In this document: in pieces, positions 1 through 64,000 of the stretch
Layout of the letters: each line of letters begins with the position of its first letter
Position numbering within the stretch: the first letter of the stretch is position 1
Assembly: GCA_029204225.1 (NCBI GenBank)
Contig: CM055098.1
Span: 52,286,728-52,350,727 of the forward strand
Source: Diphasiastrum complanatum
Taxonomy: Eukaryota; Streptophyta; Lycopodiopsida; Lycopodiales; Lycopodiaceae
Direction: 5' to 3'
Length of the DNA stretch: 64,000 bases
Made by a program: the position numbers and the translations under genes
The notes under the pieces: model-generated
Database searches by the model: none
Told to the model about the DNA's origin: nothing
What the model saw: only the letters and a program-made list of their open reading frames with translations

Positions 1-480
1 TATGAAGATGTCAGCAACGACAATCTTCTTCAGTTCAGTGGATATTTTGATGCAAGCTGGGGAGGAGATGTAGACAATCATAAGTCCACATTTGGATTTA
101 CATTCTTCTTCAATGGCGGTCCTATCTCATGGAACAGTTGTAAGCAAACCTCTATTGCTCTTTCTTCTACATAAACACAGTACATTGCTACTTCTCAATC
201 TATTAAAGAAACGTTTTGGTTGAGAAATTTACTGTCAAACATTAGTTTGTATCAGTACAGCCTTACAACCATATTTTGTGATAATCAAAGTGCTATTGCC
301 TTATCGGCCAACACACTCTAGGAGTAAGCACATTGAAATCAGATATCACTACATCAGGGGCAAGGTTCTCAACAAGGAGATAAGCTTAATGTATTGTAGA
401 ACACAAGACATGGTTGCAAATATATTCACGAAGGCATTAAGTGTTAATGCACACAACAAGTTTTGTGCATTCTTAGTCTG
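1..480 (+). pseudogene. Copia RNase H C-terminal fragment
   Basis: Frame 1 reads a copia RNase H domain from the window edge: a YFDASWGGD segment (usual family form DSDWAGD), then SWNSCKQ, CDNQSAI and, after a frame change, RSKHIEIRYHYIR and a tail with NIFTKAL. Known role: degrading the RNA strand of the cDNA hybrid. It is broken: the conserved STEAEY motif reads ST-stop-TQY with TAA at 172-174, and the frame shifts near 300-320. Upstream domains lie outside the window. A purine tract (509-517) and an LTR start follow directly, which fixes it as the 3' end of a plus-strand element. Its wording differs from all other copies in the window, so it is a separate family. Confidence 0.85.
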
Positions 481-508
481 AAGATCAAGGCATTCACGGA
501 TCCAGATT

Positions 509-900
509 AAAGGAGGGTGTTGGATTTATCTTCTCTAGTCTCCTAAATCCTATTTTAATCCGCCTCCATTAATGTTGCTACATTTTACTTGTGTTGTCGC
601 ATAGTCTGTATATTTACATGTAAAATAAGATAGGCGAAAAATGCGACTGTCTGATAAATACAAGTAAATTTTCATAGGCAAAAAAGACGACACTGTGCTT
701 TCACACGTGATTTGTGACAGGCGAAAAAGGTGACACTGTCCTACAAATATCAAAGGTGCCCTAATGGAAAAACAAAGATACCCTATAAATCAAATTTTAA
801 GGAATTTTTTAGAGTGTTGCATTTTTCACTTTTCATCAACGTTCATTTCAGCGAAGGCTGATGTCGCAGCCTTCTCACGCTCATCCCATGCACTGTGCAA
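509..900 (+). repeat. Polypurine tract and 3' LTR of the first copia fragment
   Basis: The tract AAAGGAGGG (509-517) is followed by an LTR starting TGTTGGATTT at 518. A TATA-like TATAAAT sits at 784-790. The right end of the LTR is not identifiable because the 5' copy is outside the window, so 900 is only an approximate limit. Confidence 0.6.
631..742 (+). repeat. Three degenerate tandem units inside the LTR
   Basis: Three copies of a purine-rich word of the type AGGCGAAAAA followed by GCGAC or GACACTG begin near 632, 676 and 719, about 44 bp apart, upstream of the TATA-like box at 784. A CACACGTG word lies between the second and third. The layout resembles a U3 enhancer repeat; function is inferred. 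Confidence 0.6.
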
Positions 901-1335
901 TCAGATTTGACAACGACCATCATACCTTGATTACTTGAACATGAATGAGCGACATAATGAACCTCCAATAGTTTCATTTCCATCAGCAAAACCAGCCAAG
1001 AATGCTAGTACAAATCCAACATCAAAATGATGCTCACCAATGTAACTAGTTTTACCATATCTTGACAATTTGCACACATCCACATAAAATTGCTCAAACA
1101 TGAGATAGAACAAGTAAAATAGACTTGACCTTACTTGAGAACCTACAAAAAAAAATCCAAAACATTTTTGCCAATTGACTCTCCTTTGATGCTCTTGACT
1201 ATCTCCAAATTGCCATTTCTCCTTTCATGTTGTTGAAGCCCTTTGAGACCAACCTCTTGGTCATCAACTTGACCATCAAAGTCATTGAACAATTTTTTTT
1301 TCTTCAGACCCATTACTTGCTTGCTGGAAAGTCAT
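901..1335. other. No recognisable feature
   Basis: AT-rich sequence between the first LTR and the broken end of a minus-strand copia integrase-RT linker. I see no coding similarity or repeat structure. Confidence 0.4.
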
Positions 1336-2576
1336 GAAAGCATCCAATAGCTATCTTATCCTTAGGTAACTCCACCAATCTCCATATTCCATTCTTCACA
1401 AGAGCTTGATAGTCAAGATCCATTGCTTGGATCCAATCCTCTTCTCTCCTTGCTTCATCTACACTTGTAGGTTCATCAAAAGATGTTATGAAAGCAACAT
1501 AATTTTTAGAAACTATTTGCTTACCCTTTTCATCATATGTGAAACTTGAAGGCATTTGTCTTTCCCTTGATGGTCTCCTGGCTTTTGACTTGATGAAGGT
1601 CCATCATCATCACCATCTAAAGTAAGATCCTTTACATCAACATCAAGAATATTAGATCCATCCACATCATCATCAATAGTACTTGAAGACACTTTTGGAA
1701 TGTTCCCCTTATCAAAAATGACATCTCTACCAGCAATCACTTTGTTAGTGCAAGGAATGTAAACCTTGTAGGCTTTACTCACCTCACTATATCCAACAAA
1801 AATACCTTTCCTTGAATTGGATCCTCCTTGGTCCTATCATCAAGAGTGATGTTGACATAGCATGTGCATCCAGAAGTTCTTAGAAAGTTGACACTCGGAC
1901 TCCTCTTGAATAGCATCTCAAAATGTGTCCATCCATCCAAAATAGCACTCGGCCACCTATTGCACAAGAAATTAGCACACAACAAAGCTTGATCCCGAAA
2001 TGGTTTATCAAGATTAGCACTTAACCTCATGGCTTTAGCACTTTCACATAAAGTCCTATTCTTCCTTTCAGCCACTCCATTTTGTTGTGGGGTCCTTGGT
2101 GTTGTATACTCCCTCTTGATTCCATGCTCATCGCAAAAGGCCTTGAACTTGGTAGATATGTACTCAACACCATTGTCACTCCTTAAGTACTTGATCCTTG
2201 TGGAAAATTGGTTCTCCCTTGCATTCTTGAACTTAAAAAAGACATCATACACTTCAACTTTGATCTTTAGTAGATAGATCCAACAAAATCTACTAAAATC
2301 ATCAATGAAACTTATATACATTTTAGCTCCACTATTGCTACTTGTAGTAATTCCATGAATATCTGAATCTACAAGTGGAAAAGGCTTTGTAGTTCTAGAT
2401 GTAGATCTAGTATAAGGTAGTCTATGTGACTTAGACAAATCACAAGACTCACAAACATTATTGATGCCACTTAAGAAACTTGGAAGACCTATCACAACCT
2501 TCTTTCTAGCCATTACCTCCAATGACTTGAAGTTGAGGTGTCCCATCCTTTTATGCCAAACCTGAATAGGTATTTG
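1336..2576 (-). pseudogene. B2-type copia integrase and linker, 3' part of the element split by E
   Basis: Read on the minus strand, this starts at the integrase zinc region (MGHLNFKSLEVMA, CESCDLSKSH), continues through the catalytic core (VDSDIHG with the first Asp, LRSDNGVEY with the second, PQQNGVAERKNRT with the Glu) and ends in the variable linker before RT, breaking at the residues IAIGC. Frames shift near 1780 and again near 1555, so it is dead. It is closely similar to the intact family B protein in this window. The upstream gag-protease half lies at 7868-8755, beyond the nested element E; the RT and RNase H that should follow on the left are missing. Confidence 0.85.
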
Positions 2577-2898
2577 TGTTGCAAGTATGTTGTTTCATAA
2601 ATGTGAATGCCAAATTTTTGGCCTAGATAGAACTCGAGCTATATGGATTTTTCATATCTAGTTGGTAGAATACAACTTGCATATAGATTGTAGACTTAGA
2701 AATAGCATTAATATGCTTGTAGAAACTCGTGGCATATCACATGCATTTATTGTAAGTGATCCATAGTGACATTCAAGGCATGCACAAAAAGTGAAATGGA
2801 CACATGCATGATGATTTGTACAATTCTAGTTAGAAATAGGACACTTGGTAGAAGTAGGTAGAGATACATGCATGAGATGTGACAAATGTCACTTATGC
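2577..2898 (+). repeat. 5' LTR of E, part homologous to the 3' LTR
   Basis: Begins TGTTGCAAGTATG directly after the target duplication. From about 2585 to 2898 it runs parallel to 7135-7441 with few differences, including several CATGCA words (about 2750, 2775, 2803 and 2871). After 2898 the two copies stop resembling each other. Confidence 0.75.
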
Positions 2899-3944
2899 TG
2901 AAAATTGTCACTTCTCACTTGACATTGGTTCATGTAAATATTGATCAAACATTAGAATATGTTGATGATATGATTTCACACGTGTGGAGCCTGTTCCCAC
3001 GTGTGAAAGGATGTACTTTTCATGTTTGTATATATCCAAATTGATTTTGTATCATTCTAGTTAGTGTGAACATGAAATGACTAGTTTTTAGTCAAGTTGA
3101 CTAGTCACCTACAAATTAGCTTTTTCTTGCATGTGCATGAGTAAATGCTCCCACATGGCAAGTGGATGTTCACACGTGTGTATAGAGTACTAGAAGATAA
3201 GAGTTGACCATTTTCCTTAGATCCTATTTTGTAGGGAATATTCCTATATTCTAGGAGACTAGCTTTTTGGATTTTAGTCATATTCTAGAAGGTCAACTAT
3301 TGGATAAGGATCAAGGATGGATAAAATGGATAGATCTGAGTGATGTGGCACTCTTCACACGTGTGAAGGCCTGCTGTACTGTACCAGACTCATGGATGTA
3401 CTTGATCCATAAAAGGATCATCATTTTGCTAAGAAAATTGAAGAGACTTTTGCACTCTACACTTTTGTGAGATTTCTAGTCATTTGCCTTGTGATTTTTA
3501 TGCATGATTGCTATCTAGTATCATTGTACTTGTTGTTTCAGGTGCAGGCCGTACAGTGGACAGTACTCCACACGTGTGAAGCCGCTCTCACTAAAAAATG
3601 ATGTGTTGATCCAAATTGATACCAAATCAATCTGATGTGTCTATTAAGAGTTATAAGCTCTTAAAGAGGGTAGGGAGAGGTCCAAAATCTGAGTGACTAT
3701 TTTTTTATTTGATTCAATCTTGCTTTGTTCGGAATCCATTGTTTTGAGCATCTTACACAAGAAACTGAAGATCAAGACTAAGTTTGATGTTAATTGAACA
3801 CATTTGAGCCTTCTAAGTATCATTAGTGTTTTCTTTTGAAGCATTTCACACGTGTCAAAAGTAGGATTCAAACTTGTCTAAGTGCCTCAATCCATTTTGA
3901 GTGTCTGATCTAGAAAATCTTGTTTTGTGGAATATTTGAGATCC
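2899..3944 (+). other. Rearranged LTR or leader sequence of E
   Basis: Non-coding. It carries four exact CACACGTGTG palindromes (2977, 3171, 3356, 3569), a shorter CACGTGTG at 2998 and a related CACACGTGT at 3847. Words such as GGCCGTAC and CAGTACTCC sit beside the 3569 palindrome, as in the LTRs of families A, B and C. No TGGTATC primer site is present. Confidence 0.5.
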
Positions 3945-6047
3945 ATTAATGGATCTACATTTCATTAAGATGAATGTATCTAATGAAATTCTGAGAGATA
4001 TAGGATCTTGCACCATAGCTAAAAATGCTTGGGATGCACTTAAGTCCATCTATGAAGCAAAGAATACTTCTAGAATACTCACTCTTAGGAATCAAGTTTT
4101 CCAAAGTTTTTAAAGAAGTAAGGAGAGTGCATCAAACTATGTTCTGAGAGTAAAAGATCTTCATAGGAAGCTTTCTTGTGTTGGTGTTACAATTAACCAA
4201 GATGAGCTAGTATAAGTCATTCTAAATTACTTGAAAGATGACTATGATAATCTTGTTCAATCCTTTGCCATTAAGGAGGAGTTGCCTAATTTAGAAACTC
4301 TCCAAGGAGTTCTCATCTCTGAAGAAGCTAGGCAAAGCTATAAACTTTCTAGGATGAACAAACTCGAGCATGTTGGAAGTGACAAAGCCCTCTTTGTCAA
4401 GGACAAGCATAAACGAAGGATCAAGAACCAGTTTTCTCAAGCATCCAACAAAGACAAAGCCAAGGATCGAGACAAAGATGGTGAAGAGGATGATTCATCG
4501 CATCCTTCTACTTCAAAGACTAAGAAGAAGAAAGTCAAGTGTTTCTTTTGTAGCAAGAAGGGCACTATGCCTCTAATTGCTTCAAGAAGAAAAACCAACT
4601 CAAGCAAGCAAATCTCTCCAAAGAGATTGAAGAAGATTTTGTTGCAAGTGATGGAGAAGGATCACTCATGGTGTCAAGTTTCTCTTCATCACCTTTCAAG
4701 AAAGATGGAGCTTGGTACATAGATAGTGGAGCTTCTTCACATACGTGTTATTCAAAGGAGTCTTTTGACTCAATTGTACCTTACAAAGGACTTAAGAGAT
4801 CCAATAATCAAGATGGCACAATCAACAAGTACAAGGCAAGGCTTTGTGCAAAGGGTTTTGCTCAAGTTTATGGACGTGATTATGAGGAGACTTTTGCTCA
4901 AGATGGTATCAATTAGAATTATAATTTGTATTGCTTGTTTTTTTAATTGGCAAGGTTTTCAACTAGATGTCTCTAATGCATTTTTAAATGGATATCTAGA
5001 AGAAGAGATTTATATGGATCAGCCTATTGGGTTCATCCATGAGAAAAACAAAGTTTGCTTGCTCTTCAAAAGTCTCTATGGACTAAAGCAAGCTCCAAGG
5101 TCGTGGAATTCTCGACTTAACATCTTTCTTGAGTCACTAGGATTTAATCTTAGTAACTATGATCCTTCCTTGTATGTCAAGTTTTATGATAGAGATATTG
5201 TCATACTTCTCATTTATGTTGATGATATCATTCTAACAGGAAGTTATATCAAGTTAGTTGAGAAAACCAAGGTTGCACTTGGAAAAGAATTCAAGATGCA
5301 AGATCTTGAAAAAGTTCACTACATATTAGGATTAGAGATTGACTTTCATAATGATAAAGCTTTTGTATGTCAATCCAAGTATGCTCTTTTAATGTTAGAA
5401 AAGTTCAATATTCTAGATTGTAAGAGTATAGAAACTCCTATGGAGCAAATTGTAAAAGACCCTAACAAAGATGATGAAAGATCCTTCGTGGACATCACTC
5501 TTTTTAGGAGTCTTATAGGCTCCTTAATTTGGCTCACAACAACTAGGCCTGACATAAGTTTTAGTGTTCATAACTTGAGCCAAGCTATGCAAAATAATAC
5601 TATTCATCATCAGAAAATGGCCAAGAGAGTGCTTAGATACATATCTTCAACTTTTGAATATGGTTTATTGTATAAAAGTGAAGATCTTTCTATAGTTGGA
5701 TATTCTGACTCGTATTTTGCAAGTGATAGAGCAGATCAAAAATCTACAAGTGCTTATGTCATATGTCTTGGAGAAAACTTGATATCTTGGCTTTCCAAAA
5801 AGCAAGATACTATATCACTCTCATCTTGTGAAGCTGAGTATAAGGCACTCACTACTACAACAAAGGAAGTGCTTTGGATCAAAAGATTGCTAGTGGAGCT
5901 AAAGATAATCATGGAAGATGATCTACCTATGATCATGTGTGACAACATTTCAGCACAAGCCCTTGCCAACAATCCGATATCTTATGCAAGGAGCAACACA
6001 TCGAGGTTGCACATCACTTCGTGAGAGAGAAGCTCATTGGAGGGGAA
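3945..6047 (+). pseudogene. E polyprotein, D-like gag, protease stub and RT-RNase H
   Basis: Gag is entered at KMNVSNEILREIG and runs with stops (TAA near 4111 and 4213) to the zinc knuckle KCFFCSKKG, where a frameshift near 4560 breaks the Cys-His box. The protease keeps WYIDSGASSH (Asp codon 4722-4724). Near 4800 the sequence jumps straight into RT (NQDGTINKYKARL), so the integrase is deleted. An 8-nt deletion in the FAPVAKM motif near 4895 shifts frame. RT is then open with YVDD at 5215-5226, and RNase H runs to about 6040 (SCEAEYKAL, CDNISAQALA) before another frameshift near 5990. Closest in wording to family D at 61813-64000. Confidence 0.85.
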
Positions 6048-6925
6048 AAGTCATTCAAATCTATTTCTTGTTTGTAGAAGTCACTAGTAAGATGGGATCT
6101 ACTAGAGCATACCTTCTAGAAGCTAGCGAGACATTGAATTATGCTATTTGGAAGGTTAGGATGAATTCACTCTTGGTGCTCCAAGACCTTTATGAGTTCT
6201 TAATTGAAGATGAAGATGAACCTCTAGGTGCACAGGAGTTAGCTAGATACAAGAAGAGATCTAGGCTTGCACTTCATTCTGTGAAGATGAATGTGAGCAC
6301 GGAGAAGTATCAGCATGTACCAGTGCTAAAGAGACTTGGGAGTCTTTATAATCAATCTATAAGTCTATCAACACTTCTAGAGTTCTTATGCTTAGAAATA
6401 AAATTTTGAAAAGCATGAGGATAAGTGAGGAGAGTGCACAGGATTATGTACTCAGAATCAAGTCTCTAAATAGGGAGTTGGCTTCCATTGGAGAGAAGAT
6501 TCATGATGGAGAGCTTGTATAAATTGTCCTTAATGGTCTAGGAGATGACTTTGCAAATTTGGTCCAATGTTTTGCCATGTAAGACATTTTGCCAACTATA
6601 GAAAAACTTCACAGTGTATTAGTGGTTGAAGAGTGTAGGATGCTCCATGCAAAATCTAGGATGAGTTCCTTGTCTTTGCAGGTTGGTGATGAGAAAGCCA
6701 ATTTCTCATTCAAGGGCAAAAAGAAGACCAATGGAAAGAAGAAGCATCCAAAGGAGGCCAAAGAAGAGGATGATGCATCAAGCTCAAAGGACAAGTCATA
6801 TCTGAAATGCTTCTTTTGTGGAAAAAAGGGGCATTATGCATCTGAATGCTACAAGAGGCTAAGAGCACAAGTGGAGGAGGACAAACAAGGAAACCTTGCA
6901 AAGGAGGAGGAGGAGGATAAAGTAG
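6048..6925 (+). pseudogene. Family C gag segment embedded in E RNase H
   Basis: From about 6047 the sequence switches to the end of the family C leader and its gag start (ATG 6092, MGSTRAYLLEAS), nearly parallel to 48075-48950. It contains the gag_2-type core and the zinc knuckle CFFCGKKGHYASEC (about 6812-6853), then a KEEEEDKVD tail, and returns near 6926 to the RNase H tail. It has a frameshift near 6300, stops at 6521 (TAA) and 6581 (TAA), and a 9-nt loss near the start. The surrounding RNase H is split between REKLIGG and LEHIDTSS, which are adjacent in related copies. Confidence 0.8.
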
Positions 6926-7055
6926 ATACTTGGAGCACATCGACACATCATCTTGTATTGTAGATTTGCTCACCAAACCTTTGAGCAAGAATTCCTTCAT
7001 CAAGCATAGAGCCAATCTTGGAGTAATACCAAGATCCATGTTCAAGTCAACATAG
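6926..7055 (+). pseudogene. E RNase H C-terminal tail
   Basis: Reads LEHIDTSSCIVDLLTKPLS, then NSFIKHRANLGVIPRSMF and stop TAG at 7053-7055, the usual copia polyprotein end just before the polypurine tract. It is the other side of the RNase H interrupted by the family C gag segment. Confidence 0.8.
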
Positions 7056-7072
7056 ATTGTTTTTAGGAGGAG

Positions 7073-7862
7073 TGTTGAAATTGAAAAATAATCTATCTTG
7101 ACTTTAGGCTTGCTACAAACTTTTTACGATGCGAGTATGTTGTTTCATAAATGTAAATGCCAAATTTGGCCTAGATAGATCTCGAGCTATATGAATTTTT
7201 CATATTTAGTTGGTAGAATACAGCTTGCATATAGATTGTAGACTTAGAAATAGCATTAATATGCTTGTAGAAACTTGTGGAATATCACATGCATTTATTG
7301 TAAGTGATTCATACTGACATGCAAGGCATGCACAAAGTGAAATGGACACATGCATGATGATTTGTACAATTCTAGTTAGAAATAGGACACTTGGTAACAG
7401 TAGGTAGAGATACATGCATGAGATGTGACAAATGCCACTTAGACTCTAGTTTCCACTTTAGATGTGATTGAAAGGTGGATGGATGTGATTCTACCTCGAG
7501 CTACCTCAAACTCCATAAATGTGTGTAGCTATTCTCATAATCTTTGTGAAGAACCAAAGCTTTGTAGCTATTCCATGCCATTTTGGATCTATACCATATT
7601 TGCTTGAATATCTCTCTCTTTCTCTCTCTAACTCGTGTTGAGACTAATGTTCATACACTAAATTCTTGTACTTTTGCTCATTTGTAATTCAAAGCTATCA
7701 TTCTCTGATTCTTAGCATGCTAGATTGTGATTAAGCCATAAATTCTGTACTAGATCTTGCTATTCAATCTAGAATCAGGTTATTGTGCTAATCATAAAGC
7801 TTAATAAGATCAATCATACTTGTGGATCATTCCCACACATGTGAATTCTGGAAATTTTGTCA
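7073..7862 (+). repeat. 3' LTR of E, 790 bp
   Basis: Starts TGTTGAAATTG after the purine tract and ends ...TTTTGTCA at 7862, directly before the ATTTG duplication. It has CATGCA words near 7290, 7325 and 7351, a pyrimidine tract TCTCTCTTTCTCTCTCT near 7613, and CACACATGTG near the end. Its second half resembles the family H LTR at about 20090-20797, not the E 5' LTR. Confidence 0.75.
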
Positions 7863-8755
7863 ATTTGCTCTCTTGCAACATGTCCAACTTGGTTAGAAAT
7901 GACACAAGCATCTAGTTTGAACAACTTCTCTTGTCTTTTACCTGCACACTCACCATCATTGGCTATGTAGATCACCCTCTTGTCATCTCTATATGCCAAC
8001 AAAGAAGTGAAGTACTCTTTGTGAAAAGTCATGTGTGAATTTGCTCCACTATCAATCCACCATGGATCTAGATCTCCATCATTAACAAGCATACATGAAA
8101 ACATCACAAAAGCATCATCATTTGCATCTTGAACATCCAAGCCATCCTCATCAAGAGTAGGATTTCCTTGCTTGTCTCCTTGATCTCTCTTCTTCTTGAA
8201 GCACTCACTTGCAAAGTGTCCTTTGATGCCACAATAGAAGCACTTGAGCTTTGATCTATCCTTATTTTTGCCATTTGAAGAAGCATCCTTTTGATCTTGC
8301 CCTTTAGAGCACTTACTTTTGCTTTTGCCCTTCAATTTGCCCTTTGTGAACATAGCCTCCTCTTGAAGTATCGATGTAGATCCACTTCTTTCTTGAAGCC
8401 TATATTCTTCATTGATCAAGATCTCTTGAAGATCCATCAAACTTGGCAAAGTCTTTTGAATAGCAATACTTTGAATAATGTTAGCATGAGCATCCAACAA
8501 CCCATTAAGAATAACTTGAACAAGCTCTCCTTCCTTAATGTTCTGATCAATGCAAGACAACTCATCATTCAATGCTTTCATCCTCAAAATAAAAGTATTT
8601 GGACTTGATTCACTCTTTTGCAAACAATAAAAGATTTGCGTTCTTAGAGTCAACACTCTAGAAGTGGACTTGGATTCATAAAGCTTCTTCAATGAATCCC
8701 AAGCATCCTTAGATGAATTACTCTTACCAACCTCCTTGACTATCAACCACCACTT
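7863..8755 (-). pseudogene. B2 gag-protease, 5' half of the element split by E
   Basis: On the minus strand this begins inside gag at KEVGKSNSSKDAW (the N-terminal gag is deleted), passes the gag core, a basic KGKLKGKSKSK stretch and the zinc knuckle CFYCGIKGHFASEC, then the protease active site WWIDSGANSH. About 60 residues are missing after NDGECA, where the frame jumps to GKRQEKLFKLDAC. It ends at VAREQI, where element E begins; the rest is at 1336-2571. One long frame of about 300 codons stays open despite the deletions. Neighbouring leader and LTR lie to the right. Confidence 0.85.
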
Positions 8756-9334
8756 AGGCTAATCCAATGATCCAAAAATCAACCAAATCCAACATGTGAA
8801 TTCAAAAATCAGAATTCATCAGGTTTATAAAGATATATAGGATTTTGATCTAAAAAAGATCCAATCTACAAATGCAAAAAACACGATTTTGGTGTAGAAT
8901 CCAATCTAGCATGCTCTAGCCTTGATATCTTCACCAAATCATTGTTAGATATGATTGCTTTCTTCATAAACTGAACCACAAGCTCTAATACCATGAGAAA
9001 GATTTGGGATCAATTCATATCCAGATCTACTAAAGGTCTTTGGTTACAAAACAAGCTACTCCACCAATCTTGCCAATGTAGAAAAATCAGCATCTACACA
9101 AAATAGAATGCAAAGTCTAATAGAACTTGATCAAACATGAATCAAAACATAAAGTACTTTTGCTGTCCATAAATTTATAACAAACTACTGTATTTCACAT
9201 GTGTGAACCTAAAAATAGAAAATATAGATCATTCTACACGTAGAATTGCAAGATATCACAAGTATAGTGCACCAATGGATAGTAGAACCCAAGAGAACCA
9301 TGTATAAGCATGAAATGAGATAGAGAAGAGATAA
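8756..9334 (-). repeat. Leader, primer site and truncated 5' LTR of the first B2 element
   Basis: Parallel to 28860-29455 in the second B2 copy. The primer-binding site complement GCTCTAATACCA (8982-8993) differs by one base from the GCTCTGATACCA of other elements. The LTR runs from 8994 to 9334, where element F starts; the outer part of the LTR is missing. CACATGTGTG at about 9197 replaces the palindrome seen at 29317. Confidence 0.75.
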
Positions 9335-9815
9335 TGTTAGAGCCCAGTTATGGCTCTATCATGATCTCGGGATGGCCAGTTTCCAAAGGGCCTGAGACCT
9401 AGTATTGGCAAGGGTCGGTGACCGACGAGGACATTTGTCCCAAGTTGGGATCAGTGCATCACACGAGTAGCGTTTCAGTGTGGCCATCTAACAATCTGTC
9501 AGAGATGCGGTGTGTCTTGATAGTCGGGACCTTAGCTGTCAGTGACGAGATGCTAGTCGGCAGTAGTCGGGGTGACCAAGAGGGTCATCGGTCTTTGGTG
9601 GGGCACGAGGGTGATATCCCATGAGTCACTCAGTATTCACAGGTCAAAGGGGCCAGGCATGCCAAGTGGACTGATCACCCATAGGTGGATGCCATGTGCC
9701 AGTTGACATGAATAGCAAGTAGAAGGACTCAAGGAAGGGGTGCCTATGGTTGGGAGGTTCATTCTATACACCGGCCTGCTAGGATTCATGATCTTGGAGA
9801 GACATGCTTGTGACA
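9335..9815 (+). repeat. 5' LTR of element F, 481 bp
   Basis: Starts TGTTAGAGCCC immediately at the break of the B2 LTR and ends CTTGTGACA at 9815. Two bases later comes the primer site TGGTATCAAAGC (9818-9829). It is visibly richer in G and C than other LTRs here and lacks the CACACGTGTG module, so it is an unrelated family. The flank word is GATAA; no 3' LTR is found in the window. Confidence 0.7.
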
Positions 9816-10876
9816 ATTGGTATCAAAGCCTCGTTCTAGAGAGAGAACAACTCGTTCTAGAGAGATAAAGTAGAAAAAACATCATTTTTTTTTTGTTTTT
9901 CTTGGGGGATAGCAAAAGGAGAAGTGAGGGAATTGATGACTTGCACTGGATCGCTGGTGAATCGGGAGCTTTTTTTTTTATTTGAGCCAAGAAAAAAATA
10001 GGGATTTACAGATCTAAAAAAAATTAAACATGAAAAAATGAATTTTGTAGAAAACTAAAAAATGGCCATAACTTTCTCTACGCTTATTGGATTGCTATGC
10101 ACACCAAGGCTGAATTTGGAGTGCCAAGCTGGCCTCAAAAGAAGGGTTCACAAAAGTCTGGCCAAGCTGGTCAGAAAGGCTTTTCGTAGAAGGATCCTAT
10201 CCAGATGCAGTAGACTTTGAAACGCAAGGCGGGATCTCCTATGGCTCATTGTGCTTACGACAAGTCTCCTCTTAGTTCTAAGCAAAAGAAAAAGGCCAAG
10301 AAAGACGGATTATGTTTTTGTCTTGGCAAACATATTTTCAAAGATTGTCCTCAACATACGGGCAAGAAGCTCCATGATGTTATGCAATGTCAAGATGAGG
10401 GCAAGGATGAGGGAATTTTGAATGACTTGTTGGTAAGTGATGATGAGGACACTTGTCGTGTCATGACTATTTCGATGTAGAAGCTTGTTCTAGAGGCACC
10501 AGTTTGTTATTTTCCACCAAGATGCATGAAGCTTATCAGTTTCAAGATAGTGAACTGATACGCATGAGGAGAAAGTTGGAAAGTCATGATGTGCTCATCT
10601 TAGCACAAGAGAATCTACCACATGAACTCAATGGCACTTTATCAAGCAAGTCATCATGGAGCTATAACAGGGGTCAGCATCTCGAATGCAACCAATTTGA
10701 CCGTTTGTGATGCACGTTTGAAGGGTAAGATGTCACACACTCCATTCATCAAAGACTCCTACAAAACGACCAAGATTCTGGAGTTGGTGCATTCTGACAT
10801 TTGTGGGCCTTTCAATGTGATCTCAGTACAAGGTCCAAAATATTATATAACCTTCATCGATGATTATAGACGGTAA
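9816..10876 (+). pseudogene. Element F internal region, gag tail and integrase start
   Basis: After the primer site an untranslated leader leads to an open frame from 10217 with a basic segment and a Cys-rich box CFCLGKHIFKDCP, a knuckle-like motif one residue short between the first cysteines. From about 10622 another frame gives a GAG-pre-integrase remnant (ATNLTVCDARLKGKMSHTPF) and the start of the integrase core, LELVHSDICGPF and FIDDYRR, with the first catalytic Asp. Sequence similarity stops at 10876. It is copia by domain order, truncated before the second Asp. The frame shift near 10480-10620 shows it is dead. Confidence 0.65.
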
Positions 10877-11590
10877 CCCAAAGTGAGTTACGAACAGACC
10901 CCCTTAGAGAAGAGTGGATGGAAGAGAGTGATTGGCAGGTGATTCTTGGGAAGCCCACTAAGTCTGAGGAGGCAATACCAATAATATTTAGCAATCAACC
11001 AATTGAAGTTGTACCTCCAGATGAGGGCAACAGAAATGGTAGCTCACATTGGGAGGAAATAGAAGAACCCGTATGGACCACTCCTACAAATCACTTCGCT
11101 AGATCCAAGCGCACAGATGTAGATTCCATGACTTTCGATAAAGAATATGACCTATTCGAAGATCACATGAGAATCACATGCAGCAGATGAGAGATCTGAG
11201 CTCTTTGGCCCCTGAAAGATCTACCATAGAGGATGAATACCCAGATAACAAGCTTGATGTTGGGTAGATGATGCAATAACAGGCCACTCCCTTATCCTTG
11301 ATTTTACCTATGGGATAAGGAAAAATAAGGAGTTTTATGTTTTATTTTCATTTGCTCATTTTCTGCTTTGCTAATCTTGTTGTTTGGTAAATTTCTTCCT
11401 CTCTATATGTTATGAAAAAAGAAAGAAAAAAAAAAAGTTATTGTTGCTGTATGCACTAACACTTGTTGAAGTGCAGGAATTAGATATCCAAAAGTCAAGA
11501 GCATTTGCACCCACCCGCATCACATTAGACACAATATGTTTGAAACATTTGTTGCAAGCTTGAGTGAATGCATTCATATCCAGAAAGACA
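10877..11590 (+). other. Unassigned tail of element F and spacer
   Basis: An open frame at 10918-11190 (acidic, with EEIEEPVWTTPTNHFARSK) looks like a copia integrase-RT linker but lacks a diagnostic motif. After 11200 I see only AT-rich sequence and no LTR. Confidence 0.3.
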
Positions 11591-11599
11591 ACAACTCAC

Positions 11600-11898
11600 G
11601 AATCTTGGCAATGTAGAAAAATCAACTTCTACACTATGAATCCCTAATATGGGGTCAAGATCTCAAGATCCAAAAACAATGTAAAACATGCTATTTTTAG
11701 CTCCTCGAATCTCTCTAGTTTATCTAAGCACACTTTGGCCTCATTTCAAAGATGCCATCACAATGTAATATGAGGAATGAAGTCTTGGGGAATCATCCTA
11801 TGCTATTTGGCATGTGTGGCATCTATATACATGGCCATCTTGCCAATTAAAATGCATGTGACCAAAATTGGTCAAGTTAGAATTGTGAAATTTCAACA
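11600..11898 (-). repeat. Old family A-like LTR fragment
   Basis: Recognisably parallel to the outer half of the family A LTR in minus orientation: TAGCTCCT, TCTAAGCA, a TCCTATGCTATTTGGCA word and an end reading GTGAAATTTCAACA at 11898. It has many substitutions, so it is much older than the A copies at 21806 and 55655. No polypurine tract follows. Confidence 0.5.
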
Positions 11899-11939
11899 GT
11901 CTTGAGACCTATCTCACCAGTTCTACCAATCTCTCTCAA

Positions 11940-12480
11940 ACTAGATTAAACTCTCATCTCAAGATGGAGCAAGGACAAAGTTTGGGTCAACTTGACTCAA
12001 GTACACAAAAGCACTAAAAAACATCTGCAAATGACTCAAATACAATTGGATTGCATAAAACTATGTGGCTATGACCTCAAAAATTTGTCTAGATCTCAAA
12101 TAGACAAGATTGGCAAGTTTTTTTTCCAAGTTTTTGGATCAAACAAGCAAGATATGAGTCAAACTAAATGTGTCCAACCAAGTTGGGTGCCCTACCCACC
12201 TTGATTCAAATGGCTATAACTTTTGATTGGCACATCCAAATGATGTGAAACAAATTGCAACACAATCTTGACTCTACTCGATCTGGATCTACTTTGGAGA
12301 AACACCAACCATTCAAATTTTGGTGATCTCACACATGCCTGAGTAGTACAATCCATACATTACCCAATCCAATATATTTTTAATACATTTTGACCCTAAA
12401 ATCCCCTTGATAGCCATAGAGATGCAACTACACTCTCTAGATCTTGATTTCAAGGCAAATTTTTCATCACTCTTGATGTA
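11940..12480 (-). other. Leader fragment of the family G type
   Basis: Parallel, in the same orientation, to the untranslated leader at about 32900-33330 and to the reverse complement of 35930-36430 (words such as ACTCAAATACAAT, GATTGGCAAG, AATGTGTCCA and GTGCCCTACC). No ORF of interest. Confidence 0.5.
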
Positions 12481-12513
12481 TGCATGGATATATTAGCAAG
12501 GCCGCTTGCAGCA

Positions 12514-12805
12514 TGCAATTACTGCAAAAAGAAAGCACACTTAGAGAAAGATTGTTGGTGATCATGATAGATCGGCGCTACTGCTCCCAGTGGTATTGTC
12601 GTTGTCTCCCTCGATTGGTACTACAGATATGACATGGTTTGTTGACTTCTTAGTCTACCCAAGTGCTCATGATAAGTCTGCATTTGACGACTTTCTTCAG
12701 CAATCAATATTACCACTCGAGGACGAGGTCTTGATACTTGAAGTGCTGGCTCTTGCTAGACTGAAGGCCTATTTGGGCTTAAATTCCCTGGCTTTGGCCT
12801 TTTAA
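12514..12805 (+). pseudogene. Copia-type zinc knuckle and protease remnant
   Basis: CNYCKKKAHLEKDC (12514-12555) is a C-x2-C-x4-H-x4-C knuckle, followed by Trp and a stop. Shortly after, in another frame (12590-12805), come TWFVDF and HDKSAFDDF, which recall the copia protease start WFVDSG and the residues behind it, with the catalytic SG lost. No LTR can be tied to it. Likely an old, separate copia lineage. Confidence 0.55.
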
Positions 12806-13043
12806 GAATGAATATATCCAGGTTTGGCGTTGGTTTGGGCTGCTACATTGTGGAACAATGAGACTTTGGTTGAATCTTGCTCGTTGAGGGGCAATCATGA
12901 ACTTTAGTCTTCCCTTAGTTATTGCACTTCCTCGTTGAAGGCTGCGTGATTGCACTTCCCCAACAACAACGCCACTGTTGTGTTGTCTTCGTAGTGTAGG
13001 GTCCGAATGTTGGGAGCGACAACCTCGCCTTCAATTGCATAGC

Positions 13044-13048
<5 letters not shown>

Positions 13049-13118
<70 letters not shown>
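13049..13118. repeat. (GA)35 microsatellite
   Basis: About 70 bp of uninterrupted GA dinucleotides. If the flanking minus-strand LTR reading is right, it is a (TC)n tract just downstream of that LTR's TATA-like AATAAAAG box. Confidence 0.95.
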
Positions 13119-13121
<3 letters not shown>

Positions 13122-13129
13122 GGAGAAAC

Positions 13130-13561
13130 CAATAGAGTTTTTTCCTTGGATTGAGAATGTCAAATGAGTACAAATGGTGCTCTTTTATTCTTGGGGAGGC
13201 CCTTGCCCCATTCATCCTATTGGCTGCTTGAAATGGCAAGGATTGCAATCCTAGCCTTTCAAAGAAACACAAAAGATCTAATGGTGTACAAAGAAACACA
13301 CCTCACCTACCATTATTTGACTTTGACTCAACCTTATAACTTAGACTTTGGCCTTTAACTTATTTTATTTGCAACTAGGGCCCAAGTCACTAGAACACAA
13401 CTTGAACTATTTAATTAATGTGCTCATTGGTGGTTGGGCTTATACACGCATGATGCCAGTACCTCACACTTATTATTCTAGCTGTACTGTGGTGGGCCCC
13501 GCTTGGCAAGGCTTGGCGTGGGACCCACTAATTTATTATTGTACATGAAATACCCACAACA
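13130..13561 (-). repeat. Possible minus-strand LTR
   Basis: The reverse strand starts TGTTGTGGGTATTTC at 13561 and contains a TATA-like AATAAAAGAGC followed by the (TC)n tract, as in a U3-R layout. No partner LTR, primer site or pol sequence was found, so this is tentative. Confidence 0.3.
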
Positions 13562-15070
13562 TTGGTCTAAGACACATATAAGAAACAACTAGAGGTCTAG
13601 GGGAGTGAAACATGATTGGACCCCTTCTTTTCCACCTCTAAATATGATTGGCTTAGTGACATATTGACCTTCAGACTTGATTGGACCAATTTGGTGGATT
13701 TCCAGCTTTGCATTGATCACTAGCTCTCATGACAACAAATAACACATGCAACCTCATTATGAAAAATGTACCTAATCATGATATTAGGGGAAATATGGGC
13801 TCAAAATGGTCCCTTTAAGAGATTTCACTTTAGAAAGAGGTTACGTAGAGAGAGAGAGAATGTGAACCGATAACTTGTTGATCGTCGTTTTTCGAGTTTT
13901 TGGCCTTGTCTGATGTTTAACTGGTATGGTTAACTTCAGACATTAGTTAGTTAAGCATGCGATGTAATAACTTCTTTGTATACTCGTTTCAAAATTCGGG
14001 GATAGAGCTTTAAGACTGTAAATCTTGGTGTGCTCACTGCAAAAATTGAAACGGGAGTAGCAAAAACTGAGCACTTTTGAAATCTTTGTATTCTTACAGT
14101 GAAATATGAGGCGGGACGTTTTGTCAGTGCGACATAAACATTACAAAAGTAAGGTATGCTAGATCTATTTAGTTTGACTTATTGTAGTTTGAAGCATTTA
14201 TGGATTGTAGCTTTCAACAATGGCAATGTTCCATTTGCATGTTGCACTTCCTATGGAATGCACTCCAATTATTTATTAAAATTTGAAAGCTATAGAGAAT
14301 GATGCTGCAATAGTTAGAGAATTGAGAATGAATAATCATAAGAATATAGATTTGTAATGATATATACAAATCTCATCATTTTGAAAGTTTTTCAAATAAT
14401 GAGATAGAGACACATCCTTTTTCTCGGCTAATACACCTCGGATGCCTCCATGTCTCATACCAAAGGCATCTATATCAATAGCATCATCTAAAGGAGTCAA
14501 GAAAATAAATTTAGAATGATACATAACAATGCAAACTCAAACTTCAACACAATGTTTGAATTGAGAAAACTGCACAATATCAATACCAATATAATATCTA
14601 CTTACAAATCATCATCATCGTATTCAACGACGTTTTTTCTGCTAATGTCATGTCCTCCAATGGCCTCTACATTGTTCGAGGGGATATACCGAGTCCTTGA
14701 GGGACATTCTTTTTGGAATTCCAAAAATTTCTCCTATGTAGGCAAAGAGTTTTCATAGGCTTTCAATTTTTCAATAATGGCCTCCAATGCCTCATTGCCA
14801 GATTTCCAATGGCCATCTTTATCATAATCTATCTCACTTTCAAGGTCATTATATGTGTAATCAATAATGTAAGAAAATTTTGATAAATTTTGTGCAAAAA
14901 TGAGAGGATTTCATCCTCTCTCAAATTCAAAACATCTTCTATGTCATTAAATATAACTGTCATTATTTATAAAATATATGGGATCATCGAGTAGAGTTAA
15001 TGGATTAATAGGAGATCAAGATGGCAGAGAGTCAGAGAGGATTATAGAACGAGGGAGTGTTTTTTGAATA
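13562..15070. other. No recognisable feature
   Basis: AT-rich spacer with only short open frames and no motif I can name. The last few hundred bases may belong to the minus-strand gypsy-like element that follows. Confidence 0.35.
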
Positions 15071-15075
15071 ACATG

Positions 15076-16542
15076 TTAGGAGACAATGTAGGAGGGAGGG
15101 GCATTCAATATTGGATGGAGTTTTTCCAGACCCCATTGTTTATAGAAATGTAACATGATAACCACATCATCCAGAGTATAACATTTGAAATGCTCTATCA
15201 TATCATGTTGGACTTCATCTGATTTCTCTTTTTCAAAAGGAGTAGTCTTGGATCTTCGCTTAGCTTTCTTAACAGGAATCGATCGTGGAGGTGATGACTT
15301 CCGAGAAGATGGACTCTTCTTCAAAGGTGACGACTTCTTGAATGGTGATATCTTGTAAGAACTTTGACTTGAAAAAGCATCATCGACTTTTCCTTTGCCT
15401 TTATCCAATAAAGGTGGCACAGTCTTGGAATCAACCTTCCGAGGTGGATTTTCCCATTTCAAGACCGTATTATAATGTTGCTTAGCTTGTTTTTTCGTCA
15501 TTGATCCCGTAATCTTGTCTTCCTTCAATATAACTGCTTTTGGTAGTTTTATTGTTGTTTCATCAAGAATATTTCATATTCCAAATCTGGTAGGATCCAT
15601 GTGTTTTAGAATCTACTCATCAGTAAGTTCTGTATTGTCATCATAATTCAAGGCGTGACTCACATGAATGAGTTCATCTGGTATGGGTTCCGTTGATATC
15701 CAAGCTACGTTCAGCACATTCAATGGAAAAGTGATAGGTGTATCCAAAGTTCGATCTAATAATGAAATCTTGCTCAAGTCAGACTGATTATCTTGTTGAC
15801 ACATATAGCCTGTTGTACAATCAATTGTTGCAAGAGCTTGATTCCAGTTGATAGTATCGGTTTGAGAGTCATAATGAGCTCTCCAATTTTTTATTGGTCG
15901 GTCATAGGTATGATCTGTTGTTGATGAATCGTCATCCTCTTTTTGGGCCACTGGTTTGATGGTCCAAGTTGTTGGATCAACTTTGACTGCATGTTCACGA
16001 TTTTCAAAAGTGATTTTCTCGGTATCTTAGTTATGAATTTCTTGCGCAACTCGTAACCATGGGCATCCCAGTAGGACTCGGTAGACATTTGGTGCATCAG
16101 GTAAGTCCTTTACTATGAAAGTGATGACAAACTAAACTCCAGCAATTTTGACAGGTATGTCTTCAACCATTCCTCGCGGATGGACTGTAGTTTGATCAGC
16201 TAGCTTAATGGCAAAGGCTGTAGGCTTAATCCTTGTAAGACCCCACTTTGCACATAGCTTTGTTGAAATCAGGTTAAATCCTGAACCGCCATCTATCACG
16301 GCTGATTCTTTAGAAAATTGATTATGTTGTATCGACAGAGTGATGTTTTTTTGCCCACTTTCCCAGGCCGCTCCGACATGGAATACAGAATTAAATTCTT
16401 CAAATCCAGCACAAAAAAGTGGTTCCTGATGGGCTTCTGGTTCAGTTTGAGCTAACTTCTGTGCTAATACTTCTTTTTCTTTTGGCACCAACTTCAGAAA
16501 TTCTCCTGATGTAATATTCATCTTACTAGATAGAATATTCAT
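15076..16542 (-). pseudogene. Ty3/gypsy-like protease and post-protease region
   Basis: The minus strand carries an aspartic protease-like stretch: SAVIDGGSGFNLIS with the D-G-G-S form at 16282-16293, then CAKWGLTRI and, across a frame change near 16100, a VLLGCPWLR segment typical of the protease C-terminus in gypsy polyproteins. After a stop (about 16030) the frame continues with a region rich in Asp and Asn (15613-15951) and then, past more stops, a Lys/Ser-rich stretch (15076-15528) with many SPPR and KKS repeats. RT is not seen. Known role of the protease: cutting the polyprotein. Assignment to gypsy rests on the protease wording and the VLLG-PWLR motif only. Confidence 0.55.
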
Positions 16543-18712
16543 GAGTATCTCTGTTTGTCGCGCTTCATTTCAGTCATCTTGAAAGGTTATTCATGATGAG
16601 ACAACTGAGTATTCATATCTGTTCGTGGATTATTTGGTTGCTACACAGGTGAAGAATGGATTTCGGCTACAGATTTAGTGGCTTCAACTTCCTCTTCTTC
16701 TTGCAAATGTTTAATATCCTAATATCTCCTCTTTTCTACATGGAGATTTGGATAGACTCCAAATGTTGTTGGTATATCAATTGATGGTATAGAATTAGCA
16801 GGTACTCTCAGTAGTTGACAAAGCAGATACTAAAGTATCAGAAACATCAGTGTCAAGTAAAATCATCTTTGTTCGCCCTGCTTAACTTTATACTCACCAT
16901 CAATTCAGTTTTATTCGCCAAACACATAGAGCCCTACAGAGCCTCAAAATGTTCTCTAGGAGCTCAACGAGTAAAGTGACTTTTTACTTGCCAACTAAGA
17001 TATTTTCTTTTCCCACCAAAAATTTTGTTCGCCATTCTTGGAGTACATTGTACCTTTTGACATCTAGGTTGGTGACTTAAATTATTACTCACACCTTTTA
17101 CTTGTCGACAGAGAAAAGGTGAAATTTTCTCAGTAGCATAACTCGCTCTCCAGCATATTGCTTTAGCTACCAAAGGGCATCAGTTGTCAGGGAAGATCCA
17201 CTTTGTATGCTTTAAACTCTTTCCCACGAATCATTATCCTCAATCTGAACAACCAACCAAATCTAGCACTTAGAGATAGAATGATTTCTCAATTGTTTAT
17301 CTCTAATTCTGAGTACTCTTTCAGATTCCAAAGGTACATTGAGCGATAAGTCCTTCAAATGGATAAAATCTTCAATATATCCAACTATCATCATCATATA
17401 AACTAAATTTACATGATACACTGGATGAGCAGTTGACTCATCATGATGATCAAGTTCAAAGGCTAACAAACCAATCCTTCAACTTTTACATTTACCCAAA
17501 AAATCACTATTTTTAGTCTGACTTCAATAATCAAATAAGTACTTAGAGATGGAATAATTCTCAAATTATCTATCTCTGCACTGAAGTACTATAAAAGTTC
17601 AATACCTAAGTCCTATGAAATCCACGACAAGTAATGAGACTTGATTAGGATAAGACTCACACCTTCTAGAGTTGAACCTAAAAGCTTCCACTCATGCCGA
17701 GTAAGAGTCTTTGGCACTAGCACCCCTAGAACATTACCACTGCATATAGCACCATACTGTGACACAAACTAAGGCATGACAGATGAGCACCGACCACAAT
17801 GATATTGTCCCATACTTTGCATCACTAGCCTCTACGTGACGATCATAGGGCTCGATACTATGGTACGTGGCCTTAGAACTGGAGACCTTGTCGATAATGA
17901 GGGATTTCGAATAAGGGCTACACTATACATCAAGATGAATCAACAATAGGTATTGGTGGCCACACGGACTTTACAATTAGAACTAGTTGAGCAAGCTTTG
18001 ACCTCAATAGACTCCTCATGACAAGCACGGCACTAGGTGATCTACCCTTACCAGGAGACTCTTGCCATGTAGTACGATAAGGAGTGGCCTATTATCATTT
18101 TCATGCATGTTTGAATTAGTAGCCAATCTAGGTCTAGGCCTGCCAACTATCCATTATACTGAATTAGTGATACCCCGTCGGCCTCCCCCTCCAGCTACTA
18201 CTGACGATGACCAAACGACAATTCTCAGACACATCACCCAAACTCCAGAAGGACCATCCCCCATAGCTCTCACACAAGACCCCATCAAACGTACTCGACA
18301 ACTATAGGCACACACAGAATCACGTCATGAATGGAGTACATTTTGGTCCACGCAAATTCTGCTTGATCTTACGTATTTTAGGGCCTACCAACATAGATGT
18401 CATAGCATTTGACACCACAGCTCGAGAAGTTCATACTGGAGATATTGCCATAGAGATAGGCACACATGGAGTCCTCATTTTAACCACTATATACATTCGA
18501 TATCACCATCACTGGGTAGCACAGGCTATCTATTCAGTACATATTTATAATACCCTAGATGCCCTTGGATTTGTGTAAACGTCATGACGGAGATGGTCAC
18601 ATAACTGAGATCCTGGAAAACTCTCATTGACCTGGGAGTACGGGGCAATCAGTGGGGCCCCAGGATTGTCAGACTCTAATTACTCGCGTAAGGACAATGT
18701 GGGTCCCTCTCT
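16543..18712 (-). other. Probable gypsy-like gag remnants and unassigned sequence
   Basis: The stretch near 16600-16850 reads on the minus strand as acidic, gag-like peptide with stops (HLQEEEEVEA). A word GGGAAGATCC near 17190 recurs at 19350. From about 17500 to 18700 I recognise no gene; plus-strand frames at 18062-18307 and 18327-18578 are open but match nothing I know. Confidence 0.3.
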
Positions 18713-19305
18713 TGTTGGGGCATTTTGGCTGCACCAATCCCTGGTTGAAAATTGTCCAATAAGCCTTGTAGAATAACACAGATTAGAGGAGTTCCAAGCC
18801 AAAATTTTGGAATTAATTTAACCACTAATCCAATTAAAACGGTCTCTATTGGAGAGAGAGGTTGTAAGAATTGCCTTATGAAGATCGAACTAGATCATGT
18901 TGCAAAGCAACCAAATGGACACATGTGGAGCAAAACCATCCAACCAATAGGAAATGGCTAGTCAATACCCTAACCACTTCACCCCCATGCCATAGTGAAT
19001 GAATGCAAGAGAGGAGAGGAAACATGGCTCAAGAATCCAAAATTCCAATAGGGAGATGGGCGAGTTTCCATGGTAGGTATTCTCTCCAAGAGGAGAGAAT
19101 ATTCTTCTTAGGATCTCCATGCAGCCTATAATAAGCTATTGACCTCCTATTCTTGTCCAATATGATTATTAATTATGATTATTTATTATCTTTACAAGCC
19201 AGGCCCGGAATGACGAAGCATAATCAATAACCATATAAACCAGAGTGACTGGCTATCCATGTCAAGACTTATTCCGAATCCCACATACTGGACATTGATG
19301 TAACA
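18713..19305 (-). repeat. Probable LTR of a gypsy-like element, 593 bp
   Basis: Read on the minus strand it begins TGTTACATCAATG at 19305, right after a purine tract (complement of TTCTTCTCCCCTTG, 19306-19319), and ends ...CCCCAACA at 18713. That makes it a 3' LTR with the internal region to its right. It may belong to the same family as the protease fragment at 15076-16542; no partner LTR is seen. Confidence 0.45.
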
Positions 19306-19319
19306 TTCTTCTCCCCTTG

Positions 19320-20089
19320 AACCAGTTCTATCCTCAGAATGAGTAACTAGGGAAGATCCAATTTGTATTCTTCAATAGCTTTGCTTTTCTACCTTGTTAT
19401 TACTATTGTTGACACATTTGTTCAAAGGGGTTTTTGCTTTTGTGACATCCCCATCTTGCACTCAACTCCTGGCAACTACTAGAAAAACTCATTTCAAAAA
19501 AGTTGATTCCATGATTGAAATTCTAGAAGATAAAATTTTTGTTTCTAACTTCTACTCTAAATAATTGTTGCAAAATTGCTAACTGCTAAGTTTCAAAATT
19601 GAATTGAATTACATTTATGGAGTCTCTATTGTTCACAACACTTCAACAGAAGCTTATTATGCTCGTGGAGGCCTTCCTACTTTATTAGGAGGTAGTAGCA
19701 TTTATCCGGACAAGCCAACAGTTGCATTATATCTTTAACCCTCGGATGTAGATTCTGGAATGAACAAGCTTTTCTGACAGTCTGTGCAGTTTAGCAAAAA
19801 AGTTCCCCTTGTTCAATTTGTATTCTTGTTGCATAATTTGTCTTTAAACCATCTCAAAGATAATCTGAACAAGTTTGCTTCAAAATTTATTTTTGTGAAG
19901 AATAAAAAGCCATCCAACTTGTCTATAGGGGTTGATGAGGAAAATCATCTTGCTTTTGCATTTACAAGTTGTAAATATCATTCTCTAGCATGTACAAACT
20001 TGAGCTACATGACATGCACAATGTCTAGATGGTCATATTTCACTTTGTTCCATTGTATATATCAAAGGTATGTGAATTGAGCACATGAC
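19320..20089. other. Unassigned sequence
   Basis: AT-rich, with short open frames only. The last part may be the start of the family H LTR, whose left end I cannot place. Confidence 0.3.
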
Positions 20090-20797
20090 CTTGTAGATTA
20101 GGGCGAGTTTGAGTTAGGTAGATCTAGATTTGATGACATGCATAACAGTAGATGGCATGCAAAGTCAGTTAGTGTGCATGCATGCAACATGCAAGTCAGT
20201 ATACATGTTCTACACATGTCCAAGTCATCTAGGGAAGTCACATGCACGACATGCATATTCAGTATTGGACACATGCACGTAGTTTTGTACATATCTAGTT
20301 GAGAAATTGACATTTGGACAAAGTGGGTAGAAGTTAGGTGCAATTTCAGCATGCAAGCTGTTAGGTGTCAATATGGTAGTAGTTTACACTTGATTAGGTG
20401 TAGGAAATGCATTGAATGCAAGGAGTACCACGAATTTTGGCTCTCCTATATATGTACATATGGTTCTCATTCATATCTAATGATGAATCAAGCGTTGGTA
20501 ATGTCATAATGTCAAAATTGGATCTCATTCTATTTTGCTTGTTTTTGGTATTCTCTCTCTAACTCGAGTAGAAGGCATTCTTCATACATTATTTTGATTA
20601 TGTATTCTCTCTATTTGTGAGGAATTAGTATTGCTTTGATCTGTAGCATTCTAGATTGTGCTCTAGCCTCAGATCTGTTGGTAGATTGCAAGATTGCTCT
20701 ACATGTGATCTGTGTGCCACCACAAAGCATGGTAAAGTTCATTCACACATTTTTTGTGGTTCCCCAAACGTGTGAATTTGCTAGATTTTTCACATGG
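20090..20797 (+). repeat. 5' LTR of element H
   Basis: Ends GATTTTTCACA at 20797, directly before the primer site TGGTATCAAAGC (20798-20809). It is loaded with CATGCA/TGCATG words (about 20136, 20152, 20172-20190, 20243, 20270, 20348) and has an AACGTGTGAA half-palindrome near 20767. The second half resembles the 3' LTR of E. The left boundary is a guess. About 85 bp of leader follow before the sequence breaks into a B2 integrase at about 20895. Confidence 0.6.
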
Positions 20798-20894
20798 TAT
20801 CAAAGCCATATCATTTTTCGAATTCTACTAACATCAGGTGTATGAAGATTTTTTTGACAATTCAAGCTAGGAAGCTGTTTAGCACTTTTCTGCT

Positions 20895-21805
20895 ATCTAT
20901 TCTTCCTTTCAGCCACTCCATTTTGTTGTGGGGTCCTTGATGTTGTATACTCCCTCTTGATCCCATGCTCATCACAAAAGGCCTTGAACCTGGTAGATAT
21001 GTACTCATCACCATTGTCACTCCTTAAACACTTGATCCTTGTGGAAAATTGGTTCTCCCTTGCATTCTTGAACTTGATAAAGACATCATACACTTCAACC
21101 TTGCTCTTTAGTAGATAGATCCAACAAAATCTACTAAAATCATCAATGAATGCTACATACATCTTAGCTCCACTATTGCTAATTTTAGTAGATCCATGAA
21201 TATCCGAATGTACAAGTTGAAAAGGCTTTGTAGAAGATATAGATCTAGTATAAGGTGAGTCTATGTGATTTAGACAAAGCACAAGACTCACAAACATGTT
21301 TTATGCCACTTAAGGAACTTGGAAGACCTATTACAATCTTCTTTCTAGCCATCACCTCCAATGACTTGAAGTTGAGGTGTCCCATCCTTTTAGGCCAAAC
21401 CTCTTGAATAGGTATTTGCTCCCTTGCAACACATCCAACTTGGTTAGCAATAACACAAGCATCTAGTTTGAACAACTTTCCTTGCCTTTTACCTTTTCCA
21501 ATCAAGACATCCTTCCTTTTGATCATACAAGCATCTCCATTAAACTCCACCTTGAGGCCTTTATTTAGCATTTGACTCACACTAAGCAAATTCTTGGTAA
21601 TAGATGGAATAAACAAGACATCCTCCAAATGAACATTCCTATTTGTAGAGAGAGAAATTGGAATTGTGCCAATCCCTTTGATTGCACACTCACCATCATT
21701 GGCCGTGTAGATCACCCTCTTGTCATCTTCATATGCCAAGAAAGAAGTGAAGTACTCTTTGTGAAAGGTCATGTGTGAACTTGCTCCACTATCAATCCAC
21801 CAAGG
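20895..21805 (-). pseudogene. B2 protease C-terminus and integrase core
   Basis: From right to left: the residue just after the protease Asp (DSGASSH), the block YTANDGECAIKGIGTIPISL, the GAG-pre-integrase zinc region (KRMGHLNFKSLEV, CESCALSKSH) and the integrase core with HSDIHGSTK, LRSDNGDEY and PQQNGVAERKNR. A frameshift sits near 21245-21290. The sequence stops just after the catalytic Glu motif. It joins the gag half at 27634 across the family A insertion. Confidence 0.85.
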
Positions 21806-22165
21806 TGTAAAAATTACAGCAAATAAAGTTTTGGGCAGGTATGAGTAGCCCTAAACCTATCCCTAATGCTAATTTTGGTGGATCTTTCATCCCTACCAAG
21901 TTAGGGTTGGAATCTTGGAGATCCCTCAACAATGCAAAAATTACCAAAAATAGCTCCTATTTTTTATCCCTTGTATCTAAGCATAATTTGGACTCATTCC
22001 AAAGGTTCTAACACTTAGGTCTACTTGAGAACATCCTTATGAATGGAATCCTATGCTATTTGGCACGTGTTACAAGCCACATCATGACCATCTAACTATT
22101 TACAAGTCATATGACCAAAACTAGTCAAGCTAGAATTGTGAATTTTTAACACTCCTCCTCACTAT

Positions 22166-25100
22166 CTAGCTTGGTTCAATCATTGCTTTACTAATCACTC
22201 CAAGTGATGATCTGAACTTCATAAAAGGTGTCTTTTGAAGTGGTTTAGTAAGTAGATCAGCTACACATTCATTGCTTGGAACATGCTCCAAAGCAATCTC
22301 CTTGGCTTGCACCATTTCTCTCACAAAGTGATGGCATATCTCAATGTGCTTAGATCTTGCATGGAAGATTGGGTTAGATGCAAGGTGTTGGGCTGATATA
22401 TTGTCATTGTAGATGATTGGTGCCTCCTCTGAATCCATGATCTTTAGTTCCACCAATAATCTCTTGATCCAAAGTACCTCCTTTGTAGTGGTTGTCAAAG
22501 CTTCGTACTCGGCCTCGGTTCAAGATAGAGATATAGTTTCTTGCTTTTTTGAAAGCCATGAAACCACACCTTCTCCTATGAAAGTTGAATAGGCACCTGT
22601 TGATTTCCTATCTCTCTTGTCCCCTGCAAAATCTGAATCACTAAATGCATGAAGGTTAATCACATCTCCTCTATATAGAATCCCAAAATCCAATGTACCC
22701 GAGATGTATCTTAGAATCCTCTTAGCCTTTTTCCAATGGATATTCAATGGCTTTTGCATGGATTGGCTCAACCTGCATACACTAAAGCTAAGATCTGATC
22801 TAGTTATAGTGATCCACATTAAGGAACCTATAAGTTGCCTAAACAAAGTGATGTCCATGAAGGATCTTTTATCATCTTCATTTGGCACTTTTACATCTTG
22901 CTCCATTGGTGTGTCAACACTTTTGCATACTTCCATCTTAAACTTCTTCAAAAGACTTTGAGCATAGTTTACTTGACTTATAAAGATAAAATCAGACCCT
23001 CTAAGTACTTCTATGCCTAAGATGAAGTGAAGACACCCTAGATCTACCATCTTGAACTCTAAGGATAGATCTATCTTGATTTTTTCAATACCATCAACAC
23101 TATTTCCACTAATGATGATGTCATCTACATAAATGAGTAAAAGTACAATACCAACATCATCAAACTTAATGTAAAGAGTGGGATCATATTCACTTTGAAC
23201 AAAAGAAAGTGAAATAAGATAGCAATGTAGTCTTGAATTCCAAGATCTCGAGGCTTGCTTCAAGCCATAGATGCTTCTTTGGAGATGGCATACTTTGTTC
23301 TCCATTCCATGCTTGATGAACCCTTGTGGCTGCTCCATATAGATATCCTCTTCCAAAAAACCATTCAAGAAAGCATTAGAGACATCCATTTGACATAGAA
23401 TCCATCCAAAATGTGATGCAAGTGCAATGATTAGTCTTATTGTGACCATCTTGGCCACGGGTGCAAAAGTTTTCTCATAGTCTATCCCTCTCTCTTGAGC
23501 ATAGCCTTTTGCAACTAATCTTGCTTTATGTTTGTTAACACTCCCATTTGCATTCAACTTAAGCTTGAAGACCCACTTTCATCCTATTACATTCCTTTGA
23601 GGTCTCTCAACAAGCAACCAAGTTTCATTCTCAATCAAGGCATCATACTCATCCAACATAGCTTTATACCATTCTTTGGAGTGCAATGCATCTTCAACAT
23701 TAGATGGTTCTTTGAAACTAGATAAAGCATAAGAAGTGGATGAGATACCCTCAACTTGCTGTCCTTTGCCTTGATATGTGAGCCTTGATGGCTCCACTTT
23801 TGCCCTTGAAGATCTCCTTGGTGTGATAGGTGGGTTTGGTGCTTGCTCCTCCATGAGCTCCTCCTCAAAACCAAGATCTTGATCCTCGGCCATCTTCTTC
23901 TTGATTGTTGGAGCACTTGAGCCTTCTTCAAGCATATGCATATGATGTTCATCAAAGATGACATCCCTTGAAACAACAAATTTGTTCAAGGATGGGAGAT
24001 AGACTTTGTAGCCCTTGCTTGAGCTTGCATATCCAAGCATGATCCCTCTTGTGGAAGATGGATCCTCCTTGGTTCTTGTTTCCAATGGCACATGCACATA
24101 ACATATACACCCAAAAATTTTCAAGTGATTAAGATTGGGTTTCTTTCCATACAACATCTCATAAGGAGTTTTGCCTTCAATTGCTTTGCAAGACACCCTA
24201 TTCAGCAAGTAGTTTGCACATACAAGAGACTCGCCCCAAAAGGATTTGGGCAAACAAGCATCTAATCTTAAAGCCTTAGAACATTCACATAATGTTCTAT
24301 TCCTTCTTTCAGCAACTCCATTTTGTTGAGGAGTGTAAGGACAAGAAGTCTCTTTCTTGATCCCTTCCTCCTCACAAAAGGCCTTGAACTCATTGGAGAT
24401 GAATTCTCCACCATTGTCACTTCTAAGAATCTTGATGCTATGATTATGATGCTTTTCCACAAACAACTTGAACTTTACAAAAGTATCAAATACTTGAGAC
24501 TTGAAGGAAAGTAAGAACACCCAACAATATCTTGAGTAGTCATCAATGAAGGTTAAAAACATGGATGAACCTCCATTAGATTTGGTGCTAGCAATGTGCA
24601 CATCCGAGTGTATGAGTTCAAGAGGATGAGATGACTTTGTGATGGAGTTAGGAAACACCTTCTTATGTGCCTTGGATAAGGCACAAGCTTCACAAACCTT
24701 GTCTTCCTTCCCAATAGACCTTGGTAGGCCTAAAGCATACTCCTCCTTGATCATAGCCTCCATGGAACCCGAGTTGACATGTCCAAGTCTTTTGTGCCAT
24801 AAAGTAAAGGTAGATATCTTGCTCTTCTCGGCCAACATGACAACATTAGTATCCACAAATGCATCCAGCTTATATAGTTTGCCAAGTCTAGTGCCCTTAG
24901 CCACTATCTTACCCTTCTTCTTGATGAAACATTCATTTGAAGCAAAGTCAACATTGAAACCATTGTCTACCATTTGGCCAACACTTAGTAGATTCTTTGT
25001 TATTGTAGGAATGTACAAAACACCTTCTATGTTGATCTTTTTGGAAGATCCTAAGCAAAGGGGAATGCTACCAACTCCTTCAATCTTACAAGCTTCATCA

Positions 25101-26134
25101 TTTGCTGTATATATAGACTTTATAGGTCCATCATAAGATAAGAGAGAAGAGAAAAACTCCCTTTTACTAGTCATGTGTGAACTAGCACCCGAGTCAATCC
25201 ACCAAGGATCTTCTCCTTTGAAGCTTGTTGAAGAAAATATGGACATCATGAGAGAGTCCTCATGTGAACTCTCCTCCTCCTCCTCTTTGCTCATGTTGGC
25301 TTGGCTTTGATCTTGCTTCCTCTTGAAGCATTCCGAGGCATAATGCCCCATCTTGCTACAATAGTAGCACTTCACGTTTGACTTGTCCTTCTTGACTTTG
25401 GTGGTTGACGGAGATGCCTTTGGGGGTCCTTCTTGATCCTCAAGCTTTGTAGACTTCTTGATTGTTGATCCTTTGCCTTTGGACTTGCCTTTGCCTTTGG
25501 TGAAGAGAGCTTGGTCATCTTCACCTTGGATGGAAAGCCTATCCATCCTCTCTTGCATTTGGCTCCTTCTTGATTCCTCGGCCATGAGTGTGCCTTGGAG
25601 TTCTTCAAGTATGGGTAGCTTACCCATAATTGCATATCCCTGAACCAAATTGTCAAATTCAAAGCTTAGTCCATTCAATATGAGTTGAACAAGCTCTTCA
25701 TCCTTGATAGGGTCACCTATAAAGGCTAGCTCTTTGTTCAATTCCTTTACTCTTAGGACAAAAGTATGTGCACTCTCTCCTTTCTTTTGATAGCTTCTAT
25801 AGATTTGATTCTTCAAAGCTAACATTCTAGTTTGGTTCTTGGATTCATAGACCTTTTGCAAAGTCTCCCAAGCATCTTGAGCTGAAGTGCAATCTCCTAC
25901 CTCTCTTAAGAGTTCATTTGCAACATTCATTTTTATGCAATGTAGTGCAACATTGCACCTCTTGATGTATTTGGCTTTTTCTTGAGGATGAATAGGTTCA
26001 CCCTCCTTACCATTTACAATTTCCATCAGATCTTGCATGATCATGATAGATTCCATTCTAACTTTCCATATGGAATAGTTAGTTTTGTTGAGCCTTTCAT
26101 TAGTATCCAAAAGATATGCATTTATAGATGCCAT
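22166..26134 (-). pseudogene. Family A gag-pol with two nonsense codons
   Basis: Same 1322-codon layout as the intact copy at 57148-61116: gag, knuckle CYYCSKMGHYASEC, protease WWIDSGASSH, integrase HSDVH / LRSDNGGEF / PQQNGVAERRNRT, RT with YVDD, and RNase H. One stop is TGA at 23579-23581, where the intact copy has the Cys codon of the RT start IGCKW. A second is TGA near 22520-22522, where the intact copy has Ser of STEAEY. Everything else stays in frame, so the copy decayed only recently. Gag, protease and integrase (851 codons) remain open. Confidence 0.93.
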
Positions 26135-26946
26135 CTAGTCTCCTAATCAAGGACTTGACACAAATGAAGGTTACTTCTATTGATTTGATTGAAGTTCTAT
26201 CTTATCCCACTTCTTAGGGACCTGAAAAGATCAGTAATAGACTTCCTATAAAGATCTAAGAATGATCTCTAACAAAATCAAATCATAGAATACTAGAAAC
26301 AATGCACTTGCTTGATTGAAGTAGACAATACTAGTAGAATTGCCCCTCTTTCTATAAAGAACATTAAAGCTTCCAAATGATCTGATCAAGAGTGAATTTC
26401 AGCAACCTAATATACTTCCAAAATCACTTGTAAAAGATCTAAATGGAACTTAATGAGGATGCAACACAATCTACTATCCAATCACAAGCAAAAAATGATC
26501 AAAATTGATGAAAAAATTGATCTAATTTGGTGCATAAGTCAAGCAATGGTTGGACTGAACCTAAATCACTTTAGGAGGTGTCTACTACACCTTAGAACAG
26601 CCTTGAAGAGTCCCCAAAACTCTGATCTTCCCTCTCCTTGAATGCTAGAAAGCCTTCTCTATGAAATCACCTCCAAAACTCGCTTAGAAATCAATGCTTG
26701 GAGCAAGCAAAACTTGCTATCTTGGTAATGTGAATTGAATTCAACTTTGCCTCTGGTTTTAGACACCTAAACACCTGCAAATGAAGTCACACAACACCAA
26801 TCTCCAATGTATTTGACTCACTTTGAGTTCTAGAATCAATACTAGATGCTAAGATCCAATCTACACAAGATTTAGATCAAAAATTGTGATCAAATTGAAT
26901 GAAAACCAAGGATTTAGCTCATTTCAGCCTTTAGGCTCTGATACCA

Positions 26947-27628
26947 TGTAAAAATTACAGCAAATAAGGATCCTAAAACACTTGAAATGATGAGGGAAAC
27001 AATAGATTATGATTTCATAAGATTAGCACAAGTTGAACCATCAAAATCCATCAAAAATCTATGCCTGAACCTCACTAAATGGCCCAAATCCTTGAAGAAG
27101 GCTTCACACGTGTGAAAGTACGGCCTCCCACAGTCTGAGTACTGTACACCAGACCTACATTCAATCCTATAATCATTAGTAATCACAAGCACTCAAACAA
27201 TTATGAACATAGAGAGCAATTGCACCATTATGAGAGAAAAATCATGAAATTGCTTGATTGATTTTGGTGAGATATCATCACCTATATATACATGATCCAT
27301 CACGGTTTTGGTCAGGTATGAGTAGCCCTAAACCTATCCCTAATGCTAATTTTGGTGGATCTTTCATCCCTACCAAGTTAGGGTTGGAATCTTGGAGATC
27401 CCTCAACAATGCAAAAATTACCAAAAATAGCTCCTATTTTTTCTCCCTTGTATCTAAGCATAATTTGGACTCATTCCAAAGGTTCTAACACTTAGGTCTA
27501 CTTGAGAACATCCTTATGAATGGAATCCTATGCTATTTGGCACGTGTGACAAGCCACATCATGACCATCTAACTATTTACAAGTCATATGACCAAAACTA
27601 GTCAAGCTAGAATTGTGAATTTTTAACA
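26947..27628 (-). repeat. 5' LTR of family A minus copy, 682 bp
   Basis: TG...CA ends: TGTAAAAATTAC at 26947 on the plus strand and TTTTTAACA at 27628. It carries a TATATATA box complement near 27285 and the module CTTCACACGTGTGAAAG at 27105 beside GTACGGCC and GTACTGTAC words. Confidence 0.92.
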
Positions 27629-27633
27629 CAAGG

Positions 27634-28511
27634 ATCTAGATCTCCATCATTAGCAAGCATGCATGAAGACATCACAAAAGCATCATCATTTGCATCTTGA
27701 ACATCCAAACCATCCTCATCAAGAGTAAGATTGACTTGCTTGTCTCCTTGATCTCTCTTCTTCTTGTAGCACTCACTTGCAAAGTGTCCTTTGATGCCAC
27801 AATAGAAGCACTTGAGCTTTGATCTATCCTTCCTTTTGCCACTTGAAAAAGCATCCACTTGATCTTGCCCTTTAGACCACTCACTTTTGCCTTTTCCCTT
27901 GAATTTGCCCTTTGTGAACATAGCATCCTCTTGAAGTGTCGATGTAGATCCACCTCTTGCTTGAAGCCTATATTCCTCATTGATCAAGATCTCTTGAAGA
28001 TCCATCAAACTTGAAAAAGTCTTTTGAATAGCAATACTTTGAACAATGTTAGCATGAGCATCCAACAAGCCATTAAGAATCACTTGAATAAGCTCTCCTT
28101 CCTTAATGCTTTCATCAATGCAAGCCAACTCATCATTCAATGCTTTCATTCTCAAAACAAAAGTACTTGGAATTTCTTCATTCTTTTGCAAACAAGAAAA
28201 GATTTGTCTTCTTAGAGTCAACACTCTAGAAGTAGACTTGGATTCATAAAGCTTCTTTAATTGATGTGCACTTACCAACTTCCTTGAGAAGCTCATTTAT
28301 AGCATTCATCTTTATCATGTGTAGAGCCTCCTTGGCCTTGTTGTCATACCTCACTTGATCTTGTTGTGTTGCTGGTCTCTCCTCCAGACCTACAACAATA
28401 TCCAGAACATCATTCATCTCAAGAAGTGACTCCATCCCACTTTCCACAATGAATAGCTACTTGAGGTAAGCCTATCATTGGCTTCCAACATGACTCCAAT
28501 TGAGGTTGCCA
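27634..28511 (-). pseudogene. B2 gag, 5' half of the second copy
   Basis: The start codon at 28511 reads MATSIGVMLEANDRL, the usual gag opening of this lineage. A one-base loss at VRMES (near 28440) shifts frame; a deletion near 28250 joins CTSIKEAL to KKLYESK. From 28230 the frame is open through the gag core, a KGKFKGKGKSEW basic patch and the zinc knuckle CFYCGIKGHFASEC to DLDP, where the family A element enters. Known role: forming the virus-like particle and binding RNA. The downstream protease-integrase half is 20895-21805. Confidence 0.85.
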
Positions 28512-29112
28512 TGTAGCAATGACCTGATCTTCTTTTTCAACTTATTTCAGTGCGCAAATCACTCCTTTAAAAAACAACAAATGCTTTCAGAAGAAATCAC
28601 CAAGATTTGAAACTATCTCAAAAAAATTTCTTCTAACACTTATACCAAGCAAATCAATACATAGAATCATGGAATCTTGATCAACCTATGATCTATCCTC
28701 AATCTAATGAGTTTTGCCACTTCCTAAGATTGAAACACACTCAAACAAAGTCTAGCAACCTCACTATCTAGAGATCCAATGAAAATTATGGTTTTGACAA
28801 AATCACAAAAATTGACTATTCCAAATCTACATGCAAATGCTGAAAAACTGATATGCAATCTATTAGCCACCACTAAGGCTGATCCAATTATCCAAAAATC
28901 GGCCAAATCCACTATGTGAAATCAAAAATTGGAACTGATCAAGTTTGAAAATCTATATAGGGTTTTGATCTACAAAAGATCCAATCTACAAAAGCAAAAA
29001 AATTGGTTTTGGTGTAGAATCCCCTCTAGCATGCTCTAGCCTTGATATCTTCACCAAATCATTGATAGATCTGATTTTCTCCTTCATAAATTGAACACAA
29101 GCTCTGATACCA
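28512..29112 (-). other. Leader and primer-binding site of the second B2 element
   Basis: Non-coding leader parallel to 8756-8993. The primer site complement GCTCTGATACCA lies at 29101-29112, flush with the LTR. Confidence 0.75.
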
Positions 29113-29812
29113 TGTAAAAGATCTCAGATCATTACGATCCAATCCACTTGAAAGATCTTTGGTTAGAAAGAGAAATACACTACCAATCTCACCGATGTAG
29201 AAAAATCAGCATCTACACACAAAATGAGATGCAATCGTTAATAGAACTTGATCAAACTTGAATGAAATGATAAAGTACTATTTCTATATGCACAAAACCA
29301 AAAAGCTACTGTATTTCACACGTGTGGATCCAAAAATATCAAATATAGATCATTCTACACATAGAATTGCATGCAAACACAAGTATAGTGCACCAATGGA
29401 TAGTAGAACCCAAGAGAACCATGTATAAGCATGAAATGAGATAGAGAAGAGAGAAGATCACTCTCTCCCTAGGCTACATCCTTTTATAATAGGTCCAAAC
29501 CCTATTTGGCCACTTGACTTTTCCTCCAAAATGCTAACCCTATATGTTTTGGTCTAGATTCAAAATACCCAACATTCAAATTTGAATCTACTCAAACGCG
29601 CCTTCTAACTTTTTCACACTTTCAAAAGTGTTTATTCAAATGACATTTAGACTAATGAACTTTGAAAAGTCAATCTCTAAGTCTAGAAACAAAGTTGGCC
29701 TCAATATGCCAAATATGAAAATATAGCAAATATGATCAAACTAGTTCAATCTCTCACATTTTGCACTCCATTTGTGCTACTTTTTGAATATCAATGATGC
29801 ATACAAGTAACA
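29113..29812 (-). repeat. 5' LTR of the second B2 element, about 700 bp
   Basis: Contains CACACGTGTG at 29317 and a minus-strand TATA box (complement of CTTTTATAATAG) near 29490. The right end AAGTAACA at 29812 is placed by the TG...CA rule and because ParB-like gene sequence begins shortly after. Confidence 0.65.
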
Positions 29813-29841
29813 CCCAAAAATGCATCTGATTCAAGTTTAGT

Positions 29842-32492
29842 GGATCTGAAGAGGATGACTCTCGGACTCCTCTAAAGAAATCTCAATAAAAAAAACCTGC
29901 TGATCCTCCTCGATTTTCTAAACTTGTGAAGTTGAAGTGCCTTAATTATGAGTTGGTCATCAAATATAATCAGGAGGACGAAATGAAGTTATGCTTGTGC
30001 CGAAAGCCGAGGTCAGAGGTATATTTGAAGGAGTCTAAATGTTGTGGCCCGGTCACATGGGTGGATTATGAAGGAGAGGATGATTTGGATACTCTTATTT
30101 TGACAATTGAGGATCCAAATAATCAGAAGCATTCAAAGAAGTTGTTTGTAGTCAATGAGAAGCTTTGTCATATTGATTTATGTTCTTCATCTATACTTTC
30201 ACGACGTTTATCTAACTCGAATAATATGACTCTTACCCTTGGTCCATTTATGCGAAAGGAAGTATCAGTGGAGCCTCCTTCTATAGATGATGGATCATCA
30301 AAAAGGAAGGTTTTGGAAATGGAGAACTCTAGAAGAATCTGAAAGGCAAGGTTTATGAAGAACCCCAGATGGATAAATCAAAGAAACACCCGACAAAGAA
30401 GAACAAAAAATTGAACTGAGCAGCTGTTCTGAAGAGGAAATGAAAAAGGAGTTGTCTGGATTTTGAGCAGTGAGGTCTTTAGTTCTGAACATAATATTAT
30501 ACGGGAAAGTGTGGTCAGGGACAAACTAGTTAGTCACTGAATCTTTCAATTACCAATTTCTAGAATTCATAGACCATTGGTTGATCTAGGTACTCAACGA
30601 AGACCTCTTGAAGTTCGGGCTCCTCATAAAGTTCATGTATCAAATTTGATGAAGAAAATGAAACTTAATCCTCATGCAATTGTTGTTCCATTTATAATTT
30701 TAGTGGATCCTGATCAGGGTTTTCAAAAATATAATTACGTAAAGTGAAATTTGAAAATTTTAAGAGTTATTTTTGGTGCCCTAGAATGTTAATAATGTGC
30801 GTGTTTACGTTCTACCAGCCAAAACCTGCTAAAAAAATTACTCGTCGGGCTTTACAAAGAGGCCCAACGGGTCCCGCCGGGCTTTACAAAGGAGCCCACT
30901 AGCCAAAACCTGCCAAATAGATTACCTGTCGGGCTTTACAAAGAGGTCTTGACGGGCTTTTTTGTTGAGCCCGACAAGCTAATCCACCGGCCAAACCAGT
31001 CCAAGCATCACCAAAAAGTGACTTTTGGTTTTTTCACATAATAATGTCAAAAAAAAAGTTATTTTCATGAACAAGTAGAGTAAATACATCAATATGAAAA
31101 CCCTGATCCTGATGAATGCCCATCTAAGAAAGACTTCAAAGAGGAAAAAGCCATGAATTATAATTACTTTGTTATTGGTGGATCACATTCTGCTGAGGCA
31201 TGTAGAGAACTTATGGCCATGTACCCTGCCCCCATAGTCTTCGAGTTTGTGGATTACAAGGTTTTCACAGATTTAACGACCGAAGAAGGAAAACTACTAG
31301 CCTTGGACCACAATAATTATAATGATTATCGAACAAAGATGTCATTTATTGAAAAAAAAAAAAATTCGTCATGAATTTGAGGACCATCTTGCTAAGCATT
31401 GGAAGGTTGATATAAATCTCAGGCGCACATGTTTGCTTGAAGTCAGAGTTTTTATCGATGAGTCTGAGAGGTTCGACGGATTAGGACATTTTGATTTGTT
31501 ATTTCAACTGACCTTCTGTAGTGGAAAAATCTGGGAGCTTCAAGATAAAATCTTTACTATGTGGGAGAACAAGGAGCTAAAAGGCCAAAAGACTAATAGA
31601 ATAAAAGATGAAATTGCGGGTGAAAAAAAATCAAAAAATAAAATAAAAGATTTGCTTGTGGAGGAGCTACCAGAGGATATGAAAGGACATCTTTGGAGAT
31701 CCTTGTAGGGAGTTAAAGATGAGGTGGTACTCACCTCTATGTTGACTCGAGTTATTGAGAAGATATTGTCTCTAGAAGAAATGGCCAAATAATTTTTCCA
31801 AGTAAGTATTTTTCTGATAAGTGTGTCTTAATTTAATTTAAGTGTGCCTAGTTTTTAACTTAATCATGTGCCTTACATAATTTATTTTTTTGCAGTCATA
31901 AAATTTTCACGAAAATACAAAAAGTCATGGTGCGAAGGCTAGCTTGTAGAAATTGGGAGGAAGTCACAACAAACTATCCGCTTTCAAGCTCTCATGCTGC
32001 CCTTTCCGAATATTTCTTGTTGTTTAAAAATTTTAAGGTGATACTTATTTTCATTACCATATTTGTTTTACAACATGGTTTGTTTTATAATCTAAAGCGA
32101 TGATTTATGTTGTTTACAGCCAAAGCGGGTGAAGGGTGTGGATACAATTGATTGCCCATCCAATTTTTTAATGCATATAGAGAGGGCAAAACAAGAGCAC
32201 ATGAGTATTGAAATATGCGGTAACATGCCTTTTCTTTCGGAAGAATTTAAGACCTTTATGAATAATGATCCCACTATTAGCCCCATGTATTATAAAATTT
32301 TTGCTTGCCGAATTCTATTAATGATGAGAAAGCATTTACCTTCAAACAAATATCGTAGATGATTGCAGATTTCAAAGCTTTCACCACAGCTCAAATGTGG
32401 AGATTTCTTGTATTTCATAATGCTACACAAACAGCTTCGGTGCTTGCATCATTAAGAGAGCACACTCATGGATCTGAAAATATGATGTGGTG
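29842..32492 (+). pseudogene. Relic of a multi-exon plant gene with a ParB-like domain
   Basis: This is not transposon sequence. Exon-like blocks, in order: 29842-30340 (KLKCLNYELVIKYNQEDE, a Cys-rich KLCLCRKPRSEVYLKESKCC, TWVDYEGEDDLDTLILTIED); about 30540-30738 (RRPLEVRAPHKVHVSNLMKK, KLNPHAIVVPFIILVDPDQ); about 31084-31800 (DECPSKKDF, FVIGGSHSAEACRELM, LLALDHNNYN, then HEFEDHLAKHW and a long charged segment); 31897-32035 (RNWEEVTTNYPLSSSHAALS); 32120-32492 (VDTIDCPSNFLMHIERAKQE, MWRFLVFHNATQTASVLA). Likely introns are 30739-~31083 (GTAAAG start), 31804-~31896 (GTAAGT...TTTTGCAG) and ~32036-32119 (GTGATA...TTTACAG). The order of a PxxHxxxL-like stretch, GGSHSAEA and a following ALxHN block is what a ParB/sulfiredoxin-type fold shows; that assignment is inference. 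It is broken by stops (near 29884, 30538, 31706, 31796, 32359) and a slip in a 13-A run near 31351-31363. It is cut at 32492 by a G element. Confidence 0.6.
30820..31010. repeat. GC-rich direct repeats in the first intron of the ParB-like gene
   Basis: The word CGGGCTTTACAAAG occurs three times (about 30847, 30882 and 30930), with AGCCAAAACCTGC before two of them and GACGGGCTTTTTTGTTGAGCCCGAC forming a short hairpin near 30950-30980. It interrupts AT-rich intron sequence and may be a small non-coding insertion; no terminal repeats or target duplication were confirmed. Confidence 0.55.
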
Positions 32493-33516
32493 CCCAAGCT
32501 TCTTTGGCTGTTGTACAAGTACCTATCTCCCTCAATATCTCATTAGAGACATTCATCTTAATGTAGTGGAGAACCATCCTAGCTCTCTTTTTGTATTTTT
32601 GAACCTCTTGAAGAACTTGTGGTTCTTCTTCAAGGCCAAGAACTATGTCCATCACGTCTTGAAGGATCAAGATGGACTCCATCCTCATTTTCCAAATTGA
32701 ATAGTTTGAAGTGGTCAATCTTTCACTTGGTTCCAACAAGGATGAACCCATTGAAGACATTTGAAGTGAAGAAAACTCAAATGATGAACAATAAATGTTG
32801 CTACACACTCTCAATAGGATCCATTAATAGAGTACTATCTCCTCCTATGAAAGATCTTGCAACTATTTGTGAATTGATTCTCACTAGCTACACAAATCTC
32901 TCTAAAACAAGATCTATTTCACATCAAATGATGGAGTATAGGCAAAGTTAGGATCAAACACTCTTAGCACGTGTGAAGTACTCTAAGAAACCAAATTTGA
33001 CTCAAATACAATGATATTGCATGAAACAAAATGGCAAAGATCTCAAAACAGTGCCTAGATCACATGTAGATGAGATTGGCAAGCATACAATTGTGATTTT
33101 GGATCAACCAAGCAATCTCTTGACCAAACCAAATGTGTCCACCCAGGTCTAGGTGCCCTACCTAACCCTCTTCAAAAGCTTATAGCTTTTGATAGGCTCA
33201 ACCAAATGGAATGAAACTGATTGCATCAGAAACTAGCAAAAATAGCTTCAAAACAAGCTATCAAGCAAGATAAATGGATCAAGCATGAGAGAGAACTACC
33301 AAACTGAAATTGGATGTTCTTCACATGTGTCTGAGCACCTGATTCCGTACAGTACCAGGTCAGACCCAATCAATGTCCTTTTGATCTCTTTTGATCCAAG
33401 ATTGAACAAGATAGCTAGGAAAATGGGCCTTGACAACTTCTAGCTCAAGATTGATGAAATTTTTTTCACTTAGATGGATCAAAATGCATGGTAACCTTAG
33501 GTAGGCTATGATACCA
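32493..33516 (-). pseudogene. Family G gag start and leader, minus copy
   Basis: Minus-strand gag from about 32757: MSSMGSSLLEPSERLTTS, then NYSIWKMRMESILILQDVMD and HYIKMNVSNEILREIG, ending at CTTAKEAWA, where it abuts the ParB-like relic at 32492/32493. Only the N-terminal third of gag is left and the frame is intact that far. The leader 32815-33500 carries a primer site complement ending GATACCA at 33510-33516. The protein resembles families D and E. Confidence 0.8.
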
Positions 33517-34175
33517 TGTTGAATTCACACGTGTGGATTGTCCACAACATGTAGTTGTGATCTCCTAAGGTGTGTATATGCACCAAGATCAAGACTAGAT
33601 TGAGATTCAAGATCAATCTTAGATCCTATGGCAAAAACACACTACTACATGCATTCAATCACTTCCAACTCTCACTCACACGTGTGGGAAGTATTCAAAA
33701 AATAATCTAAGTAAAAACAAGCTGCTCTCCTCGGATAGAGAGAGAAAATGCATCATGAGCTCTCGGGTAGAGAGAGAAAGCTAGAAATCCAATAACTCAC
33801 AAAATCCATAAAATCACCAAATCAATTAGCTTCAAAATGAGGAGTACAATGATACTAGTAGATCCACGAGCTACCACTATGCTTAACTATGATTGGACCA
33901 TACTTTGTCACCTCTTGATCCTATTGGACCATTGATCCACGCACCTCTTAATTCTATTGGACTATATTCAAGCACACCTCAATTTCCTATTGGACCTCAC
34001 AAGGTTCCACCTCTAAATCCTATTGGACCTCTTGGAATTCATCAAACAAAAGCTTTACTCTTGTCTACACTCTAATTGGCACGTGTTTAGCCTCTTACTC
34101 TATTTTGGCTCAATAGTGGCATTACAAGTGGAAATGCATAATTTGCCATCTATGCCAAATTTATTTCTATCAACA
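33517..34175 (-). repeat. 5' LTR of the family G minus copy, 659 bp
   Basis: Starts TGTTGAATTCACACG on the plus strand next to the primer site and ends TTCTATCAACA at 34175. It has CACACGTGTG at 33526 and 33677 and a regular CCAAT array at 33892-34026. No 3' LTR of this copy remains. Confidence 0.75.
33892..34026 (-). promoter_or_regulatory. Array of five CCAAT boxes at about 33-bp spacing
   Basis: ATTGG (CCAAT on the transcribed strand of the LTR) starts at 33892, 33923, 33956, 33989 and 34022, mostly inside the word CCTATTGGACC. The units between are about 33 bp and share CCTCTTAAT-like text. A further ATTGGCACGTG lies at 34075. The position in U3 suggests an enhancer; binding is inferred. 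Confidence 0.65.
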
Positions 34176-35703
34176 TCCTACACCTAGATGCTTGATGTAA
34201 AAAACATAAGACCCCTATATCTAACATAGATAATCTTTTTCAATTCTTCACATATTTCATGATTATTCGTGCATGTTTCTTGATCATTGATCTAGGGTCA
34301 GGTGAAACCAACTTTGGTTCTACGTCTACTCATCTGATACCTACAGGAATCACAAACTTAGACAACCAATTTATTTGAAGAACGCTTACAACGGGCTTGC
34401 GGCTGATCTCCAGCAAAGGGTAACCAATCCTGTCATAATTTCAAAGTTCAAATGTCAAGTTTAAGAACTTGAAGTCATTGAAGACTTGGCCATCTTCAAG
34501 GACTTCCACAAAACTTGCATTTAGAACAAGTATACAGAAATACATTACCTTTTCAATAGTCTACAAAAATACACTATGTTTTCAATAGCTTCGACTTTTT
34601 TGCATTTCCCCGAAATGCGACACTTGCATAGTTCAAAAGTTTTATTTTTAACACACCTTCGACTTCTTGCGATAAAAAAAAAATGAAGAGAGAGAAAATC
34701 ACGAAGGTCATCTATTCTCATAAGTTAAACTGTTTTAAAGACCATCGTGTTTTTGAGGGCACCTTCGGCTTATTTTAAAAAATGCAAAGAGAGAGAAAAA
34801 TCTTGAAGGTTGTCTAAAATAAACGAGGAACGTTCCAACGATGTCCTCGTCCACGTCAACGGTGCTGAATTATTGACCGTAAATATTGTGTACAGTTGTA
34901 ATAGAAGCCATATACTTCCAAGTACAACTGCATTTCTAATTAGGTGACAAGCATTCAATGTAATTAATACACAGATGAAGTCTATAAATAGATCATCCAA
35001 GCACAGATTACGAGTTGCTCCGTCCATGAGACACATTATTTGAGCCTCCCAATTACGTCGTCATTTCTTGTTGTAATTATTATTTTGTATTGTGCTTGCA
35101 GTAGCTTGCTTTTATCTGTGTACAATGTAGATGAATGCTTGTTGTGATTGAACGCACTTTCATTGCTGTTTGATCGTGCTTGTTTACTCACTCTAATCTA
35201 AAAACAAGTGTCTACGACTCCTCAGTTTTTGATTAGACGATGGATGTCTTTGACGCCTGAGAAACTCGCGTTATCATATTGCTCTTCTATTTATTTCAGA
35301 GCTATACTTTACGTTGAATCTGATTTCAGTAGTACCACATACAAACCATATCTAATCTCTTCGGTGGACTGTACTCTTGTTTCAAAGTATGAATTAATTT
35401 CTTAAAATCTTGTTGGGCAATTAGAACACATAAAGCTGTGATTACATTTAGCATAAGCTGCCTATTAGACTGTTTTTGCATTTAGCAGTTGATTACAACG
35501 GGAGAGCTGTTCCGAAATATTCCTGCTCTCTTCTCCATTCGCGTTCGTCTATCTCCCTTGCCCCATCAGAGATGAGCTTGTTGGGACTTCATTTTTTTCA
35601 TGAAGTACTTCTCTTACATGTGAAACTACTTTGGATATCAATCTATGCATCTATCTTTGCCTCTTTGCCATAGATTTTGATGTAGATCTTGGATTTCAGT
35701 CTA
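34176..35703. other. Unassigned region with a tandem repeat and a TATA-like box
   Basis: No recognisable coding sequence. At 34657-34720 and 34759-34816 two diverged copies (CACCTTCG...AGAGAGAGAAAA...TTGAAGG or ACGAAGG) repeat at about 101 bp; a weaker third start lies near 34588. CTATAAATAG at 34982-34991 is a good TATA box on the plus strand, of an unknown unit, perhaps a solo LTR. Confidence 0.35.
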
Positions 35704-36312
35704 CTGTTGATTAAAGTGCATAAGCTTGACTTAGGAGATCATTCACACACATTAGGGCATTTCCACACATGTGAAATTTCACATGGTATCAGAGCCTACC
35801 TAAGATTTTGATGCATGTTTCATCCATAGTTTCAAAAATTTCATGAAAATCAAGATATAGAGAGTGTTGATTGCATCTCCCATGCTATCTCAAGCAAATT
35901 TGAAGGTTCATCAAGAGGGTTCATCATCATAAAGATTGAATCATTTTTGACATTGTATGGACTTCCCTACTCAGACATGTGTGAAGGACATGGCAATTCA
36001 CTTTGGTGGTTCTCTTCCATGTGAAATCCAAATTTGGTGCTTGATAGCTAGTTTCAAAGCTATTAGAGCCCAGTTTGTGTAGCATTGATTTCATAGTGAT
36101 TGGATCTTCCAATAAAAAGTTATAATCAATTGAATCAAGGTGGGTAGGGCACCCAATGTGGTTGGACACATCTATCTTTGTCTCTATTGTGCCTATTTGA
36201 TAAAAAATCACAAGTCTAGGCTTGCCAATTCCATCTTTTTGAGATCTAGCCATCATTTTCAGGTCATATCCCTTTTCTTTCATACAATTGGATTGTATTT
36301 GAGTGATTTGTG

Positions 36313-36468
36313 GATTCTTGGAGTATTTCACACATTCCGAAGATAGCTTGACCCAAACTTTGCCTATACTCCATCCATTGATGAGAGGTTGATTCTTGGA
36401 GTGTTTCACACGTGCCAAAGATAGCTTGACCCAAACTTTGCCTATACTCCATCAATTGATGAGAGATT
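36313..36468 (+). repeat. 78-bp tandem duplication in the G leader
   Basis: Two copies, starting GATTCTTGGAGT at 36313 and 36391, both contain GATAGCTTGACCCAAAC. The second carries TTTCACACGTGCC where the first has TTTCACACATTCC. Confidence 0.85.
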
Positions 36469-36598
36469 GAAAAAGCTAGTGAGGTCCATTTTGTTGCAAG
36501 ATCTTGCATAGGAGCTGGTAGCACGCCCTTATTGGATCCTATAGTGAGAGAGGAAGCAATATTTTAATGTCTATTTCACAAGGAGTCTTCATTAGCTC

Positions 36599-37401
36599 AT
36601 GGCATCTATGGGTTCCTTTTTATTGGAATATAGTGAAAGCCTATCTACCTCAAACTATTCTATTTGTAAGGTTAGAATGGAATCTATCCAAGATGTGATG
36701 GACATTGTACTTGGGATTGAGAAGGAGCCTCAAGTCCTTCAAGAAGTACAAAAGTACAAGAAGAGAGCTGGCTCTCCATTATATCAAAATGAATGTCTCC
36801 AATGAGAATTTGAGGGAGATTGGTGCTTGCACTTCGGCCAAGGAGGCCTGGGATACTCTCAAAGCAATCTATGAGGCCAAGAATACCTCAAGACTCCTCA
36901 CTCTTAGAAATAAAATCTTCCAAAGTTCTCAAAAGAGTGATGAGAGTGCCACTAATTATGTTTTAAGAGTGAAGGATACTCATATGGAGCTGCTTGTATT
37001 GGAGATGCCATTAATCAAAGTGAGCTAGTCCAAGTCATACTTAATGGCTTGAAAGATGAGTATGACAATCTTGTCCAATCCTATGACATCAAGGAGGATC
37101 TACCTACTTTGGAGGCTTTGCAAAGAGTGCTAATGGCTGAAGAATCAAGACATGAGAACAAGCTATTAAGGATGGAGAAGTTATCACTCAATCATAATGG
37201 TGATGGCAAAGCTCTTTTTGCCAAGCACAAAGGGAGGATCAAGAAGCAACACCAACACTTCTCTAAGGACAAAGCAAAAGATAAAGACCAAGATGGAGAG
37301 GAGGAGGACACCTCTCATTCTTCTACCTCAAAGAAAAAGAAGAATATCAAATTTTCTTTTGTGGCAAGAAAGGTCACTATGCTAAGAAGAATTAATTCAA
37401 G
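36599..37401 (+). pseudogene. Family G gag
   Basis: ATG 36599 opens MASMGSFLLEYSESLSTS. A shift near 36765 moves to the frame carrying ALHYIKMNVSNENLREIG and YEAKNTSRLLTLRNKIF; a second near 37000 leads into ELVQVILNGLKDEYDNLV and EALQRVLMAEESR. A Lys-rich stretch follows, then a ruined zinc knuckle (KFSFVARKVTM in place of CFFCGKKGHYA), and the sequence ends in an LTR scrap. Small frameshifts rather than stops broke it. Same lineage as D, E and the minus G copy. Confidence 0.8.
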
Positions 37402-37481
37402 TGTTGATCTAAAGTGCATAAGCTTGACTTAGGAGATCATTCACACACATTAGGACATTTCCACACGTGTGAAATTTCACA

Positions 37482-38930
37482 CGAAATATAGTGGAAAATG
37501 GACTAAATTTTTTTCATCTGATATTTTTAGCATCTTTAACATGGTCACCACAACTGTACACTTGTTGCGTTTGGTATGAATATCTGGAGCCATAATGGAT
37601 GAACTAATAAGAAACTACCACTTTTGTTGTCAATAGCATGATCGTAATGGACGATCAATAAGAAACCACCATGTGTCGTCAATAATCATCATGACATAGG
37701 ACAGTCTTTAATGAATCATGATTGAGGAATACAAATCAGATGCACATGAGATCCGACTCATAAATCAGCATCGAATTTTGACTGGACCTATGGGGACCCA
37801 CGCGAAATCATTAAATGACCAATACACGGAAGATTAGGAGTCATTACATGAAGATTCAAGGTCATTTTTGTTAATTCTCCACTTGTGAGATTGCAGCCTT
37901 TGTGGTAGCTTCATTAATATCACCTACCAAATAAAAGCTTGTTCAGGAAGACTATCCAATTCCCCAGAAAGGATCATTTGAAAACCTTTGATTGTTTCTA
38001 CGGGAGTAACATATTTACCTGGATAACCAGTAAAATCCTCTGCCACAAAAAAAAATTATGATAAGAAATGTTCGATTTTTCATGCTCTTGCTACGGTTTA
38101 ACGATCCTCAATTTCCAAAGTTCTACATAAACAACCACAACACGAGCTGAATACTTTCCAAAGCCCTCGAGTCCCTACGAATAGTCATATTGATTCAACC
38201 TGCATTGTTCTCCTTTGAGGAATCTCTGCTTCCTTCTTGCATTCATTTGATATTCAAATATCAATTCAGTGCACAGACATTGGACCCTAATCTGCCATTC
38301 AACCCATTTGCACATTCAATCGACATTTTCCTATATTGTTTAAATGCGAATCAGTTGTGCTCATCTGCTCCGATGTATTCCATGTGCCGTGAATCGATAT
38401 CTTAGATGGGTTGAACAAAGAAGACTGCTTGGGTCCATTCAGGTGGTGTTTCATGGGGCAGTTGGTCGGATAGGCAATCTGGTTTGTTTGAAGATGAAGT
38501 CCATAAAACACACTCACAAGGACACAAAATCACTTGTAAATAAAGTAGTGGGGCTCTTCCCAATGCCAACCTCAAGGGAATGTAAGAAACTCTAGATGAT
38601 TGATGCAAAGATACTCTTCATCATCAGTTTGCTTGGGTATCAATTCAGCGTGCATTGATAGGTTTCATATTGTTTTTCAGATATAGTTTATTCTTATACA
38701 TAAGCATGTTTGTTTGTGCAGTCCTCCCATCAAAAAAATTCTGTTAGTTGCGGATGGTATACTATATACAATGCCAAATCCCTTTTCAATTGGCTTGGAC
38801 AACAGGAAGAGCTTCCTGATCTATGGTAGACACTATATTCATTTGATATATTGTATGTTTTTTTTTTTTCTGTTTAATGATATATGTTTATGAAAAAAGT
38901 GCTTAGCAGTTTTGGGTTTTTGCAGTTTGT
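37482..38930. other. Unassigned sequence
   Basis: AT-rich. Short open frames occur at 38190-38405 and 38344-38595 but show no motif I can name. No LTR ends or primer sites are seen. Confidence 0.3.
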
Positions 38931-39890
38931 ATGTCCGTGCTTGAAAAAGTCCAAAACTTAAAATCAAGAAATTCTATCAAATTTAGGGTTTCTCCAAAAA
39001 TGCAAAGTATTGAATCAAGCGAAATCTACATGCAAGAGCTAGAATCTAGATATCTCATCTAATAGAATGTAGCATCCACAATCACAAGCAATTTTTGTCT
39101 CCACATTCCAGTAAGTGGTTTCAAAAACCGTCCATACAAATATTTTGACCGAAAATGATTTTAAGATCACATAGATCCAAACTCTATACTTGAAACTACA
39201 AGATTTGAGCTAGAAGCACCTCCAAATCTAGATAGAATTTTTGGCACCCTCAAATCCACCAAGATTTGGAAAATACACCGACTTTGGCTTGCAACTTGAT
39301 CTGATACTGTGTGAAACATCATAGATCAATACACATTTAGTTCATCAATGATCTTTAGCCAAATTTCATTACACATAGAAATAGCTAGAAGACAGAAATC
39401 ACTACTTTATGCATGCTGGAACTTAGAAATGCACAAAGATCTGATCATAAACACTTAGATATGACCTAATATTGTCCCTTTTCATACAAAATCAATATTG
39501 AACTGTACTTCACACGTGTGAAAACTAGATCAACCATAAAATCAATATTCTACACATAGAAACTCAAGATATCAAGAGACAAACACATGAGATGGACATA
39601 GAAACACAAGAGATGAATTCTCCACAACGAAAGAAACTTTGATGATTATTTCTCCACATAGGTACATCTATTTATAGCTTCCAAACTATCAATTTTCCAC
39701 TTGCCCCAAACTTGACCTTGATTGGAAACTTTTTGATATTTCATCAAAAACCTAGAAACACTAGTCTAGATGCAATGTATCAAATTTAACCAATTAGAAT
39801 GGGTCCAAATATGATTGTAATGCCACATATTTGCTAAATAATGCATATCTTCTCAAATATGGCAACTTATACTCAAAGATGAAGACATGC
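38931..39890 (-). repeat. B-like leader and 5' LTR remnant
   Basis: On the minus strand the LTR ends at 39310 (TGTGAAACATC on plus) beside a decayed primer site complement (GATCTGATACTG, 39298-39309). The leader at 38931-39297 shares CAATTTTTGTCTCC with the family B leader at 45850. The LTR has CTTCACACGTGTGAAAAC at 39509-39526. The outer end near 39890 is approximate. Confidence 0.55.
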
Positions 39891-40750
39891 GCTGGACAAT
39901 GGTATATTATGAAGAGGCCTATATCATTTCTGATGACAATAATAGTTGTCACAGTCACAAAAGAATCATGAAAACAAACAATTCGGATGGGGTTCGGATA
40001 TGATTGCTAGTCACTGCCAGCTGTATGATTCATACAGTCCTCCAGAATGTAGTCGAGCACTACTGATCTACGTTAATAGATTGATGCAGCATTCAACAAG
40101 AATTCAACCAATGTGCGGAATTAGATGAGCAAGAGAATTAGACATGCGAATAATAGCAAACTAATTTGCATTCAAGATCAGACTTGAAAAGAGTGATATG
40201 TGCGCAAATGGCTACAAAATCATCTATTAATTTTCTGATTCTTCAAGCACTGCATGCAAAAACCACGTAGTGCGTTGGTGTGAGAGAAATACAGTTCTCT
40301 CACGAGTAATGTCTCGCTTACTAGCGGACTTGTTGGATCTTCAGATCCTATGCAGAATTGTCTCGCACGCAGGTGGAGTCGTATTTTGTCTGTGTGTCTT
40401 GCTTACTAGCATTAGACTACATGTGTCTTCTAATCAAAAATTACGAGAGTGGCAGATTAGCTATGACCTAGAGTGTATCTGCTGACATCATGCTATCAGA
40501 TCAGATATCTGTACTTTTGGGTACTTGCATGGTCTTGCTGGTCCTTTTTGGAGCATGAGGGCAGAAAAGGTGTCATGACGATTTTTGTGTTGCATCGTTT
40601 GACTTTCTTGCCGTCTGACTTTCTCCTGCTGTACCGTGAAAAATTCTCTTTCGCGAATCTTTCGCATTCGTGTCTTCTCGTCAGGATGTTCGTGAACATT
40701 TCTGCTTCATGCCTTTTGACTTTCGCGTTCGCGAACATTTTCGTCAGGCA
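39891..40750. other. Unassigned sequence with short CGCGAA repeats
   Basis: No gene recognised. At 40640-40750 words TTCGCGAA, TTCGTGAACATT and CGTCAGG each recur, giving a small GC-richer patch directly against the left end of the family C LTR. Confidence 0.35.
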
Positions 40751-40866
40751 TGTGAAGAATTGCCAAAAATTGGCAAATCTAGCTTGATCAAAAACCATGT
40801 AGAATAGTGTAAATTGTGTACACAAGTGGGTCCCACACATGTGAGGCCATGATGCCACATGGGAAA

Positions 40867-41519
40867 TGTGAAAAACTCAGATCCAAAAGATGCTAAAGTT
40901 TCATAAAGATCTTGGCCATGGAAGTTATGCACATCTAGATTGAAAAAATGATAGAAATTGTGATGTTAAGCATACTAAACATCAACTAAACATCAAAATC
41001 TGATCATAAGCTTCCACAAACAGAAACTTGCTGTCCCTGTCCGTACTTCAGAGCCTACAACCTGCATTTCACACGTGTGAAGCCATAGCAACAAAGAAAT
41101 CACAATTCTAGTGGCTAGAATGCAAGATATGAACAAAAAAGTGAGAGAGAAGAAGATGGACCTTCAAAGAGCATAACATTCATTCAATAGAATGAAAATG
41201 AGATGTGTACATACTCGTGGAGATGGCTATTTATAGCAGCCATAGTGCCTCTTGGCCACTTGTCTTATGATAGGCTAAAATTGGGGTCCAATAGGATTCA
41301 CCCATATACCTAGAAATTTGGTCAAATAGGAATGCACCAAATTATGAGCCAATAGAAGAGCTCCACACTCGACCTCCTCTAATTAATGTGACCTCAAAAG
41401 TAGTGTACACATACTTTGGGCCTCTACATACATGTATGAACCTATCTCTAACTTTTATTTGGCCATAGGCCTACAAAATCTCAAGTTAGGAAAATACTAC
41501 TAGTTGACAATTTTTCACA
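40867..41519 (-). repeat. 3' LTR of family B
   Basis: Identical by eye to 46075-46727. It contains CACACGTGTG at 41070 and the TATA box CTATAAATAG (complement at 41228-41237). Confidence 0.95.
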
Positions 41520-44500
41520 CTCCCTCTTCAACTAGTTTTAGCATAGATTTAGAAAGTACACCAAGACTTGTTCTATGCTTGAAAAATAAGTCCTTTCCCA
41601 ATGCTTTGGTAAAGATATCAGCCACACATTCCTTTGATGGGACATGTTCAAGCTTGATCTCTTTTGCCAACACTTGTTCTCTCACAAAATGGTAAGCCAC
41701 CTCGATATGTTTGCTCCTTGCATGGAAAACCGGATTGCTTGCTAGACTTTGGGCTGAAAGGTTGTCACAAAAGATGATTGGACTCTCTGAAAAATCCAGC
41801 AAATGAAGCTCCATAATCATCCTCTTGATCCACACCATCTCCTTTGTGCATGATGTCAAAGCTTTGTACTCGGCCTCACTAGAAGAAAGTGATATAGTTG
41901 CTTGTTTCTTCGACATCCATGAGATAGCTCCATCACCTATGAAAATAGCATGTGCATTTATGGATTTTCTATCCATAAGGTCTCCTGCAAAATCTGAATC
42001 TGAAAAACCAAATAAGTTAGGTGATGAGCCTCTATAAACAATGCCAAAATCTTTTGTTCCCGAGATGTATCTCAAGATCCTCTTTCCTAGTTTCCAATGT
42101 TCTATGCTAGGATCTTGCATGAATTGGCTTAATCTACCAACACAATAAGATAAATCAGGTCTTGTGATGGTTAGATATATAAGAGAACCTATTAGCTTCC
42201 TATAGAGAGTAATGTCCTCGAAGGATCTTTCATTACCTCTTATAGTTAGCTTTACATGTGATTCCATAGGTGTATCAATAGGATTTGCATCTACCATATG
42301 AAATCTATTGAGAATAGAAATAGCATACTTCTCTTGTGAAATAAAAGTGATTTGAGAAGTTCTAATTACTTCTATTCCTAAGATATAGCTCAAAAGACCA
42401 AGATCATGCACTTCAAATTCCTTTTTTAGTGCTTTCTTGATATCTTCTATATCTTCCTTGTTCCCTCCACTTAAAATAATGTCATCCACATAAATTAGAA
42501 GGATTGTAACATCATTAGCACTAATTCTAAAGTAAAGTGAATGATCATACTCACTCATAGTGAAGTTTTGAGAAAGTAGAAAAGAGTTAAGCCTAGCATA
42601 CCAACTCCTTGGTGCTTGCTTAAGACCATACAAACTTTTTTGTAGAAAACACACATGATTAGGCTTGCTATGAGAAACATAGCTCTCGGGTTGCTCCATG
42701 TAGACTTCCTCTTCAAGATCACCATTCAAGAAAGCATTAGAAATGTCTAATTGCCAAAGATCCCATCCATAAAGAGTTGCAAGGGAAATGATTACTCTTA
42801 TGCTCACCATCTTTGCCACGGGTGCAAAGGTTTCCTCATAGTCAATGCCATGCTCTTGAGCATAACCTTTAGCCACCAACCTTGCCTTCAACTTGTTGAT
42901 AGATCCATCTTGATTTGTCTTTACCTTGAAGATCCATTTGCATCCAATTGCACTTTTGCCCTTTGGAAGCTCCACCAATCTCCATGTGTTGTTCTTCATA
43001 AGTGCTTCAAACTCAAGATCCATTGCTTGGATCCATTCCTCTTCTTGCCTTGCTTCATCTACACATGAAGGTACATCAAAAGAAGTTAGGAAAGCATAGT
43101 TGGATCCATCCACCACTTGCTTACCTTTGCCATCATAAGTGAGCCTTGAGGGTTTCACTTTATGCCTTGGAGTTCTCCTTGGAATTTGACTTGAAGAGGC
43201 TTCTTCAACATCCACATCCAATGTGTCATCAACTCCATTGTCATCAAGCACATTAGTTGCAACAACACCATCATCACTTGAAACAACTTTTGGAATGTTA
43301 CCTTCATCAAAAATGACATCCCTACTTGTGAACACTTTCTTGATTGAAGGAACATAAATCCTATATGCTTTGCTTACTTCACTATAACCAACAAAAATGC
43401 CCTTTCTTGAAGATGGATCCTCCTTAGTTCTATCATCAAGAGTAATGTTGAAGTAGCAAATGCATCCAAAAGTTCTTAGAAACTTGACATTAGGCTTCGT
43501 ACCAAACAAAGCTTCAAAAGGGGTTTTTCCTTCCAATACAACACTTGGCCATCTATTGCATAGGAAATTTGCACACAACAAAGCATCACTCCAAAAAGGT
43601 TTAGGAAGATTAGCATTCAATCTCATTGCCTTTGCACTCTCACACAAGGTTCTATTCTTCCTCTCGGCCACTCCATTTTGTTGTGGTGTTCTTGGACATG
43701 TGTACTCCCTCTTGATCCCATGCTCATCGCAAAAGGCTTTGAATTTGTTAGAAATGTATTCACCACCATTGTCGCTCCTCAAGCATTTGATTTTGGTTGT
43801 AAATTGAGTCTCAATAGCAACTTTGAACTTGACAAACACATCAAACACCTCATCCTTGCTCTTTAGTAGATAAACCCAACAAAATCTACTAAAATCATCA
43901 ATGAAAGTTACATACATCTTAGCACCTCCATTGCTAATTGTAGTAACACCATGAATATCCGAATGCAAGAGAGAAAAAAGCATCTTAGATCTAGATATAG
44001 ATCTAGTATATGGCAATCTATGTGATTTAGACAAAGCACATTCTTCACAAACATGATTCAAGCAAGTAAGAGACTTGGGAAGTCCCCTTACTACCTCCTT
44101 TTTGGCTATTACCTCCAAGGCCTTGTAGTTGAGATGTCCCATCCTTTTATGCCATACCTCTTGAATTGACATTTGTTCATTTGCCATGCATCCAACTTGG
44201 TTAGCAACAACACATGCATCAAGCTTGAACAATTTCCCTTGCCTTTTCCCTTTTGCAATGATACTACACCCCTTTTTGATCAAGCAAGCATCACCATCAA
44301 ACTCAACTTTGAATCCTTTGTCAAGCATTTGGCTTACACTAAGTAAGTTCTTGGTAATGGATGGAATGAGCAAAACATCTTTCAATTCTATATTCCTATT
44401 TGTAGAAAGTGAAATAGGAATTGTGCCAATCCCCTTGATTGCACACTCACCATCATTTGCGGTATAGATTACCTTCCTATCACCATCAAATGCCATTAAA

Positions 44501-45465
44501 GATGAAAAATACTCTTTATGATATGTCATATGAGAAGTGGCTCCACTATCAATCCACCAAGGATCAATGTCTCCATGATTAGCCAACAAGCAAGATGACA
44601 TAACAAAAGCATCATTTGAAAGAAGCTCATCCCCACCCTCATCAATAGTTAGATTGGTTTGCTTTTCCCCTTGATCCCTCTTTTTCTTAAAACAATCACT
44701 AGCAAAATGCCCTTTGACTCCACAATAGAAACATTTTAGCTTAGATCTATCCTTCTTTTTGCCAAAAGTAGAGTGCTCACCTTGGTCTTGCCCTTTAGAC
44801 CAATTGCTTTTACCTTTGCCCTTGAACTTGCCTTTAGAGAACATTGCCTCCTCTTCTCCTCCTTGAGATGTAGAAGATGCTCCCACTCTTGCTTGCAACC
44901 TGAATTCTTCAGCCAACAAGACCTCTTGCAAGTCTCCAACACTTGGTAAACATTTTTGGATAGCATAACTTTGAACAAGATTAGCATGATCATCCAACAA
45001 GCCATTGAGAATCACTTGAACAAGCTCCTCATTATTTATGCCATCATTAATGCATGCTAACTCATCATTCAATGCTTTAACTCTCAAAACAAAAGCATGT
45101 CCATTCTCACTCTTCTTTTGCATACAAGAAAAGATTTGCCTTCTTAAAGTCAACACTCTAGAAGTAGACTTGGATTCATAAACCTTCTTCAAGGCTTCCC
45201 AAGCTTCACTAGATGATGTGCACTTACCAACCTCTTTGATAAGCTCATTTGTCACATTCATCTTGATCATGTGAAGGGCTTTCTTTGCCCTCTTGTCATA
45301 CCTCAATTGTTCTTGAGGTGCCAAAGGTCTCTCCTCCACACCTACAACAATATCCATCAACTCATTCATCTCAAGCAAAGACTCCATCCTTACTTTCCAA
45401 GTAGAATAGTTGAGGGAGGTAAGCCTATCATTGCTTTCCAACATGTAGCCTCCATTTGTAGCCAT
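41515..45465 (-). CDS. Family B gag-pol polyprotein, intact
   Basis: 1316 codons in one frame, the normal size for a copia polyprotein. Gag opens MATNGGYMLESNDRLTSL; the zinc knuckle CFYCGVKGHFASDC is at residues 245-258; protease Asp is 306 in WWIDSGATSH; the GAG-pre-integrase zinc part has HKRMGHLNYKALEV and CEECALSKSH; integrase catalytic residues are D503, D565 and E601, giving the expected DDx35E spacing; RT carries YVDD at 992-995; RNase H has FSDSDFAGD and SSSEAEYKAL. The end SMLKLVEEGV runs into the LTR. All catalytic motifs look whole. Expected role: particle formation, cDNA synthesis and integration. With identical LTRs this is a candidate for current activity. Confidence 0.96.
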   Translation of the reverse strand: MATNGGYMLESNDRLTSLNYSTWKVRMESLLEMNELMDIVVGVEERPLAPQEQLRYDKRAKKALHMIKMNVTNELIKEVGKCTSSSEAWEALKKVYESKSTSRVLTLRRQIFSCMQKKSENGHAFVLRVKALNDELACINDGINNEELVQVILNGLLDDHANLVQSYAIQKCLPSVGDLQEVLLAEEFRLQARVGASSTSQGGEEEAMFSKGKFKGKGKSNWSKGQDQGEHSTFGKKKDRSKLKCFYCGVKGHFASDCFKKKRDQGEKQTNLTIDEGGDELLSNDAFVMSSCLLANHGDIDPWWIDSGATSHMTYHKEYFSSLMAFDGDRKVIYTANDGECAIKGIGTIPISLSTNRNIELKDVLLIPSITKNLLSVSQMLDKGFKVEFDGDACLIKKGCSIIAKGKRQGKLFKLDACVVANQVGCMANEQMSIQEVWHKRMGHLNYKALEVIAKKEVVRGLPKSLTCLNHVCEECALSKSHRLPYTRSISRSKMLFSLLHSDIHGVTTISNGGAKMYVTFIDDFSRFCWVYLLKSKDEVFDVFVKFKVAIETQFTTKIKCLRSDNGGEYISNKFKAFCDEHGIKREYTCPRTPQQNGVAERKNRTLCESAKAMRLNANLPKPFWSDALLCANFLCNRWPSVVLEGKTPFEALFGTKPNVKFLRTFGCICYFNITLDDRTKEDPSSRKGIFVGYSEVSKAYRIYVPSIKKVFTSRDVIFDEGNIPKVVSSDDGVVATNVLDDNGVDDTLDVDVEEASSSQIPRRTPRHKVKPSRLTYDGKGKQVVDGSNYAFLTSFDVPSCVDEARQEEEWIQAMDLEFEALMKNNTWRLVELPKGKSAIGCKWIFKVKTNQDGSINKLKARLVAKGYAQEHGIDYEETFAPVAKMVSIRVIISLATLYGWDLWQLDISNAFLNGDLEEEVYMEQPESYVSHSKPNHVCFLQKSLYGLKQAPRSWYARLNSFLLSQNFTMSEYDHSLYFRISANDVTILLIYVDDIILSGGNKEDIEDIKKALKKEFEVHDLGLLSYILGIEVIRTSQITFISQEKYAISILNRFHMVDANPIDTPMESHVKLTIRGNERSFEDITLYRKLIGSLIYLTITRPDLSYCVGRLSQFMQDPSIEHWKLGKRILRYISGTKDFGIVYRGSSPNLFGFSDSDFAGDLMDRKSINAHAIFIGDGAISWMSKKQATISLSSSEAEYKALTSCTKEMVWIKRMIMELHLLDFSESPIIFCDNLSAQSLASNPVFHARSKHIEVAYHFVREQVLAKEIKLEHVPSKECVADIFTKALGKDLFFKHRTSLGVLSKSMLKLVEEGV

Positions 45466-46074
45466 GTTGCAATGATTGATCTCTGATCTTTGACCTGTTC
45501 CAATGCACTAAGCACTCTCTTGAATCAACAAATGAAACACAAGAAGAAATCACAAAGATTTGGAACCTAAAACCTTACTTTTTCTCTCTTTTCCTCACTT
45601 TTTCCTTAATTTTAGCCACTAGTTTTATGATTTCTTGATCAAACCAAGACCAAACCTCAATATACTTGCTTTTCCCTCACTCCTAAGATTGAAATACACT
45701 CTTGAATCATTCAGCAAACTGAAAATCAGAGGGTTACATCAATTTTGAAGTTTTTGACATGAAGAAGCAAGAAATTGAATCAAAAAACTATATGCTAGAA
45801 TGGAAAACTAATAGGATCTTGTTGGATCTTGCATCTCCCTCTTTCCAAAACAATTTTTGTCTCCTTATTCTGATAAGTACAGAGGGAATTCGCCCTACTT
45901 CAATTGAAATGCATACAAATGATGTTTTGATCACAAAGATCCAATTTCTACACATAAATCAACAAGATTTTTAGCTAGAAACTTGATTGGAATGCTACAA
46001 AAGCAAACTCGCCCACAAATCTCTTCTAAATCTGGCAAAACCTGCACATTTGGCCGCCTAATGCTCTGATACCA
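45466..46074 (-). other. Family B leader and primer site
   Basis: About 610 bp of untranslated leader from the primer site (46063-46074) to the gag ATG at 45465. No ORF stands out. Confidence 0.8.
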
Positions 46075-46727
46075 TGTGAAAAACTCAGATCCAAAAGATG
46101 CTAAAGTTTCATAAAGATCTTGGCCATGGAAGTTATGCACATCTAGATTGAAAAAATGATAGAAATTGTGATGTTAAGCATACTAAACATCAACTAAACA
46201 TCAAAATCTGATCATAAGCTTCCACAAACAGAAACTTGCTGTCCCTGTCCGTACTTCAGAGCCTACAACCTGCATTTCACACGTGTGAAGCCATAGCAAC
46301 AAAGAAATCACAATTCTAGTGGCTAGAATGCAAGATATGAACAAAAAAGTGAGAGAGAAGAAGATGGACCTTCAAAGAGCATAACATTCATTCAATAGAA
46401 TGAAAATGAGATGTGTACATACTCGTGGAGATGGCTATTTATAGCAGCCATAGTGCCTCTTGGCCACTTGTCTTATGATAGGCTAAAATTGGGGTCCAAT
46501 AGGATTCACCCATATACCTAGAAATTTGGTCAAATAGGAATGCACCAAATTATGAGCCAATAGAAGAGCTCCACACTCGACCTCCTCTAATTAATGTGAC
46601 CTCAAAAGTAGTGTACACATACTTTGGGCCTCTACATACATGTATGAACCTATCTCTAACTTTTATTTGGCCATAGGCCTACAAAATCTCAAGTTAGGAA
46701 AATACTACTAGTTGACAATTTTTCACA
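46075..46727 (-). repeat. 5' LTR of family B with promoter
   Basis: The TATA box CTATAAATAG on the minus strand is at 46435-46444, with CACACGTGTG downstream of it at 46278. That order (TATA first, palindrome second along the transcript) puts the palindrome in the transcribed R-U5 part. Primer site follows at 46063-46074. Confidence 0.93.
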
Positions 46728-47317
46728 GGAAACCCATCCTAATGTAGGTTAGGTCAAGTCAAGAGAGTTGGTCATGTCTATTTGGTGGTCATCCCTACTT
46801 TATAGGACCTACACCTAAGTTTAAGGTGAAAATTTGACCAACTAGCTACCTACCAAGCATAACTCTAGGAAATAGACTAGGGTTTCATTTTAGGTCAAGG
46901 AGAGTGAGTTAACTTCCTTATTACATGCTGGAAATCCACCTAACTTCAAGAAGGAAGTCGAATTTGCTATGTATTCCCTCTCTCCATAGTGAGAAGATAG
47001 AAAATTTTTGGAGCTCATTGGCAATCTCAAGCTAGTTCACTATGTACATTGAGTTTTTGTGATCCAAATGAAACCAAATCAATTTCTACTTGTTTCTCAG
47101 GTTGAAGGCCGTACTAAATCCTGTAGTACACACGTGTGGGCTCGGATTTCAATGTTTATCAATGCTTTTGATTGTTAATGCTTGTTGTTTGTCAAATTGC
47201 CAATCTAGATCAACTTTTTTGTGTCTAGTTTTTTGATAGATTGTTAAGCAAGCATCCAATCACTCTTGTGGATCTTTTGTAGATCCATTTATGGTCCTAA
47301 AGTACAGTACTTTCACA
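46728..47317 (+). repeat. Second part of the family C 5' LTR
   Basis: Continues the LTR begun at 40751-40866 after the family B insertion; the duplicated GGAAA is at its start. It carries GAAGGCCGTACTAAATCC beside CACACGTGTG at 47129 and ends CTTTCACA at 47317, flush with the primer site. Confidence 0.88.
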
Positions 47318-47329
47318 TGGTATCAGAGC

Positions 47330-48105
47330 CAAGTACAAGAGCATAAGCCATTGATCTAATGCAAATCCATTTTTAGCAAGTTTTGGTGCTAAAAGCTAGT
47401 ATTGAGAGGGCAAGCTAGAATCTTGATTTTGGTGAGGAGATTTGATCCCAAACTTGGTAGGGGTCCAAATCCGTACTATCCACATGTGTGGGCACCTCTG
47501 AACCTGCATTTAATGCATGGTATTCATTTCCAAAGAAATGCAATTTGTGAGCTTTTGATGTAATTTTTTATGGAATCTTAGGATAAGCTACCAAGATTGA
47601 GTGCCATTGATTAGATTTGACTTAGGGTCATGAGATCTAATTAATCTAGGCTGAAATCAGGTCCTCTAAAGGTCTTGAAAGTACATCAAAAAGTGTGAAA
47701 GAGATTAAATCATTTTTGTCCAAAAATAGCCAAAATTGGCAAGATTTGATTGTAAGTAGATTTCACATCATCTTATCTTCATTCCAACTTTGTGAGAGAG
47801 TGCTGGAACTAAGATTATAAGTCCATTTGTTGGATTAGAAATCTAATTTGAGTGAAAAACTACAAGAGAGAGACCTTAGTGAGTTTCTAGAGACAATCAA
47901 ATCCATTTCTTGGCAAGATTCGTTTGAAAGTAGTTTTCACTTCATCTTATCTTCATTCTAACTTTGTGAGGGAGTGATACAACTGTGATTATACGTCCAT
48001 TTGTTGGATTAGAAATCAAATTTGAGTGAAACACTGCAAGTGTGAGACCTTTGTGAGTCTGAAGTCAATCAAATCTATTTCTTGTTTGTAGAAGTCACTA
48101 GTAAG
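47330..48105 (+). other. Family C leader with a 174-bp tandem duplication
   Basis: Two copies start GGCAAGAT at 47738 and 47912 and share CATCTTATCTTCATTC, AACTTTGTGAG and GTCCATTTGTTGGATTAG. Gag starts about 20 bp after the second copy. The same leader, with copy one and the start of copy two, occurs at 55138-55654. Confidence 0.85.
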
Positions 48106-49606
48106 ATGGGATTTGCTGGAGCATACCTTCTAGAAGCTAGTGAGAGATTGAATTCTACAAATTATGCTATTTGGAAGGTTAGGATGGAGTCACTCTTGGT
48201 GCTCCAAGACCTTTATGAGTTCTTGATTGAAAATGGAGATGAACCTCTAGGTGCACAGGAGTTAGCTAGATACAAGAAGAGATCTAGGCTTGCACTTCAT
48301 TGTGTGAAGATGAATGTGAGCAATAAGAGAAGTATCAGCATGTACTAGTGCTAAAGAGACTTGGGAGTCTTTAAAATCAATCTATGAATCTAGCAACACT
48401 TCTAGAGTTCTTATGCTTAGAAATCGGATTTTGCAAAGCATGAGGAGAAGTGAGGAGAGTGCACAAGATTATGTACTCAGAATCAAGTCTCTAAATAGGG
48501 AGTTGGCTTCCATTGGAGAGAAGATTCATGATGGAGAGCTTGTACAAATTGTCCTTAGTGGTCTAGGAGATGACTTTGCAAATGTGGTCCAAAGTTTTGC
48601 CAACCAAGACACTTTTCCAACTATAGAAAAACTTCACAATGTATTAGTGGTTGAAGAGTGTGGGATGCTCCATGCAAAATCTAGGATGAGTTCCTTGTCT
48701 TTGCAAAATGGTGATGAGAAAGCCAATTTCTCATTCAAGGGCAAAAAGAAGACCAATGAAAAGAAGAAGCATCCAAAGGAGGCCAAAGAAGAGGATGATG
48801 CATCAAGCTCAAAGGACAAGTCAAAGCAAAAATGCTTCTTTTGTGGAAAGAAGGGGCATTATGCATCTGAATGCTACAAGAGGCTAAGAGCGCAAGTGGA
48901 GGAGGACAAACAAGGAAACCTTGCAAAGGAGGAAGAGGAGGATGAAGTAGATGTATTCTTGATGGCATCTACATCCTCACCAACAAGCAATAGCAATTCA
49001 AGAGACAATTGGTGGATTAACAATGGGTCTAGCTCCCACATGTCTTGTGAAAAGGACTTTTTCTCAACCTTACACGTTTTCAATGCTACTAAAAATTTTG
49101 TCTTTACTGCAAATGATGAAGAGTGTAGGATAGATGGTGTTGGCACCATCTCTTTGTGTCTAGAATCCTCAAAATGCATGGATCTAGAAAATGTCCTTTA
49201 TATACCATCAATCACCAAGAATATGCTTAGTGTTGGTCTACTCTTAGAAAGTGATTCGGATGTCCACTTTAAGCATGGTGTTTGCTTCATCTTGAAGAAT
49301 GATGTTTGCATTGCAAAGGGATTTAAACATGGAAGATTGTTTAAGTTGGAAGCTAGTGTTGCTTTTGAAAGAATGAGCTTGGAAAAGGAGGAGATGACTC
49401 AAGAGGAGATCTTGGAAAAGTGTGATCTTGCTTGCATTGAGGAGCAGCATCAAAAGGAGGAAGATCTTGAGGATCAACCTCAAAGCATGAGAGTTCCAAG
49501 GGACTCCTCAATGACAATGGCCGAGCCATCAAATTGCATACAAATTGTCCATTCAAGTGTGCATCTTGCAAGGGTGGTGAGCATTGGAGAGTTTATTATC
49601 TTTTAA
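48106..49606 (+). pseudogene. Family C gag and inactivated protease
   Basis: ATG 48106 gives MGFAGAYLLEASERLNST and the gag core up to KMNVSN, where a small deletion near 48325 shifts the frame. The second frame then stays open for about 400 codons: RVLMLRNRILQSMRRSEES, a Lys-rich stretch, the zinc knuckle CFFCGKKGHYASEC, a KEEEEDEVD tract and the protease. The protease site reads WWINNGSSSH where active copies have WWIDSG, so the catalytic Asp is Asn. The post-protease block (SITKNMLSVG) continues, then breaks into an acidic segment ending before the integrase. The RNA-binding part of gag is well kept while the enzyme is lost. Confidence 0.85.
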
Positions 49607-49612
49607 TACTTT

Positions 49613-50254
49613 TTGAAAAGTAGTAGTAGACATGAGATGACTTGTTTCTTACCATTAAGATTCATGGTGTTTATTACTTTGTATGACAAGACAATGAAAT
49701 GGGATGCTTTGAAATCTAGATTTGTTGTTGATAAAGCAATTTCATTGGATAACTATTTTTGTAATAGTTTGAATAGAGTCACAAAAGATGAAACATCATT
49801 TTATTTGGAAATCTTTGTGTCCACATGCTTTGTGCATGATCATTCCAATGCAAGGACCAAAGATTATCCTATTTCAATGATAGGAATAATGGTAGTGTTT
49901 TGCTCTTCATGTAGAGATTGTAGAATCTACTTGTTTTCAACCAAAGAATTTGTCAATGGTGAAAATGTGATCTTTCAAGAGTGGAAGATTTGTAAACTTG
50001 AAGAAGAACCTTTGGATCAACACCTTATTCAATTCATTGATGTTTTGGAGTCAAGTCAAGTGGAGGAGCAAGCTCAAGGCCCGAGGACTCCAAGAAGAAC
50101 CTTGAATATCAAGATGGAGCCATCTAGGCTCAATCATATGGATCAAGCAAGGCAAGTTGTCTTTGGCAACATTATGTATGCAATTAATAGTTTTATTGAT
50201 GTATCTTCAAGTGCACAAAATGCCTTGGAATCCATCGCTTGGCATGATGTATAG
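49613..50254 (+). CDS. Family C divergent integrase-RT linker ORF, 213 codons
   Basis: Open frame with no catalytic residues. The first third (KSRFVVDKAISLDNYF) has no recognisable partner. From about residue 75 it follows the copia linker: KDYPISMIGIMVVF, IYLFSTKEFVNGENVIFQEW (for the usual SRDVIFDE), then PRTPRRTLNIKMEPSRLNH and SSAQNALESIAWHD, matching the PRR...EPSRL and EDAL-KEW landmarks of family A. RT is absent apart from a scrap ERSFMDIILYWS at about 50320-50360. It may be fortuitously open rather than a working gene. Confidence 0.55.
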   Translation: MKSSSRHEMTCFLPLRFMVFITLYDKTMKWDALKSRFVVDKAISLDNYFCNSLNRVTKDETSFYLEIFVSTCFVHDHSNARTKDYPISMIGIMVVFCSSCRDCRIYLFSTKEFVNGENVIFQEWKICKLEEEPLDQHLIQFIDVLESSQVEEQAQGPRTPRRTLNIKMEPSRLNHMDQARQVVFGNIMYAINSFIDVSSSAQNALESIAWHDV

Positions 50255-50461
50255 TTTTTGAGGTGTGCTACACGTATATAGACACATTTGTGGAACATCT
50301 TGTATGGTATCCTTTAAGAGGTGGTGAAAGATCCTTCATGGACATCATTCTCTATTGGAGTCTCAAAAGTTCCCTATTTGTAGCTGATTTTTTAGACACT
50401 TCTAAAAGCATTCATTTATCTAGCAAGAGAGTTGTAGATAGATCAAGCTAAATTTGAGGAG

Positions 50462-51158
50462 TGTGAAGAATTGCCAAAAATTGGCAAATCTAGCTTGATC
50501 AAAAACCATGTAGTATAATGTAAATTTTGTATATAAGTGGATTCCACACATGTGAGGCCAAGATGCCACGTGGCAATCCACTCCTAATGTAGTTTAGTCA
50601 AGTTCATAGGGTTGGTCATGTCATTTTGGTAGTGAACCTAGTTAATAGGACCTAAGTCCTAGATTTAAGGTGAAAATTTGACCAACTAGCTATCTACCAA
50701 GCATGACTCTAGGAAATAGACTAGGGTTTCATTTTAGGGCAAGAAGAGTGAGTGAACTTCTTATTACATGCTGGAAATCCACCTAACTTCAAGAAGAAAG
50801 TCGAATTTGCTATGTATTCCAAACTCCCATAGTGAGAAGATAGACAATTTTTGGAGCTTATTGGCAATCTCAAGCTAGTTCACTATGTACATTGAGTTTT
50901 TGTGATCCAAATAAACCAATCAATTTCTAATTGTTTCTTAGATTGAAGGCTATACTACAGCCTATAGTACACACGTGTCGGCTTGGATTTCAATGTTGAT
51001 CAATGCTTTTGATTGTTAATGCTTGTTGTTTGTCAAATTGCCAATCTATATCAACTTTTTTGTGTCTAGTTTTTTAATAGATTGTTAAGCAAGCATCCAA
51101 TCACTCTTGTGGATCTTTTGTAGATCCATTTATGGTTCTAAAGTATAGTACTTTCACA
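50462..51158 (+). repeat. 3' LTR of family C, 697 bp
   Basis: Starts TGTGAAGAATTGCC after the purine-rich AATTTGAGGAG and ends CTTTCACA at 51158. It has ACACACGTGTCGG at about 50968, one base off the palindrome in the 5' copy. Confidence 0.9.
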
Positions 51159-53053
51159 GAGATATGCCAAAAAGTAGTTTTTGAAGCAAAACTAACCCTT
51201 TGCCAAAAAACCTACATAAGTGCTTTTCCAACTATCATCCCTCGTCATAAGACTTTCGCTGGATGGGCATAATTGAAATTATCTATAAAATCTACCGTTG
51301 CTCAAACCGTGAATGTTCTAGATGAAGGAATATTTTTGCTTTGTTCATCATGTCTTTTCCTCTTCCATCTCCTCATCATCAATTCCCTCATATATATTTC
51401 AAAAACTGCATCTCCCAATCTCTCTCTCTCGTACATCACCACACTGCTCCTCCATATAACCTTCATCTTCCACATAGCAGGCCATGGCAATGCATGAGCA
51501 GCTTGCCCAAATTTTGATGCTTTCCGGAAAAACTCTCAAGGGCTACACTACTGCACGATTTGCCAAGATGGCGGCAAATTGGAATTCCGGTCTTCCTAGT
51601 CACACAAAATGGCATTTTTCTATGCTGCATTACCGCACGAGATCAAGATTGGTATGCCACCCTTTACATCATATACTTGTTCAAAAGAACTCTATAAGAT
51701 AACCACTATTGTAGAAACAGATCTTGCACACAGCATCACAGCCCATATCCAACATTCAAACAATCAGGGATGATAGAGCATCTAATCCACAAGATGCCAC
51801 AGACAACGCTAGCCAAAGTACTAGTAGTATGGACGATTAGATGCAAGTTGTCAGTGACACAAATGAGATGTGCAATCAATCTGATCATCTCCTAGAACCA
51901 CAAAATGCCAATCAGAAGATCCGACCATTGGAACAGTGCCATTATTGTTTTGAAAAACATCCAACACCTCAATGTCCAGTTCGGAATCCGAGATTATGAA
52001 ATCAAGCGAATAAGAGAATTTTGGAGATTCGAACTCAATCAACAAAATCCTCACCTATGCCATCTAGATTGCCATCATATCGCTCCTCCAAAGAAAGTGG
52101 ATCAATCTCAAGACTTTCAGAATCTTCTCTAGTGGCTAGACAAGGTTCAATGGAAGTATTGGTTATATCAACAAGCGGATAATCCCAGGCAGAGGAAGTT
52201 CAAACTGACTCACCACTATATCCATGGAAGGGATTAAAGGAGACCTGAAATTGGTGTACGCGCATCAATTGAAAGGTGACAGAATATTACACACGGTACG
52301 GTGTTTTGGATGTGGATGTAAATATCATAGATCAGAATGTCCACACCGAAATGATCTATCCTCCTTTTATCCTTGGTGTGAACAATGCGGAGTCAATTAC
52401 CATGTCGTGACTGTACACTAAGAGATCCAAGAAGAGCCATTATGCCTCCTACCTGCTTGAATCGGCAACCTACATATGACCATGCAAATCCACCCACCGA
52501 GAAGCTACACTACAAACACAAACTTCTAGTGCCACCTAGTTACGAAGCAGATGCAGATGGAAGGAATGAGAGAAAGACCCTAAGACAAGTTGACACGGCC
52601 ACACGTGAATCACCAACAGAGTGGGTAAAATCTATCCAACCAAGGATAGCGGAAGAAGTCAAGAAATTGGCAACAGATGCAATCCAGCAGATTTTACCAA
52701 GCCTCATTAAACAAATGTTGCAACAACTGCTGGTGGATGAATTACAAAGGGTTCTCACGTCAACCACGCAACTTGAAGACAAACTGACCACCAGTCAACG
52801 CAACGATCCATCTCTACCACTTCAAGAGACCAGTCCATTGAAAGACTAAGGTGGGAGATTGTCCTCTGATTTCAACGCCAATCATAAGCAAGATCCAACC
52901 AAAGTCGGAATGTTTCACTCAACATCTAGCCACGACAAAGCTACATCAGGACATCACATTGCTTAGACGACCAAATCCAGGGAATCCAAGCCCAAAACGG
53001 CCAATTGTACAGCAAGAACCATATAGCAAGAACCAGCACCTACAATGACAAAG
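51159..53053 (+). pseudogene. Uncharacterised zinc-knuckle and helix ORFs
   Basis: Several open frames on the plus strand, in no known family. 51484-51702 starts MAMHEQLAQILMLSGKTLKG. 52224-52421 carries two metal-binding boxes: CFGCGCKYHRSEC (C-x2-C-x4-H-x3-C) and CEQCGVNYHVVTVH (C-x2-C-x4-H-x4-H). 52385-52849, overlapping in another frame, has KLLVPPSYEADADGRNER and then an amphipathic stretch IAEEVKKLATDAIQQILPSL. Together they resemble a gag-like nucleic-acid-binding protein broken by frameshifts. The base composition is less AT-rich than the neighbours. No LTR, RT or integrase is attached. It lies between the C and B-like elements, so it could be a host gene or an unknown mobile element. 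Confidence 0.35.
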
Positions 53054-53720
53054 TGTGAAAATTGTCAACATTTCCTAGCTAGTTTGAGGCCTAAATTGGC
53101 TAAAATTGTAAATAGTTTTGGTTCTGGAGTTTCACACGTGTGAACCAGGCCACAATGTTTTTATTTACTGTATTTTTTCAGTATGATGAAGTGTCAAACT
53201 TCATACCCTTCAAAATGAGACCATTTTGATGTATTTTGGTCATATAAGCCATTTTTAGCTATTTTTCCTATATAGGGAATATCTAGGGTCAAGTACCTTC
53301 TAGAGAGAGGAGAGAGAGTCATCTTCCTCATCCATAAATAGTAGGGAAGTCGTGGAGAACAGGTTGGAGAAACCTTTTGTATGCTTCATTGAGATCAATA
53401 GATCATTGTCATTGTTTCTTCCTCCATTGAGAGCATTGTTGTGTGTATTGTCTTCAAGCTATTGTGTATGATCTTAGGTGCTTTCCAAAAGTGGTAGGCT
53501 GATGTATTATGGACTGTATAATGCTATTTTGGGCCGCACTTGATGTTTATGGAAGTTTCCATTTGTGATAAATGCTTTTTGATCAAGTTCTTTGCATTCT
53601 AGGTAGCATAGAATGTGTTGCCAATTCCTAGCTTATGTAGTTTGGAGTGCAAGCATTCAAGCCAATGATCTTGGAGTTTAGATCCACTTAGGATCTGTAT
53701 TTTTCACATGGTATCAGAGC
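53054..53720 (+). repeat. 5' LTR and primer site of a B-like element
   Basis: 655-bp LTR 53054-53708, starting TGTGAAAATTGTCAAC (near the B start TGTGAAAAATTGTCAAC) and ending TTTTTCACA, then primer site TGGTATCAGAGC (53709-53720). It has CACACGTGTG at 53133. Well diverged from family B. Confidence 0.85.
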
Positions 53721-54880
53721 TGGTTGGCTTCTATTTACAGTAAGTATTCCATTTTTGGTGATATTTGGATGTTTGATCAAGTTCTAGCATGATTTTGCAT
53801 TGCTTTGTTGATCAAATCTTACTAACCTTTGTTTTGTGAGTTGAACTTGTGGATCAAAAGCATATTTCAGGTCTATTGAAGATCAGAGGCTGAAAAGAAA
53901 CTATTTTGGATCAGATCATAACACCTAATCATTTGTGATTGTGAGGCTTGTGCATATTCAATACTAACAATGTTCTTTTCAATCCTATTGTTGACAATCT
54001 CCATTCTTGGATGAACACTCTCCTTAAGTGGATGAAACTTCTCCTTAAGTGGATGACAAATGCTCTTTTGAGTGAGTTGTAATTCTCCTAAAGGCTGAGC
54101 AAAGCTCCCATTTGGATGAAAGATCCCCTTTTTTGGGTGAACATATTGTAAGCTCCATTGTGAAGAGCATATTGTAAAGATTGTCATCAATTTTGGCATA
54201 AATTTTGGTGTACTTTGTTGAGCATGTAAGTAACTCTCCTTATGTAATTTGATTGGAGCATTTGCTGGAAGGTGTTAACCATTATGCAAGTGTGTTTTCA
54301 GGTTCTTAACAGGTTGAGGAACATTCTCATGTGAAGTGATCTTAGATCTACATCTAAACACCAAGATTTGACAAGATAGTGAAGCTAGTCTTGTGATTCA
54401 CTAAGTGTGCTCATTCATTCACCTCTAAATCTTGTATTTATCACTTGCTGGAGTTTATAACCTTTTAGAAGTGTGGTTTACATGTGGTTTTACAGGTTGA
54501 ATCAATATCTTAGTGTGTTGATCATATGTTGATCAAGTTTGTTCATTACTAGGTAATCTTGGCATCCTAGTTTTGGGTATTTTCTAAGAATGCAAGTAAC
54601 TCTTCACACCATAACTTGATTTGGTCACTTGCTGGAAAGTTTGAGAGCTTAAGCAAGAGTGTGTTCAGGTTGGTTTGATTTTGTAATCCATTCTTAGTGT
54701 GTGCAAAGTGTTGCATGTGTTTCAATCTTCCTTTCTATGCTTGGAAACCATCTAGGTTCAAGATAGAAGTGTTTTAGGGTCCTAAATCTTCATAGATCTC
54801 TTTATCTATCATTTGTTGAGAGAAAAGTGAGTGCTAAGTGCTTTAGGACAGAACCTAAAAGTTGAAGAAACATTAGAATC
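53721..54880 (+). other. Long leader of the B-like element with repeat modules
   Basis: Two kinds of repeats. Around 54005-54150, GGATGA-plus-TCTCCTTAAG units recur several times. Near 54240-54310, 54440-54500 and 54600-54670, a module with TTGCTGGA, then 25-45 bp, then GTGTG...CAGGTT appears three times. Confidence 0.6.
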
Positions 54881-55137
54881 ATGGCTTCCAATGGTGGGAT
54901 CATGCTAGAGTCTAGTGAAAGGTTGAGTTCATCAAACTACTCTACTTGGAAAGTGAGGATGGAGTCCTTACTTGAGTTGAATGAACTCATGGACATAGTT
55001 GCAGAAATTGAAGAGAGACCTCTCACACTTCAAGAGCAACAAAGGTTTGATAAGAAGGCCAAAAGGGCTCTTCATATCATTAAAATGAATGTTACAAATG
55101 AACTTCTCAAGGAAGTTGGAAAGTGTCAAAGTGCGTA
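54881..55137 (+). pseudogene. B-like gag N-terminus
   Basis: ATG 54881 reads MASNGGIMLESSERLSSS, NYSTWKVRMESLLELNEL and IIKMNVTNELLKEVGKC, 80-odd codons in frame, close to family B. It stops dead at GKCQSA, where family C leader sequence begins at 55138. The rest of the element is missing. Confidence 0.85.
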
Positions 55138-55654
55138 GGGGTCCAACTCCGTACTGTCCACATGTGTGGGCACATTTGAACCTACATTTAATGCATGGTA
55201 TTCATTTGATCCAAAAAAATTCAATTTGTGAGCCGTTGGTGTAATTTTTGGTGGAGATCGTAGGATAATCTACCAAGATCATTTGCCATTGATTAGATTT
55301 GAATTTGTTTCATGGAATCTAATTAATCTAGGCTGAGTTCAAGTCCTATTAAGGTTAAAAACAGGTCTTGAAATTACACCAAGAAGGAAGAAAGAGATTA
55401 AGTCATTTTTTTGTCCAAAAATAGCCAAAATTGGCAAGATTTGATTGTAAGTAGATTTCACATCATCTTATCTTCATTCCAACTTTGTGAGGGAGTGCTA
55501 GAACTGAGATTATAAGTCCATTTGTTGAATTAGAAATCTAATTTGAGTGAAAAACTACAAGAGAGAGACCTTAGTGAGTTTCTAGAGACAATCAAATCCA
55601 TTTCTTGGCAAGATTTGTTTGAAAGTAGTTTTCACTTCATCTTATCTTCATTCC
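55138..55654 (+). repeat. Fragment of a family C leader
   Basis: Parallel to 47456-47955 (starts TAGGGGTCCAACTCCGTAC), with the first 174-bp unit and the start of the second. It breaks at CTTCATTCC, where the family A 5' LTR begins. Confidence 0.85.
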
Positions 55655-56336
55655 TGTTAAAAATTCACAATTCTAGCTTGACTAGTTTTGGTCATATGAC
55701 TTGTAAATAGTTAGATGGTCATGATGTGGCTTGTCACACGTGCCAAATAGCATAGGATTCCATTCATAAGGATGTTCTCAGGTAGACCTAAGTGTTAGAA
55801 CCTTTGGAATGAGTCCAAATTATGCTTAGATACAAGGGAGAAGAAATAGGAGCTATTTTTGGTAATTTTTGCATTGTTGAGGGATCTCCAAGATTCCAAC
55901 CCTAACTTGGTAGGGATGAAAGATCCACCAAAATTAGCATTAGGGATAGGTTTAGGGCTACTCATACCTGCCCAAAACCGTGATGGATCATGTATATATA
56001 GGTGATGATATCTCACCAAAATCAATCAAGCAATTTCATGTTTTTTCTCTCATAATGGTGCAATTGCTCTCTATGTTCATAATTGTTTGAGTACTTGTGA
56101 TTACTAATGATTATAGGATTGAATGTAGGTCTGGTGTACAGTACTCAGACTGTGGGAGGCCGTACTTTCACACGTGTGAAGCCTTCTTCAAGGATTTGGG
56201 CCATTTAGTGAGGTTCAAACATAGATTTTTGATGGATTTTGATGGTTCAACTTGTGCTAATCTTATGAAATCATAATCTATTGTTTCCCTCATCATTTCA
56301 AGTGTTTTAGGATCCTTATTTGCTGTAATTTTTACA
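55655..56336 (+). repeat. 5' LTR of family A with promoter
   Basis: TGTTAAAAATTC...AATTTTTACA. A TATATATA box lies at 55993-56000. The module GGTGTACAGTACTC / GAGGCCGTAC / CTTTCACACGTGTGAAGCC runs over about 56130-56181, with the palindrome at 56169, downstream of the TATA. Confidence 0.95.
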
Positions 56337-57147
56337 TGGTATCAGAGCCTAAAGGCTGAAATGAGCTAAATCCTTGGTTTTCATTCAATTTGATCACAAT
56401 TTTTGATCTAAATCTTGTGTAGATTGGATCTTAGCATCTAGTATTGATTCTAGAACTCAAAGTGAGTCAAATACATTGGAGATTGGTGTTATGTGACTTC
56501 ATTTTCAGGTGTTTAGGTGTCTAAAACCAGAGGCAAAGTTGAATTCAATTCACATTACCAAGATAGCAAGTTTTGCTTGCTCCAAGCATTGATTTCTAAG
56601 CGAGTTTTGGAGGTGATTTCATAGAGAAGGCTTTCTAGCATTCAAGGAGAGGGAAGATCAGAGTTTTGGGGACTCTTCAAGGCTGTTCTAAGGTGTAGTA
56701 GGCACCTCCTAAAGTGATTTAGGTTCAGTCCAACCATTGCTTGACTTATGCACCAAATTAGATCAATTTTTCAGTAATTTTGATCATTTTTTGCTTGTGA
56801 TTGGATAGTAGATTGTGTTGCATCCTCATTAAGTTCCATTTAGATCTTTTACAAGTGATTTTGGAAGTATATTAGGTTGCTGAAACTCACTCTTGATCAG
56901 ATCATTTGGAAGCTTTAATGTTCTTTATAGAAAGAGGGGCAATTCTACTAGTATTGTCTACTTCAATCAAGCAAGTGCATTGTTTCTAGTATTCTATGAT
57001 TTGATTTTGTTAGAGATCATTCTTAGATCTTTATAGGAAGTCTATTACTGATCTTTTCAGGTCCCTAAGAAGTGGGATAAGGTAGACCTTCAATCAAATC
57101 AATAGAAGTAACCTTCATTTGTGTCAAGTCCTTGATTAGGAGACTAG

Positions 57148-60100
57148 ATGGCATCTATAAATGCATATCTTTTGGATACTAATGAAAGGCTCAACAAAAC
57201 TAACTATTCCATATGGAAAGTTAGAATGGAATCTATCATGATCATGCAAGATCTGATGGAAATTGTAAATGGTAAGGAGGGTGAACCTATTCATCCTCAA
57301 GAAAAAGCCAAATACATCAAGAGGTGCAATGTTGCACTACATTGCATAAAAATGAATGTTGCAAATGAACTCTTAAGAGAGGTAGGAGATTGCACTTCAG
57401 CTCAAGATGCTTGGGAGACTTTGCAAAAGGTCTATGAATCCAAGAACCAAACTAGAATGTTAGCTTTGAAGAATCAAATCTATAGAAGCTATCAAAAGAA
57501 AGGAGAGAGTGCACATACTTTTGTCCTAAGAGTAAAGGAATTGAACAAAGAGCTAGCCTTTATAGGTGACCCTATCAAGGATGAAGAGCTTGTTCAACTC
57601 ATATTGAATGGACTAAGCTTTGAATTTGACAATTTGGTTCAGGGATATGCAATTATGGGTAAGCTACCCATACTTGAAGAACTCCAAGGCACACTCATGG
57701 CCAAGGAATCAAGAAGGAGCCAAATGCAAGAGAGGATGGATAGGCTTTCCATCCAAGGTGGAGATGACCAAGCTCTCTTCACCAAAGGCAAAGGCAAGTC
57801 CAAAGGCAAAGGATCAACATTCAAGAAGTCTACAAAGATTGAGGATCAAGAAGGACCCCCAAAGGCATCTCCATCAACCACCAAAGTCAAGAAGGACAAA
57901 TCAAAGGTGAAGTGCTACTATTGTAGCAAGATGGGGCATTATGCCTCGGAATGCTTCAAGAGGAAGCAAGATCAAAGCCAAGCCAACATGAGCAAAGAGG
58001 AGGAGGAGGAGAGTTCACATGAGGACTCTCTCATGATGTCCATATTTTCTTCAACAAGCTTCAAAGGAGAAGATCCTTGGTGGATTGACTCGGGTGCTAG
58101 TTCACACATGACTAGTAAAAGGGAGTTTTTCTCTTCTCTCTTATCTTATGATGGACCTATAAAGTCTATCTTTACAGCAAATGATGAAGCTTGTAAGATT
58201 GAAGGAGTTGGTAGCATTCCCCTTTGCTTAGGATCTTCCAAAAAGATCAACATAGAAGGTGTTTTGTACATTCCTACAATAACAAAGAATCTACTAAGTG
58301 TTGGCCAAATGGTAGACAATGGTTTCAATGTTGACTTTTCTTCAAATGAATGTTTCATCAAGAAGAAGGGTAAGATAGTGGCTAAGGGCACTAGACTTGG
58401 CAAACTATATAAGCTGGATGCATTTGTGGATATTAATGTTGTCATGTTGGCCGAGAAGAGCAAGATATCTACCTTTACTTTATGGCACAAAAGACTTGGA
58501 CATGTCAACTCGGGTTCCATGGAGGCTATGATCAAGGAGGAGTATGCTTTAGGCCTACCAAGGTCTATTGGGAAGGAAGACAAGGTTTGTGAAGCTTGTG
58601 CCTTATCCAAGGCACATAAGAAGGTGTTTCCTAACTCCATCACAAAGTCATCTCATCCTCTTGAACTCATACACTCGGATGTGCACATTGCTAGCACCAA
58701 ATCTAATGGAGGTTCATCCATGTTTTTAACCTTCATTGATGACTACTCAAGATATTGTTGGGTGTTCTTACTTTCCTTCAAGTCTCAAGTATTTGATACT
58801 TTTGTAAAGTTCAAGTTGTTTGTGGAAAAGCATCATAATCATAGCATCAAGATTCTTAGAAGTGACAATGGTGGAGAATTCATCTCCAATGAGTTCAAGG
58901 CCTTTTGTGAGGAGGAAGGGATCAAGAAAGAGACTTCTTGTCCTTACACTCCTCAACAAAATGGAGTTGCTGAAAGAAGGAATAGAACATTATGTGAATG
59001 TTCTAAGGCTTTAAGATTAGATGCTTGTTTGCCCAAATCCTTTTGGGGTGAGTCTCTTGTATGTGCAAACTACTTGATGAATAGGGTGTCTTGCAAAGCA
59101 ATTGAAGGCAAAACTCCATATGAGATGTTGTATGGAAAGAAACCCAATCTTAATCACTTGAAAGTTTTTGGGTGTATATGTTATGTGCATGTGCCATTGG
59201 AAACAAGAACCAAGGAGGATCCATCTTCCACAAGTGGGATCATGCTTGGATATGCAAGCTCAAGCAAGGGCTACAAAGTCTATCTCCCATCCTTGAACAA
59301 ATTTGTTGTTTCAAGGGATGTCATCTTTGATGAACATCATATGCATATGCTTGAAGAAGGCTCAAGTGCTCCAACAATCAAGAAGAAGATGGCCGAGGAG
59401 CAAGATCTTGGTTTTGAGGAGGAGCTCATGGAGGAGCAAGCACCAAACCCACCTATCACACCAAGGAGATCTTCAAGGGAAAAAGTGGAGCCATCAAGGC
59501 TCACATATCAAGGCAAAGGACAGCAAGTTGAGGGTACATCATCCACTTCTTATGCTTTATCTAGTTTTGAAGAACCGTCTAATGTTGAAGATGCATTGAA
59601 CTCCAAAGAATGGTATAAAGCTATGTTGGATGAGTATGATGCCTTGATTGAGAATGAAACTTGGTTGCTTGTTGAGAGACCTCAAAGGAATGTAATAGGA
59701 TGCAAGTGGGTCTTCAAGCTTAAGTTGAATGCAAATGGGAGTGTTAACAAACATAAAGCAAGATTAGTTGCAAAAGGTTATGCTCAAGAGAGAGGGATAG
59801 ACTATGAGGAAACTTTTGCACCCGTGGCCAAGATGGTCACAATAAGACTAATCATTGCACTTGCATCACATTTTGGATGGATTCTATGTCAAATGGATGT
59901 CTCTAATGCTTTCTTGAATGGTTTTTTGGAAGAGGATATCTATATGGAGCAGCCACAAGGGTTCATCAAGCATGGAATGGAGAACAAAGTATGCCATCTC
60001 CAAAGAAGCATCTATGGCTTGAAGCAAGCCTCGAGATCTTGGAATTCAAGACTACATTGCTATCTTATTTCACTTTCTTTTGTTCAAAGTGAATATGATC

Positions 60101-61116
60101 CCACTCTTTACATTAAGTTTGATGATGTTGGTATTGTACTTTTACTCATTTATGTAGATGACATCATCATTAGTGGAAATAGTGTTGATGGTATTGAAAA
60201 AATCAAGATAGATCTATCCTTAGAGTTCAAGATGGTAGATCTAGGGTGTCTTCACTTCATCTTAGGCATAGAAGTACTTAGAGGGTCTGATTCTATCTTT
60301 ATAAGTCAAGTAAACTATGCTCAAAGTCTTTTGAAGAAGTTTAAGATGGAAGTATGCAAAAGTGTTGACACACCAATGGAGCAAGATGTAAAAGTGCCAA
60401 ATGAAGATGATGAAAGATCCTTCATGGACATCACTTTGTTTAGGAAACTTATAGGTTCCTTAATGTGGATCACTATAACTAGACCAGATCTTAGCTTTAG
60501 TGTATGTAGGTTGAGCCAATCCATGCAAAAGCCATTGAATATCCATTGGAAAAAGGCTAAGAGGATTCTAAGATACATCTCGGGTACATTGGATTTTGGG
60601 ATTCTATATAGAGGAGATGTGATTAACCTTCATGCATTTAGTGATTCAGATTTTGCAGGGGACAAGAGGGATAGGAAATCAACAAGTGCGTATTCAACTT
60701 TCATAGGAGAAGGTGTGGTTTCATGGCTTTCAAAAAAGCAAGAAACTATATCTCTATCTTCAACCGAGGCCGAGTACAAAGCTTTGACAACCACTACAAA
60801 GGAGGTACTTTGGATCAAGAGATTATTGGTGGAACTAAATATCATGGATTCAGAGGAGGCACCAATCATCTACAATGACAATATATCAGCCCAACACCTT
60901 GCATCTAACCCAATCTTCCATGCAAGATCTAAGCACATTGAGATATGCCATCACTTTGTGAGAGAAATGGTGCAAGCCAAGGAGATTGCTTTGGAGCATG
61001 TTCCAAGCAATGAATGTGTAGCTGATCTACTTACTAAACCACTTCAAAAGACACCTTTTATGAAGTTCAGATCATCACTTGGAGTGATTAGTAAAGCAAT
61101 GATTGAACCAAGCTAG
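57148..61116 (+). CDS. Family A gag-pol polyprotein, intact
   Basis: 1322 codons from ATG 57148, about 800 bp after the primer site. Gag (gag_2/UBN2 type) covers roughly residues 1-230; a Lys-rich patch follows; the knuckle CYYCSKMGHYASEC is 256-269; protease Asp is 314 in WWIDSGASSH. The integrase zinc region has H447 and C481/C484; catalytic D511, D573 and E609 keep the DDx35E spacing. A linker with PRRSSREKVEPSRL leads to RT with YVDD at 1002-1005. RNase H has FSDSDFAGD (D1166, D1168), STEAEY (E1207) and ADLLTKPL near the end. All catalytic residues are present. It acts in particle assembly, reverse transcription and integration. It differs from the minus copy at scattered residues and by lacking its two stops. 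Confidence 0.96.
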   Translation: MASINAYLLDTNERLNKTNYSIWKVRMESIMIMQDLMEIVNGKEGEPIHPQEKAKYIKRCNVALHCIKMNVANELLREVGDCTSAQDAWETLQKVYESKNQTRMLALKNQIYRSYQKKGESAHTFVLRVKELNKELAFIGDPIKDEELVQLILNGLSFEFDNLVQGYAIMGKLPILEELQGTLMAKESRRSQMQERMDRLSIQGGDDQALFTKGKGKSKGKGSTFKKSTKIEDQEGPPKASPSTTKVKKDKSKVKCYYCSKMGHYASECFKRKQDQSQANMSKEEEEESSHEDSLMMSIFSSTSFKGEDPWWIDSGASSHMTSKREFFSSLLSYDGPIKSIFTANDEACKIEGVGSIPLCLGSSKKINIEGVLYIPTITKNLLSVGQMVDNGFNVDFSSNECFIKKKGKIVAKGTRLGKLYKLDAFVDINVVMLAEKSKISTFTLWHKRLGHVNSGSMEAMIKEEYALGLPRSIGKEDKVCEACALSKAHKKVFPNSITKSSHPLELIHSDVHIASTKSNGGSSMFLTFIDDYSRYCWVFLLSFKSQVFDTFVKFKLFVEKHHNHSIKILRSDNGGEFISNEFKAFCEEEGIKKETSCPYTPQQNGVAERRNRTLCECSKALRLDACLPKSFWGESLVCANYLMNRVSCKAIEGKTPYEMLYGKKPNLNHLKVFGCICYVHVPLETRTKEDPSSTSGIMLGYASSSKGYKVYLPSLNKFVVSRDVIFDEHHMHMLEEGSSAPTIKKKMAEEQDLGFEEELMEEQAPNPPITPRRSSREKVEPSRLTYQGKGQQVEGTSSTSYALSSFEEPSNVEDALNSKEWYKAMLDEYDALIENETWLLVERPQRNVIGCKWVFKLKLNANGSVNKHKARLVAKGYAQERGIDYEETFAPVAKMVTIRLIIALASHFGWILCQMDVSNAFLNGFLEEDIYMEQPQGFIKHGMENKVCHLQRSIYGLKQASRSWNSRLHCYLISLSFVQSEYDPTLYIKFDDVGIVLLLIYVDDIIISGNSVDGIEKIKIDLSLEFKMVDLGCLHFILGIEVLRGSDSIFISQVNYAQSLLKKFKMEVCKSVDTPMEQDVKVPNEDDERSFMDITLFRKLIGSLMWITITRPDLSFSVCRLSQSMQKPLNIHWKKAKRILRYISGTLDFGILYRGDVINLHAFSDSDFAGDKRDRKSTSAYSTFIGEGVVSWLSKKQETISLSSTEAEYKALTTTTKEVLWIKRLLVELNIMDSEEAPIIYNDNISAQHLASNPIFHARSKHIEICHHFVREMVQAKEIALEHVPSNECVADLLTKPLQKTPFMKFRSSLGVISKAMIEPS

Positions 61117-61130
61117 ATAGTGAGGAGGAG

Positions 61131-61812
61131 TGTTAAAAATTCACAATTCTAGCTTGACTAGTTTTGGTCATATGACTTGTAAATAGTTAGATGGTCATGA
61201 TGTGGCTTGTCACACGTGCCAAATAGCATAGGATTCCATTCATAAGGATGTTCTCAGGTAGACCTAAGTGTTAGAACCTTTGGAATGAGTCCAAATTATG
61301 CTTAGATACAAGGGAGAAAAAATAGGAGCTATTTTTGGTAATTTTTGCATTGTTGAGGGATCTCCAAGATTCCAACCCTAACTTGGTAGGGATGAAAGAT
61401 CCACCAAAATTAGCATTAGGGATAGGTTTAGGGCTACTCATACCTGCCCAAAACCGTGATGGATCATGTATATATAGGTGATGATATCTCACCAAAATAA
61501 ATCAAGCAATTTCATGTTTTTTCTCTCATAATGGTGCAATTGCTCTCTATGTTCATAATTGTTTGAGTACTTGTGATTACTAATGATTATAGGATTGAAT
61601 GTAGGTCTGGTGTACAGTACTCAGACTGTGGGAGGCCGTACTTTCACACGTGTGAAGCCTTCTTCAAGGATTTGGGCCATTTAGTGAGGTTCAAGCATAG
61701 ATTTTTGATGGATTTTGATGGTTCAACTTGTGCTAATCTTATGAAATCATAATCTATTGTTTCCCTCATCATTTTAAGTGTTTTAGGATCCTTATTTGCT
61801 GTAATTTTTACA
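61131..61812 (+). repeat. 3' LTR of family A plus copy
   Basis: Same length as the 5' copy (682 bp); TATA at 61469-61476 and CACACGTGTG at 61645. Ends AATTTTTACA at 61812, directly against minus-strand D-type RT. Confidence 0.95.
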
Positions 61813-64000
61813 CATTGGAGTATCTATGCTCTTAGAATTTTCCATATGGAATTTTTTCAACATAGAGTGAGCATATCTAGATTGGCATATAAAGACATGA
61901 TTTTCATAAAAATCAATCTCTAGGCCTAGGATGTAATGCATCTCTCCTAGATCTTGCATTTTAAACTCACATCCAAGTGCTAGCTTGGTTTCATCAACTA
62001 GCTTGATACAACTTCCACAAAGAATAACATAAATTAGAAGAATGACAATATTGCTATCAACAAACTTTAGATACATGGAAGGATCATAGTCACTAAGAGT
62101 AAATCCTAGTGAGATAAGAAAAAAATTAAGTCTTGAATACCATGATCTTGGTGCTTGCTTGAGTCCATAAAGACTTTTGAAGAGCAAGCACACTTTGGAC
62201 TCATCCTTGATGAATCCTTGAGGTTGTTCCATATAGATCTCCTCCTCAAGATAACCATTTAGAAAAGCATTGGATACATCTAATTGGAACAGCTTCCACT
62301 TGAAAAAACAAGCAAGAGAAATAAGAATTCTTATTGTCACCATCTTTGCAACGGGTGCAAAGGTCTCCTCATAATCAAGACCATGAATTTGAGCAAATCC
62401 TTTGGCACATAATCTTGCTTTATGCTTGTTGATGGTGCCATCATGATTGAACTTGATCCGAAATACCCACTTGCAACCAATCACATGCTTGTTGGATGGA
62501 GGATCCACAAGCTCCCAAGTATTGTTGGTGATCAAGGCATCATACTCTTGCTTCATGGCATCATACCACTCCTTGGTATTGAGTGCCTCTTGTACATTCT
62601 TTGGCTCTTCATGAGAGACATAAAAAACATAATTAGTGGAATCAACATCCACTTGTTTGCCTTTGTCAACATATGAGAGCCTCTTAGGCTCGGATCTATC
62701 TCTCATGGATCTTCTTGGTGAAAAAATCTGAGGAAAGTTCTTCAAATCTCGACCCCATCACATCATGATTATCTTCAAAATCAATAATTGATGATGCATC
62801 CATATATTTCTTGATCTCCGCCTCTTCAAAATATGAGTGTTGATCTTCATGAAAGACAACATCTCTACTTTCAATAACTTGAGAAGTAGAGAGTATAAAG
62901 ACTCTATAGGCCTTCTTGGTGGATGAGTATCCAACCATGATCCCCTTACATGCACTAGGATCTTCCTTCTTCCTTGTTTCCAAGGGAATATGGACAAAGC
63001 ATAAGCATCCAAAAACTCTAAGGTGATCAACCTTAGGCTTCTTAAAAAATAAGATTTTGAGAAATGCACATCCGAGTGGATTAACTCCAAAGGATGCTTG
63101 CTTTTGATACAAGATCTTGTAAATGGCTTTTTGTGAGATTTAGCAATAGCACAAGCCTCACAAGACTTGATCTTCTTGGAGAGTGACTTTGGCAAGCCAA
63201 TAGCTTTGGCTTCTTTGATCATAGAGAGCATGGATTTGTAGTTGGGATGTCCCAACCTCCTATGTCATAATTCCTCCATAGAGAGCTTGTTCACAAGAGC
63301 AACATTACAAGCATTCACATACTCATTTGGATCTAGTTTATAGATGCCACCAAATCTAGATCCTAATGCAAGTATCTCATCATTCTTCTTGATAGTGCAA
63401 GTATCAACATTGAATTTTACATCAAGGCCATTATCAAGCAATTGGCCAACACTAATAAGATTCTTGGTAAGCTTAGGTACATAAAGAACTTTAGAGAGAG
63501 AAAGAACTTTAGAGGATGCAAGCTTCAAGGGAATGTTCCCTATGCCTTCAATAGGACATTCAAAATCATTTGCAGTGTATATTGATTTCTTGACTCCATC
63601 ATAAGGTGCAATAGAAGAGAAAGAGTCCTTGGAGCTACACATATGTGAAGAGGCTCCACTATCAATAAACCATAGGCCGTACTTCTTGAAAGGAGTAGAT
63701 GAGAAACTAGAGACCATAAGAGAACCCTCTCCATCACTTGCAATAGTGTCTTCCTTATCATTGGTAATGTTGGCTTGCTTGAGTTGATTCTTCTTCTTGA
63801 AGCAATTGGTGGCATAATGACCTTTCTTGCCACAATAAAAGCACTTGATCTTCTTCTTCTTGAGCTTGGATGATGAAGCATTAGAGGAATCATCTTCCTC
63901 CTCATCTTTGTCTTTGGATTTGACTTTATCCTTGCCTGAGGATTGTTGATGTTGGTTCTTGCTCCTCCCTTTGTGCTTATCCTTGGCAAAGAGAGCTTTT
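61813..64000 (-). pseudogene. Family D gag-pol, truncated at both ends
   Basis: Enters from the right edge in gag at KALFAKDKHKGRSKNQ, then the knuckle CFYCGKKGHYATNC, protease WFIDSGASSH and the zinc region RRLGHPNYKSML / CEACAIAKSH. Stop TGA at 63265-63267 replaces the Trp of the LWH-RLGH motif. The integrase core is deleted after HSDVH (near 63060), losing the second Asp and the Glu. A linker with RRSMRDRSEPKRLSY joins RT from about 62500. In RT the YVDD box reads YVIL (complement of 62020-62031) after a 9-nt in-frame loss of the two Asp codons. It ends at SIDTPM (61813), where family A abuts. RNase H and LTRs are absent or outside. Confidence 0.88.

Follow-up and report, generated by a model that had tools for sequence, protein, structure and literature searches.

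The gene relic at about 29794-32492 on the + strand of the window (the whole 64,000-nucleotide stretch of DNA analysed here, C7:52286728-52350727) is very probably what is left of the second ORF in a two-gene DNA transposon of the cut-and-paste, Sola-like kind, a dead copy of a gene for a ParB-like and methylase protein. In the element as we reconstruct it, gene 1 would be transcribed leftward and encode a DUF7869 transposase, probably of the DDD type. Gene 2 would be transcribed rightward, and its predicted product begins with a variable N-terminal part, which is followed by a ParB-like domain, then a linker, and finally a beta-class N6-adenine/N4-cytosine methylase with its motifs in the order IV (DIPY), X, I. 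The first-pass annotation of this DNA had taken the relic for a member of a little-known host gene family, a reading that gives way to that of an accessory ORF of a high-copy DNA transposon.

Extent and damage of the relic

The relic stems from a single gene of subfamily B (A, B and C are groupings by similarity, made without a tree) and preserves an ORF for a ParB-like and DNA methylase protein that is truncated at its 3' end. It holds all three peptides noted in the first-pass annotation. The relic extends slightly beyond the span of 29842-32492 originally given: an ATG at 29794 opens the start peptide of the family, MMHTSNTQKC, known from L011, and is followed in frame by stops at 29827 and 29887. 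The N-terminal part (29794-30342, + strand, main open stretch 29890-30342) contains no known domain. It had been described as Cys-rich, but the subfamily C rows align one cysteine only, in the ..LC.. near the end of this part. A zinc-binding, Cys-rich N-terminus was considered and rejected, because the cysteines are mostly not conserved across subfamilies.

The ParB-like domain follows on the same strand in two halves, the first at 30541-30714 (HRPLVDLGTQRRPLEVRAPHKVHVSNLMKKMKLNPHAIVVPFIILVDPD, with evidence from L001) and the second at 31114-31350 (YFVIGGSHSAEACRELM ... LTTEEGKLLALDHNNYNDYR, aligned to phage ParB via relatives). A charged linker region (31351-31801, + strand) comes next, with a frameshift at an A-run near 31355-31366 and stops near 31707 and 31790 in the frame that follows. 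The methylase half beyond this linker had been missed in the first-pass annotation. Beyond a first intron, an exon at 31896-32037 (+ strand, SHKIFTKIQKVMVRRLACRNWEEV...) leads to a second intron and to an exon at 32120-32490 (+ strand), in which the methylase domain begins. This exon has lost, by a deletion at 32298/32299, the stretch that codes for motif IV (DIPYG) in L020 and L022.

Homology to the family stops at about 32490, where a copia-like gag ORF fragment on the opposite strand starts (32452-32823, - strand, with similarity to another copia copy from 32493) and cuts off the relic. Queries with the C-terminal (methylase) sequences found no match anywhere in the window, and a search of the window detected no transposase remnant. 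With its early stops, a MITE insertion, the frameshift, the further stops, the motif IV deletion and the copia truncation, the window copy is dead, and the stops, frameshift, deletion and truncation support the earlier view that it is pseudogenised.

Introns and a MITE insertion

The two halves of the ParB-like domain are separated by 391 bp (30715-31105), which had originally been read as the main intron in a chain of exons with GT...AG introns. The insert has the ends CAGGGTTTTCA and TGAAAACCCTG as terminal inverted repeats and an 8-bp duplication, ATCCTGAT, on both sides (left copy 30707-30714, right copy 31106-31113). In L006, L007, L008 and L011 the reading frame runs through the insert site without a gap, and the BLAST blocks of L003, L004, L006, L011 and others join at the ATCCTGAT duplication. 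The insert also recurs in the genome with identical end points: of the 53 matches listed (best 40 of 187 candidates), 8 extend over positions 1-391, the window copy among them. The 8-bp duplication and the CAGGG ends correspond to those of hAT elements. We therefore rejected an intron at this place in favour of a hAT-like MITE, which carries an 8-bp duplication and has empty sites in other copies. Several copies of this MITE family show reverse-oriented matches around positions 123-185.

The other part of the proposed exon chain stood. Two genuine GT-AG introns, at 31802-31895 (GTAAGT...TTGCAG, + strand) and 32038-32119 (GTGATA...TTACAG, + strand), have counterparts at the same two places in L020, and L021 retains the donor of the first and the acceptor of the second. 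The first-pass annotation had set its reading against that of a transposon ORF lacking intron-bearing homologues; what we found is a transposon ORF, and L020 is a homologue that does carry the introns. The conservation of the introns among copies indicates that the family spread as DNA, not as RNA.

The relic belongs to a large repeat family with a methylase half

A 91-aa query from the window (31084-31356) was searched against the same genome (a 1.74-Gb assembly of 5,176 contigs). It matched itself and 149 other places, all at E <= 4.7e-11 (best 150 of 1,099 first-look candidates), so that the window relic belongs to a large repeat family and the occurrence of the three peptides in their order is not due to chance.

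The better-preserved copies run on past the ParB-like part into what is, by homology, a beta-class N6/N4 DNA methylase. The C-terminal ORFs of L019, L022, L023 and L024 all pass the PF01555 cut-off (3.8e-8, 8.6e-10, 3.6e-9 and 8.8e-8, respectively); two further pieces in the same Pfam scan, an N-terminal one and one from L023 with motif IV, had no match. When an alignment of 10 C-terminal pieces was compared with the PDB, the best matches were M.RsrI (2.8e-8), MboIIA, CcrM and DpnA; altogether, 12 sequences were returned at E <= 0.01, a chance match to an antibody chain included. With a composite plant query, 805 phage records were hit at E <= 0.01, and those listed had 30-32% identity.

In the relatives, [DN]IPYG is followed by KPQ and then by DLFSGSG, which we take to be motifs IV, X and I, respectively. 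Motif IV reads [DN]IPY instead of the canonical DPPY, with Ile in place of the first Pro. The 37 fetched plant loci overlap in part, and many of them do not reach across these regions; the motif IV pattern was present in 10 and the motif I pattern in 14.

In a genome search with PF01555, all 150 scored places (best 150 of 1,605 first-look candidates) were above the cut-off, and they were distributed over every one of C1-C24. A query with the motif IV region likewise yielded 1,436 candidates, of which the best 150 were scored. As these candidate counts are rough, a figure of over 1,000 copies is an estimate.

Two local arrangements of methylase copies were seen in passing. At C22:12333634-12347569, four copies lie on the same strand about 4.5 kb apart, possibly as a tandem array. 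L013 and L014 (C3:21.89 Mb and C2:36.03 Mb) have an 8-kb stretch around the methylase relic in common at 99%, with a copia-like gag ORF inside, which is probably a recent segmental copy.

The middle domain resembles ParB

The first-pass annotation had proposed a ParB-like domain, and the comparison of profiles bears this out in part. A 28-row plant profile (9 of 37 rows, with fewer than 50 residues, were left out) aligned to 13 phage ParB domains with a score of 29.3 (P 2.8e-4, probability 41%), and a 14-row alignment (A2) with a score of 31.3 (P 1.2e-4, probability 55%). Shuffling the columns of the 28-row profile gave 300 decoys, none of which scored above 18.2. Against full-length phage proteins, the score of the plant profile falls to 24.1 (P 0.012, probability 4%). 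The aligned block takes in GGxHxxxA and the following LTxEExxLA.

Conventional searches did not name the domain. PF02195 found 0 matches in the whole genome, and the same profile detected matches in 11 of 14 control genomes; Pfam, NCBIfam and PDB searches with the ParB-like part or with single copies did not name ParB. Single-sequence structure models of two window pieces had pLDDT values of 40 and 43 (the latter for 31114-31368), too low for a comparison of folds. As PF02195 and the PDB gave no match, the ParB fold is one that we infer.

These misses in PF02195, the PDB and Pfam would suit the view that the resemblance is due to chance and the middle domain something else, which we consider unlikely. 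None of the 300 shuffled decoys reached the real score, and the GGxHxxxA and LTxEExxLA blocks were both matched in the alignment. A divergent phage ParB domain (L039), compared on its own with the other phage ParB domains, scored 32.1 (two more phage domains scored 56.9 and 96.7), as against 29.3-31.3 for the plant profiles. Moreover, the order of ParB-like and methylase parts is the same as in a methylase of Wolbachia phage WO. The middle domain is thus likely, if not proven, to be ParB-like, an assignment that draws on weak profile-profile scores together with the domain architecture.

Transposase, element ends and target duplications

In subfamily C, and also at the diverged subfamily A locus L008, a DUF7869 transposase lies upstream of the methylase gene on the opposite strand, in a head-to-head arrangement. 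The match to DUF7869 reaches 7.2e-35 in L015 and 2.9e-48 in an element on C17. Inspection by eye of the DUF7869 ORFs showed Asp residues in GMDQ, QLDN and GHTHDQID, candidates for a DDD triad. DUF7869 was not named in the literature searched.

Two subfamily C loci could be extended to the full element. Both start with AACACGATGAC and end with GTCATCATGTT, and the C17 copy measures 9,108 bp. In these two complete copies the 11-bp inverted ends, AACACGATGAC and AACATGATGAC, are identical at 10 of 11 positions. Target duplications of 4 bp (AACT, GTAG and TTCC) flank three of the four distinct copies with both ends resolved, and the fourth (C17:16.35 Mb) has an imperfect duplication, TTCT/TTTT. 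A second C17 copy has the flanks of the first and was treated as a segmental copy, the pair being counted once. Among the other copies fetched for their ends, the one on C13 has a damaged 5' end, and the pieces on C8, C20 and C3 are without one or both ends. The two C17 copies (38033413-38042496 and 38163575-38172682) lie about 120 kb apart in opposite orientation with the same flanks and the same target duplication, apparently the result of an inverted segmental copy.

The linkage of the two genes is not random. In a search with a subfamily C transposase query (best 150 of 2,559 candidates), a transposase was found within 9 kb of 15 of the 150 methylase places, compared with 0.23 expected, in divergent orientation in 14 cases and convergent in one; the remaining 135 places had no transposase within 9 kb among the matches listed. 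Some of the 15 linked pairs appear to repeat a single locus, the repeats lying on unplaced contigs (C4185 and C4661 with C12; C3616 with C20), which leaves about 12 independent ones. In a set of 40 close subfamily C copies, five had a transposase within 9 kb (0.06 expected), all divergent. In the relatives, the methylase gene thus lies inside the element on the strand opposite to the transposase, with the exception of same-strand pairs at L015, two C6 copies and one C15 copy and of one convergent C6 pair; the window copy has no adjacent transposase.

With the general PF25273 (DUF7869) list, co-location was weaker: 3 of 150 methylase places had a match within 10 kb among the matches listed (0.26 expected), perhaps because many of the DUF7869 elements in this list lack a methylase. 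In the genome, all 150 scored DUF7869 places were above the cut-off (best 150 of 2,953 first-look candidates). DUF7869 matches are therefore more numerous than methylase matches, suggesting that many elements may be without a methylase gene.

Could the copies instead form a host gene family, amplified by segmental duplication, to which transposons are merely adjacent? Spread via DNA rather than RNA, as seen from the conserved introns, would fit such a history, and so would local clusters such as that at C22:12.33-12.35 Mb and the 99% identical stretch common to C3 and C2. This origin is nevertheless very unlikely, since element ends with 4-bp duplications enclose both genes, the linkage to the transposase is non-random and mostly divergent, scored matches occur on all of C1-C24, and close copies have dN/dS values of 0.67-1.23 (see below).

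Selection on the ParB-like and methylase parts

Ratios of dN to dS were calculated by the Nei-Gojobori method. For the ParB part, 31 between-subfamily pairs among 10 loci were compared; dS was estimable in 10 of these, often exceeding 1, and saturated in 21. The estimable pairs had dN/dS values of 0.05-0.34 in eight cases and of 0.45-0.47 in two, both involving L017. Pairs within subfamilies A and C had values of 0.05-0.44. All six pairs formed by L006, L011, L014 and L015 were in the range of 0.67-1.23, and the more distant L003 gave 0.10-0.17 against the same four loci. For the methylase part, the 15 pairs of six C-like loci fell into nine with dS above 1 and dN/dS of 0.18-0.22, and six with dS below 1 and dN/dS of 0.26-0.88.

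These values support purifying selection where copies have diverged and nearly neutral decay where they are close, with the low values made rough by saturation. Small ratios on long branches, with an increase towards 1 between closely related copies, are the pattern of a gene that is needed during the activity of the element and is near neutral after insertion. The same values bear on the idea that the transposon captured the methylase as a passenger without function. In an unsystematic reading of the ORF tables of fetched copies, none was seen open throughout, as would be expected of a passenger. Set against this, diverged copies compared with each other mostly have dN/dS below 0.35, in the ParB-like as in the methylase part, and they keep motif I, so that a passenger role appears improbable. 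High copy number and signs of purifying selection between diverged copies, taken together, rather suggest that the methylase helps the element to spread.

Relation to known systems and possible role

A protein of this type is described for the brown alga Ectocarpus, in which the DNA transposon Sola1-1_Ec32 encodes one protein with ParB-like and N4/N6 methylase parts on the strand opposite to its transposase; the same paper cites examples from red and green algae (PMC12477816). Compared by description, the Ectocarpus family is 21.5 kb long with a 1,104-aa product, whereas the plant element has 9.1 kb and hundreds to perhaps more than 1,000 copies. Sola elements are characterized by a DDD transposase, 4-bp target duplications, lengths of mostly 2-9 kb and TIRs from 11 bp, and are present in the moss Physcomitrella (PMC10741241). 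By description, the plant element is like them in its 4-bp duplications and TIRs. Retrotransposons of charophytes and dinoflagellates with captured methylases are likewise mobile elements with their own DNA methylase, but theirs is a C5-cytosine enzyme and they are not DNA transposons (PMC5890265). Transposon proteins of the ParB-like and methylase type are already reported in algae, and what is new here is the plant, the very high copy number and the selection signature. The literature searched contained no land-plant ParB-methylase; the primary references behind the Ectocarpus account (pmid 21507349 and pmid 40345196) and Bao 2009 (PMC2727372) may describe some.

Phage and bacterial proteins with ParB_N and N6_N4_Mtase domains are a further point of comparison. 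The Wolbachia phage WO methylase (QHJ75445.1) scores 26.4 bits with ParB_N (cut-off 26.3) and 96.4 bits with PF01555, and has the same order of ParB, motif IV, motif X and motif I as the plant protein. The plant protein differs in its extra N-terminal part, long charged linker, introns and DIPY instead of DPPY, and its ParB-like domain goes undetected by PF02195. Proteins with ParB and N6/N4 methylase parts are frequent in prokaryotic viruses, with 311 phage records matching at least 80% of the phage WO protein, which could hint at a relic of an endogenous large DNA virus. Yet the element is 9.1 kb long and has two recognized gene regions, inverted ends, 4-bp duplications and a transposase. 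The ParB-like alignment, used as a query, found no relative in viral contigs, and a viral origin, which we regard as extremely improbable, was rejected on this ground.

In the proposed transposon, the ParB-like part may tether the enzyme to the DNA of the element itself, where the methylase might mark N6-adenine or N4-cytosine. Self-methylation could benefit the element by allowing escape from host silencing, or by readying its ends for transposition or controlling it. That a vascular plant carries a very large DNA transposon family that writes adenine or N4-cytosine methylation on itself via a ParB-guided, bacterial-type methylase is a tentative proposal, which we consider possible but doubtful. 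If true, ParB-guided self-methylation would provide the element with a mark that lies outside 5mC silencing in plants. On this high-copy family, 6mA/4mC in a vascular plant could be put to a concrete test, the other transposons of the genome serving as the control.

Other repeats in the window

The window is rich in copia-like retrotransposons, recognized from gag-pol ORFs and repeats. Three of them (40866-46373, 55655-61430 and 21828-27604) have LTR-like direct repeats, separated by 5.2-5.5 kb, with 99-100% identity over 300 nt, and are probably recent insertions. Two of these, 55655-61430 and 21828-27604, are inverted copies of each other at 99%. L003 has flanking repeats in common with the window copy on both sides (window 29423-29758 and 34253-35003), suggesting that the two relics may derive from a common degraded locus.
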